Positions 1 to 64,000 of a stretch of 64,000 nucleotides of DNA are shown here, piece by piece. Under the pieces are notes generated by a model. The model saw only the letters and a list, made by a program, of their open reading frames with translations. It was not told the DNA's origin and did not search any database. The translations under genes were made by a program, and so were the position numbers. This DNA is from Siphonodentalium dalli. Its lineage: Eukaryota; Mollusca; Scaphopoda; Gadilida; Siphonodentaliidae. Location: positions 91,657,319 to 91,721,318 of the forward strand of contig CP136066.1 in the NCBI GenBank assembly GCA_032622095.1, read 5' to 3'. Each line of letters begins with the position of its first letter. The stretch's first letter is position 1.

Positions 1-839
1 TTAATAGTTAATGATATGCCTCACTTACATTACAAAGTTCTGTTCATTTCTTGTTGAAATATGACTAGAATCCCAATTATGATTTTTTGTGAAATTTTAT
101 AACGCATTCTGTAAAATCGAATTTTTGAGAGATCGGAAGGGGTTAGGACCCCAATAATTGTATATTTCGTTGCTCCAATGATCAGTTATATTTGTGAAAA
201 AATGTTATATTTTCAACTTCCGGTGGCCATTTTGGTGGCCATCTTGGATGGTGAGTTTAAATTTATGTCTCAGCTTCACGAAAATATATACATTTGTATA
301 CATTTTACAAGATTTTCCCGCTATAATTTGCATAAAACTTACTTAGGGTCTGGTCTGAAAAACGGCAGCCATGATGGACGCCATCTTGTCTGGAGTCTAC
401 ACGGCCACTTTTTTTCTTGTTAACATTGCTTAAAAGTTGAAGGACATAATAAGGAACAAAATGAGTGGGGTGAAGTTAAGTCCCAGGGGGGGTGCAAGGG
501 TACCCCTATTAGCTCCCGGACTAATGCCACTCAAATTTTTGTTATCGATATTAAAGTCTCATCCTTTCGGCAACATGGAATTTTGTTTTAATATAGTAAT
601 TTGCCTTTTATCAGTGATGAAATGAGAAATGGTAATTGTCTTTTTTTGCTAACATTAAATTAAATTAAATAAATTAAGTAAAATACAGTGAAATTATTGT
701 TTATTACATTTTTGCGCACGTTGGCATCTCTCTGAGTGCATTCTAGTTAACAGTTACATACAGTGTATACAACAAGAGATTTCTGGCAGTGCTGGCATAC
801 ACCCACGGTGGCAAATTCGAACGGACAAAGTATGGGTGA
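1..839. other. Intergenic AT-rich DNA, no gene seen
   Basis: Only short open frames are present, none with recognisable protein content. A short GGTGGCCATCTTGG piece at about 220-250 resembles the core of the Helentron-like repeat seen at 46-48 kb. Nothing else is supported. Confidence 0.5.
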
Positions 840-1440
840 GATATCTGCTAAAAAAAAATTCATATAAACAAAGATAAATAACTGTAGAATAAACAGAACG
901 ATTGAACACTCAATTGATTGCCATCATAATAGTGAACATCCATACCAAATTTCATTGATATCCGTCAACCGTTGTTGGAGATATGGACAAAAAACCAACA
1001 CTTCCAAATCTACAAAGATGAATAACTTTAGAATGGAAAACCGGAAAAAAACGATTGAACACTTAATAAAACAATTGAACACTCAATTGACTGCCCTCAT
1101 AGTAGTGAAAATCCATACCAAATTTCATTGATATCCGTCAACCGGTGGTGGAGATATCTGCTTGGACAGCCAAAAAAACAATATTTCAGATAAACAGACG
1201 AATAACTCTAGAACAGAAAATCCGAAACAAAAATGATTGAACACTCTTTTGAATGCCCTCATAGTAGTGAACATCCATACCGAATTTCATTCAGATCCGA
1301 CAACTGGTGTTTGAGATATCTGCCTGGACGGACTGACAGACGGATGGAAAAACAGAGGGATAGATGTCCGGACGGAATGACAGGACAGACAAGGTCAATC
1401 CTGTATACCCCCATTCTTTTTGAGAGTGGAGTATAAATAT
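840..1440 (-). repeat. Pearl-like tandem core units (about 3-4 copies)
   Basis: Three to four diverged units recur here, each with a 'gaataactctagaa' block, an 'atgattgaacactc' block and a 'catagtagtgaacatcca' block, followed by a gacggacagacagacgg-like run. The same unit appears in the opposite orientation at 31015-31790, so this is a dispersed family with tandemly repeated cores. Confidence 0.75.
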
Positions 1441-2340
1441 TATTTATAAGTGAGCTGAGTTACAGCTCAGTTATAGGATTAATAATTTCTAAATCGAGCT
1501 GGGTGGGAGGGGCTAATTTTTTGTTTGTTAACACTTTCGCTGCCAAACGCGCATAAATGCGAACTTCGAAGACGCTGCCAATCGCGCATTTTTGCGAATT
1601 TGGTATGTAGTCTAATGTATGGGATATAACTCAATTCTTTCCGGCATGTTTGACAGTGTACAATGTATTTATCTGTAGTACTGTTGCGCGCGAACAAATT
1701 AAAGCGACAATGTCCTCAAGGTCATGCTATTTCTGACGTTATGGAAGTACAGTCAGAGCCGGAATATTGCGTCATTGTTGTTAGCACGTGGTTATCAGTC
1801 GAAAATGGCTAGGAAGTGTGGGCGTGTTTCCCAGCCAGAAGAGGCTGCAAGAAATCCCTTTCCGGTACGGGAGTATCATCGCGTTCAGGAATCAAAGATA
1901 TTTGCCGATGTCAGACGGGGATTGAACTTCAAGGCTATTGAATAAAATAATTATAACTATTCGGTGATGTGGTTTGTGATGTATTTTCCATTTGAGTTGA
2001 CGACAACAACAACAATTAATGAGACGTTCCTCGTGCATCATTTCGTATCATTATAGCCATAATCCTTATAACCATAATCCTTATAACAATAATCCTTATA
2101 ACAATAATCCTTATAACAATAAGGCAGCTAGTTAAAATGGTTCTGTTTCAAGTTATCCAATCTACTAGGGTGAGATAATACAATCAATTTCGAATATGGA
2201 ATAACATTTTATTGAAAATAACAACCATATATGCCCAAATTTATGGAACATGCACAAAAATGTAATGGTTGTAAATAAACAATAAAAAATAGAAATAAAA
2301 AATCCGCTGCTTTATAATTATAATGGTGATATAAAAAATA
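1441..2340. other. Intergenic, mostly unexplained; 15-bp tandem repeat at 2058-2120
   Basis: About four copies of a 15-bp unit (ccataatccttataa / caataatccttataa) lie at 2058-2120. A block at about 1530-1600 begins with TTAACACTTTCGCTGCCAAA and contains paired GCGCAT motifs, which may be the end of a TTAA-targeting element. No coding sequence was recognised. Confidence 0.5.
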
Positions 2341-2810
2341 ATCAATATAAAATAGTCATCCTGACTGTTCACAAATGAATTAACCACCTGTAAATTATAA
2401 TGGTCATAATAGGCATTAGTATCATCCGCAAAAAGTATCAAATTTCAGATCTTTACATATGTTAGGCAAATCATTCATGTATATGAGAAAGAGAAGGGGA
2501 CCAAGAATTGACCCCTGTGGAACACCACACTGGCAGGAAATAGATATCTGGCTAGATATATAACCATCATATTGTACTGATTGCTTCCTATTCGATAAAT
2601 AGCTACAAAACCAATTCAGTGCAACCCCTCGACATCCATAATGTTCAAGTTTGCTAAGCATTATTTTATGATTTATTGTATCAAAAGCTTTTGATAGGTC
2701 TAAAAAAAACTCCAATGGTAGTTTCCTTTTTGTCAAGTGCCCCAGTTATTTTTTCCAATAAGTCAGTTAGATTATGATTTCGATCATAGAAATTTACTAT
2801 CGCCAAGGGA
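2340..2810 (-). pseudogene. Non-LTR retrotransposon (LINE) reverse transcriptase fragment
   Basis: The minus-strand translation shows [19 protein letters not shown], then [49 protein letters not shown] and, after a frameshift near 2435, LFADDTN (the catalytic xADD box). At least two frameshifts (near 2700 and 2435) break it. Both ends are missing. The motif spelling suits a CR1/Jockey-group LINE. It is a dead copy upstream of TDRD9. Confidence 0.93.
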
Positions 2811-2931
2811 TGGGCTAAACATCTGCCGATCGTAAACGGCCTCATGTTTTTTTGTTTTTGAAAAAAAAATGGCCATAACTCCATAAAAAAAAATTGGTTC
2901 AAATTGATATTCGAACCATGGGAGACTCGCG

Positions 2932-3687
2932 GGTTCTACTAAACGCAGCAAGTCCCTGGATATGCAGCAAGTCCCCGGTAAACGCAACAAGTCCCTGGTA
3001 AATGCAGCAAGTCCCTCAAATTTAGGGTGGATTAGCATGGAGTTGTTGATGAGTTTAATCAGTGTTTTATTATCCATTTGATTTATGATCTGTGGCAGTA
3101 GATTAGAGTTGATTGGAAATCTTTATCCCTTTATAATTATTTAAGATGGTTATTTGTAGATTTGTATACATAAAATAAAAGTTTTTCTAAGTTTAATTAA
3201 GTTGCTATTTCTTTTATTCTACTCACTATTTAATATAATTTAACATAACATAACAGGCGATGGAAGCTGTTTTTATCGTTCGCCATCCATGGCATTATAT
3301 GGAAGTCAGACCAACCATCCGCTGATTCGACTACTCACAGCAATAGAAATAATAATAATAATAATATGTATTCTACTATTCTCATGTTACTTGTTTGCAT
3401 TTACCAATAAAAAAAATCCAAAATAAATCCAACTCTTAATTTTATCATTCAATGATTCAGTCCCACAAATCAGTCCAATTCCCTTCAATAACCTATCAGT
3501 ATAACGATCAATTTAAAGCCCTTTGTAATCAGCACCTCCACTGATTAAACATATCGGTGTGTAAACACGCATGACTAATCCGCCGCAATCCACCCTGGGC
3601 GAGAGGGACTTGCTGCATTTAACAGGGACTTGCTGCATTTACCGGGGACTTGCTGCATATCCAGGGACGTGCTGCGTTTAGTAGAAC
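2932..3687. mobile_element. TIR element with subterminal CAGCAAGTCCC repeats, inserted in a MITE-A copy
   Basis: The ends GGTTCTACTAAACGCAGCAA and its reverse complement (3668-3687) form terminal inverted repeats. Inside each end are three to four copies of TGCAGCAAGTCCC about 20 bp apart, facing inward. The interior is non-coding. Flanks on both sides match MITE-A arms (GGAGACTCGC on the left; TATATAAGAGAA and ATCATGAAAGGG on the right), so it probably jumped into one. A truncated relative lies at 12545-12780. Confidence 0.75.
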
Positions 3688-3775
3688 CGATACTGAGTCG
3701 TATATATAAGAGAACGCATGGCATCTTTAATGCTGCACCAGTGCAGCAGCTCTCATCATGAAAGGGTTATTACAA
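3688..3775. mobile_element. Right remnant of a MITE-A copy
   Basis: TATATAAGAGAA, GCTGCACCAGTGCAGC and ATCATGAAAGGGTTA match the right half of the MITE-A family seen complete at 33744-34002. Confidence 0.65.
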
Positions 3776-3904
3776 TAAATTTGCGGCTGCGGGATAACTC
3801 TATCTAAAAATTCAAAAAAGTAGTAACGAAAAATTGTTCCAATTGATTACCGCATTATATAAGAAAAATTTATATCAAATCAATATTATTTGAAAGAAGC
3901 GGTT

Positions 3905-4400
3905 TTTTTTACCCATACTTATTATTGTATACTCTTGAAATTATATAAAACCTATTTAGGAAGAGATCCTTGAACCAGCTTGTTCGTCCGTCTGTCCATC
4001 CGTCCATCCGCAGATGCAATTTTGTCCGAGCTTTTTTCCTACATTTTTTTGTCAATTTTTTTCAAACCTGGCACAGATATTTAGTACCATGGGATCCTGT
4101 GAACCTGCGATTATGAGGTCTGTTTGACTTTTTTTGTGTGGAGATCTCCCTTTGGAGTATGCATTGGTATACCTTTGTCCGAGCTTTTATTCCTACATTT
4201 TTTTGTCAAAGTTTTTTTAAACTTTGCACAGATATTTAGTACCATGGGAAACTGTGCCCCCCGGATCTTACTCCCAAACTCCAATCTGGGGACATCATTG
4301 CATTCAATAATTACTCTTAGAAAATATTCTTTTTCTACCAAAACATTGGTACGAATATACAACCAAGGCACTCAGCAATCTCCATACAGCGCCCTCTCAG
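3905..4400 (+). repeat. Pearl-like element, two core units after a GTCY microsatellite
   Basis: A cgtccgtctgtccatccgtc run at about 3985 is followed by two ~170-bp units. Each unit contains 'tttttgtcaa', 'ttgcacagatatttagtacc' and 'atggga'. Open frames here on both strands are shadows of the repeat. Confidence 0.6.
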
Positions 4401-4479
4401 TTATCATGTCACTGGCATAGATCACTGCCACAAGGATGGTACTTTGCGGACCGATACGTCTATTTTTACGTATCGTCTG

Positions 4480-4956
4480 AACTATATTTAGTCACCTATT
4501 TATCTTATTTTGACCACCACTAGTTTGCAAAAATGTTTTTATTTTGGTATTGATAAGAACAATATGAACTGAGCCAGACATGGACAATTTTAATCCTAAA
4601 ATATAAGAACTAAGATCATGTCAGAAATCCGTACAAAATGTCCCTGTGGCAGTGGTGTCTCAGTGGTGTCTGGAGTTTGGGCAGTCCGACGGTCCCAATG
4701 GTCACACTCGTCGAATTGGCTTACATTCCGAGGAATCTACGGAAAGTACCGAGGTGTGCGATTGCGTTGGTCCAGCACCCGATTTTGCTAGACTCGTTGT
4801 GTGTTCGTCGTTTTATAATAAGAACTGTTTTATCGCACCATATTTTGTGCTCCGAGTAGGCAAAACGAGAAAACCCAAATCTTAACAGAGAAAATGTGTA
4901 AACATTGATGTTTTCTGTACATTTTTGTGTGAAATTGTCATTTAAAAGACCTCAAT
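4480..4956 (+). promoter_or_regulatory. Presumed TDRD9 upstream/5' UTR region
   Basis: This is the non-coding stretch directly before the initiator ATG. No clear TATA box or initiator can be defended. Several short upstream ATG frames exist before 4957. It is labelled as promoter/5' UTR only by position, and a further upstream untranslated exon is possible. Confidence 0.3.
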
Positions 4957-5129
4957 ATGACATCGAGAGTTGTAGCAGACATAACTCGGGACCAAATCGA
5001 CGATTGGTTCGCAATTGGCAAGAAAACAGTCAGAAAAGTCGAAACAATTCCAAAACATGCACCAAAGGAACCAGACGAAGACGAGACACGTGCCAAATCG
5101 AGCTTCGCGTACACGTCCGCATTCAAAAG
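4957..5129 (+). CDS. TDRD9: TDRD9 coding exon 1 (residues 1-57 plus 2 nt)
   Basis: This exon starts at the initiator ATG and encodes the TDRD9-typical N-terminus (ITRDQIDDWFAIG, then KVETIP) and an acidic/basic linker ending in TSAFK. The inferred donor is AAAAG|gtccga, a weak 5' splice site. It was chosen because the leftover AG joins exon 2 in frame to give FKR-SEDF, resembling the vertebrate FER-SLSQ junction. Reading through instead runs into sequence resembling a dispersed repeat. The next 13.2 kb are intron. Confidence 0.85.
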
Positions 5130-8100
5130 GTCCGATATCTTGACGCATGTGCATATCTTGGATTTTGCTTTTTGTATTACTAAATCATTCTGTGCACCAG
5201 TCCTACTAAAGAACAAACACAAACAAACTAGCGCTGAAACGGATATCCGGTTTACAACCGGCCACCGTCAGCAATCGTTTGAAGTAGGAATCTAGGATCA
5301 ACCGGTTAACCACTATGTAATACACACACGCGATGACAATGACAAAAACTAACGTATTCTGACACGTACTTAATCACCGCCAAATTGAATACAGCAGCTT
5401 GATCAGTTGATCACTCAAGGCTAAAAGTGGTATGCAGTTGCGATTTAGCGTATTCAAAGTCAAAATCTGATGCGAGATCAAAAGTCTTCCATAAATTGCT
5501 GGTTACATAGTCTGGCTTTGGCAGGTTAACATCAAAGATGCATTATGTTGTCATGTTCCGATGTCCGAGGAAACAAGTGCACCGAGTCTTCGGCACAGAT
5601 CAATACAATCGTTTCAATGCAGTGTGCTGTATGGCCTGCAGACTTTCATTTTTAGAAAATGTAGGCGCACATATAGTCCCGCTCGCTGGGTTTTGGGTCC
5701 AGGCGCGCAGTTTCTATCAAGATAAAATAAACAGCGGATTGCCGGAAATACATTCATAAATACCGCGTAAATTGAATTAGTTAACTCACGATCGATGTCC
5801 AGTGAATCTCTTTGATGGTTTAACACTGCTTAATCCACTATCCATAAGCACAAGTGAATGTTACACACTATGTTTTATATTGTACATGCTCCTATATTAA
5901 TTGTAATTAATAATTATTAATAAAGAATCAATTTAATGCTCCATAATATTCCATGCTGACAGAATAATATCAACATCTCCCGGCCACGTGGTCTCGCTTT
6001 GATTTTCCAGGAATTTATGTGACGTCATAAGCCATACATAGAAATCATTCAAATGTATTTTTAGCTTCGAATCATTCAGACAGATAGTGCATTCGACACC
6101 GTGTGACCTCAAATAATTTACTGGTGTCGGTGATCAAACGTCGGGCCGGTTGATCGACACCGCACTGTGAATGGAAAGTTGTGGAATTGGTAAATAGGGC
6201 GCGGCACCTTTGATCTCGCGACACATCATACAGGCATTCTCGCAACGCGTTAATAAAACGGAAAATGGGACACATTATTAACCAATCTCGTCTTGGTAGA
6301 CACTGAAAATAGCGTTATCAGGTTCGGCCAACTTCAGGCGCGCGATGGTGCGCAAGAGCGATCGCGCACCTCAAAAATGAAAGTCTGATGGCCTGTCATG
6401 TGACATCTACTATCCGACTCACTACTAGTAGTACCTATATGGTATCATGGCTCCTCAAGAAATGCGTAAATCGGATGTCTGGGCGGATTTTGTTCTGCTC
6501 GAAGAAAACAAAAAGAAATTTGCAGAATGCAAACTCTGTAGAACCTGATTTACATGTAATGCAGGGTCCAATACTACCTGGGACCAATAATATTTATCCC
6601 AGATACTTCTAACATTACTGAATTTGAGTAATCTCAGTGGATGAAGTTCCAATGAACTCGCATCAAGTGGTGTTTCCATGCAGTTTTACTCGTTTGCAGC
6701 CTAATGGACCTTTCCACAGCTGTCAATCATATACAGCTATGCTCTCAGTAAGCGACCTGTTTAACGAGGTTATGGGCCGGTACTTACCGTGGTGATACCA
6801 CCAAACTACCGCGGTTATCATTCACTACCGCGACGGAGGGCGGTTGACCTGTAGTACTGGTACGGTATTTTTACCGTTGGTTACCGCAGGTCACCGCGTT
6901 ATTGGTGTTCGTTACCGCCATACACCGCGTTATTTTTTTCGTAACCGCGTTCAAATTACCGCTAACGGCCCTCCACCGCGGGGAGACCACGACTGAAACA
7001 AGGCGTCACACGGTAGGTAAATGATTATGAATAACTTTTGTATTGAATGAATACCTGTAAGCTGCACGTAATTATGAATACGTAATGAATATAAACGAAT
7101 AATAATGCAATCGGATTACATATGAACATGTCGGGTTTACATGTAACATATTACAAATGTACACGTACATCATGTTTAATCACGTCGGCAGTTTTTTAAC
7201 TCAGCTATAGTTGCTTACAGCGACTGGATTACGCAAAACACCGTGGAGTAATAGTTTTGTTGTTAGCATCTATCTTACATATCGTCAAATTATTTACGCA
7301 CCCGATTCCTATATCGGTTTCCACTGATTCCGAATTTTTTTTTTTTTTTTTTTGTGTTTCCGAAATCTAAATTTCTTATAAAATGGGAAAAGTAAATCCT
7401 CCATTTATCTGAATTTGGTCGAAACCAGTGGGGACGGTGCATTAGTAACACTGAGTCCGATTTTAGTCTTGGAGGCCAGGGCGGCGATCATTGCAGAAAT
7501 ATTCATATTCGTTCAAATCTATAGTTTTGTTCATATGCCAAACATAATCGGCACGTAAAATTTCGTAAATAGTATATTGTCGCCAAGACGTATGATTGTA
7601 CTCATGCGTGAAATAGTAAAGCAATTTACAAACATTTGCGCCTGAAGATTTCTTGTCGGTGGGAATAAAATGTATAACTAAGAAAGCGTGGCACATGTCA
7701 TGCAGCAAAGTAAAGTTGTTATCATCACCAATGTGCGCGACAAAAGACACGTAAAACACCAAACCTTGAAAGACACAACGTTGTCAAATCAGGCTTTGAT
7801 TTTGTTACGTGAACATTCATTGAGCTCACGAGTGCGTGTCGGGCGGCATCGTTTGATGTGAAATACACTGAAATTGCAACTTTTGGCGAGGGCATGCACT
7901 TGTAGTTCTCGGTGGGTCGCAGTATAAATTATATCACATACCGGTATTCCTATCTAATCGTTATTCGGAAGAAAACATGCATGGTGTTGGAAAGTTGACC
8001 TCTAGATATGTTTGTTTGGTTATATACATATGTTAATATTGTAACATAATTATTTAAAGTGATAGAATTCGGTGTGTTTTAGTCCTTGTTAGTTTAATCC

Positions 8101-11100
8101 CGATACGGTAGCAATAAAGAGCGTTTGTCTCACTTTTGTGCGACAAATATTTAGAAATAGCTATTACGTGCACAACATTTTAAAGATCGAATGAGACTTG
8201 TCTGTTTAAAGCCACGTGGCGGTTCACACATAATATTATTCACAATACCAAAATAGATCAATAAATATCTGAACTACCTTCTGCGAGCATTATGTAAGCC
8301 AAACGGACGCATTGAAGTAATGGAAATACAAGTGTCCAAAACCCAAAACAGCCATTCGCGCGTCACGTGTGTAGTTTTACTAATAGCACCATCAACAAAA
8401 CACAAATATTTATTTCACCCATTGAGGCCAGTTATTAAAAGACATGACAACATCTTAATTTAAGTGTCCCGTGCCCTATATTAACAAAGTCTGCCAGCTG
8501 CAGTATGACGTAATCAGTGACACATGCTTTTGCGTAGAATGTGTTTTTTTCCTGGATATACGGGAGTTCCACTTTGTGTCTGTTATTGCTAAGACAATAA
8601 TTCCCGTTATACGAACAAATGGTGTTTGTGATAATGTGATTTGCAGTTAATGAATGTCAATAAAGTTAATAACGATATTTATTCTGGGGACTATTTAAAT
8701 AGTGTCGTTATCATTCAATTTAGGGATCACGTACATCTGAACATTGACATAAACTGTAGATACAGGATTTATCGAGCTGTCTAAAATGGCCGAAATCATT
8801 TGTTCCCTTCCCGATAACCAACACTGATTACAAATAGTGTCATTTATGGGAATTTTTGGCAATAAAACGAGACTAGAAATGTTATTGTAATATTTTAATA
8901 TTCACATTAATTGAAAAATGACTTTCTCAAAGTAACTTATACTTACCTTTACTTAATCTGGAAGCCCGTTATAATGGGCATATTTCCCGATACTCGGCTT
9001 TCATCTATTTCAATATTTCAATAATACACTTCACGGTACACAATCATGGACGGAGATCGTGAGAACGGCCGTCCTATTTTTGGAAGATTGACGGTCAGCC
9101 ATCGAATCCCGTCATTAACCTAGTTTCAAAAATGCTACCGCGTATCGGTAATGTCACCGCGTTTGTGCAGTGCATTACCGCGTGCCACCGCGCTACCAAC
9201 ATTCGTTACCGCTGGTATTGCGGTGGTACCGTGAACGTCGCGGTGGTACCGCGGTACGCGCATGGTAGTGCAACCGCGAATCCGCGGTATTGCACCGCGG
9301 TATTAACACATGTACACCTCGTTAAAACAGGTCGCTTAATTTGAGCAGTGCTGTATTTATTAGCCGATATTTTCGACCAATCAGCGACTGAGCCGGCCAA
9401 TGGCTGCATTGAAAATTCTGCTGCCATCTTTCTTCACCCTAATTCACTTTACTGCCCAGCGGGGATAACCACGCCTGCCATAAATTGCCAGACTGAAGTA
9501 TAGTGGGTTAGACATCACGCATCGATATGTCTGACCACAAGGAACGACATGTTTCAAATTTGGTGGACTTACCACCAGAATTTGCTGGATTGTTCTTCAA
9601 TTCGACTGGTACTTCATTGAAATCGCGACAACAAGAATACAAGTACTTTAATGAAGGCTACACACATTCAGTTTCAATGTTTATTTGCGGCGACAAACTG
9701 TTTTTCAAAATTTAAAATTTTTGAGAAAGAAAATTCAATCTAAAAATCTAAAAAGAAAATTAAAACTTAAAAAAAAAAAAATTTAAATTAAGTTTTTTTT
9801 ATTTATTTTTGTTCAACAGCAGATCAGAGTTCAATCTAAAAAATTGAATTTAAAATATCAAAATTTGCACGAATCATATACATGAGTCTGTTTCAGCCAG
9901 TGCAAGTGCTGATGTGTTCACTTCGGAAGTTGATCTTGCTTAACAGACAATATTTACATGGGTAGAGTCTTATTACCAGTGGACGGTACTACCGCTGTGG
10001 GCATGATCTCTTTGGAAAGCTCCATTATCAGCATTTGATTATGTTCAATCAGAAAACACTGTTTTCAGCTGATTTCATTTGTTAACTACTTAAAGTTCAT
10101 GAAATTTCATAATGGAGTTTTCTACAGACACACCGACAGCAGTAGTACCGCCCACTGGCAATAAGCCATGTTTGCCCTTATGTTGTAACTAGCTGAAATA
10201 GTCTCCTCGGTGTGCATTGCTTAATACATTTAATTTATGATTTTTTTTTTAACTCCTTTTATATGAACTCCTTGCTCAATTTAACATTTTAATTTAAATT
10301 TAATTGTTTTAATTCTACAAACATTGCTGACTCAATTTAACAAAAATAATAAATAAAATTTAATTAAAAAAAATATATTAAGATTAAAAAAACTAACGGC
10401 GTTATAACATCCGCCTGGGAACCCTGAGTCACCACACCAAATTTGATTGAAATTGGTCCAGAGATCTGGGAGAAAAATTGCGAACAGGCAGGTCCTACTC
10501 TTAGAGTATACATAGCTATAACAGAGAGGTTCTCCTGGAGAACATGCATTCTTTTTGCCTTTAATTGTGAGAATATGATGTTTCATGCAAAATGAAAATA
10601 TGTGTTATAACCATGGATAAATTTCCAACATCATGGCGCAAATAGAATTTCAGTACATTATGATTTGACAACAAACATGTTGTTTGAACAGCCCTGGGAA
10701 TTAAGGAAAATTTGCCTAGGCAATATATTTGCCTAGGTCAAAGAAATTGTCCTAGGCAAAAACAGATTTTGCCTAGGCAATTTTGCAACAATATTGCCAT
10801 CTCAAATCAATATGATTCAATAATAACCTGAATTACTTAAGTTATTTTGGGGAACATTATTTCCAGGCAACTACTCAACATACAGGTATGTGCAATTCCA
10901 CAAATCATCTCCAAAACAAGTGTCCATATTTCGGGTAACTAGTAAATGGCCCAGTGCCATGGAAATAATTGTAGGACAATACATGTAAAGAGTGATTTAA
11001 GGAAGTCATTTTGGCTAGAGGTTCTATTTCTGATAGACACAAATCAATTTTAGTAACCCAATGAACTTGTTTTACCTAGGAAATATAATTGCCTAGGCAA

Positions 11101-14100
11101 ACCGATTTTGCCTCTGCTTTTACCTAGGCATTGCCTATTGCCTAGGCTAATTCCCAGGGCTGTTGAATATAGCCAATTTAACACTGAATATATGCATGGA
11201 TCTCATAATTAGGGTGAAGAAAGATGGCAGCAGAATTTTCAATGGCCATTGGCCGGCTCAGTCGTTGATTGGTCGAAAATAATTATTTGATTGACAGATG
11301 TGGAAAGGTCCATTGTGCTTAACTGCCGTCTGTCATTCTTATAGATGGCGCACATCTGTATCTGTATATGGTTTCAGTGCAGGATCCTGTCGGGTGTATT
11401 AGCACACGAGATGAGACTATGACGTGCGGTCTGCCTTGATTAATTCGAATGGTTTGGAGTTGATACACTCCAGACTTTGAACAAAGTTATTTGCAGTGAA
11501 GCCGTCAAATTTTTTGGCCTTAATTTTTCTACCACTTTGATGTTTAGGTCTCAAGAGTCCTTTGGTGTCGATAGCTGGGACCAGCCCATCCACTATCTAT
11601 TAGCATTCATCTCAAAGCACAGAGACGAACAACGTGTAGTTAGAATACCTGAGTCACATGACCTACTATAAATCACCAATATCCAAGTCCCACAATTGCA
11701 AAAATTACAATAAAAAGTTTCGGTGATTTATGCAAATTTAAATAGATCACGCAATATTCTTCCCAAACACAAACAATAACAAGTCAGGGAGCAGTCGCGA
11801 CTACAATAGAAACAGGTCAAGCATGACACGTCTATTTATAAACACTGAGTTTTAGTTCACTGCCATCTGTCAAGTTGTCAACGTGTTACGTGTAGCTTAT
11901 TACCAGTCGATTTTTGGTGATTTACTTTCATTTAACCCTTTAACCCTTTTAACAGTTATGCCCTGTGCCAATGCATTCTCTTATATATGCGAGTCGACCA
12001 TAGGTCGCCTCACATATATAAGAGAATGCACTTTTTACCATTTTTTCTTACATTCTTTAACAATTTCATAATTTATTTTTACCTTTTTTAACAATTTTTT
12101 TAATATTTTTCTACATTCTTTGACAATTTTATCTATTTTAATATGTGTTAAGCCAATGCATTCTCTTATATATGCGAGGCGATGTAACCATCACAATGTG
12201 GTCAATGAACATGTTCCAATGATATCCATATTTGTATGGTGTTATTGAGACAGACCGAAGATATTTTAGACTGTTGAAGCTTTATTTGGGTGTTTTTGGC
12301 CGTTTTGTTGGGTAAAGGGTTAATACAAGCTTTGTCTGTGTAAACATTGTGTGAGTTCGCCGTACAGTTAATATACCTTATTATGGTGATATCTTGGTAC
12401 TTATTATGGTGTAAACAATGAGTGTAAAGTCATAGGTTGAAAATAGCAGATATCCGATTATGATCCGGTTACACATTGCGGTTAACTGGCTACAAAAATA
12501 GGTCAACCGTTTCAGCACTAAAACGAACGCAAGTCCAAAAAGCAGAAAAGAAGGGTCCACCTTAATGCAGCAAGTCCTTTGAAATGCAGCAAGTCCCCCT
12601 AGAAATGCAGTCCCTCTAATTGTTGATGAGTTTAATCAGTGTTTTAACTTTTATTATCCATTTGATTTATGATCTGTGGTAGTTGATTGGAATCTTTATC
12701 CCTTTATAATTATTTAAGATGGGTATTTGTAGATTTTTAATAATAAAATAAAAGTTTTAAGTTACTAAAAACCCTATATTCATATTATTAGCATCATTGT
12801 CCCAAAAATAGGTGTCTCATTCTTGGAGCTTTGGTGTCTCAGTCCTCGAGCTCTAGTGTTTTTTTTATTAAATCAGCATCTCTTGTACAGATCTATAGTA
12901 TTTCCATGGTCATATGTGCGAATGTGGTGTCACTGGTATACTCAAAAATTGAAGAAACTCAAAGTCGCCCCGACCAATACAGAAGGTAATGTTATCGTGA
13001 GTAGCCCCAACTAATAGAGAAGATAATATAATGCTATCGTGTGTCGCCCTGACTAATACAGAAGGTAATGCTATCGTGAGTAGCCCCAACTAATACAGAA
13101 GATAATATAATGCTATCACGAGTCACCCCGACTAATACAGAACGTAATGTTATTGCGAGTAGCCCCAACAAATACAGAAAATAATATAATGCTGTCATGA
13201 ATCACCCCTACTATAACAAGGTAATACGATCGCGAGTCGGCCATTTTCATAAAGAAGTTAGGCCAGCTCCCTACCCATCCAAACCAATGAAAACGAGGTG
13301 ATATGTCAATGTAGTTATGGTTAAGTAATGGATAAACCTATTTATTCACCAGGGGTGTTTAGTTACATATAACCATGAATTGCGCTTAAGTGCAATTAAT
13401 TATTAAACGTGAATTTGGACTCTTTGTTAATTACACATCTCTGAGTTGTTTTGACTTTATTTCATTCGCTCTAAGACTTTGTTTAGGGATATTGCACCTT
13501 CTTTGAAAGTCAGACACAAAATTCGGACAAACATGACAGCAGAACAACGAAACAGAGGGTGCGATTACATCTTAATTTTGTGACTTACAATTCCAAATCC
13601 CAAACATCAACTGGTGGACAATTAACAAGCTCTACTGCATGATAGAGCAGTGTGATATATAGAGAATATCCGCATAGTGCAGCTGAATAAAGAATTTATT
13701 TTTGCGAGTATGTGGGTATCTATTTGGCGAGCCAAATAGATGCCCACATACGAGCAAATATAAATTCTTTATTCAGCTGCACTATGTGGATGTTCTGTTT
13801 ATTCACCGGATAAATTTAAATGTATTTTATCGCTGTTTTTGTCAAAAAACATCGCAAAATTCACAGGCTCCTTATAAGGAAGCGATGACCTACTTAGCGA
13901 CTTTATCTGTATAGTAGAGCCTAATTAATTATGAAACAGTTGTGTATTCATGCGACTGCGCCGCGAAATAGTCCGCCATATAATTTCTAAATTATGCCGA
14001 AAAAATATCATAGCATGGTGTAATTTATAATAAAATCTAAATGATTTGCGTAACGTTCAAATCTAAAACTGAAATGTACGAATATATCAGTTATGTGAAT

Positions 14101-17100
14101 TTGGATGTTTGTGCTTGAAACTTTTTAATGAATTGAATGAATTTTGAAAGTCTGAATTTTAGCAGTACTTAGCTTCTAGCACCAGCACTAAGATCGGCAG
14201 TGCAAATGTACTACTACCAGCTCACGGAAGAATATCTTATACTTTATATAGTAACAAACTGCCAATTACTTAATCATGTTATATATTTTACCAACTGAAC
14301 ATTTAAAAATTATATTTGAGTGTGTTTTGGGGCGCATCCTCGTGATCTTTTAGAAAGTTGTTGCACGAAAATACGTTGTGTATGTTGACGTTTCTAAGGA
14401 CGCTTTCACTAACAACGGAAACCAGCATGGTCCGTTCTAATGTTGCTCCGTAATGTTGTTACGACCCAGTGACGTCACTCACGAACTGCTGGAGGTTAAC
14501 TGCTCCAAGTTCTTGTAACCTTTCTTCCTTGCATATTTTAAGTTTATCTGTCTAGTAGAGGATGCTTTATCTGTCTAGTAGACGGATAGAGGCGTGGTTT
14601 ATCTGATGGGCTTTATCTGTATAGTAGACAGGGGTAGGAGGTGGATAAATATATATATCTGATCAATCTGTATCAATTTTCCTACATATCATCTAAGCTG
14701 ATAAGAAAAATTCTTTATTACTGGTCACATGCAAACAATGTGGGTCAGAAAGAAAATGCACATCGCGCACGAATGGATAACCATCTCTCAGATATTCGAT
14801 TAGATAATGATTTCTGTGTTGCAAAGAATTTCAATTTGTATCATGTTGAGAAATTATTAGTAGTACTTCTCATAATCGTTCATGTATCAATGACAAATCT
14901 TAAACTCATTAATAGCGAGTTCCAAAGATACATCTATGTAAGAAATCGTGCCAGCGACCTGAGCCTGTGCCGACTTAATTTTTTCCAAAAAAGTTAACTT
15001 TAAATACGCATGACTTCTACAAAGTCTGCTGTTCCCAAGCCCTTTATGCAGATAAAGGCTGGGAGAGTTAAACAAAGTCAAAACAACTCAGTAATGTGTG
15101 ACTAACAAAGTGACAGATTAAGCCATATGAGAGTAAGCGGTAGTTAATTAAAACCTTGATTAATGCCTTATAGTACTATATGGTCAATGTTAGGTTCATA
15201 TGTGTTCGTTGTTTATTAGGACCCCCTGCACACCCAAGAGGCCAACTCCCTCATCCGATCATCAAACATCATGATGATCTTCTGGTAGTCATACACTATG
15301 ATGATAGCATACAAGGTGTGTGTGAGTTGCGAGCGAAAGTCCCCCCTCCCGAAAATACCAGGACATTATTTTTGTTATTGTCATTATGCTGTATTTTAAA
15401 TATATGAATATGTCCATGTATATATTGTCAATAAAGAATTAAAAAAAACAAAATAAAACAAAATAATGATAGCATACAATAATAATTATTATAATCTATT
15501 ATATATTTTGAAAGATCTGTGTGTGTGTGTGTGTATCTGTCTGTGTGTGTGTAATCGATGGACTCGAAAATGGCCCAGCCGATTTCGATGAAACTTGGTA
15601 CGTGGGGGTATTTTCGGGTCAGGAGTAACATAGGCCTATTGATTATCAGATCCGAGGTCAACTTTTCACGTGCCGAGGTCAAATCTGTTTTTACGCCGTT
15701 TTGCGCTAATATATTTCAGTTTGGTGCTCACAAATCGATTCAATATAGTGCGAATAATAAATTGCCAGTCATATAATTTGCACGGTTAGAATCTGTGGTG
15801 CTTCATCTTTCCAATGATGTATCACACGCCTGTGTACGTTTAAAGTTTCTACCTTAATTATCGGGAAGAACGCAGGACCATGCTTCGCTCATCGAAAATC
15901 ATTGCGTAAATATATTACGCCATCAACATATCGTGACGTGATCGCGTTAACTCTTAACCGGCCGATGTCGCGTTAACTCATCACCGGCCGAGGTATCCGC
16001 AAATGACATTGGGCTATATATCTCGGAAACGGGTGGAGCTATCGACTTGAAATTTGGTATGTGAATGTATATTGCCCCGAATACGAATTTTATCGGGTCG
16101 CCGAGCCCGTGCGACGCCAGCTTCGCGCATGCGCAGACCAGATCTCGGAAACGGGTGGAGCAATCGACTTGAAATTTGGTTTTTGAATAGCCCGGACGAA
16201 GTCGGGTCACCTTCTAGTTTATATATATAATAGCCAACAATATTAATTCTTATAATTTATATATATAATTTATAATTTATTATAACAATATAGGCCTATG
16301 TATTGTCATCCCGTATGACTAGATCTTCGGGGTGACATCCAGATGGGTGCCATCAAAGATTTTACTCTTTCTATTAGCAACCGTAATGTAATGACGTCGC
16401 GGCCAGTTTCCTATTCTGCTCTAGATATATGTAGTAAATTTCACCACTGGATTTTGTCAAATTGATAGTAATATAAATAATAGTAATAATAAATATTTAC
16501 AAATAGAAACTTAATAAAAGACAAGGACTGTAACTAGAGGATTAGTGATTTGACATACATGTATACATTTTTATTAATAATTATTTGACTTGAAAATAGG
16601 TAAATTTAAACACAATATTGATCGTTTTGATTCCCAGATACATTGCTATTATGACTATTATATATCAATCTGACCACCTGTGAATTACATTTAGCATTGC
16701 ATTGACTATATCACCTTACGTTCTCTTTATATCCACATGATATCATTTGCGAAGCGATTTTCTGTCTTCTCTTCTATAGTTACTGGTGTCCCTGGGGGTC
16801 CTGGCAAAATTGTCGAAGCTCTCGAGAAATCTCTTTCGAACAAATGTCTGAATATTTTGGCCCAAATCTTGGAAATGTTACTGACACTGTTGCTCTTTTT
16901 CTCATCCAGATATAACAGTGTTGTGTCACATTAATAAATAATATTCTCTATGCACACTTGTTTCGTCCACTAATCAATTTGAATTATATGTGCAGTTCTG
17001 TTTTTAAAGGTACTCAATCCGACCAGAGGGTCCCCATCTCAACAGATTCCAACAACAACAATCCGATCAGAGGGTCCTATATTACTATTCTTTGGCTTTG

Positions 17101-20100
17101 GTGGTAAAAAATATTTGATTCGAGTCGAGGAACCCATCAAACAAAGCTCAGAGTTATTAGATATTGATTTTTGAAAATTCTTATGTTCTCGAGATGAGTA
17201 CTAATAATTGCCGTCAATTTCGTTTCCTGCTCGAGATTTGTACACCAAAACTCTATTCAAACAGACAAGGATGGATAACTCTAAAATCAAGTGGTAATAA
17301 TAACGCAATTTTGACTGAGATCTGGGCCAGAAAGTATTCCCGATAATGAAAAATAATAGATTTCTAAAATCGATATCTAACAAATCTGAGCTTTGATGGG
17401 TGACTTTCTCGACTCGAATCAAATATTTTTGACCCCCGAAGCCATTGAAATAGTAATTGAGAGGAGTTTTATCGGATTGAGTACCTTTAAATCCTGTTTG
17501 AATTTACAATAAAATATCATTAATTTAAAAAAATTAACCGTTTAAAACGAAAATCACATCTTTGAATAACAACATCGTTAGTAACATTTACATGCCCTGG
17601 AGATATTTGGAGATTCCTCAGCCCTTTTATTTTATGTGTACAATTTTGCCCACACACCGGTAACTTATGGGGAAGTTATGCGCATGGCCTTCATGAAGAG
17701 AAGACAGAAAATCGCTTCGAAAATGAAACCTGGTGTCACAGGGATATAAAGAGAGCATATGGTGCTATAGTCAATGCGATGCTAAATGCAAGTCACAGGC
17801 GGTCAGATTGATGTATAAAAGTCATAATAGCAATGAATATTGGGATCGCCACGATCGATAACGTGTTTACCATTTTTGATTTTCGTGTTGCGAAAAGTTA
17901 AAAAAAATATTACGCAAATCGCTAATCCACTAGTTTCGACCCTATTCTTCATATTACATATATGTCTTATCCATATTATATATTTATTATTATTTACTAG
18001 CATCTTATCAAACCCCTGTGATTTCATTTTGAATTTTTATTTTTTATTTTGATAAATACTCAATGGTACGAAAAATAATTTAGTGAAACAACGAAGTCTC
18101 CATTTGAATAAAATTTCTGCAGTGAACACCCAGACAATTGTTTAGCTAGAACCCTTATAACGCCATGTTTTTACATTGAAATTGCGACGTTTCCGACTAA
18201 ATCCTGAAAAATTACCCATAATTCTGCTGTGGTTAAAGAGTTGATTATTTAGGGCATTACTTTACATGTATATTGTATATAAAATTACCGGGTATTCTAT
18301 CCTTGATATTTCCATGTTTCTTTCACAGAAGCGAGGATTTTAATCAGAGAGATTATGTGGAACAGTATCAGAAGGAGGAGGAGCAGAGTCTACTGCAACA
18401 CAATCAGGTATAAGTTAACCCTTTGAATATTGAAGGTCATGATGAACACTCATTAACCCTTTGAGTGCCAGGGGCCGATCTCATCGGCCCTAATTTACAG
18501 TGTGGAAAATCGGCCATAAAAAATAATCTTTTTTTTTGTTTTTGTTTTTTAAAAAAAGATTTTTGTTTTTTTTTGGGTTGAATTTTCAGCCTTCATAATT
18601 GGCTACGGCAATCAGCATTGCCGTAGCAGATTGCCGAAGCCAAACAATCTGAATTAAGAGGGCTGAATTTTTTTTGGGTATGCTTAAGCATGCTATATCG
18701 AATTTAAAAACAAACTGGATAAAACCTTAGGGGCATGTTATCACTCAAAACTATCACCATGTATTCATAGTAATAATTTTGATGCCCATGAAAAACGTAA
18801 GATTCCCTGGCACCAAACCTACAAAATAAGTCTGTTAAAGAATATAAGACAAAATTACTAAAATTGTAAAAAATTGTAAAAAATAATAACAAATGATGAA
18901 AAATGTTAGGCCAATGCATTCTCTTATATATGCGAGGTGACCTATGGTCGACTCGCATATATAAGAGAATGCATTGGCACAGGGTATATGGGTTGATACA
19001 AAAATCGGACCTGGCACTCAAAGGGTTAAAGACATATTATGGACATGTTCGAGTGCTTGAAACTGAGTCAGTATTCAGGCGCTATGCTAACTGGAGGAAT
19101 GTAGCATTCTACTAACATTGCCGTAAATCTCTAGCAAATCGACCATGTACCATTCCATAGAAAACATCGTCTGTACTACGAAAATTGTAAATATTTACTT
19201 CTCGATTTGGGACGCAACTGTCGGCGATAGACTAATGACAACAATTTCGCCATCAAGAGTCACTGCATTTAGTTAATAAGTATGACGTTGTTTGTTGTCA
19301 ATTTGGATATATAATAGTTGTAAAAGTAACTACTTTGAGCAAGATTATTCTCCTTTTCTATTTGATCACCATACTGGAGTGGTTCATATCACTTTAATTA
19401 TTTTACTGAATGAAATTAAATTTGGTATGTGAGTTTACTAGCCCGAAATACAGTTCAAGTTCAAATTTGGGTTCCACCTATCAATTTTTACCAGAGTTAC
19501 AGCCCTTTGATATGAATTACCACAGGCATATTTTTCCGTTGTTGCAAACATGTGCATACTCTGGAGTGTTTATCAGGACCCTGAGAGTACAGTAATGGCC
19601 AAAGTATATGACCCTTTAACCACAGCAGAAGTATGGGAAAAAAATTCAGGAATTAGTGTGGAAATATGGCTTGTTGCCATTTATCAGAAAGCTCTGACCG
19701 ACAGCTTTTCGATGAATGGCAACATGCCATATTTCTGAGTAAATCCTGAAAAAAATTCCCATAATTCTGCTGTGGTTTAGGGGTCGATTATTTAGGACAC
19801 TACTGTACTAAGTATAATTTGAGGCTTCAAGCTGTCTTGGGCCTTCAATTTAATAAATTTTTCACTTTTCCAGCCTTCAAGCAGCCAGAGCAGTGGGGTT
19901 CATGGCATTGCACATTCTCTCGAGCAGCTGGAGATGGGGAGTGTTGCGAGCGCGTCTGTCGCGGGGGATTTTTTACCAGATCTGATCCCCGAGAATGCCA
20001 CAGAGGTGTACAGCCACTATGAATTTGAGCACACTTACGATCCCAAACTGCCGATCACGCATCACCGTGATGATGTGAGTATAATTATGAATTCATTCAC

Positions 20101-23100
20101 ATTCAAAAAGTGGAGCTTCAGGGATTATTCTACCCTTATTAGGAACAGGTCCCAGTCGTCTGGATAAATTTGAGAATACTTAAATGCAATACAGTTAAAC
20201 TTTGTTAAGTCGAATCGCAAGGGACCGTTTGATTACTTCGAGTTATCCATGTGTTCGACTTAACCATTTCGACAATTTTGTGACCCCAAATTCCAACTAG
20301 TCGAATTAATTTCGACCCGATAATCAACCTTATGCACGCTATATACCCGCGTAAGATCAATAGTCAGCAACTATGCTGATCATATACAACAAACAGGATG
20401 ATATTTGTTCTGATTATTTATTGAATAATGTAATAAAACACAGAATATGACGGCAACAAACAACAAATTCGCGGTAGAGATAACAAAAGTACATTTCATT
20501 TTACACGAAAGTGGTTACCATGAATAGTATTTACAAAAATTAGGATTCAGGACTGGAAATGACTGGTGATCAAGGACAGTGGTTTCTGCATATATTTAGT
20601 CGTTCTATCTTTCTTCAGTTTATCACCGATTTCCAGCATTTTCATTAGGTTGTCGGCCGTGTTTGTTTGCTTGCGTCATCATTTATCGCATTACAAGGTC
20701 ATAGCTATGCATTGCATCATCTTGCGTTCCTTTGCCACCAATCGCTACAAAAAGCCGTTCTTCGATGCTTTTAACATCCATTTTTTCTTTCCGTCATCAG
20801 ATGGATGGCGCATTTCTTCGTTTGGAACATTGTTTTAGTTTTGAGAAGACATGACTTAATGAAATTATTCTCTATATCAAGCGGTTTAAAAATGATTTTT
20901 CATTTCGTCTGTCAACACTATACTAATCCTAACATGGTGGAAATTGACACACCGCACCTCGTTAATATGTTAAATAAATAATGCATTAGGACAAACAAAG
21001 ACTCTAAGAAACTTCACAGCTTTTTATGCACTTGAATGGACGCATACTGAGTTAAAATCACATGGCAATGCGTCGTGTATAGGTCCAATGGGGAATTTTC
21101 AAACCATAAACCTACTGCAAAAGTTAATTGCATTTCCGTGACAACAACTGTCAGTAAAAATGTAAACCAATTTATTTAGTAATGTGCACTAACCCATCAA
21201 TTAATCACGTCCAGCTGACAAAATTTGATAAAATTCATGGGATATCCACATATTTTTTCTTGGTAAATCAGCTGGTAAATTGGGAAATTTCAGACCAATA
21301 TTGGGAAAAATAGGGTATTTTAGACATTGGAAATGTGGCCTGTATTCTGGCCTTGGTGCTTCTCGTGATAATCCCTGAACTTATATTCCAAAAAAACTGG
21401 ACTATTTTGTGGGTTTCTGAAATCAAAACGTACACAGTAACTTTGAGGAAATTATAGGCAGTTGAATTACAAAAGAAACAAATTAATAGCACAAGGGCGT
21501 GTATAGTCAAATTTGACAACAGAAACTGATTGTTGGACTGCTCTTAGTGTCATCCTACAATCAGTTTCTTTGTGTCTTGTTTACCCCCCAAATTAATAAA
21601 TGTGATTAATTTGAATAGAGTTTTAATAATGTAGGCACATCATATAGCCATTGGGCCATGGGGATTTCCAAATATACTTCCATCTGTATAAACTTGTGCA
21701 CATGTAACATGCAACACTTTACAGATGTGTAAGGCTTTGTCCAGCTAACGAATCTTGGGTGTCTTGGCTAAGTTGGCTTCAATGGGTTTCATTGTGAATA
21801 GGTTTCTCGTTTAACGTTATATTATGAAACTTCATCATACCATATCCAGACACATTAGTCCATACTCATACTGAATTAATTACACACAGTGACTAGTGAC
21901 CGAGAACACGCAATAAACGTATTGGTATAATTATTGTATTCAATTAAACTGACATGACGTGACACAAATTGAAAGCGCGGCTGTCGTTAAGGTTATCTTT
22001 GATCGGCCATCGCGCTATGATATGTATTTATCAGCGACATTGTCAATTTCATAACTGGTGTTTGTGTAAGTAATTCTACTAAATAGCGCGGCTTTTGTTT
22101 TAACATTAAACACTGTCGTTGCCATTGTTGGTATATTGTATTGTACCATTGTTCCCTTAAATCATAGCGCATGCTCATTATAATATACAAAATGCAACTA
22201 ATCTAGTTGGGATTCTGGAGTCGACTTTTGGTGAACAATTCATTGACGTCGAATAATCGACAAATCCTAATATACACGCTGATGCATCAAGTACATATTT
22301 TTTAACCCTTCCATGACTGGAGCTTCAGGAAATTTTGCAAAAACCCTGTGCCAATGCATTCTTTTATATATTCAAGTCTCCCTATAACAGAATACATTGG
22401 CCTAACAATATGTTCCTTTATATTGTAAGCGAGTGCATTCTCTGGTATATGCGAGGCTCCATATCGGAGACTCGCATATATAAGATAATGCACTGGCACA
22501 GGGTATTTAATGCTGCACCAGCGCAACTCCCATCATGAAAGGGTTAATTTAACAAATACTGGTATCTGAGCATTTGTTATCAGATCTATGTAATTTTTGC
22601 ATGGATGTTCACCACCATGAAAGCTTCCGACAAAGGGATTGTTGGGTGCTTTTTGCATTATTGATCAATTCCAGAGTTATTGCACTTTGTTTATCTGGGT
22701 AATCCCTCGCTACGTAATATACGATGTGGGGCTATGCAATGGCTGACAACCCAGATCTTGCTTAACCCTACATGAACTTTGAAACAGATGGAGCCATTTT
22801 AATAAATATATATTGTTGACATTATCCATATTGATTTCAGATAATTGCCACGATAGAATGCAATCAAACAACAATAATTCAGGGTTCGACGGGTTCTGGC
22901 AAGACCACCCAGGTACCGCAATACATCCTTGATTCTTACCAAAAGAAGAACAAGTATTGCAACATCATTGTCACGCAGCCAAGAAGGATTGCAGCACAGA
23001 GTATTGCCAAGAGAGTTTGTTATGAAAGGGACTGGCAACTTGGAACATTGTGTGGTTATCAGGTATTATTGCTGTGCCACAAGGATCGCGCTGCCACTTA

Positions 23101-26100
23101 CCAAATTTGCCAATGGCAAAAATAATTCACATTTGGCTAAAATATTTTCATTTGGCAAAAGTTTTGACAAGTCACTTTTTAATTCCTGAAGAAAGTTGAA
23201 ACATATTGGTCAATCAATACCATTCATTTCCAGAAACTCTTACAACATAATTATATTAGTGGTGTTTTATAAGGTTTCAGAAAAGTTAACACCTCAATTA
23301 AGATGCAGTAAATTTCATAGCATTACTATCAATTAATACCAGCATTGCCATTGTGAAAATTAGTGGAATCAAACAGTTTAACCCTTTCTCTATTAAATTC
23401 TCATTGACAGAAGTTCCCTTAGGAAATACATAACAAGTTCAACAAACAACAATAGGTCTAAACATTTCTCACCAATGACCATGAATTCTTCTGTAGTCAA
23501 GTTTGAGTTAATAGAGACCTTTCGCAAAACTCACATTTATGATTACGGATACGGATAGGGTACTACGTCACCAACCTTTGTGTACTTTCTAATTGTTCTC
23601 GTATTTTACTATCCGTAATGACGGTTACGATTTCATGGTTTCTAATAAGGTCAAATAACACCTGAAATTTATTTTCTGCACTGTATCACTTTACTCCGTT
23701 CGAGACTGTATATGTATATCATGTAAACCATCCAGTTGTATTGAGCTACGACCTCGATATGCTGTTTAGATTGTAAATCACTGTACTCGTCGTCGTGAAT
23801 CACGAGCTTCCCGCGAAATAAGATCGCTATTCACAACGGATAGCCATCGCTGGCTGCGACAGAAAACTTTACAGTAAGAGGAGTGCACTATGAAACCAGT
23901 CGCCAAAAATATAGTGTGCAATGCATGAGTAGTTTTGAGTGATTATTATGTGCAAGATAGAACACAATATATATTGAAATTCAACAATTATTTAATTCAA
24001 CAACCCATGGTGGTGTCCTAACGTGTGCAGTTATAGAATGCCTCAGGGGAGCATAAAGAATGGCATAACCCTATTAATGAATAGTGAAAGATTTTGTGTT
24101 CTCTTCCCCTTTCCCGAATTGAATAGTTCATTCAATCTAATAATATTTGGTTTTCGGTAGAAGTTGGGTTTTATATATCTCTCTCTCTCTCGTAGAGTCT
24201 GTAATGCAGGGCATTTTAAAATTACATGGAATTCATAACCGATTTTAAAATTACATGGAATTCATAACCGAGTTCTAAGTTACATAAAGTACTCTGTCTG
24301 AGTAATCTGAACCTACCCTGGATCCCGATTCAACTGGTAAGTATTGATTTCTGCTCCTGAACCGTAACTAAAAGAATATTTGGCACACCCACCGAAATCA
24401 CCAGAGCTCAGCAGTCTTTGTCATGTTTGTTCTTTGCATTTATTTTTAATCTAAAAAACACGCACAAATGCAGCATTTAAAGGTACTCAATCCGATTAGA
24501 TGTCCCCATATCATCAGATTCCAACAACAATTTTTTTTTTAAATGCCGCTTCTGTTATCAGAATCGAGTAATTGCTCAAAATTAATGCTAACCACAGTCA
24601 ACTATATTATAAAATTGCCCAAAACCTGTTATTTATCAACATTTTGTTCAACGACATTTTGCCGGTTTGTCAAATATCTGACAAAAAGCAACTTGATGCA
24701 CATCACTTCTACTGTGTCGACTTTGTTTCGATTTGGTAGTAACAAATCAGAAGTGATGCACATCAGCGAGCTCACCAACCTTATGTCGGATTTCCTAAAC
24801 CCAAAGAGGTGAAGCCGAAATCGCATTGAAATCAACTCGCTGACTTGAAGGGGCTTGAACGATGGCGTCGTGGTTGATGTGAGGTCCAAATTCAGGAACC
24901 CTTCTTCCCCATCAGCATAACGTCTATCTGGTCATCCATGCTAACAACGAACTGAATTTCCACCACATATGACCTGGCATTTATACCTGTATTGCCACAA
25001 TATATCACGAGAATCCCGGGTCGTACGTTGTGACTGGTCGAATTATTGACAATATTAACAGGTCATGATTATCGCATTGTTGCAAATGAGACGATAAGTG
25101 AAGTATTAAGGGACTGTATACCAAACACACGCTTTGAGTTGTAAAAGTGGTACGAAATAATGATCGTACGTGTTCGTCAAAACTCTTACGCGTAATCGTT
25201 TTGCGAAAGGACTTTTTGGCCATAAGGATAGACTTACGACTACGAATAGCTATCCGTATTCATAATCGTAAACGTGAGGATGCGAAAGGTCTCTAATGCC
25301 TTGGTTTGTCATCCGTGGGGCGTCTGTCTGTGATGATAGTGTGATCCATCAACAATTTCATTTAGCACACCTTGCAGGTCACATCTCTCATCTGATCATC
25401 ACCAAACTTCATATGGATCTTCAGGGTGACCTCTAATTCGTTAAATAATTTGGGCGCCAGCAGCCATCTTGGATTTCAAATTTGAATCCATTGGCTCACC
25501 CTGCAGCCTGCATTTCCTGGGAGAATTGTTTAGGATCACTTCAAGATGGGAGCTATCAAATATTAATGATTTTGATGAAAAACAGGGCCATTGGCAGCCA
25601 TCTTGCATTTTACTCTTTGCATGACAAAATCCTTTGAAAAAGCCTACAGTTCATATGGATCTTCAGTGTTGCAACAACTAGATGGGAGCCATCAATTATT
25701 TTGCCAATTTCGTAAAAAAAAGGCCATCTTTGATTTCACATTTTAATCCATCGGCACACCATGCAGCCGACATTAATTTTATTGGAGAAATGTTTTTAAA
25801 ATTTACGGGCATGTTCAGGATCACTTTTAGATGGGACTTATCAAATTTGAATGATATGCAATCAAAAACATGGCTGTTGGCAACCATCTTGGATTTTTCT
25901 CTTTGCATCACTAAATAATTTGGCATGCCCTACTGCCAAAAAAATTCATCCAATTGATACCAATCTTCATACGGCTCTTTGGTTTGACCTCTGGTATTAC
26001 TTAAACTTTCCACTTTCCTTATCGCTCCATTGACTGTAATGTATGGCATTATCGCCTCTCCAACTGGGAGCTACCGTTTCAATGACACTTTTATTTTATC

Positions 26101-29100
26101 TTCTATTCATTGGATATATTTTATTCTAAAAATGGCAATGATTGATAATTTAATGATTGAATTTGGTATCAATCAATTGTATGGTTCACACATGCATCAA
26201 CATATTATATCACACATCATGGAGCCATTCTTATTATAGACATTGACAACGGAACTGAAAATTTACTGGTAGACCCAAGGCCATAATTAAAAGATTATTT
26301 CGGATTGAATCAAATAATCAAATCTTCACACGACCCAGCTCCAAGTAGGACTGTTTTATTACCACCAAACTTGGTTTGTGACTAAAATTTTATACTCCTT
26401 TTGAAAAAAAGGTTGTATTATGTAATCAGTCTGACCACATCTTGTCTATGCATCCATCTGTCCGTCCGTCTAGCCGTCTGTCCATTAAAATTTTTCATTT
26501 CCAATCATTTACTCTAGTTTGGATTATTTCATCTGAACAAAAGTTGGTGTGTGTATTTCCCAGCTAAAGATACAGACCATGTTCTAATATGGGTTCTGTC
26601 CAATTATTTTTTACATGAGTCACAGCCCTTTTTCGACTTAGAATTTGACCGTCTTAACATTTTTGGTTTCTGACAGATAACTCAAGTTTGGATTATTTGA
26701 TCTGGACCAAAGTTGGTATGTGTATTTCCCAGCTAAAGATACAGGCCAATTCTTCGAATATGGGTTCCGTCCAATTATTTTTACTTGAGTTAAGACCTTT
26801 TTTTACTTAGAATTTGACTGTCTGTTAACATTTATGGTTTCCAGTCAATAACTCCAGTTTGAATTATTTGATTTGAACCAAAGTTGGTATGTGTATTTCT
26901 CAGCTAAAACTACAGGCCAAGTTCGAATATAGATTCTGTCCTATTATTTTCACATGAGCTACAGCCATTTTTCGACTTAGAATTTGAACGCATTTTGGCA
27001 TGGAAATTAGGGGTATATCAGATATTCTTTGTAAGCTCAAATTATGATTTTATTTTGCTGTAGTACAATTTGAAATTGCTAAAGGGCTATTTTGCCACGC
27101 CCTAGCGATGCTCTTGTTTGCAAGAGTTATGGGATTTTTGTTTAAATTTCTTCATCAACGTTTGGTTTTCAAACGGTATCTGTCTAAAATTTAATGTGAA
27201 ACCAGCCCACATGCATATCATGATACGCTTGGTTTGTTCTCTTGTTTAGACTAACATAATGTTTTTCATATATGTGTTATAGGTACTATGTAAAATATTT
27301 ACAGGTCGGATTGGATAGAAAAGCCAACGATGACACAAGACTCATCTATGTGACAACTGGCGTCTTACTACAGAAACTTATCAACACAAAAACCATGTCA
27401 CAGTACACACATATTATACTTGATGAGGTTAGTGCATAGCTTTACACTCATTAATACGTGTCACAGTTCCTCCTTCCATGCTAGTATCGAATATTACCTA
27501 GATTTTGAAATAGAATGAAGATTCATGCCATACTACTCTTTCAGCGTAGTCCAGTGATCTTGGATTTTACTCTTTGTGTGACTAAATCCTTCGGCTTCAA
27601 CATGACCAACAGCCAACTTTTGTTTACCCAATCATTATATCATTCTCCAGGTTGACCTCTAGAAGTAAACATTTCAACTTTCCACATTCCATAGCACTCC
27701 ATTGACTGTAATATTTTACATTATTATGTATTATCCCCTCCCCAAGTTGAGCTACAGTGTCATTGACACTTTCATTTCATTACCAGGTACATGAGAGAGA
27801 TCAGGAGATAGATTTCAGCCTCTTGGTTGTCAGAAAGCTTCTCAGGACAGTTTCCAGACAAGTCAAGGTAAGAAATGGTTATCAGTGTCCATGTCGTAAA
27901 GCCCTGTGATGGTTTTAAGCCATAATTATCCCCCGCAAATGAAGTTTGACGGGAAATGTTGAAATTTGTTCTGTCCTTGTGTCCGTAACAACTTTGGAGC
28001 GATCTATCTCAGTCATCATACAGTAATGCTGTAAATAACCGACTGCTTAACCACAGCAGAATTATGGGTAATTTTTCAGGATTTTGTCGGAAATATGACT
28101 TGTTGCCATTCAACAGAAAGCTTTCACTGAGAGCTTTCCAATGAATGGCAACAAGCCATATTTCCGACTAAATCCTGGAAAATTACCCATAATTCTGTGT
28201 GGTTAATGAGTCGATTATTTAGGGCATTACTGTAAGTTGTATTTGAATGATCTTTGGTATGCTAATGAACCACCATAGGGTAAGGGAGATCCACATGGAA
28301 CATGTTTCGTCTGTTCACTTATTGCAGAGTATTAGCCCTTAATGAAAATGTGTCAATGCCAAATTTGGATCTCTGTACCTCAGTCATTGTAAGTCATATC
28401 TGAATGCAGCCTGTGGAAACATACACTCAGAGTCATACTGACATACTGAATTCATCACAATCTCATCAAAATGTCATATCCATGGGCTTCCAGCTTCCTC
28501 CAAATTATGTCATATCGTTTTACATTTATCATTTTGATATGGGTCACTTTTATCTTGGAGCTAGTAATAATGAGTTATGATTGGCGCTACTGATGTGGAA
28601 TTCCACGGATCGCGAAACAGAAAGTCTACAACAGGTAATCAGACCCACTATATTTATATGTGGGTCTGAACTGAGATTGGTTTGAGTGATATTTAGTATG
28701 GGAACAGAACAGTATCCACATGTAACATGTTTTGTCCATTCATTTCTTTTGAAGTTAGAGTGTAAAATACGTCCATCCCAGAATGACATGAGTGTGAATG
28801 GGTTTGTCGATAAGGCACGAGGCACAGCTTGAGTTCTATCCTTCCACAATGCCCGCCGATATAGTTAGGTTAATATGAGATCATCTGGCTCCAATTATAA
28901 CACTTTTACATCTTGCAGGTGGTTCTCATGTCTGCGACCTTTGACACGGACATGTTTGCTAAATATTTTGCTTTGCCAGTTTTGGATAAGATAGAGCAAG
29001 CTCCTGTTGTTAAGATTGATGGAAGAATTCACAGCGTCCATGAATACTTTGCAGACATGTTCTCAAAACTTGGGACTGTAAGTATGCTTTGATTACAATA

Positions 29101-32100
29101 CAGACCAAATATATTGACACTTAAGTATGACAACGTCAACTGTGATGGAGAATATCTTTTCTGTTATGAGGTATATTCTATCTAGATGACTAATTTATTC
29201 AATTAAATAAGGTAGTACCAACATCAATTTTAGTATCATACAAGCTATCGTCTCCAGGATAAACATAGAACGACACAGTGGCGTGAGCTGGTTAAAAGGT
29301 TACCTCACTAGTGTGTGAGGTACAACTCAAATTACTATACTGGTGCCATCACATCACAACAAATAAAACTTGTATGATAACATTAACCCTTTCATGATGG
29401 GAGCTGCGTTGGTGCAGCTTTAAAGATTCTGTGCCAGTGCATTCTCTTATATATGCGAGAATACACTGGATTACATTTCTCATATATGGGGAGCCTCGCA
29501 TATGTAAGATAATGCATTGACGTAGGGTTGTCGCAAAATTTCAGGCAGCTCAGGTCATGGAAGGGTTAACAAGTTCACACAATCACCTGACTCCATCAAC
29601 AGTATTTTTTCTTTAAGGCCACAGGAAGTTGATTCTCTGTTTCTCAGACACTTTTTTTCCCAAAGCAGGCAGGCAGGCAGATTTTTATATTTATTTTTTA
29701 TGGCCAAAATTTACCGGCAGGCAGGTTTTTATTACCATATTTTATGACCAAAATTTCCCGGCAGGCAGGTTTTTATTTGTTTATCCTAAAATTGTAAAAC
29801 CAATGTTCGGACATTGAAACATGACTACATGTACTTGATTTGATTTTAATGAAATTTTATTAATACTGAAACTTGTCAGGCTTTACTAAGCCATCTTTGA
29901 ATGTGTCAATACAAGACAAAAACAAAATATATTAAACTTTCATAACATAAAATAACAACAATATGCAGAATCAATTTTTTTTAATGTGTATGGATAAATT
30001 GATTATCAGTGGTTGTTCTTAATCACCATTGCTACTGTCGTTTTAGCAAGCTTCCACCTGTTGATAGTACAAACACACATACATATATAGAATATAAATA
30101 GAGTATATCTGTATGTATGTATGTAATAATAGAAATGATGTTTAATATGTGAAACATACATGATTTTTCTTCCAAATTTTCGAGAAATTTTTGGGTGAGT
30201 TCATCCCTTTTATTTATGGATTTGTCCAACTTTGGAAGATGGAAAGTCTTTTCCACAAGAACACTGAATGCAGACTTCGTTGGTGCATCCGCACTGGTAG
30301 TTGCACGTTGACAAGTACTTGAAGAAGTATTGGTGGTCACCATGATCTTAAAATAAAAGCCAAAAATGTCTGCAACCTGTGTGGCTTTCAGTTCAGGTGA
30401 GACGAAGTCGAAGTCTGATGTTTTGTTTTTTCCAACAGAAATGGATTTGATGCTTCCGCCGTGTTGGGACGTTATCCGTTCCGATAAATTCCGACATGTT
30501 TCATCGATCTCAACACTCACTATAGTCCAGGGGATAAGATATTTGTTGCCGTCCCACACGCAACCATTGTTTTAGCGGAAGTAGATCGGGCGCGTTCGAT
30601 TAAGATTCCTGACATCGGCTTGTTCGATCTATTAAAGATTGGAATTATGAGATAGAGTTGCGCCTCTTTATCCACACCTGTTAACAATGGTCGATTGCGA
30701 ACTTCACGGATTGCGAGCGGCGGGATGAATTATACTTTTTATTTTTGGTAGGCTATAAAAAGTACCCAGCGGCGTATTTTTTCGGGGGCCGGCGGTGTCT
30801 GAGAAACAGAGAATCAACTTCCTATGGCCTAAGGATAAATATCGATAATCAATTTATCCACAATTCAAATTTCTTAATGGTTCCGTTAAAGATGTTATAC
30901 CTTAGTGGCACTTGATGATTGGTTCTATCAAATTCTTGGATAATAGTTATTCCATAAAATTATTTATATATCCATTATTTAAAAAAAGGGGGTGTATACT
31001 GTTTTGCACCTGTCTGTCTGTTTATCCGTCCATCCGATGTCTGTTCATGTCATAACTTGGAACAGTTGTGCTCTGATCTCAATGAAATTTGGTATGGATG
31101 TTCACTACTATGAGGACATTCAATAGAGGGTTCCATCGTTTTGTTCGGATTTTCCATTCTAGAGTTATTCATCTTTGTTTATCTCGAAATGTTGGCTTTT
31201 TGGGCCGTCTGATGTCTGTTCATGTCATAACTTCAACAGTTGTGATCGGATCTCAATGATATTTTGAATGGATCTCAACTACTATGGGGACATTCACTAC
31301 TACTATGAGGACATTCAATAGAGGGTTCCATCGTTTTGTTCGGATTTTCCATTCTAGAGTTATTCATCTTTGTTTATTTGGAAATGTTGGCTTTTTGGTC
31401 TGTCTGATGTCTGTTCATGTCATAACTTCAACAATTGTGCTCGGATCTCAATGAAATTTGGAAGGGATCTCAACTACTATGGGGACATTCACAACTACTA
31501 TGAGTACCCTCAATAGAGGGTTCCATTGTTTTGTTGGGAGTTTCCATTCTAGAGTTATTCATCTTTGTTTATCTGAAAATGTTGGCTTTTTAGTTCGTCC
31601 GATGCCTGTTCAGGTCATAACTTGATGACATTTTGTATGGATGTTCACCACTATGAGGACATTCAATGGCGCGTTCAATCATTTTGTTTAGGTTTTTCAT
31701 TCTATAGTTATTCCTCTTTGTGTATATGAAAATGCTGATTTTTGGGTCCATCTGTCTGAGTATATCAGTCATAGGTTATAGATATGCCCACATTAAGCAG
31801 TATGCCACAAGGGGGTATGCACCAGACGACAGTCCAACTCTTGTTTTTAATAGCCTAACTATAATAGCTACATTCAGAATGTGCCAGACCTGTCCATTTG
31901 AATTCTAGATTGAACTGGAGGAATGTAATCCCATCGTGTCGAGTGAAGCGGAGGAAGTGTGCCTGAGACTCCTTGAGACATTCGATGACATAGAGTGGAA
32001 AGAACAGATGTAAGTGAAGCAATGTATAGACCTTAGGTTGAGGTTTTTTTTGCAAAAAATTAGGGTACACCTTAGTCCAAGTCTTCTTGTACTAAAACCA

Positions 32101-35100
32101 GCTAAGATATTGGGATGGCGATGCTGGTGTTTAGTCCAAGACCGCTTGTATACCAATCCTATCACACGAGTTACGCCCACGATCTGTGGCGGGAATTTGT
32201 GGTGTATTTTACTCGATTTACCTAGCAAATCAATACATGATGCTATATACATCGGAAAGGCTTACATCTTATGGTCATAATGGTGTATAATAATCTAACT
32301 TTAATGTTAAATTACACATAGAATATTCCGGTTGATTGCCATAAACATCGATTTGTTTCTCTGTTTGTTTACGTTTTAACCGAAAGCCGAAGTGGTCCGA
32401 ATAAGTTTGGCATAATCCGCTGTTTGTTCTGGGAATTCTACTTTCCGTTTCTATATATAGCGCGGGTTTTCCGAACAAAAATGGCGAAAACCGATCGCCC
32501 GAAAGTCCAGTTTTCTATGTGCTTTCAGAACAATTCCCGCACTAAAAACTTAATGACATAATGGAGGATCAGAACGGTAGTTTTGTTGACAATTTTCGCA
32601 AGCAACTTGTCAAAATTGGAGCAAATTAGAACTCTTGTGTCTGACTTGCCATGCGTGTGATTTTCATCCATGTGCATTTTGACTTTTGTGTTGATAAAAT
32701 AATCGGAGAACCGAATCACACAGTTTCGAAATATAGTTCTTCCGTTTTAGTGGGACTTTTCAAACTTAAGGTTAAAAATTTATACAAATTTTGTTTGATT
32801 TTTTGTGTGCTTAACAAGAGCAGTATATTGCTCTGTTCGCTTAGTATATATCTTAATTTCGCCGAAGTCCACCAAATGTGGGAAATGTAGCACCATATTA
32901 TTTATTCTAATACTCGTTGTGTTTACACTGTTTTAAACTTTGAGAGGGTTGTAATTCCCCGTAATTTATTTAATGTATTACATTTATATCTTCAATGTTT
33001 AATTAATCTATTTATTATTTTATTTATTGACACACATAATTACGATTACAATGGAGAATTCTTCGTAATTTGCGTTGTTGTCCAAAATCTACGGAATATT
33101 TTCAACGGAAAATGCCGAACACAGTTCGCGAGGTCAACCGAGTTCGCATACTTTTAAAAAATTGTAAACATTGAGGTAAATGTCTCTTTTCGCATTAAAT
33201 TACCGTTTTAAATTCACAACTGATGTGGGTTTCAGATAAAATAGCATGTCTTCTGCGGAAAATATCCGTTTATTGTCGCAATTGTGATATTTTATTTCAT
33301 AGAATTGTGGTTTTATTTGAGCGGGTCACTAACGCTTAAGCCGTGTCATAAGCGAGCATATAGGGCGGTCTTGGACTAAACACCAGCATCGCCATCCCAA
33401 TATCTTAGCTGGTTTTAGTACAAGAAGACTTGGACTAGGTACACCTATGCAATATCAATGTTTGTATGCAGTGCCCAATGACACACTTACATTAATTAAC
33501 CCTTCAAATTGTTAAAAAATAAAACACAATTATGATTCCTTAACTTTATCTACTTATAATATCATAGACACTCACAACTTGGCTTTAATTATGGACTGAT
33601 TTACTAAATAGTAATAGATATTCAGTTTGTTGATGGACTGAGATTTCCCCTACGGCTACAGGGTTCCATTCCCCCAACCCCTAATATTCTGCTCATGTTG
33701 TTTATGGCATTAATGAAGATTTGTTTAGTTGACATTTACCAGTTAACCCTTCCATGACTGGAGCTTCCTGAAATTTTGCGAAAAACCCTGTGCCAATGCA
33801 TTCTCTTATATATGCGAGTCTCCCATAGGGAGCCTCGCATATATAAGAGAATACATTGGCCTAACAATATTTACCATGACGTTGTAAGCCAGTGCATTAT
33901 CTTATATGCGAGGCCACCTATGGGAGACTCGCATTTAAGAGAATGCACTGGCACAGGATCTTTAATGCAGCACAAGCGCAGCTCCCATCATTAAAGGGTT
34001 AACTATTTGTCTCAACAATAGATTGCATTTATATCCCATAATTTAAATATATTTTCTGATTAACTCTTTTATGCGTTGTTTGCAGGCCTGATGACAAATC
34101 TCCGAGCACGGGTCCCAGATTGGCTCCTGTTAGGGGGAGTGTGCTCTGTTTCCTGCCAGGTTTGTGAATAACATCATCAATCAGTGTTACTTGTTACAGT
34201 CAGTACATTAATATGATGTTACGTGGTTGCTAATATTATTCACAAAATAGTTGCATGATATATACATGTGTATACATGGCAGAGTTATATACATACACAT
34301 TAATATAAAAATGCTTCACTGGTATAGTACAAAACTGGTCTGAAATGTAGAATAGACTCAAGTTTAAGGCAGTATTATTTAGCATAGTATCAGTAATGTG
34401 GTTACATGAAATATCATCATAATGGTAACACTGCTGGGCATTAAACCATATTATCACTAGCATGGTGATAGTGAATTGAATTAAAGTACACAATCCGATT
34501 CGATGGTCCCCAACAACAACATTTCTTGAAATGCCGTTTAGTTATCATAATCGATTAATTGCCAAAAAATAATGCTAATCACTGTCAACTATAGCATAGT
34601 TGCACAAAGAGTGTTATACATCAACATTTTGTTCTACGCAATTTGCAATCGAGAGCGTGTCAAGCCACCAAATATTCGAGGTAGTGAAAAATAACAGGTT
34701 TCAAAATTCAAAATCTGATAACTCTGGACTCTGATGGGTAGGTTCCTCGGCTCATATATATTTTACCCGCGAAGCCGAAGAAATAGTAATTTAGGGGCGT
34801 TAAATTGGATTGTTCATTTAACAACCAATTTCCTTTATTAACACTTCCATGACTGGAGCTTTCTGAAATATCGTGAAAACCCTGTGCCAATGCATTCTCT
34901 TATATATGCGAGTCTCCCATATTTACCTTGACCTTGTAAGCCAGTGCATTCTCTCATATATGCGAGGCTCCATATATGAGACTCGCATATAAAACAGAAT
35001 GGACTGGCACAGGATCTTTAATGCTGAACCAACACATCTCCATCATGAAAGGGTTAAAAGGGACAGTATTTTTGTATCTAATCACTGTCGCTAATGGGGT

Positions 35101-38100
35101 CGTTGTCGTAATGTTTTATTCATAGATGCACACCGTGTGCATTTCTGTATACATAAATGCACACCAGTCTCGCGTAGTGTCACATGACAGGGTCATTGTC
35201 GTAGTGTTTTCTACATAAATGCACACGTGTTGATATTTTTGTAAGTTCATTTCCTTCCGTTCATCAATTAAACAACCATGCAGTTCTTTACGGACCCTGT
35301 TTAATACCGGTACTATAAGATCAATATGTGACCGATGATCAATTTTATTGCAGTTTCGTCATTGTGATAAAAGAATGCCTTTATCAGAACTACGGAAGAA
35401 AATATAGTCTGAATTGAAGCAGACGGCAATTATTTACGGCAACATTTCATTCTCGCGCCGACTGAGACTAGTGTGCATTTATGTATACATAAATGCACAC
35501 CGTGTGCATTTATGTATAAAACGTTATGACAACGACCCCATTAGCATCACTGTCTAGTTGAACTGCGGTGTTATTGACACTTTGTTGTTTTTTATTGCTG
35601 CAGGTCTCGCCGAGATTGAGTCTCTTAGCAGGAAGATGAATGAACGAATGCTGGATCAGAGAAGGTTGAATATTTTTTAAAACCCTTTCACTATTCACTG
35701 TATTCTCCAATTTAGTTAAAAAAGTATACACTAGAATGGTTTATTATGCCACTGAACCCCATAAGCCAAGGGCTCCTTCCATTCGTCCGTCTTGTCAGGG
35801 TGGGTGTCTTTCTGTCCGTCCGAACATATCGTGTAACTTGGGTGATAATTGTGGTGTCCTTTGCCTTGGCGATAGCACATGTTGAGGAAAGGATACCCAC
35901 ATAACTTGGGTTTCATCCATTAATTTTTACCAGATTTACGGCCCTTGTTTGATTTGTGAATATTGTGTCTGTACAAACATTTCAGTTTGTTACTCAGGTG
36001 TTAATAGTTGGCATGGTGATAGCACAATTTGGTGAAAGGATAGCCACATACTACGAGTTTTGTCCAACCAGAGTTACGGGCCTTGTTTGAATTGGAAATT
36101 GGGCAATGATTAAGTTGTGCTTTGGTATGGTCGCGATACATTCCCCGACGATTTGAATAAAAATGTTGCACTTGTGGGGTTTTGGGACCATGCGCACGTA
36201 CCTGAGTGATGGAAATTTTACTTTCTGTGGCCTTAGGCCAAAACAAAAAAGGGTTTTGATTCTTGGGCATAGCCACGTCTGGAAAAAAGGCCCGCGTTGA
36301 AGCATTTTATTACGATTTTCAAATTGACCGATGCTGTCAAATGATAACACGAAAATGGGAAACTAGAAAAGAGAAATTAGTTATGTTTCAAACATCGAAT
36401 ATGATAGACATACAATGGTGTATGTGTTGGTATTCAACAACAGACACTAGGCAACGATAACTACCATGTATATTGTCACCACAAGCTGCCCAAACCCCAA
36501 GTTTATTAATTCAAATGTGTTTCCGTGCTGTAAACAATTATGTGATTTCCAATTTCGGGAACGCAAACCGGAAAGAAATATGGTGCGTATTGGCGATGTG
36601 TATGCTGGTTAATTTAATAGTATTGGAAGTTTTTATGGCTAGCATGTATAGTTACTATAGTATAGATGGATAAATATTAAAGTATATATATAGATATAAA
36701 ATGTATAATCCCGATTTAAACTTTGATTGTTTTAGTTCCGTTTCCGTCTTTGTTGTATTCCGTGTTTTATATACATGTACGCAGTAACAGAGAACGAGAA
36801 TCGAACGGACCTCAAACAAATCTGTCCATGCGTATTCTCTTTAATTAAGTTTAAATTCACCGATGTTACTGAATATATTTGGCGACAAAATTATCCGAGA
36901 ACACCATTTTATAGTGTCCAAATATATTTTTAATCGTTGTATTTTGGCTTGTGGGAAATAAAGCATGATCCATAACCGAAAAATCGTAATTTTATTCCCA
37001 ATGATTCAGTGATTTTAGAAATTAGACTAGAGACACTCAGTAGTCGGTGTCAAGGCCGTTAATTGCGCATAGATCATAGATGTACTAAACTGTGAATACT
37101 ACCGAAAGGGTGTGCCTTTGAATGCAGAAAATCAAGAAACAGGTAACTGAGGTGTGGCAGATGCAAACTAAAATTAAATGCAACAAACAGTCTATGACAT
37201 TTAAATAAAAAATATGAAGTGTTTTCCATGTTACTGACATTGAAAAAAATCTCCCTATTTTTCACTAAATCTCCATATTTCTGAGGACAAATCTCCCTAT
37301 TTCCAATTATGAAAGTAAACAGGTCTGATATAAATAGATATATACTATAAAAAGGTACATACATATATCAAATATACCAACAATATATATATTATGTACG
37401 GGTAGTATAATGTGATAATTGGTCATTCTTTATAGTGGAATACATTAGTTTATATCAAAACAATGTTCTCCTTAGATTTTCTTAACCTGGGAAGGTATAA
37501 TAACCCATGCTAACTATGGGCATTATCCCCATAACAAAAATAAAAAATAAAAATAAAACCCTCGCTCCCTCATCGATTCTCAAAAATAATTGCCCGAGAA
37601 TCAAAACCTTTTTTTTTTTGGCCTTATCTGAATATTTTCCAAGTGAACTTCTCGTGAGCGAGTATAAGCCTTGAAATAATTTAAGAAATTCTCTGTTTTA
37701 CAACTTAACATCATATCAGGCTCAATGCAATTTTAGCCTTTCATTTGATGCCCTGTGTCCGTCAATCATTTAATACACAATAAATAGTCATACTACCTGA
37801 GTGTACTATCATAAATAAAAAAAAATCAATTCATATATTTTCTATCATATTAGTCATGTGTTATTTTGCTCATCCCATATTAACTCATTCAGTCTGATTC
37901 AGTGCCAACTTTTTGTGGGTATCCGATGTCCATGTGCCACGTTTCCTGGCCAGAATTATGCGTTATTGATACACTTTCCATATGATGTTCCACTCCATTC
38001 CCAAAAACGCATCTTACTGACAATGTAATCAGTTCTTGTCATAGGAACAGCCTGTGGCTGGGGTTCTTTATTTGAAAAAGTTGTTCAGTGGAGTGTGTCA

Positions 38101-41100
38101 ATGGGTTACCATAATATAAACATGAGTTATGTATCATGCATGATGTCATATCTTATTCAGGTGATCTTTGTCCTAGTGCAATATTTTGGACATTATTCAT
38201 TGTCTAATGTCAGATGTTTGGCCCCGAATTGTTTACTGCCTGAATTAGATCAAATTTGTAAAACGTTTCGAAAGAACACTTGAAACATCGACTGTTATAG
38301 AATATATACTAGCCAAATATATAGGTATAGTTTGAATTTGGGTTCTGCCCACCAATTTTTACCAGAGTTATGGTCCTTTTTAGCTCAACTTGACAAAGTC
38401 AAGATTGAGCTATTGCCATGGATTTATGTCCGTCATTGGTGCACCCTACAGGCCACATCCCTCATCCGATCATCATCAAACTTCATATAGGTGACCTCTA
38501 GATTTTCCAAAATTCGTTAAAAAACATATCCGCCAGCAGCCATCTTGAATTTCAAATTTGAATCTTGTTGTTTGCTCTTGTTGAATTCTTTTCCACTAAT
38601 TGTCATTCTGCAGGTTAGAGGTTGTGCTGCTGCACTCATCCATCACAATGGAGGAGCAAGCTAAAGCATTCGAACATGTTGGAGACCAGAAAAGAAAGGT
38701 ACGTTTTCACCCTTCGATTGGATTCTCAGCTCTAAAAATAAATGTTGTAATGGTCCGTTTTATATATAAATGTGATGTAATGTCCAGGCTGCCTCCCCCA
38801 TAGAATGGATATAAATAAATAGCCTCCCTCCCTCATCTCAAAATTGAGATTCAATTGTCTGAGATCAGATATTTTATTTTAATGGCCTAAATGTGAGACT
38901 ATTTGTGTACAACATGTTTCATGTCTTTCTTTTCAGGTAATTTTATCAACGAACATTGCTGAAAGCTCCATCACAGTTCCCGATATCAAATATGGTAACT
39001 ATTTTATCTACTGTATTGCCCTAAATAATCTACTCCTTAACCACAGCAGAATTATGGGTAATTTAGTGAGAGCTTTCCGATGAATGGCAACAAGCCATAT
39101 TTCTGACTAAATCCTGAAAAATTACCCATAATTCTGCTGTGTTAAGGAGTCTATTATTTATGGCATTACTGTATATAGTGATTAAGAACTCAAATCTCAT
39201 GTGTTGAAAAAGTGAAGTGAAACACTCCGCTGTGGTGTTCAGATGCACATAGCAAATAAACTTGCTCAAGGCAGGATATTTTCTTAAAAGTTATATCAAA
39301 ATGACAGCATACAACGTCATTCTTTTATATAAATTAATGTCAGTAAAATTATCGTTGGCAAAATCATTCCTGTTTTTTATTGGTGTTTGATTCATGAAGG
39401 TCTAAATATTTACATTTATGCATTGTTCACATTATAAATGGTACATCCGATGTTAAAATTATCAGCTGTAATTGTTGCATGTTACAAAATAGGTAGTTAA
39501 CTTCAGGATAATCTTAACATTTTAATACATATATTAGGCCACACAAAATTTGATAATTTATTTCTCTGACACTTTTGTTTTTAAAATGGACAGGCAGGCA
39601 GGTTTTCATATTTATTTTTTACCTGAAAAATTACCTGGCAGGCAGGCTTTTTCCCCCCACTTTCTACAACCAAAATTTCCCAGCAGTTATGTTTTTATAT
39701 GCCCATTTTAAAAATCGGGACGTAATATGTTAGTCTGGCCATCAATCTGTCCGTCCGTTGGGGAGTCTGTCTGTTCACTTTTGGCTTCAAGATGATAACT
39801 TTAGATAGTCTCAACTGAATGGAATGACATTTTTTATGTGTGTTTACTAGCACAAATACAAAGACATACAGTTTAAGCAAACCAAAAAGTAAACTTCAAT
39901 TTTATCAGATCTAGATAAACTAAAGGGAAATATGAAATACAAGTTGAAATTTGTCTAGCTGAGACTAAGCGGCAGGAAGGATTTATAATTTTTATTTTTA
40001 GTGGCCCATAAAAAGCACCAATCAGGGTATATTTTTATGAGGCAGAAAGTTTCTGTGAAATAGAACATTAACTTTGTTTGTCCTTATTTTGCTCTTTTTT
40101 AGTCGATTAAAAGCTCTTCAATGAAGGTTTGTGTTTTATAATGCATTTACATCTCACTTTAAATGAATTTATATAATATATTTAATATCTTATCTAAATT
40201 ACCAGATATTGCGTACTAGTATGTCTTTTATTTATTCCTCAGTGATCGACTTCTGCCTCACAAAGAATCTTCAATGTGATCCTGATACACATTACACATC
40301 TCTACAATTACAATGGGCTTCTAAGGCTAACTGTAACCAAAGGAAAGGTAGGTTTTTCAGTGTAATTCAAGTTGAATATATGTCGCTGAAACACGCATTC
40401 TGATTGGCCTAGAGCTGCTAACTTTAGTTTACAATTCACCAGCATCGGCCTCTGATCGGAGTACAAATTTTGAATGGAGCATGATGTCATTGACAGTGCT
40501 CGTAAAATATGTCACCGCATTGCCAGTAGTCATGTATTGGAGTGAACTGGAAAGTTATTTACTTTAGTTACAGTTCACAGGAAGTTGTTCTGGTGCTGTT
40601 TGGAGTAACCACAAGGAACATGCCCAGAGATACAGTAATGCTCTAATTAATTGACCTCTTAACCACAGCAGAATTATGGGTAACTTTTCAGGATTTAGTC
40701 GGAAATATGGCTTGTTGCCATTCATCGGAAAGCTCTCTGCGAGCTAGTACGCAATATCTGATAAACACTCTCTGTGAGAGCTTTCCGATGAATGGCAACA
40801 AGTCATATTTCCGACTAAATCCTGAAAAGTTACCCATAATTATGCTGTGGTTAAGAGGTCGATTAATTAGAGCATTACTGTATGATTCCCGAAAAACGTA
40901 TATCTCACTTCATAGCAAGTAATAATAAATAATAGATAAATAGTGCTTTACTTGCAGTTTCTTTTATAATTTTTGGTGGATTGAATTACAATGAAGATAA
41001 GCATACCCTGTTTCATTGGATAATTTAAGCATGTAAAGAATTTGTGAACTCACCGCAGGCTGGCTCGTTCACAAACTGTTTTCGTACTCTAATTCCTGAA

Positions 41101-44100
41101 TATCCAACTCTAATGGTTTCTCTCATTGATTTATAAGCCACCAAAATGGCTGCAAATTTTTGGCTCTGAATATAACGTGCGTATGCACCCGTATGGATCC
41201 CCATTCTCTCAATACTGTTGAAACTAATTGTGATGTTCTTAAAACAGTAGTTGACCTCTGACATGGCTATTGAACTTTGATCCGTGAACATGGAACATGG
41301 ATCTGTCACCCAATTAGGTTTAATATAATGCACAGTGTCTCTGCAACATTCAAGATTAACTCAATTTGAATGTTGATATAATATATGGTGATGGACCATT
41401 CACAGGCCTAACATTTTCAGTCAAATAAAACGTTGAATCTTCAATTTGGATGATTAGTCTAAAGGAAACCGGTTAAGACGTCTAACATCACTTGACATCA
41501 GAATCCCGATCCAATGATAGCTAATGTAGCAGAACATACATCATTTCATTGGTCCATCAACCTTTATTGATTTCTATTATGTGACCAACTGACTTCATTT
41601 GTAATATTTATATTTACAGTGACTGCATCATGGTTAGCTTTATTAAAATTTTGCATTTACTGATTTCTTTATCATACATGCAGGTCGAGCTGGCCGAGTT
41701 TCGGATGGAAGATGTTACCGTATGGTGTCTGAAGAATTCTACAGGAACATCCTGCCAGAATACGGAACCCCAGAAATGCAGGTATATGGCTATTATTTTA
41801 TCTCAATATTGTATCTTTCCAAAGTGATACACCACTAAAAAGCACTGACTCAGGAAACTTTCTGACGTTTCTGTGTTGAGCAAAAATAGGATATTTTCAT
41901 TTCATGCACAATGTCCCTTGGGTTATCTTTAAGAAACATTTACTACCTAAATCTATGGAATTATGAAATTAGTATGGGTTTTGAATTTTAACATTTTTTC
42001 TGTGGAATGTGAAACAGTATATCATAGAGTTTATGAAGTATGTTTATCTTACCAATATGAATATCCAGTATTTGTATCCAGTTGAGAAATTACATGACAT
42101 TATTGTGTTCCATATTATGTACAGTTGCTGGGACAAAAAGCAGCATGTACATAGGTTGTTAAGTTATTTTTGCCTAGATTTATCAGGTGGGTATATGGTG
42201 GTAAAATTTGACTGACTTGCCTGTCTTTTTACATTTCCTCGCATTACTACATAGTACTTAATTAATTTGTTAAGTCATTGGACTCCTCATTTGACACTGA
42301 ATCTGTTTGGTAGCTGTAACTCTGGCAATAGTGAGTCATTCTCCTTTTGAAAGTTTTTCTCATTTTTTTTGCAGAGATGTCCATTGGAGCAGCTCATTTT
42401 AAAGGTCAAGGTCTTGGATCTGGGAGAGCCGAAAGCAATACTGGCTCTGGCACTAGCCCCACCCAATCTGCACAATATTGAGGCCACAATTCTGCTTCTC
42501 AGAGAGGTAATTGAATCAAATTTTCTCACAAAAAAAACAAACGACAGCAGTGATTTAGAGCTGGGCGTTATTTCGGTTTGGTTGCGGTCAATGCAGTGTT
42601 CACGATGGGCCGAGAAATCTTTTGGCCAAATGAAATATTTTTTTTGGCCAAATTAAATTCTCATTTTCTGGGCGCACAATTAATGACTAAAATTGTTCTT
42701 AATTTAAAAGTTTATTTGTTACATGAAATATGTAAACATGAGAATAACACTCTACTTTAGTCATAATAACATAAATCCGCTTAAACAATTACAGTACTCT
42801 ATGTCGCTTTCATGTGCCGTGATCGCCAACTAATGAGCTGTGTTAATTGTCACAGCTAGCTTCACCAAGATAAAACAGAATGTCAGTGTTGCTTATTATA
42901 GTGAGGTAATAACTGTTGAATATCAATTATTGGATTAAAACCTTTACGAGGTGAAGCCAGTTTGTTGTGATTATAAGCCCTAGGTGGGATAAAGTTTATT
43001 CCACCTTACTTAACTGACATGCCATTGAGTAGTGTGGCTCGCTGGTACATCTTTGTACCGCCCAATTATGGGACAATGCATTCTCATATTTTATCATTCA
43101 ATCAACAAAATATGAAATGACCAGTGCACAGATTGAAGCTTTGCTATAGTTTGATATAAGCCTGTAATGGTACAGTATTTCCAAAGGTCGAAAACTGCAT
43201 GTTGAAGACTGGCGAATCAGCAATACTGTTTCCTCACCTAGTTTCGGCATTGTCGATCAATTCAACGCTTTTGAATTAGAATTACGTCTCCATTTGGGGT
43301 AAAAAAAAACTTTGCCCAAATCAAATTTTTACTCTTTGTATGATTAAATCCTTTGGCGCACCCAACAGGCCAACTCACTCATCCCATCATCACCAAACTT
43401 CATATGGATCTTTGGGTGACCTCTAGATGAGAGCCACCTCGGATTTTAATCTTTCTATTAGTATTACTGCATCCTTTGGCACTCCCTACAGCCAAACTTT
43501 TTCTTCCGATTGATTCCAAACGTTTTATACATCTTCAGGGTAAACTCTGGTTACTTAAGCATATAAACTGTCCCGAGTTCCCTATCACTCTATGGACTAA
43601 TATATAGTATGGTCCCATTTCCATGTTGAGCTACATTGTCATTGACACTTTCATTACCAGAGTTACAGCCCTTGTTTAACTTGGGAATTTTTAAATTTTT
43701 GTGCCCTTATAAAATGTTCAGCTTGTAACTTGGGCATGGATCATCAAATTTGGTTGTGCTTTGGTGTGTTGGTAGCCCAGTTTAAGGGGAAATGATTTAG
43801 AAAATAAAACAAAATTTCCATCCATACAAATATTTAGTATTGCCTACTCTCTAGACTGAGCATCGGGGCATATGTTCCCCACTTGGCGTTGCTAATGTTA
43901 TTACTATATGATGTATTTGTGAGTTTTGTTGAAGACCCAAAACCGTAATAATAACTCTGAAGATGGCAAAAGGTCAACTGATGGAAAGAATACAAATTTT
44001 AGTGACGTTGCCAAAGAAAATAGCCATCCTTGTTTTCATCCAAGGCAATAAATTTTACAATTTTATTGAATTTTGCCCTGAGACCAACAGATGCATATAA

Positions 44101-47100
44101 GTATTATATGTGTTTTGGTATTTATCAAGTTATTTTCACCAACATGAATAGCGATAGAACAAAAGTTTGACACCGAGCATGAATGATGATGGATGCAAAG
44201 CCCATGCCAAAATGTTCATCTCCATTTTATAATAATACGTCACATTTGAAAACTTAAAAAAAAAGAAGACTAACACATCCAACATGCGTTCATGGCTTGA
44301 AAAAAAAAAAACTCAAGTCCACTTCTCACTTAACCCGGGTAAGATGGGATATACACATGATTTTTTAGGAATAAAAGTAGAGTCGTCACACTATACCGGT
44401 TAGCACTTGAAACGGCCCGGTATTGTGGTATTACTATATATATTAATCATATGATTTGGTTTCAATAATGATCAGGGGGGGGGGGGGCTCTGTGGCTCAG
44501 TTGGTAAGGTGCTTTGCTCCAGACCCACTCACTCTCTAGCAGTGGCGATATTTGTTCAATTCCCAGTGGAGTCAATCTGACTTTGTATCCCATATCGCTA
44601 TCTGGGTGAGTTGCCAGTTAATACCTGATGCTCTGTGTTTCGCTGTGCACAATGGGTCATTCTGCCAGCCAATGAAATCATTGCTAGATTTACCTTAGTG
44701 CACAGACTTTCCCTCAACCAATAAAATTGTTAACTGTGTGATATTGCCCTGGCTACTGAAAGTGACGTTAAAACACCAGTAAATAAATAAATAAATCAAT
44801 GATTAGTCAATGAAAGTTTTTTTGTTTTTTAAATTTTTTATTTGAACCAGAAAAAACAGCAACATACATAACATGTGTAATACAATTTAAACCTGCAAGT
44901 ATAATATACGTACAACATGATTCAGTAGTATATATGTGGTTTGTACTTCGTTCAGTTCCGCTGAAATCACTGGTTCTTTTTTAAGAGGAAAGAAAAGGGT
45001 ATAGGTATATATAATATATATATAGAAGGATGGTTAATAAGATATAGAATATGAATATAGTTGGGAGAAAATAGCGTCTTTACATGAGTTCATTGAGAAA
45101 AGTAAAATGGTAGTATTTCATGCATAACATCTTAGTCAATGAAAGATGCTGATACGACACCAGAACCGTTCAGTAATTAACCTGATATTGTATATGGAAA
45201 TGAGGCCTGAAAATTACTGACGATGTTCATTCATTTCAGATTGGTGCCTTGTCCACACCTTCAGCAGCTGTGACCAACCGATATGATGGTGACCTGACGT
45301 TTGTCGGTCGTGTCTTGAACTCCCTACCTGTCGATGTACGCATTGGGAAACTACTCGTGCTCGGACATGTTTTTGGATTGTTAGATGAGTGCATCATAAT
45401 AGGTAATAATGTAGGTGTCGCGCTATCGTGGCCTAGATCATGTCATGAATCTTGACTCTGGCTACGCCCGTAGACATCGTCATATACCACCAGACAGGCA
45501 ACTTTATAAGGCCAAATAAAAAAAGGTGTTTGTTTCTCAGAGAATTTTCTTTTCAAAAGTGATGAGGGAGGCAGGTATATGATGTTGATATTATTTATTT
45601 CAAATTTTTCAGATGAGGGAGGCAGGTTTTTGTATATTATAATTTTAATGATACTGTGTAACAAAACACTAATTATTCAAATTTCTGATCCATATAACAT
45701 GGAAAGCCTTAGGTGGTGGACATGTAGCTAAATGATAATAGTTCTGAAATGGGAAAGGATCCAGTCAGTCTGACACTATATTCCATTTGGGAAGGAATTT
45801 ATATATGCAATTAGAAATGATATGGAAGCAGACAAATTTTATTATTTTTTAATTTTTAGGGTCATTATACCCAATGAAAAGTTCAATTTTTTTTATAAAG
45901 AGCATGCACGTTCTTCTAATTTATTCACATGAGGGTCTATAAACCACAGTGCATTGCAGATCATGTTAATAAAATTCATGCCAATGCTCTGGACACTGTC
46001 CTTTTGAAATCCAAGTGTTCTCATTTCATTGAAACATGCAAAGTCTCTCGATAAATCATCTCTTCGCAGTTTGCTGTTGCATGTTGGAAATACGGTACTT
46101 TCCTTCATCATTAGAAGTTCAAAAGCATTTTTTTTTTTTGAATACATGAATTGCCAACATAATTTGTTGTCATCCTTTTTAGCTCAACTTTACTTTGTAA
46201 AGTTTGAGCTATTGCCATGGCTTTGTCGTCCGTCGTCCGTGTGTGCGTGTGTGCGTGTGTGCGTGTGTACGTGTGTACGTAAGGCGTCAACAATAGAGGC
46301 TACAGGTCGTACCTTTGATCGGATCATTATGAAATTTGTCATAGCTGTTGACATCAACATTTGTACCGGAATGATTCATTTTGGGGACATACGGAAAAAA
46401 AACATGGCCGCCAGCGGCCATCTTAGATTTCAAAATTCAATCCATTAGCACGGGCTACAGGCCGTACTGTTTGTCTGATCGTCATGAAATTTGTCATGGA
46501 TGTTAATATTGACATGTAGATGGGAACGAGTAATTTTGGGGTCATTCGGCCAAAAAACATGGCCGCCAGCAGCCATCTTCGATTTTACTCTTTGCATGAC
46601 TAAATCCTTTAGCACGGGCTACAGGTCGTACCTTTAGTCAGACCATCATAAAATTTGTCATGGATGTTAACAATGACATGTAGATGGGAACGAGTCATTT
46701 TTGGGTTATTCGGGCAAAAAACATGGCCGCCAGCAGCCATCTTGGATTTTACTCTTTGTATGACTAAATCCTTTAGCACGGGCTACAGGTCGTACCTTTA
46801 GTCTGATAATCATGAAATTTGTCATGGCTGTTGAAATTGGAATGTAGATGGGAACGAGTCATTTTGGGGTCATTCGGACAAAAAACATGGCCGCCAGTGG
46901 CCATCTTTGTTTTCAAAATTCAATCCATTAGCACGGGCCACAGGTCGCACTGTTCGTCTGATCATCATGAAATTTGTCATGGATGTTAATATTGACATGT
47001 AGATGGGAACGAGTCATTTTGGGGTCATTCGGCCCAAAAACATGGCCGCCAGCAGCCATCTTGGATTTTACTCTTTGTATGACTAAATCCTTTAGCACGG

Positions 47101-49814
47101 GCTACAGGTCGTACCTTTAGTCTGATCATCATAAAATTTGTCATGGATGTTAACAATGACATGTAGATTGGAACGAGTCATTTTGGGGTCATTCGGCCAA
47201 AAAACATGGCCGTCAGCAGCCATCTTGGATTTTACTCTTTGTATGACTAAATCCTTTAGCACGGGCTACAGGTCGTACCTTTAGTCTGATCATCATAAAA
47301 TTTGTCATGGCTGTTGATATTGGAATGTAGATGGGAACGAGTCATTTTGGGGTCATTCGGACAAAAAACATGGCCGCCAGTGGCCATCTTTGTTTTCAAA
47401 ATTCAATCCATTAGCACGGGCCACAGGTCGCACTGTTCGTCTGATCATCATGAAATTTGTCATGGATGTTAATATTGACATGTAGATGGGAACGAGTCAT
47501 TTTGGGGTCATTCGGCCCAAAAACATGGCCGCCAGCAGCCATCTTGGATTTTACTCTTTGTATGACTAAATCCTTTAGCACGGGCTACAGGTCGTACCTT
47601 TAGTCTGATCATCATAAAATTTGTCATGGATGTTAACAATGACATGTAGATTGGAACGAGTCATTTTGGGGTCATTCGGCCAAAAAACATGGCGTCAGCA
47701 GCCATCTTGGATTTTACTCTTTGTATGACTAAATCCTTTAGCACGGGCTACAGGTCGTACCTTTAGTCTGATCATCATAAAATTTGTCAAGAATGTTAAT
47801 AATCACATGTAGATGGGAACGAGTCATTTTGGGGTCATTCGGCCAAAAAACATGGCCGTCAGCAGCCATCTTGGATTTTACTCTTTGTATGACTAAATCC
47901 TTTAGCACGGGCTACAGGTCGTACCTTTAGTCTGATCATCATAAAATTTGTCATGGCTGTTGATATTGGAATGTAGATGGGAACGAGTCATTTTGGGGTC
48001 ATTCGGGCAAAAAACATGGCCGCCAGTGGCCATCTTGGATTTCAACATTTAATCCATTAGCACGGGCCACAGGTCGTACTGATTGTCTGATCATCATGAA
48101 ATTTGTCATGGATGATAATATTGACATGTAGATGGGAACGAGTAATTTTGGGGTCATTCGGCCAAAAAACATGGTCGCCAGCAGCCATCTTGGATTTTAC
48201 TCTTCGTATGACTAAATCCTTTAGCACGGGCTACAGGTCGTACCTTTATTCTGATCGTCATAAAATTTGTCATGGATGTTAACGATGACATGTAGATGGG
48301 AACGACTCATTTTGGGGTCATTCGGCTGAAAACATGGCCGCCAGCAGCCATCTTGGATTTTACTCTTTGTATGACTAAATTCTTTAGCACGGGCTACATG
48401 TCGTACCTTTAGTCTGATCATCATAAAATTTGTCATGAATGTTAATAATGACATGTAGATGGGAACGAGTCATTTTGGGGTCAATCGGCCAAAAAACATG
48501 GCCGCCAGCAGCCATCTTGGATTTTACTCTTTGTATGACTAAATTCTTTAGCATGGGCTACAGGTCGTACCTTTAGTCTGATCGTCATAAAATTTGTCAT
48601 TGATGTTAACGATGACATGTAGATGGGAACGACTCATTTTGGGGTCATTCGGCCGAAAACATGGCTGCCAGCAGCCATCTTGGATTTTACTTTTCTCTTC
48701 ATGTCTATAAACTAGTATTAGACATTCAACTTTCCACATTCCTAATCGCTCCATTGACTGTAATATATTAAATTATTCCCTTTCCAAGTTGAGCTACAGT
48801 GTCATTGACACTTTCATTTATAATTATTTTGATTTGTATTTATCGACCGAACATCTGAACGTTGATGCAACATCAGAGGCATATTTAACTGTTCATCAAC
48901 ACAATCAAAGTCCGATGTTTTCAAGTTTGAAACGCGAACTTGAAACAGTGTGAAAAGTGATTTCAGAATTGTTCGCCTGAGTTTCCTCTCGGTATTCAGT
49001 AAGAATTATCAGTTTCTTTTCGTCAATAACCTTCTCCCAAAGGAATTGAAAAGAATGTGTATTAGGGCATGATATAACTGTCCATGGTACAAGGTGTTGA
49101 AGAGGTGCTCCCAGCTTCTTTCCAAACACGGCAATATTTAAGAGCGTGGCCATTTTTCATACAGGAAACAATGAGGTGTGCTCGATCTCGCAACCCGCAA
49201 TCCGGTCAGTTGTACTTTTACCACCAAAGAGGCATAACTCTATATACCTACATTGCTTTCATCCTGCCAATCTCAACGGTGAAAATTGGGAAGGCGCGGT
49301 AGGGTAGTAAGCTTATTATCAGCCGGCGATAAAAAGTGCCAATGCGCACAGTTTTTTAAGACGCGGAGGTCCTTGAGAAACGTAGTTCCTTTTTTATTTG
49401 GCCTAATATTAAGAAAATATTAACCTTGGTAATATATTTATAAGTTGATACCTGTTCATCAATAATGTATTTCACAACAGGCTTTTGTAAGCTGACTTCT
49501 TTTTGAGTCGCTTACAATCATAAGATTTCCCACATAATCAATTCATGTCTATTGTGAATTTGGCTCACAAAAGTTGCCTAAATCATGTAATCTTGATTAG
49601 GTACCAATACATACTGTGAAATGCATTATTAAGAAACAGATATCAACTAAACATTAGGCCAAAAAAAAAGAAGAGTTTTGTTTCACGGGCAATTTTTTTT
49701 CAAAACGATGAGGGAGGGAGGGTTTTATTTTTATTTTTATGTTTACCCATACCATAGTATGGTAAACATAGTGTCGTTGTCCGGATTGACCACTCGTCGT
49801 TAGTCCGTCCGTCC

Positions 49815-49856
<42 letters not shown>

Positions 49857-52800
49857 AGACACTTTACGCATGGTGCGATAACTGAAATATTTTCTATCTG
49901 ATCGCAACCAAATTTGGTATGTGAGTTTCTCAGCCCAAAATACAGATCGAGTTCGAATATGGGTTTGATCCGAGTTTTTTTTATGGAGTTATGGCCCTTT
50001 TTCGACTTGGAATTCATGCATGCTACCATAACTCAAAAAAAAATTATCTGATCAGAATCAAATTTGGTATGCGAGTTTCTCGGACCAAAATACAGATCGA
50101 GTTCGAATATGGGTTTGATCCGATATTTTTTAATGGAGTTATGGCCCTTTGACATAGAATTTATGCATGTTTCGATAAATCTACAATTTTTCAACTGATA
50201 GGAACCAAATTTTGTATGTGAGTTTCTGAACTCAAAATACAGATCGAGTTCGAATATGGGTTTGATCCGGTACTTTTTAATGGAGTTATGGTCTTTTGAT
50301 ATTTTATTAATCGCTAAAACATATCAAAGATACCCAGTTTGCACTGTCCAAATAGAATCTAATAAATCAGGTTTGATGTTGTCTTCTGACACAGAGACAG
50401 TATCTGGTTACAATGCCATGAAGTTGTCTCTGTCTTGCATTGAGATAATTAACTACTAGGAGATGTGTTGGCCATATGTTATATACTTTATACTCTATAA
50501 AGTATATCTGGCCATATGATGAGATATCATAGATGGGATCATTGGGATGTTTATACTATTATATTTATATGCATGGTTATTTAAATTCCATCTTAAAGGC
50601 ATAATCTGGTTTCATTGTTTAATAGCATTACTATTGGAGATTAATAATGTGATTGTGTTGAGTAGATTTAAGCTATCTGTTGTTTATTTCATTTCCATAG
50701 TGTGTTGACAGTGTCAGACTTCTCAGGATTTATCAACTCCAACATACTAGTAGCTCCCTGGTCTTGCATGGATTTTGGGATTAAATTAACCCATTCCATA
50801 CACACATGATATCTGATAGGCAGATATTAAATTATATCTTTCACTTTGAGCCATGTTCAGTAAGGATTTCTTAAAACATTAGAGGAATTGTCTTATTTTG
50901 AAATTCCATCTATTGCATTCGGGGTGCAGGATAATAATAATGTTGCTTGTATTCTTGAGACTGACTTATTGTGTGGGCTTCTAAATCCATATACATGCAT
51001 TTATAGACTATTTTGATCAGTTTATTAGTGTGATTAAGATCAACCCTTGCTATCTCATTTAATAACTCAAATATTTGTCATTGATTATATTATATTTCAA
51101 GTCATAGTTTATGATAACACACCCCTAACCTGTATAGAGAGGGTCATTTGGTTTAATTGCTTTAAAATATTAACAAAATTAACCCACCCATTCCATAGAC
51201 ATACAGTATGCTATCCAATGTAATGAATTTAATATCTTCAATCTCATATCCCACCTCTAGTTATCTCATAATTATGCATTAAAGTTCAATGTATGTTATA
51301 TCCAATCATTATCAATCATATTTTACTCAATTTTTTTAATATCTTTAACTATTATGTTTGGTTCTTCTGTCTGACTATGGACTGAGCTCTATGGACTGAG
51401 CTCTATATATCTATTTTAAACTGACTTAATAGGTTGGAATCAAATGCCATATCCATGTTCATATGGAAGGTGCCCAATAAGTCTTATGCCACTTGTGAAC
51501 TTAAAGGTACTCAATCCGATTTGGTCCCCATATCATCAGATTCCAAAAACAATTCCGCTTCAGTTATCAGAATCGATTAATTGCCCAAAAATAATGCTAA
51601 CCACAGTCCACTATAGTATAAAATTGCCCAAAACCTGTTATTTATCAACATTTTGTACATTGAAATTATGTTGCTTTGTCATATATCTGACCAAAAAAAG
51701 CCACTTGATTTTAGAGTTATCCATCTTCATCGACTTTCATACGGCCACTAAATATTCCAGGTGGTTAAAGATAATGGATTTAAAAAATTGATATCTGCTT
51801 ACTCTGAATTTGATGAATGGGTTCCTCGATTTGAATAAAATATTTGTTACCCCCGAAGCCAAATAAATAGTAACTGAGGGGTGCTTAATCGGATCGAGTA
51901 GCTTTAATAGTAAGGTGTGAATTGTTGAAAAGGTTGGTGTAAGGATTTATGAAAATAGCTAATCGTTATCGCCAAGGTATGGGTTAAACATCTGCCGATC
52001 GTGATCGGCCTCTCGTTTATTTTCCACAAGCCATATACCTCATACTGGAAAACTTACAAAACTAACAAACAGGCTAGCTATTGACTGTTGGGGGTAATTA
52101 AGAAAGGTTTTATGAATTGCTGGCTTTGTCAAATTGTGCAGCACAGATGCAGTTTGTTCCACAGCAAATTATTTCTTCATGTTTAATACATTTTCTGTGC
52201 AAAAGTGCATCTTTGTTGCACAATACAATTTAATATTTGTCTCAAAAGCCAACCCAATAACCAATTATATCCTCACCCCCCAGGAAACAAACGTCACCTT
52301 ATAATCCCTGCATTAATTTTGAAGAAGGTTATAAAGTTTCCCATCAGAAGTTCAATGGTTCGAACATGTTCCCTTTGGCATAGCCAGAGTAATGAATCAT
52401 GGCATGATCTTCGGTGGCCAAATTTGTCAGGCCTAAAAAATATTTGACAACTTTCAGGGGCATAATAGTAATGGCAAAAAATATTTGTTATTTACTAAAA
52501 GAATATTTTGACCACGTGCCAACCCATGTTCAAATTAAAATTTTAAATGCACCTTTTGTCATTGAATATTCAGCTCATATATTATTGAAACTAAACTTAT
52601 TATATTATTTTTCAACAGTTTTATCTGTGTTTTAATCACTGTCCTTCTTGACGAATAAAAATGTCCTCATAATAAACAGCGTCGTCAGTCAACTATATCT
52701 GTAAGAAGAATTTCCATCAGCAAAGAGATCAAGTTGACTGAAAAAATTTACATTAAATAAGGGGTATTTGGAAGCCTGACAATGTCTAATAAAAAATCTC

Positions 52801-55800
52801 AAAACACCTCTGTCATGAACATGATTGATTGGCTTGGACAACATGGTGGCAAATTGTATTGAGTTTTAACAGAGTAATTTCAAATTGGATTTTCAAACTT
52901 GCATATACCAGCCTAATATTATACACAAAGTCTGAAAAATAGATGAATTAATAAGAATACTGGCTTTTTCACCTCAAAATATATTTAAATGACTATAAAT
53001 AACAACCTTAGGCCAAAATTAAAAAATTGTTGTGGTTCATGTTTCCCTACCGACCCTATTTTAAACTCATGGCTTGTTTCTTGTGTTTGTTTTTTTACAC
53101 TTGTTACAGTGTATACAAAGAAAAAATGATCTATCTTACAGAAGACATGAAAAGCCAATAAGAATATGTCAAAATAAAAAACATTTTAGGCACAAAAAAA
53201 AGGGTTTTGATTCTCGGGCATAGCATAGCCGCGTCTGGAAAAAAGGCCCGTGTTGAACCATTTTATTACGATTTTCAAATGATAACACGAAAATAGGAAA
53301 CAAGAAAAGAGAAATTAGTTATGTTTCAAACATCGAATATGATAGACATACAATGGTGTATGTGTTGGTATTCAAAAACAGACACTAGGCAACGATAACT
53401 ACCAGGTATATTGTCACCACAAGCTGCCCAAACCCCAAGTTTATTAAGTCAAATGCGTTTGTTGTTGTTGTTGTTGGCATCATAATCATATGTAGCTGAT
53501 TTCCGCGAGGTAAACAATTATGATATTTCCAATTTCGGGAACGCAAACCGGAAAGAAATATGGTGCGTATTGGCAATGTGTATGCTGGTTTAGTATAATA
53601 GTTTTTATGGCTAGCATGTATAGTAACTATAAATGGATAAATATTAAAGTATATAGATAGATATAAAATTTATAATCCCGATTTAAACTTTTTGTTTGTT
53701 TTAGTTCCGTTTCCGTCTTTGTGGTATTCAGTGTTTTATATATACGCAGTAACAGAACGCGAACGGACCTCAAATAATTCTGTCCATGCATATTCTCTTT
53801 AAATTCACCGATGTTACTGAATATATTTGGCTACAAAAGTATTCAAGAGCACCATTTTATAGTGTGCAAATATATATTTAATCGTTGTATTTTGGCTTGT
53901 TGGAAATAAAGCGTGATCCATAACCGAAAAATCGTAATTTTATTCCCAATGATTCAGTGATTTTAGAAATTAGAGACACTCGGTAGTCGGTGTCAAGGCC
54001 GTTAATTGTGCATAGATGTACTAAACTGTGAATACTATCGAAAGGGTGTGCCTTTGAATGCAGAAAATCAAGAAACAGGTAACTGAGGTGTGGCAGATGC
54101 AAACCAAATGCAACAAACAGTTGCAATTATGAAAGTAAACAGGTCTGATATAAATAGATATATACTATAAAAAGGTACATGCATATATCAAATATATCAA
54201 CAATGGTTCAGTAAATTGAAATATACATTGTACTAGTATATATATATCATTCTGGTAAATCCCTACCTGATGTACGGATAGTACAATGTCATATATTTAT
54301 GTCATTCTTTATTTCAGATTTGATGTACGGGTAGTATAATATGATAATTGGTCATTCTTTATAGTGGAATACATTAGTTTATATCAAAACAATGTTCTCC
54401 TTAGATTTTCTTAACCTGGGAAGGTATAATAACCCATGCTAACTATGGGCATTATCCCCATAATAAAAATAAAACCCTCGCTCCCTCATCGATTCTCAAA
54501 AAAAATTGCCTGAGAATCAAAACAATTTTTTTTTTTGGCCTTAATAAAATAAAATTTTAAACATTGTACTACCTTGTACATTGTACTTGGCCTTATCACT
54601 TATCACCTGAGAAAATGTTTTATATTTGGCCTAATATTTTCTCTTCAATTAATTTCTAATAGGAGCTGGATTGTCACAGAAATGTATCTTCACGAGACCT
54701 CTGAAGAAACCGTTGGAAGCTTATGGGTAAGTTCAGCAATCAGAATGGAGAAACCGTTGGAAGCTTACAGGTAAGTTCAGAAATCAGAATGGAGAAACCG
54801 TTGGAAGCTTACGGATAAGTTCAGCAATCAGAATGGAGAAACCGTTGGAAGCTTACGGATAAGTTCAGCAATCAGAATGGAGAAACCATTGGAGGCTTAC
54901 GGATAAGTTCAGCAATCAGAATGGAGAAACTGTTGGAAGCTTACGGGTAAGTTTAGCAATCAGAACAGGCTTGTCAAAGTACCGCCGGTACCAAGGTAGT
55001 CGGTACCAGTACCGGTACTGTGTTGGAACCGCGGTACCGGTACCGGTACTGGTGTTGCATTGTTTATTCCACTACATATCACACATTTAAAAGAGTATAT
55101 TCTAATGTGGTCATTACTGGTATTGTATGGCACTTTGTGCCAGTTTTTGGTGATTGTTGTGGATGACAAATACAACCATGTCAGACTATCCTAATGCACG
55201 TATGCCACAGTAGCCACACATAAATGTGTGACATACATGCATTAGTATAGTCTGAAATAGTTGGATTTATCACCCACAACAATCACCTAAAATGTGCCAT
55301 AATTTAGGCAGCCTGATAGGTGTTAGAACTTTTATGTTTAGGGCTTCAGGCGCTCAAATACATACATCGGAAAGATGGGTATATATGTGGTGAATGACAA
55401 TTTAAACTGAAATAAGTTTTATGTACCTGCAAGGCTGCAATACTCTTATGTAAGTTATAATGTAACACACTGTTCCACTTACAAGCACAACTGACTAGAC
55501 TGATGCAATAATTTGTTGACGGGTCACAGGTCACGTGACAGGTCACAGGTGCCGACATCAAATTAATCAAACTCAAAGGAAATACAGAGTGTTCCAGACT
55601 TCCGTGCATGGGCGGTTGGATTGCATTGATCCGCCGGGCGGATCAATGCAATCCCGCCCACGCACGGCTGTCCGGCTGTTCCCTATGATGTCGGCATCTG
55701 CCACCGCGTGCTTGATCCGTTGACACAATCATAGTAGCATACCATAATGCAAGCGGCAGTTGCGGCACACTTAAAAGAGCAAAGTTCCTTCAATTTTAAT

Positions 55801-58800
55801 CGATCTATACTGATATATTTACTGTTTTTGGCGAGTACAGAGAACCGTCGGTACTGAGTATCAGAACCGGTACCGTTGAAACGGCCAAGTACCGCCGGTA
55901 CCGGTACTGGTACCGGTTGACAAGCCTGAATCAGAATGGAGAAACTTTGTTGTGTCCAGAAAGTCCCAACAGAATGCCCATCATATAAAGTTGATAAATT
56001 GTTTGATTTCACATTGTGATTGATGCGGACGAAGATGAAGATATGGTTGTATTAGTTTATCAGTCTCTCTGTCCATCTAGCCATCTGTCCGTCGGTTAAC
56101 ATTTTTGGTTTCCGACTCCAGTTTGGATTATTTTATCAGAACAAAAGTTGATATGTGTGTTTCTGAACCTAAACTACAGGCCAGGTTCGAACATGGGTTT
56201 CATCCAATTATTTTTACATGAGTTACGGCTAGAGCTGAAACGGTTGACCCATTCTTCTAACCGGTTAACCATCGGGGTTAACCGGATTTCAACCGGTTAA
56301 CCGCTAAATTTCTAGCGGATTTCTCTCACACTAATTATGTCGACATTATGCCATGCTCCAGGGACAAACCTATAGGTGAAAAGTAGTAGCTGAAATAAAG
56401 ACCTTATTCACGGCATTTAACGATATTCAAAAACACGCATTCACTGTTCTTTTGCTGGCTCTCGTGATGGGGAATGAGCAAGTGAAATTTGTGAATGGCA
56501 GGAGAGATCGCTTATTTGCCGTGATCAGCATATGTTTGGGCATTTGTAAAACGAGTAAAATAGTATGGGTATTGGTAAAACGAGTAACAAAACTATATAT
56601 TAAAGATCTGTAATATATCATTATCATCATTGGTATATCCTCCAATGCATTATATATAAAGACAAGAAAGTAATAACTAGAGAACAAAAAGGAAGGTCAG
56701 TTAGGTCAGACTCGCAGTCCTATTCAGTATTCGAGCTATTCGTCGGTATCATGATAGCGGACACTAGTGTTGGGAGGTTATATAATTTACGTTTCGGTTT
56801 TGGTTTCAGTTTTAGTATGCAATCACTTAACATATAGCAATTACTGCCAAATTGAGTGTTAATTAGTCCCACAGGCACAACCAGTTACAGAGTAGCATGG
56901 AGCATCAATTTCCTTGATAAAAGGGAAGATTATTGAAGAAGTTTTGAGTTGCTTCAACTACGATGTCTGTTTGGTCACTCAATTGAATTGATCATATTAA
57001 ATCACAACAGGGAGGAAGAACGGGAAGAGTGAAGACATTGTGCAGCTGATCTCAATCTTCAAACTTTGTCGACTTACATAGTTTTTAGCTCACCTGAGAC
57101 GAAGTCTCCGGTGGAGCTATAGTCATCACTCCTCGTCCGTCGTCCGTCCGTCCGTCAACAATCATCTTCTCGTCCCGAACCGTAAGACTTAACGTGTTCA
57201 TATTTGGTGTGGATGTTCCCTAGGTGAATCACATTCAGATTTGTTCAAATGTGGTCACTGGGTGGAATAGTTGTGAAAGCAGGGCCATAACTCTATTCCT
57301 CCATAGTAATTCTTAGAACGACTTCTTTTACTGAACTATAAGGCCGTATGGATTCATATTTGGTGTGGATGTTCCCTAGTTGACTCACATTCAGATTTGT
57401 TAAAATGAGGTCACCAGGTTGATTAGTTGAGAAACCAGGGCCATAACTCTTCCTCCATAGTAATTCTTAGAATGACTTCTTCTTTTGAACCATTTGACCG
57501 ATTTAGCTTACATTTGGTATGGAGAGTCCTTGTGTGACTGTGGTTCAGATTTGTTCAAATGGGGTCACTGGGTCAAATAGGGGCAGAGCCAAGGCCCAGG
57601 GACATAACTCTTAAAAAAAAGTTAATTCAAATCCTTGTTTTAAACCCTTGCCCCCCCTCCACCCCACCTCCCCCACCAATGCATGTCCCTGCCACCCCAC
57701 ACCAGAGATCCCTGCAAGGTTCACCCCATTAAAAGCCTTACACTTTAGTTATGACATGCCAGGAACGGGTTGGTCTCACTTTGCAGACATGCGGCAGGGG
57801 ATTAACTCAAGGTGCGACCGACTGTGTTGTTACAACGCTGGCAATTAGGCCGATCCAAGTTAAGTGTGGTGTAACTTGTGTCCAGGCCCCAGGCCAACTT
57901 GTCAAAGCTAAGGCTAGGTAACTGTTGTCACTTGTATTTCGCGCATATGTAAGTTACACTAACTAATGTTCATCGTGAATATTTAGTGTTGTGTCCAGGC
58001 CACATTAAACGTCTTTATACTGTTGACACTTGTAAGTTACATTTGATTTGATTGATTTATTGCTCCACCAATAACACATGGTATATGACAAGGTACATAA
58101 TATGAATGTAACATACATTAGTCAACAATATATATACATATATACAAAGATGAATTTTACCGAACTGGCTAAGTGGCACTGGGTATAAAATGCAATGAAT
58201 AATTTCAGTGCGGTAGTATTTTCCTTTTTTTTTTACAATGAAACGGGATTTACATAACAAAACGGAAGTACTAGCTCTTTCCATTATGTTCTGTACCTCC
58301 AGCTTCACTGCTTCCTTCGTGTGAGATTACTATTTTATCCGTTTGAATGCAAGTTTGAGAAATATGCAAAGTCGTTTTAGTATTGACACGTTACATATAG
58401 TTAGTAAATCGTGGAATTTCTCTCTAACGGGATATTTCCAATAAGATTGTGGAATGTATTTCTCTCTGAGTTCTTTAATTATGTCACATTCTAAAACAAA
58501 ATGGAATTCATCCATCTTCATGTTTAATATTATCTTACAAAACTTGAGATGAATCTTTTCAAGACAGTCAACATTTTCGAAACCCCATATCTCACTTCCA
58601 TAGAGGATGATAGGTAAAACTGTACGATCAAACAATTTAAGTGACAAGTCAATAGCCAGATTAAGTTTATATTTTTTGTTTAAGAGTCCGTACATAGCCC
58701 TTGTTGCAACCGTGCACGTTTTCTTCACTGCTTGACAAAAACGTCCATTATGAAAAAATAAAACACCAAGGTACTGAAACTCAAAAATCAATTTCTTTGT

Positions 58801-61800
58801 TGAAATACACTCTGAAACTCCAATTATTCCAGTTTATTTTTATGAAGGAAAACGTGAGACACAGTCTCACACAGATAGTAAATGCGAGAATACACCTTGG
58901 TTGTAGTGATTTAAAAGCACATAAGTTTGAGCGATTCCTGACTGATGATCCAAAATGTATTTGTGGGAACATATATGAAGATACAGAACATTATTTTATG
59001 AGTGACCCCACAGAAGAGAAAGTATCGTGCCTTAGAAAATTCCAGACGTAATTTCAAGATAGTGTACCAGGCGAGATAGATGAAGTATATTTCCTGGATG
59101 AGATGGCCAAGTTATGCGGTCATTGAGCATGTTGTTGTCATTTATAAGTTTCTAATTCATTAATGTTTGTACCTCATTGTTTTTGTCATTATTATTTGCA
59201 TGTATTTTATATTATCCATAACTAATAAACAGTCATAAATTCAACCCAAACCTCGGTTCTTTCTCATAATAAAAAGGGCAGAAAAAAACCGAATCCAATC
59301 AAACCAACTAGGAAGGGCCTAAGTAGTCATTAAGAGAATTATTCACACCTTTACCCTAACCTACCGAAAACAATAGGTGTCTGCAAAACGGGACGACCCC
59401 GCCAGGAACTGACCAGCCTTAATTCTCACAGTGCTCACAGCTGTGTGTCCAGTCATTATAAAAAGTAATTAACTTTTATCTCAATATCCACATTTATCAG
59501 GCTGAGAGAGAAAGATGTGTGTGAATGAAATTTAATCCTATGTGTTTATAGCAATCTCAAATACAACTCTAACTGTTTGACAGTGTACACATTTTATAAT
59601 AGTATTAGTATTAACCATTTCATTACCAGAGCTATGCTGGTACAGCAATAAAGACCCTGCACCAGTGTATTCTCCTATATATAAGAGAATACACTGGGGT
59701 TCAAGATCAAGGAAATATTGTTAGGCCAATATAGTCAGACATCCAAATAAATCACACATGTCCTATTCTCGCAGGGATGTCCCCACATATGTTTGGGGAG
59801 GGGACAAATTTCTCAGATTTGTTCATTGAGATGTAATTGTTTTTCCAAAACCAATTACATATACTAAAATAAAATGAATATAAAATAATAGACCATTGAT
59901 CAAGAGAAATGAGCTCCTAGTTTTAATATTTGTCCAATATTTATTATTTTCTAACAAAGTACTAGTATCATGCCAGTGCATTGTCCCATAGGTAGCCTCA
60001 CCTAAGAGAATGCACTGGCTTTCAAGGTTAAGGAAATATTGTTAGGCAAATGTAGACAAGCATCCAATAAATCACATTCTTGAATGTCCTATTCTTGCAG
60101 GGATGTCCCCATGGGTTGAGGGGGTGGAATTATCAGATTTGTTCAATGAGATGTAATTTGTTTTCTCAAAATTAATTATATAGACTAAAATGAATATAAA
60201 ATAGTAAACTACTTAATTTTTTAACCCCCAGATTACATTATATAAAATATATGGCATATTATATACCATTTGAAAGAGCAAGCTCCAAAACATTGTATTA
60301 TCAACTTATCCAGTATAATAAACTGTGGACATGTTGTTTTTATTGAGTTGCCAAAGAGTTTTGTCATCTAGATTGCAGTAAAAAGCTAAATTATTTTCAA
60401 TGCAGGGGGAATAACTCTATATATTAAAGATATATTAAAATTGCAAGTGAAGTCTGACATTTTTATAAACATTTCCTGGAGATCTGCTGGAGGTCATTAA
60501 TTCCCAATTACAACATCAATCTATCATATGTATTGTTCAAATCTTTCAACAGGACATTTAACTCTCCCACACCCACCACTTCACCAGAACATATTTGGCA
60601 AACTTGTAAAGTGTTCTTTGAAAGAACCACCAGCTCTATTTAGTTCACATTTAATATTGAGGCTCCTTTGGTGATGTGTGATTCAGATTTGTTTAATCAG
60701 GGTCACCAGGTCAAGTAGGTGCAAGGCCAGCTACATTACTCTTTCTCTCCATAGTAATTCATCATACGTCTTCTATGCAAGAATGAAATGGCCTATTTTG
60801 CTTATATTTAGTAGGAAATTACCTTGGGTGACAGATTTGTGAAAATGGCATCACAAATTGAATAAGGGCATTGCCAGAGACATAACTATTTCACAAGATA
60901 GTAATTCTTAAAATATGTATGGCAGAGCCAAGAACTAGTTGGCTTATTTAGCATGGAATGTTCTTGTTTGACTGCGATACAGATATTTTTAATGGGGTAA
61001 CCTGGAAAAATAGGACAGTTTCCTTCTTAATATGCTTCCTTCACAAGGACCATCAGGTCTATTTTATAAAAAGGCGCTTGTGAGATTGGAAATTTCCAAC
61101 AATTGGGAAAGTTTGAGATATCAATTGTGTAATTCCAACCTAAGACTTGGGAGTCTGGAGCCCAGTCGGGAGGGGACTTGTTGGGGGGAGGGGGGGTGAT
61201 CAGTAGTGTACATTTGGTAATTTGGCCACATATCCTGTTTAGATCTACTTCTTTTAAAGTGATTATGAAAAGTTCTGACTGTTGTGGTCTCCAGAGTCGC
61301 AGTCTTATCAGTCTTTGCAGTCTGGTGAGCAACCCCACAGTCATTGACTGTCTTGTTATAAACCCCACTGTAAAACAGTTTTATATATAGTATGTCGTGG
61401 TGTGGTTCCAATTTGAATCCATGTTGCTTCGTGCAGTATTAACTATTAAGTTACGAAAGCACGCATTGCCACACAATGCCACTTTTACGTTGTCACTTCC
61501 TTGTGTGCATTCAGACTTGATACACAGTGACTGCACACATGCTTTTGTCGGAAGAAAACTTCAAAGGGTCGGAATTGATTGAAGTTCGCCGACACTTCCA
61601 GACAGTTCGAGAATTGCTACTAAGTATCTGATACTACTGCGTGTACCAATTAATGCTTGCATTGCACTCTACTATCGGTGACGCGGGATTTAGTATTAGT
61701 TTTGCATCATTTAACCTAATATTTTGAGGATTATTCACGTTCACATTCAACTGACAACGGGATGCGGTTACGTCCGGTTCATTTTTTTCTAACCGGTTAC

Positions 61801-63604
61801 GTCGCTAACCGGATGCTAACCGTCTAACCGTTTCAGCTCTACTAGTTACGGCCCTTTTTTACTTTTAATTTTACTGATTTCATTACATTTTGGTTTCTGA
61901 CCAATAACTTGAATCGAATATGGGTTCCGTCCAATTATCAGAAATCCCCTAGTTAACCAGTGCCCAGGTGTACTTGGTCATAGGAAAGCATTAGATTTAC
62001 TATGTCATGAGCTCATGACGTTGTATTCAAAATAGTAGGGTGGGCGGAATTCTACCTCCTAAAATGGTGGACTCTGAGGGTGGAAGCGTTACGTCGTGGA
62101 GTTGCACGGAATAGTGAGTGGAGCGTCTCAGCTAGGTACGGGACTAGTATGAATCCCGGTAAGAGCGGATCTGTTATCCACGCAAAGGGAAGATTTAAAA
62201 TCTGATTTGTATATCTGGGCATGTCTGCTGAAAATATTCATTTGTTTTGACCCTTTCTTTACTAAATGGATCAGTTATAAAAGTATGCACTGGAATGGTC
62301 TGTCATTTATTTTGTGAACAGGGTTCGCACTGCCAATTGCCAAATTTGCCAATGGCAAAAATAGTTCACATTTGGCAAACAATATTTTCATTTGGCAAAA
62401 GTTTTGGCAAGTCACTTTTTAATTCCTCAAAAATGTTGAAAAATATTGGTCAATCAATACCATTCATTTCCGGAAACTCTTACAATATAATTATATTAGT
62501 GGTGTTTTATAAGGTCTATGAAAAGTTAACACCTTTATTAAGATGTAGTTAATCTGATAGCATTAGTATTGATGGGTGAGGGATTACCCGTATTTAGTGT
62601 GGTGGTGGTGTTTACATAGCTAATCTTCTTGGAATGTGTCCTTCTGATGAAGCAACCCTTCTACAATTTAATTGTTTGGTGCTTGGTTTATTGTTGTATG
62701 ATAAACCACAAAATAAGATTCTTTGTTCCGGAAAATTATAATATTAGGGATAGCATTTGGCAAATTCTAAAAAAAATTGGCAAAAAATATTTTCATTTGG
62801 CAAAGGTAAATTTTGGTCCAGCGCGGACTCTGTTTGTGAAGCGTTCACGTAATAACAGCCGACGACAGACAGGTGAAAAGCTAATACAAGTGCAGAATGA
62901 TTCATATTCTTTGGTGGGAAATGTTCAGATAATAAGTTCAACAAACAGTCAGTTCAACAAACTACTGTTTATTGAACTTGTTATCTGAACATTTCCTAAG
63001 GGAACTACTTGACAGTGAGTATTAAGCATAGAAAAGGGTTAAACTATCCATTCTTGTGATGATATCTCTGCACAATCGTTGATGATGTCAATGTGCTCGA
63101 TTCAGATTGTTGATGTTCACCTTTTGGCAGCGGTGCTAGTAATAAATAAATGGAATCCACTAGTTTGAAGATTTTCCATTGTTTACGGAGGATTTAGTTT
63201 TGGGGAAACTTTGCATGGTTGTCATTGTTGAACTGAGCAATCTCCGTGCCACATTAACCCTTCCATGACTGGAGCTTCCTCAAATTTTGCGAAAATCCTG
63301 TGCCAATGCATTCTCTTATATATATCTCCCATAGGGAGCCTCGCATATATAAGAGAATACATGATTACATTGGTCTAACAATATTTGCCTTGACCTTGTA
63401 AGCCAGTGATTCTCTTATATATGTAAGCCTCCCTATGTGAGACTTTCATATATAAGAGAATGCACTGGCACAGGATTGTTAATGCTGCATCAGCACAGCT
63501 CCCATCACGAAGGGATAATGAAAACTGTTTTGTTTTACAGACAGAGACGGGAATGGGCAGATGACTCCCTCAGTGATTGCCTCGCTGTTCTCAATGCTTA
63601 CAGG
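4957..63604 (+). CDS. TDRD9: TDRD9 / spindle-E-like DEVH-box piRNA-pathway helicase, 18 exons, 3' part beyond window
   Basis: Eighteen exons with GT-AG introns and mutually consistent phases join to 2043 nt (681 codons) without a stop. Visible motifs are: N-terminal ITRDQIDDWFAIGKKT (about residues 9-24), which matches the TDRD9 N-terminal block; motif I GSTGSGKTT (166-174); Ia TQPRR (196-200); TTGVLL (242-247); motif II DEVH (265-268), the spindle-E/TDRD9 form of DEAH; motif III SAT (298-300); motif IV VLCFLPG (399-405); motif V STNIAESS (457-464); motif VI QRKGRAGR (505-512); then the winged-helix/HA2 region. Family knowledge: TDRD9/Spn-E is an RNA helicase of germline nuage needed for piRNA biogenesis and transposon silencing. 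The C-terminal part, including the Tudor domain, is outside the window. The start ATG has A at -3 and the N-terminus aligns with known TDRD9. Introns total about 56.6 kb and are mostly transposons. The gene assignment is near certain. Untranslated exons and the promoter were not resolved. Confidence 0.95.
6447..6598 (+). pseudogene. BED zinc-finger start of a hAT transposase (degenerate)
   Basis: From an ATG the translation reads MAPQEMRKSDVWADFVLL, then ENKKKFAECKLCRT, an in-frame stop, and FTCNAGSNTT. SDVW...F, CKLC and N.GSNTT are the spaced landmarks of a BED-type finger. The distal His pair is not seen because the sequence diverges after TTWDQ. It lies in the sense orientation inside the hAT element, so it probably is the first exon of its former transposase. 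Confidence 0.65.
6751..9336. mobile_element. Innermost TIR element with CCGCGG-rich subterminal arrays, TA flanks
   Basis: AGCGACCTGTTTAACGAGGT at 6751 pairs with ACCTCGTTAAAACAGGTCGCT ending at 9336, with TA on both sides. It splits the left inverted repeat of the surrounding element. Dozens of TACCGC/CCGCGGT words crowd 6770-6985 and 9135-9305 only. The middle is unrelated AT-rich DNA. No transposase was recognised. Confidence 0.75.
9527..9715 (+). pseudogene. Possible truncated SWIM/YqaJ-type transposon ORF start
   Basis: A 62-codon frame starting at ATG contains LVDLPPEFAGLF and EYKYFNEGYTHSVSMFICGD, then stops. The KYF.EGY.H.......D...K pattern recalls the N-terminus of SWIM-finger/YqaJ-exonuclease proteins common in invertebrate repeats. 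This is recognition from memory only. It lies just inside the middle element's left inverted repeat, where a transposon gene would begin. Confidence 0.35.
10690..11165. repeat. Cluster of TTGCCTAGGCAA palindromes
   Basis: The palindromic word TTGCCTAGGCAA and close variants (gcctaggcaa, tttgcctagg) occur about eight times in two clusters, 10710-10785 and 11075-11150. These are flanked by inverted CAGCCCTGGGAATTA / AATTCCCAGGGCTG at 10691 and 11147. This defines a ~475-bp foldback element inside the nest. Confidence 0.7.
11932..12323. mobile_element. MITE-A-related TTAA palindromic element
   Basis: The element has TTAACCC/GGGTTAA ends and a central palindrome AATGCATTCTCTTATATATG..., with arms on either side of a GTCGACCATAGGTCG core. 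It lies inside the outer hAT. Confidence 0.6.
12545..12780. mobile_element. Truncated copy of the 2932-3687 element
   Basis: Three ATGCAGCAAGTCC-like repeats are followed by the same interior as 3035-3190 (GTTGATGAGTTTAATCAGTG, TTATGATCTGTGG). One terminal inverted repeat is missing. Confidence 0.7.
12962..13225. repeat. 79-bp dimeric tandem repeat, ~3.3 copies
   Basis: The phrase gtcgccccgac...aatacagaaggtaatg recurs at about 12964, 13043, 13122 and 13200. Each unit is made of two half-units that differ by an inserted 'ataat'. Confidence 0.8.
13668..13793. repeat. Near-perfect palindrome (~60-bp arms, 2-bp loop)
   Basis: The left arm with GCAGCTGAATAAAGAATTTA...GGGTATCTATTTGGC is mirrored after a GA loop (13729-13730) by GCCAAATAGATGCCCACATA...CTTTATTCAGCTGC. 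It would form a long hairpin in RNA from TDRD9 intron 1. Confidence 0.9.
15440..16222 (+). mobile_element. Helitron-like non-autonomous element with (GT)n and core repeats
   Basis: A (GT)n tract (15518-15552) is followed by repeated units holding 'cgacttgaaatttggtat' (about 16036-16060 and again at 16160-16180). The right end has the hairpin GCCCGGACGAAGTCGGGT followed by caccttCTAGT. A 3' hairpin a few bases before CTAG is the Helitron terminus signature. The left end is undefined. Confidence 0.6.
17008..17486. mobile_element. MITE P (piggyBac-like, TTAA) copy 1
   Basis: AGGTACTCAATCCGA on the left and TCGGATTGAGTACCT on the right are flanked by TTAA. The interior shares CCCCATCTCAACAGATTCCAA and the CGAGTCGAGGAACCCATCA-type block with copies at 34485 and 51505. 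Confidence 0.8.
18187..18270. mobile_element. MITE B half copy
   Basis: Only the right half remains: TTTCCGACTAAATCCTGAAA, ATTACCCATAATTCTGCTGT, and GGGCATTACT. It lies 59 nt upstream of exon 2. Confidence 0.75.
18329..18407 (+). CDS. TDRD9: TDRD9 exon 2 (residues 58-84)
   Basis: The exon is bounded by tttcacag and gtataa. It encodes a glutamate/glutamine-rich segment (SEDFNQRDYVEQYQ, KEEEQSLLQHNQ) corresponding to the charged linker after the TDRD9 N-terminal block. It enters in phase 2 and leaves in phase 0. Confidence 0.85.
18453..19029. mobile_element. TTAA-ended TIR element related to MITE A, 577 bp
   Basis: Left TTAACCCTTTGAGTGCCAGG and right CCTGGCACTCAAAGGGTTAA are near-perfect inverted repeats. 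Internal palindromes include GCAATCAGCATTGCC / GGCTACGG and AATGCATTCTCTTATATATG with its mirror. Confidence 0.85.
19410..19520 (+). repeat. Pearl-type core unit fragment
   Basis: The unit 'aaatttggtatgtgagttta...ttcaaatttgggttc...ttaccagagttacagccctt' is the same core theme as 26500-27000 and 49900-50290. Confidence 0.55.
19590..19805. mobile_element. MITE B (TA palindrome) copy
   Basis: CAGTAATGG...GGCTTGTTGCCATTTATCAG on the left mirrors GATGAATGGCAACATGCCAT...ACTACTG on the right, with TA on both sides. It ends 68 nt before exon 3. Confidence 0.8.
19874..20074 (+). CDS. TDRD9: TDRD9 exon 3 (residues 85-151)
   Basis: The exon runs from cttttccag to gtgagt and is 67 codons in phase 0. It starts with a serine-rich stretch and ends with YDPKLPITHHRDD, the segment just before the helicase core (compare YPDLPI in vertebrate TDRD9). 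A second open frame over the same bases is not in phase with neighbouring exons. Confidence 0.88.
20188..20330 (+). mobile_element. Left end of a pogo/Tigger-like element
   Basis: TACAGTTAAACTTTGTTAAG, TCGAATCGCAAGGGACC and 'cgagttatcc...gttcgacttaacc' resemble the classic pogo/Tigger terminal motif (CAGT.GAACCT.GTTAAGTCGAA). The right end was not found. The sequence to about 20940 may belong to it but has no recognisable transposase. Confidence 0.5.
20940..22300. other. Intron 3 interior, nothing recognised
   Basis: This is AT-rich sequence with a small inverted pair, AGAAACTGATTGT (21521) / ACAATCAGTTTCT (21558). No element with two ends and no coding content was recognised. Confidence 0.4.
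22302..22547. mobile_element. MITE A copy
   Basis: The element has TTAACCCTTCCATGACTGG and CATCATGAAAGGGTTAA ends, paired arms around GAGGCTCCATATCGGAGACTC, and ATGCATTC.TTATATAT words. It is a ~250-bp double-hairpin element. Confidence 0.85.
22841..23062 (+). CDS. TDRD9: TDRD9 exon 4: motif I (Walker A) and Ia
   Basis: This exon has 74 codons in phase 0. It opens IIATIECNQTTIIQ, followed by the ATP-binding P-loop GSTGSGKTT (Lys172), QVPQYILD and motif Ia TQPRR. It ends in LGTLCGYQ, the conserved lead-in to VGLD of the next exon. It is the most strongly conserved helicase exon in the window. Confidence 0.96.
23078..23345 (+). mobile_element. Partial copy of the 62319 hAT MITE
   Basis: GATCGCGCTGCCACTTACC, TTTGCCAATGGCAAAAATA and ATATTAGTGGTGTTTTATAA match 62325-62560. 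The right end is absent. It begins about 16 nt after the exon 4 donor. Confidence 0.75.
23513..25296. mobile_element. TIR element with GAGACCTTTCGCA ends, 1.8 kb
   Basis: The left AGAGACCTTTCGCAAAACTC...GATTACGGATACGGATAG pairs with the right CTATCCGTATTCATAATCG...GATGCGAAAGGTCTCT, with TA on both outer edges. It contains a P-type MITE start at 24480 and a CTCTCT run (24178-24192). The ends resemble the GGACCTTTCCACA ends at 6703, possibly the same superfamily. Confidence 0.7.
24479..24660 (+). mobile_element. MITE P left part, copy 2 (nested)
   Basis: TTTAAAGGTACTCAATCCGA, CCCCATATCATCAGATTCCA and the AAAACCTGTTATTTATCAAC block match 51505-51660. No right end is visible. Confidence 0.7.
25370..26095 (+). 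mobile_element. Helentron/HINE-like element, truncated left
   Basis: Units with 'catcaccaaacttcatatgg', 'cagccatcttggatttcaaa' and 'atttgaatccattggc' repeat about three times. The right end reads GGGAGCTACCGTTTCAATGACAC, the family's 3' hairpin. Confidence 0.65.
26400..27080 (+). repeat. Pearl-like element: GTCY run plus three ~170-bp units
   Basis: A tccgtccgtctagccgtctg run at 26460 is followed by three units. Each contains 'gtttggattatttgatctg', 'aaagttggtatgtgtatttc', 'cagctaaagatacaggcc' and 'ttcgaatatgggttc'. Confidence 0.8.
27305..27427 (+). CDS. TDRD9: TDRD9 exon 5: TTGVLL and start of DEVH
   Basis: The exon has 41 codons: VGLDRKANDDTRLIYVTTG, the VLLQKL helix, and HIILDE, the first half of motif II. 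The DEVH box is split exactly between this exon (DE) and the next (VH). Confidence 0.95.
27540..27778 (+). mobile_element. HINE-like 3' fragment ending 8 nt before exon 6
   Basis: It contains 'gatcttggattttactctttg', 'actgtaatattttaca' and the terminal AAGTTGAGCTACAGTGTCAT hairpin. The element end abuts the exon 6 acceptor (taccag at 27781), so it probably supplies part of the branch-site/polypyrimidine region. Confidence 0.65.
27787..27867 (+). CDS. TDRD9: TDRD9 exon 6: VHER and linker
   Basis: The exon has 27 codons. VHER completes motif II, and DFSLLVVRKLL matches the DEAH-family helix linking motif II to motif III. Both splice sites are canonical (taccag, gtaagaa). Confidence 0.95.
28021..28232. 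mobile_element. MITE B copy
   Basis: CAGTAATGCTGTAAATAACC on the left and CGATTATTTAGGGCATTACTG on the right form the full-length palindrome, centred near 28130. TA lies on both sides. Confidence 0.88.
28919..29077 (+). CDS. TDRD9: TDRD9 exon 7: motif III SAT
   Basis: The exon has 53 codons starting VVLMSATFDT, with motif III SAT coupling ATP hydrolysis to unwinding. It then gives FAKYFALPV and GRIHSVHEYF, the usual entry to the second RecA-like domain. The donor is gtaagt. Confidence 0.95.
29383..29569. mobile_element. MITE A copy, inverted orientation
   Basis: TTAACCCTTTCATGATGGGA (normally the right end) is at the left. GGTCATGGAAGGGTTAA is at the right. Confidence 0.82.
29617..30829. 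mobile_element. PIF/Harbinger-like element H1, TAA duplications
   Basis: Left GGCCACAGGAAGTTGATTCT...CAGACAC and right GTGTCTGAGAAACAGAGAAT...TATGGCC are inverted repeats flanked by TAA (29614-29616 and 30830-30832). GGC(C)-starting ends and three-base TWA duplications are typical of PIF/Harbinger. CAGGCAGGCAGG subterminal repeats occur at 29665-29770. It carries a 175-codon open frame on the minus strand but no recognisable DDE transposase. Confidence 0.75.
30032..30559 (-). other. Unknown open frame inside H1
   Basis: This is the longest open frame in the window (175 codons). It has no ATG at its 5' end and begins near GTGTGGGAC. It contains KYLIPWTIVS, CRNLSERI and PKLDKSINKRDELTQKFLEN. 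The last ~35 residues are low-complexity and probably not real. A similar PWTVIS segment occurs in H4 (48905-49153, minus). No known domain was recognised. Confidence 0.3.
31015..31790 (+). repeat. Tandem ~180-bp pearl-type units, four copies
   Basis: Each unit has a 'gtctgttcatgtcataactt' block, a 'ctcaatgaaatttgg' block, a 'tcaatagagggttccatcg' block and a 'cattctagagttattcatct' block. The first follows a ctgtctgtctgtttatccgt run. Inverted relatives are at 840-1440. Confidence 0.85.
31909..32009 (+). CDS. TDRD9: TDRD9 exon 8
   Basis: The exon encodes IELEECNPIVSSEAEEVC then LRLLETFDDIEWKEQ, aligned with the acidic helix VAVSLIQMFDDLD of vertebrate TDRD9. The acceptor is tctag, and the donor gtaagt leaves 2 nt. 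The linker before it is shorter than in the human protein. Confidence 0.88.
32061..33451. mobile_element. Element with ~85-bp terminal inverted repeats
   Basis: 32068-32152 (AGTCCAAGTCTTCTTGTACT, CCAGCTAAGATATTGGGATG, GCGATGCTGGTGTTTAGTCC) is repeated inverted at 33366-33445 almost base for base. It begins 52 nt after the exon 8 donor. The interior has only short frames and no transposase. The superfamily is unknown. Confidence 0.85.
33744..34002. mobile_element. MITE A, best complete copy
   Basis: TTAACCCTTCCATGACTGG to CATCATTAAAGGGTTAA, 259 bp, with two internal stem-loops (each arm ATGCATTCTCTTATATATG). It lies 83 nt upstream of exon 9. Confidence 0.9.
34086..34159 (+). CDS. TDRD9: TDRD9 exon 9: motif IV region
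   Basis: The exon encodes a short serine/proline linker and then GSVLCFLPG, helicase motif IV (VLVFLPG in relatives). The donor is gtttgt and the final Gly codon is split with exon 10. Confidence 0.93.
34485..34817. mobile_element. MITE P copy 3
   Basis: AAGTACACAATCCGATTCGA and GGATTGTTCATTT ends are next to TTAA. The interior blocks are shared with 17008 and 51505. Confidence 0.75.
34838..35057. mobile_element. MITE A copy with internal deletion
   Basis: TTAACACTTCCATGACTGG and CATCATGAAAGGGTTAA ends are present. The first stem-loop is cut short after GCGAGTCTCCCAT. Confidence 0.85.
35080..35540. mobile_element. Foldback element with ATAAATGCACACCGTGTGCATTTAT-type palindromes
   Basis: CTAATGGGGTCGTTGTCGTA (35091) pairs with TATGACAACGACCCCATTAG (35524-35543). 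Between them are several TGCACAC..GTGTGCA palindromes next to ATACATAAATG. This defines a ~450-bp inverted-repeat element ending about 60 nt before exon 10. Confidence 0.75.
35604..35664 (+). CDS. TDRD9: TDRD9 exon 10
   Basis: The exon encodes LAEIESLSRKMNERMLDQR, continuing motif IV as FLPGLAEI (compare FLPGLGEI). The donor gttgaa is non-consensus after position +2, but phase and homology require it. Intron retention would add only a few residues before a stop. Confidence 0.9.
35750..36110 (-). repeat. Pearl-type units
   Basis: Phrases such as 'gttactcaggtgttaatagt', 'atccattaatttttaccag' and 'gagttacgggccttgtttg' occur twice. A 'ttcgtccgtcttgtcagg' run is adjacent. The inferred orientation is uncertain. 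Confidence 0.5.
36236..37623. mobile_element. PIF/Harbinger-like element H2, 1.39 kb, TTA duplications
   Basis: Left GGCCAAAACAAAAAAGGG...TTTTGATTCTTGGGCA and right TGCCCGAGAATCAAAACC...GGCC are flanked by TTA (36233-36235, 37624-37626). A direct second copy is at 53189-54540. There is no transposase. Confidence 0.85.
38376..38580 (+). mobile_element. HINE-like element, 5' end, truncated
   Basis: It starts TTTTTAGCTCAACTTGACAA / AGTCAAGATTGAGCTATTGC, the self-complementary 5' motif. It then shows 'catcaaacttcatatagg' and 'cagcagccatcttgaattt', ending about 40 nt before exon 11. Confidence 0.7.
38614..38698 (+). CDS. TDRD9: TDRD9 exon 11: LHSS block
   Basis: The exon encodes LEVVLLHSSITMEEQAKAF and ends in GDQKRK. 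LHSS is the conserved DEAH-box block before motif V. It has a canonical ctgcag acceptor and gtacgt donor. Confidence 0.94.
38937..38994 (+). CDS. TDRD9: TDRD9 exon 12: motif V
   Basis: The exon encodes VILSTNIAESSITVPDIKY, motif V of DEAH helicases. The downstream intron contains a palindromic B-type MITE beginning about 16 nt after the donor. Confidence 0.96.
39011..39172. mobile_element. MITE B copy 16 nt after the exon 12 donor
   Basis: CTGTATTGCCCTAAATAATC on the left and CTATTATTTATGGCATTACT on the right form the usual palindrome. The left arm is partly deleted. Confidence 0.85.
39537..40083. mobile_element. PIF/Harbinger-like element H3 (degenerate)
   Basis: GGCCACACAAAATTTG..TTTCTCTGACAC and TTCTGTGAAATAGAAC..TTTGTCC ends are flanked by TTA. 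CAGGCAGGCAGGTTTTCATA subterminal repeats are present. A GTCCGTCCG run and pearl-like unit lie inside at 39740-39860. Confidence 0.6.
40243..40347 (+). CDS. TDRD9: TDRD9 exon 13
   Basis: The exon encodes VIDFCLTKNLQCDPDTHYT followed by LQWASKANCNQRK. It carries the first half of motif VI (QRK), which is completed by GRAGR in exon 14. Confidence 0.96.
40633..40880. mobile_element. MITE B copy, full length
   Basis: CAGTAATGCTCTAATTAATT to CGATTAATTAGAGCATTACTG with TA flanks. Long arms pair GTCGGAAATATGGCTTGTTG with its mirror. Confidence 0.9.
41684..41781 (+). CDS. TDRD9: TDRD9 exon 14: motif VI GRAGR
   Basis: The exon encodes GRAGRVSDGRCYRMVSEEF and ends in YGTPEMQ. The arginines of GRAGR are the ATP-contacting arginine fingers of the second RecA-like domain in DEAH helicases. 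Confidence 0.96.
42375..42506 (+). CDS. TDRD9: TDRD9 exon 15
   Basis: The exon has 44 phase-0 codons: RCPLEQLILKVKVLDLGEP then LALALAPPNLHNIEATILLL. This is the conserved winged-helix start after motif VI (RCPL...ILKVK.LD.GEP). Confidence 0.96.
43290..43665 (+). mobile_element. HINE-like fragment with 3' end
   Basis: It contains 'catcaccaaacttcatatgg', 'ttttaatctttctatta' and the terminal TGTTGAGCTACATTGTCATT hairpin, followed by a pearl-type 'accagagttacagccctt' stretch. Confidence 0.65.
44479..44798 (+). mobile_element. tRNA-derived SINE with (AAAT)n tail
   Basis: TGGCTCAGTTGGTAAGGTGC is a Pol III A box and GTTCAATTCC a B box, about 50 bp apart. The body is tRNA-unrelated, then GACGTTAAAACACCAGTAAA ending in (AAAT)3. 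It is preceded by a 13-G run (44475-44487). The 3' tail is the type widespread in marine invertebrate SINEs. Confidence 0.85.
45240..45402 (+). CDS. TDRD9: TDRD9 exon 16: HA2 region
   Basis: The exon encodes IGALSTPSAAVTNRYDGDLT, then FVGRVLNSLPVDVRIGKLL and LGHVFGLLDECIII, matching the helicase-associated HA2 segment of TDRD9. The donor is gtaata in phase 1. The following intron is 9.26 kb of mostly mobile DNA. Confidence 0.95.
46178..48818 (+). mobile_element. HINE/Helentron-like element with expanded 15-unit core array
   Basis: The 5' foldback is AGCTCAACTTTACTTTGTAA / AGTTTGAGCT, followed by a GTGTGCGTGTGTGC microsatellite (46238-46280). Then come ~15 units of 153-167 bp: GCACGGGCTACAGGTCGTAC, ATGAAATTTGTCATGGATGT, GATGGGAACGAGTCATTTTG, ACATGGCCGCCAGCAGCCAT. 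The 3' end is TTGAGCTACAGTGTCATTGA CACTTTC, a hairpin. This structure (terminal foldback, microsatellite, tandem core, 3' stem-loop) matches non-autonomous Helentrons. Open frames here are repeat shadows. Confidence 0.8.
46446..48690 (+). repeat. Satellite array with higher-order (three-unit) organisation
   Basis: Units start near 46446, 46611, 46775, 46930, 47094, 47258, 47412, 47576, 47740, 47904, 48057, 48222, 48386 and 48549. Three variants alternate: N ('ccattagcacgggcc', 'aatattgacatg'), A ('cctttag', 'aacaatgacatg') and A' ('ggctgttgatattgga', then 'cagtggccatc'). The N-A-A' trio beginning at 46930 is copied nearly exactly at 47412, with one A unit inserted. Confidence 0.85.
49653..50300 (+). 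repeat. Harbinger-like left end plus pearl-like element with (GTCT)n
   Basis: TTAGGCC followed by A9 and GAAGAGTTTTG is an H-type left end without its partner. From 49748 a pearl-like element follows: (GTCT)11 at 49812-49856, then three ~120-bp units with 'aaatttggtatgtgagtttc', 'aaaatacagatcgagttcg' and 'ggagttatggccctt'. Confidence 0.75.
50300..51500. other. Intron 16 interior, nothing recognised
   Basis: This is AT-rich DNA. TATACTTTATA / TATAAAGTATA at 50480-50505 is a small palindrome. There is no repeat family or coding content I can name. Confidence 0.4.
51505..51903. mobile_element. MITE P copy 4
   Basis: AGGTACTCAATCCGATTTGG and ATCGGATCGAGTAGCT ends lie between TTAA sites (51501-51504, 51904-51907). 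It shares the CCCGAAGCCAAATAAATAGT block with other copies. Confidence 0.85.
51908..53188. other. Intron 16 interior; short dispersed fragment at 51968-52016
   Basis: GGTTAAACATCTGCCGATCG with a GCCGATCGTGATCGGC hairpin (51990-52005) is shared with 2797-2840. The remainder shows nothing recognisable. Confidence 0.45.
53189..54540. mobile_element. PIF/Harbinger-like element H6, direct copy of H2
   Basis: GGCACAAAAAAAAGGG...TTTTGATTCTCGGGCA to TTGCCTGAGAATCAAAAC...GGCC with TTA on both sides. It aligns along its length with 36236-37623, with small deletions (for example most of the 37195-37310 segment) and a GTTGTT run added at 53459-53476. It ends about 120 nt before exon 17. Confidence 0.85.
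54663..54726 (+). CDS. TDRD9: TDRD9 exon 17, with its 3' end tandemly duplicated downstream
   Basis: The exon encodes (G)AGLSQKCIFTRPLKKPLEAY(G), aligned with AAALSLKNFFAMPFRQHLDGY of vertebrate TDRD9. The donor is TATGG|gtaagt. The last ~20 exon bases together with the donor are copied five more times downstream at a 44-bp period. Use of any later donor would extend the reading frame straight into TAA at 54728-54730. Confidence 0.92.
54707..54965 (+). repeat. TDRD9: 44-bp minisatellite made of exon 17 3' end plus splice donor, six copies
   Basis: Unit: exon tail GAAACCGTTGGAAGCTTA, then the donor, then intron AGTTCAGCAATCAGAATGGA. Donor positions are 54727 (gtaagt, authentic), 54771 (gtaagt), 54815, 54859 and 54903 (all ataagt, G lost) and 54947 (gtaagt). 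A partial seventh copy continues at 55929 after the hAT insertion. Copies 2-6 lack an acceptor and do not form exons. Confidence 0.95.
54966..55928. mobile_element. Non-autonomous hAT element, perfect 8-bp duplication
   Basis: Ends CAGGCTTGTCAAAGTACCGC and GGTACCGGTTGACAAGCCTG are inverted repeats with GGTACCGGTACC-rich subterminal arrays. The target duplication AATCAGAA is at 54958-54965 and 55929-55936, within the minisatellite. Internal hairpins include 55602-55667. There is no transposase; it is 963 bp. Confidence 0.93.
55602..55667. repeat. GC-rich hairpin inside the 963-bp hAT
   Basis: CCGTGCATGGGCGGTTGGAT...GATCCGCC is followed at once by GGGCGGATC...ATCCCGCCCACGCACGG. Arms are about 32 bp with almost no loop. 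Confidence 0.88.
56040..56229 (+). repeat. Pearl-like element, left part (split by hAT)
   Basis: A 'ctgtccatctagccatctgtccgtcgg' run is followed by 'aaaagttgatatgtgtgttt' and 'catgagttacgg'. The element resumes at 61845 ('gttacggccctttttt') after the inserted hAT. Confidence 0.75.
57082..57610 (+). mobile_element. HINE-like element with 5' TTTTTAGCTCACCTGAG motif
   Basis: AGCTCACCTGAGACGAAGTC folds onto TCCGGTGGAGCT. Then come CGTCCGTCGTCCGTCCGTCC and three ~160-bp units with 'atttggtgtggatgttcccta', 'attcagatttgttcaaatg' and 'gggccataactct'. No 3' end was identified. Confidence 0.75.
58040..58795 (-). pseudogene. LINE 3' region: ORF2 C-terminus with internal deletion and tail
   Basis: The minus strand reads YLGVLFFHNGRFCQAVKKT, RAMYGLLNKKYKLNLAIDLS, LFDRTVLPIILYGSEIWGFE, then jumps to EFHFVLECDIIKELREKYIP...FHDLL. 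This is the post-RT part and the extreme C-terminus of a CR1/L2-like LINE with the middle missing. After a stop at about 58330 comes a ~270-bp 3' UTR ending in a simple tail (AATAAATCAATCAAATCAAA) at about 58040. Confidence 0.85.
58785..59235 (+). pseudogene. Second LINE C-terminal fragment, head-to-head with the previous
   Basis: The + strand encodes NARIHLGCSDLKAHKFERFL then DPKCICGNIYEDTEHYFMSD, the (A)R.LGCS.L..H ... C.CG..ED..HYF signature of LINE ORF2 C-termini. It is broken by a stop at 59049. The 5' side abuts the oppositely oriented LINE at about 58790. Confidence 0.8.
59612..60210 (+). repeat. Direct tandem duplication (~320-350 bp unit) containing MITE-A arms
   Basis: 59656-59905 and 59972-60205 share AGAATACACTGG/AGAATGCACTGG, AAGGAAATATTGTTAGGC, CATCC..ATAAATCACA, GCAGGGATGTCCCCA and GAGATGTAATT blocks in the same order. 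Confidence 0.8.
60210..61100. other. Inside hAT: unclassified plus pearl-like units at 60640-61020
   Basis: 60640-61020 has two to three diverged units with 'ggtgatgtgtgattcagatttg', 'caccaggtcaa' and 'cataactctttc', related to 57082-57610. Nothing is recognised in the remainder. Confidence 0.45.
62319..62832. mobile_element. hAT-type MITE, 514 bp, perfect 8-bp duplication
   Basis: CAGGGTTCGCACTGCCAATT and TTTTGGTCCAGCGCGGACTCTG-like ends are inverted. TTTGTGAA is duplicated at 62311-62318 and 62833-62840. The interior has repeated TTTGGCAAA/TTGCCAAAT words near both ends. A partial copy is at 23078-23345. Confidence 0.9.
62917..62996. repeat. Palindrome with ~33-bp arms
   Basis: GGAAATGTTCAGATAATAAG...ACAGT pairs with ACTGT...TGTTATCTGAACATTTCC around a 14-bp loop. 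Parts of it recur near 23405-23460. Confidence 0.8.
63254..63518. mobile_element. MITE A copy ending 22 nt before exon 18
   Basis: TTAACCCTTCCATGACTGG to CATCACGAAGGGATAA, with the usual two stem-loops of CATTCTCTTATATAT arms. Confidence 0.9.
63541..63604 (+). CDS. TDRD9: TDRD9 exon 18 (last exon in window)
   Basis: The exon encodes QRREWADDSLSDCLAVLNAYR, corresponding to KVNFSGSSKSDCIALVEAFK. It enters in phase 2 with GG from exon 17 and leaves in phase 0 (AGG|gtatgt). It lies between two palindromic MITEs, one ending 22 nt upstream and one starting 36 nt downstream. The very last bases of the window (ctaaacag) could be the next acceptor. Confidence 0.92.
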
Positions 63605-63640
63605 GTATGTGACATAAGTCATTGTTTTCCGAAGTGTATA

Positions 63641-63831
63641 CAGTAATGCCCTAAATAATCAACTCCTTAACCACAGCAGAATTATGGGTAATTTTTCAGG
63701 ATTTAGTCGGAAATATGGCTTGTTGCCATTCATCAGAAAGCTCTCAGTCTTTCCGATGAATGGTGACAAGCCATATTTCCGACTAAATAATTATGATGTG
63801 GTTAAGGAGTCGATTATTTAGGGCATTATTG
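63641..63831. mobile_element. MITE B copy starting 36 nt after exon 18
   Basis: CAGTAATGCCCTAAATAATC to CGATTATTTAGGGCATTATTG with TA flanks. Part of the right arm is deleted. Confidence 0.9.
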
Positions 63832-64000
63832 TATTTACATCCACTTTGTTTTCTATAGTATCTTGCCATTGGTTTTCATAAAGCTTATACATTTGTTTAA
63901 ATAGGATTATTACATTAGGGTGCATATTAAAAGCACAGATGGCCTTCTCAGTGGGTATTGCTGTTAAAATAAACACATCCATTAACGCTGTCCTAAACAG

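Follow-up and report, generated by a model that had tools for sequence, protein, structure and literature searches.

A minisatellite of six 44-bp units repeats an exon end and its splice donor in a TDRD9/Spindle-E-like gene of Siphonodentalium dalli

The gene and its exons

The window analysed here (the whole stretch of 64,000 nt, S. dalli contig CP136066.1, positions 91,657,319 to 91,721,318, numbered below from its first base) carries a TDRD9/Spindle-E-like gene on its + strand. Exons were searched by tblastn with a stretch of the mouse TDRD9 helicase, and their edges were read and checked for phase; one missing exon was the best of 15 candidates listed, picked by its likeness to the TDRD9 sequence. 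The resulting model places 15 exons at 22841-63604, and the placed coding part of the gene is intact (1,590 nt, 530 aa, 0 stops):

22841-23062, 27305-27427, 27787-27867, 28919-29077, 31909-32009, + strand: upstream exons 1-5
34086-34159, 35604-35664, 38614-38698, 38937-38994, 40243-40347, + strand: upstream exons 6-10
41684-41781, 42375-42506, 45240-45402, + strand: upstream exons 11-13
54663-54726, + strand: exon M, 64 nt, encoding (G)AGLSQKCIFTRPLKKPLEAYG, with acceptor TAG at 54660-54662; placed by tblastn, phase and the Spindle-E alignment
63541-63604, + strand: exon N, the next exon after M, with acceptor TTTTACAG; in frame from donor 1, the donor of exon M (LEAYG/QRREWADD)

Exon M is the 14th of the 15 placed exons, counted from the Walker A exon, with which the placement starts. 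Pfam matches above the cut-off were found for DEAD, Helicase_C and HA2_C in the gene product. Its top match among solved structures is Spindle-E (9nhs_G, E = 5.5e-155), the next protein being DHX29 (E = 8.6e-86); the query is aligned to residues 146-673 of the 1,443 residues of Spindle-E, and the alignment runs without a gap over the 54726/63541 junction. Spindle-E is termed the ortholog of mouse Tdrd9 (PMC11094040). A first-pass annotation of this DNA, made from the sequence alone, had named the gene TDRD9, and a DExH helicase core that is nearest to Spindle-E among solved structures bears out a TDRD9-like identity. The last placed exon reaches residue 673 of 1,443, and the C-terminal Tudor part would fall past the window end at 64000. 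The exon at 35604-35664, which closes the helicase frame between 34159 and 38614, has a weak-looking donor (AAG/GTTGAA). The intron preceding exon M holds a satellite of about 164 bp (about 15 copies at 46298-48691, also with 319- and 483-bp periods).

The 44-bp array and the inserted element

The 3' end of exon M and the start of the following intron are repeated head-to-tail on the + strand. Tandem Repeats Finder reports a 44-bp minisatellite at 54705-54965 (period 44, 5.9 copies, 94% matches, 0% indels, score 452), in which each unit joins 22 exonic bases from the end of the exon to 22 intronic bases from the start of the intron. The array matches itself at a lag of 44 in 204 of 217 positions; after dinucleotide shuffling (20 sequences of 10 kb), the best 217-base stretch had 90 matches over all lags from 40 to 48. 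The sixfold array of an exon end with its donor, as first described, is thus real; the copying of the exon end also holds, but the length given for it, about 20 coding bases per unit, has to be corrected to 22. The array had also been described as ending at 54965. That position is instead the insertion point of a transposon, past which the remainder of unit 6 is found at 55929-55939:

54705, 54749, 54793, 54837, 54881, 54925, + strand: starts of the six minisatellite units, head-to-tail
54966-55928, no strand assigned: hAT-like nonautonomous DNA transposon, 963 bp, inserted in unit 6
54966-54977 and 55917-55928: perfect 12-bp terminal inverted repeats (TIRs) of the element, CAGGCTTGTCAA (12/12)
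54958-54965 and 55929-55936: left and right copies of its perfect 8-bp target-site duplication (TSD), AATCAGAA
55937-55945, + strand: TGG, the displaced end of unit 6, followed by the AGAAAC of the 3' microhomology, which is in register with 54705-54710 if the element is left out

Unit 6 ends in TGG, three bases that are shifted to 55937-55939; AGAAAC comes next, and then the sequence diverges. Without the element, the distance from the AGAAAC at 54705 to this one would be exactly six periods. An 8-bp TSD together with short TIRs is a hallmark of hAT elements, and the 8-bp TSD and the short TIRs starting with CAG are like those of hAT nonautonomous transposons. Three of its four overlapping ORFs of at least 70 aa gave no Pfam transposase match, none of their Pfam matches being better than E = 0.12. 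The element is called only hAT-like because no transposase of its own was seen in these three of the four ORFs. Two further inverted repeats lie inside it, at 55144-55292 and at 55594-55675, and no second copy of the 963-bp element was seen within the 64-kb window.

Outside the array, the unit matches the rest of the window by chance stretches of 9-12 bases only, the displaced end at 55929-55946 excepted. The 15 placed exons have 30 boundaries. Only one of these, the exon M donor, is nearly copied (42/44) within 1 kb; the remaining 29 are not duplicated, their best matches over this distance being 20-24/44. A search of viral contigs with the array unit gave 0 exact matches, a protein scan gave four pattern stretches, none of them a relative, and Rfam gave 0 matches.

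Donor strength and the products of decoy use

The donor states previously listed, GT at 54727, 54771 and 54947 and AT at 54815, 54859 and 54903, are confirmed by reading the sequence: units 1, 2 and 6 carry the donor hexamer GTAAGT, and units 3, 4 and 5 carry ATAAGT. Donors were scored with a position matrix and, in addition, by the duplex energy with the 5' end of U1:

54727-54732, + strand: donor 1 (authentic), TGG/GTAAGT, score 8.96, U1 duplex -10.3 kcal/mol
54771-54776, + strand: donor 2 (decoy), CAG/GTAAGT, score 12.69, U1 duplex -12.6 kcal/mol
54815-54820, + strand: unit 3 donor, inactivated, CGG/ATAAGT, score 0.63, U1 duplex -5.5 kcal/mol
54859-54864, + strand: unit 4 donor, inactivated, CGG/ATAAGT, score 0.63, U1 duplex -5.5 kcal/mol
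54903-54908, + strand: unit 5 donor, inactivated, CGG/ATAAGT, score 0.63, U1 duplex -5.5 kcal/mol
54947-54952, + strand: donor 6 (decoy), CGG/GTAAGT, score 11.37, U1 duplex -11.9 kcal/mol
54728-54730, + strand: in-frame TAA stop, reached by any transcript using donor 2 or 6

The 14 donors of the gene that were scored range from 3.24 to 10.12, and both decoys exceed all of them. The + strand has 3,763 GT sites. A score of 8.96 or more is reached by 21 of them, one of 11.37 or more by 4, and one of 12.69 or more by donor 2 alone. By these scores the working donor 1 looks good, and decoys 2 and 6 look better on paper, a ranking that the first-pass annotation had overlooked. We also considered masking of donors by RNA structure and rejected it: the RNA of the exon plus array folds in an ordinary way (z = -1.11; 16 of 100 shuffled sequences were equally stable or more so), and there is no clear difference in accessibility between the decoys and donor 1. 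In an 80-base window, the probability that the donor 9-mer is unpaired is 0.004-0.009 for the live array donors vs. 0-0.23 for the 14 other donors of the gene, four of which are lower; the array donors are thus poorly accessible yet not outside the range of the others.

The frame check and the Spindle-E alignment agree that donor 1 joins 63541 in frame, as had been proposed. The frame check likewise upholds the claim that reading past donor 1 gives GGG TAA, an immediate stop for the downstream donors: both donor 2 (+44 nt) and donor 6 (+220 nt) yield LEAYG followed by the stop. This stop had been placed shortly behind the beginning of the helicase-associated part, which does not hold. Its position, about residue 499, is within the HA2_C match (455-514 of a 520-aa query). 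As judged from the Spindle-E alignment, a product ending at LEAYG would lack more than half of the protein. Under the usual rule, an mRNA with such a premature stop is expected to undergo nonsense-mediated decay. We therefore picture unit 1 as what probably remains the working exon end, with functional mRNA made from donor 1, and donors 2 and 6 as decoys whose use would end translation at once and probably lead to nonsense-mediated decay.

Growth of the array and its likely effect on splicing

The six units differ at eight variable positions, seven of which are transitions, and their mean pairwise difference is 6.7%. The G-to-A change at the donor, found in units 3-5, is the sole difference common to several units, and units 3 and 4 are identical. 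Because units 3-5 share this change and units 3 and 4 are identical, the array appears to have grown partly after it, as the first-pass annotation had argued. It is most simply explained by a single loss of the donor that was then copied into units 3-5. The AGAAAC direct repeat flanks the array in register and thus suggests microhomology-mediated duplication, of which a 6-bp direct repeat at both unit ends would be the expected trace. Moreover, the five inner junctions hold the TGG that now lies past the element, from which we infer that the first duplication predates the transposon. A likely course of events would be as follows. A 44-bp segment flanked by AGAAAC and containing the exon end with its donor may have been duplicated through slippage or microhomology-mediated repair; the units would then have multiplied and accumulated the eight substitutions; a single G-to-A change would have killed the donor of one unit, the copying of which gave units 3-5; and the hAT-like element would have entered the last unit at some time after the first duplication. 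Selection against decoys was considered as a cause of the GT loss and was rejected. The chance that at least one of nine events strikes a GT is 34%, and one donor-killing event was observed among the eight substitutions; a single such hit is unsurprising, chance suffices to explain it, and there is thus no case for selection.

Arrays of this kind are known from other genomes, and in lancelets, where they are called "mirages", they have been suggested to be general. In these mirages, exon-intron boundaries of Adh3, globins, TnC and PGBD5 are duplicated in tandem in the manner of a minisatellite (PMC3087553, PMC3902484). They resemble the present array in that a boundary is duplicated, the donor side in BflGb9 and the acceptor side in BflGb6 (PMC3087553, PMC3902484). 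Adh3 units are 10-72 bp long, many of them with splice signals, and neighbouring units of BflGb6 are homogenised (PMC3087553, PMC3902484). Similarly, the units described here span an exon-intron boundary and bear duplicated splice signals (GTAAGT in units 1, 2 and 6), whereas the 44-bp unit on the donor side, the TDRD9/Spindle-E-like gene and the transposon in the last unit set this array apart from the lancelet cases. The lancelet mirages are reported or suggested to leave regular splicing undisturbed, reportedly without giving rise to aberrant mRNAs (PMC3087553, PMC3902484).

A human counterpart, the VNTR in intron 18 of ABCA7, has a 25-bp unit that contains the exon 18 donor (PMC5954066). 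As in the present case, the array includes the exon's own donor, and use of the donor in the next unit leads to unit retention and a premature stop (PMC5954066). The ABCA7 array starts at the donor GT, is polymorphic at about 12 to 427 units, and its length affects exon 19 skipping (PMC5954066), whereas in the present case the copied unit extends over 22 exonic bases as well, and there are six units only. Retention of one unit through the next donor accounts for 2 ± 1% of ABCA7 transcripts, independent of array size (PMC5954066). This value represents the level after decay, because stop-bearing isoforms rose substantially when translation was blocked with cycloheximide (PMC5954066). Skipping of exon 19 is more frequent with longer arrays, which are also linked to lower expression, and the alternative transcripts together exceed the canonical one in 90% of BA10 brain samples (PMC5954066). 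The isoform rise and the length effects indicate that such arrays are not always silent. The ABCA7 precedent favours a small use of the next donor and speaks against a general harmlessness of such arrays.

The array is of a known kind and was read correctly in the first-pass annotation. It is probably best explained as a mirage-type minisatellite in which functional mRNA is made from donor 1 and which is itself close to neutral. A neutral array is favoured because lancelet mirages are reported to leave splicing undisturbed and because retention of one ABCA7 unit is only 2 ± 1%. By this comparison, the most likely picture would be that of a mirage that is close to neutral, in which donor 1 is used with some unproductive leakage, a cost to splicing being possible since the decoys outscore donor 1.

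This leakage could be large because, besides the higher decoy scores, data from a human library suggest dominance of the stronger donor where two donors are unequal (PMC6783452). Under a leaky, mildly harmful competition, U1 would bind the perfect unit 2 donor, a substantial share of the transcripts would end at LEAYG and be degraded, and the TDRD9 dose would depend on the array haplotype. The rank of the unit 2 donor (first of the 3,763 GT sites, with that of unit 6 in the top four) points in this direction, as do the nearly identical 22 nt of upstream exon context that every decoy shares with donor 1 and the increase of stop-bearing ABCA7 isoforms under blocked translation (PMC5954066). Nevertheless, we consider such competition rather unlikely, because the duplicated splice sites of lancelet mirages reportedly give rise to no aberrant mRNAs (PMC3087553, PMC3902484), single-unit retention in ABCA7 is just 2 ± 1% at steady state (PMC5954066), and the placed coding part of the gene is intact. 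In the same human library, the first of two consensus donors is predominantly used (PMC6783452), and competing-donor reporter work (PMC1877881) contains nothing decisive for this case. The further proposition that this is a piRNA-pathway helicase with a natural donor-competition array, in which haplotypes set the TDRD9 dose and hence transposon control via unproductive splicing, appears improbable to us.

It had also been suggested that the locus could tune functional TDRD9 by donor choice, or else could be neutral and polymorphic. Tuning is possible but unsupported, and from the comparisons above a neutral, possibly polymorphic array seems to fit better. In particular, it is very improbable that selection keeps the decoys as a regulated switch that shuts off TDRD9 by unproductive splicing in some tissues or stages. 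A perfect GTAAGT is kept in two decoys, the use of which would result in an early stop; however, the retention of GTAAGT needs no selection because the divergence of the array is low (6.7%), and half of the six donors are dead.

A tandem duplication is also a proposed route of intron gain, as in the AGGT duplication model and its examples; the nearest cases are the Rogers model, potato RdRp and 24-bp AGGT arrays in fission yeast (PMC4974935). The present array is like these cases in that a sequence bearing a splice signal is tandemly duplicated inside a gene (PMC4974935), and unlike them in that no new intron is evident, the protein being aligned without a gap over the old junction. Donor 1 and the TTACAG of unit 2 (54765-54770) do delimit a 44-nt GT-AG segment that starts with GTAAGT, ends with ACAG and has a new donor directly after it, but intron birth or recursive splicing, for which the AGGT model and its examples would be the precedent (PMC4974935), is hardly credible here, as the segment is very short, has no pyrimidine tract ahead of the AG, and the AG at that position is found in unit 2 only. 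The product of recursive splicing would equal that of normal splicing and would thus be invisible in mature mRNA.

The near-neutral mirage favoured above is a clear example of a minisatellite at an exon boundary, here within a gene for transposon control in the germline. Its history is readable from the 6-bp flanking microhomology, the one donor-killing mutation that appears to have been copied later, and the transposon in the last unit. Because the decoys outscore the working site, the array is a natural test of the choice between duplicated donors, for which a first-donor rule and a strongest-donor rule give different predictions. If the use of decoys is small, this would support the view that cells tolerate such arrays.

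Other repeats occur in the window. The segment at 56064-56229 has matches of about 74-78% to the tandem repeats at 26457-26965 and at 49895-50291, and the tandem arrays tied to these two regions have periods of 169 and 147 bp. A reverse transcriptase fragment on the - strand at 2422-2742 (Pfam RVT_1, E = 9.4e-14) is by inference a LINE remnant. Furthermore, two short tandem arrays at 23114-23160 and 62353-62400, 39 kb apart, share a near-identical unit of 19-20 bp (TGGCAAAAATAATTCACATT-like).
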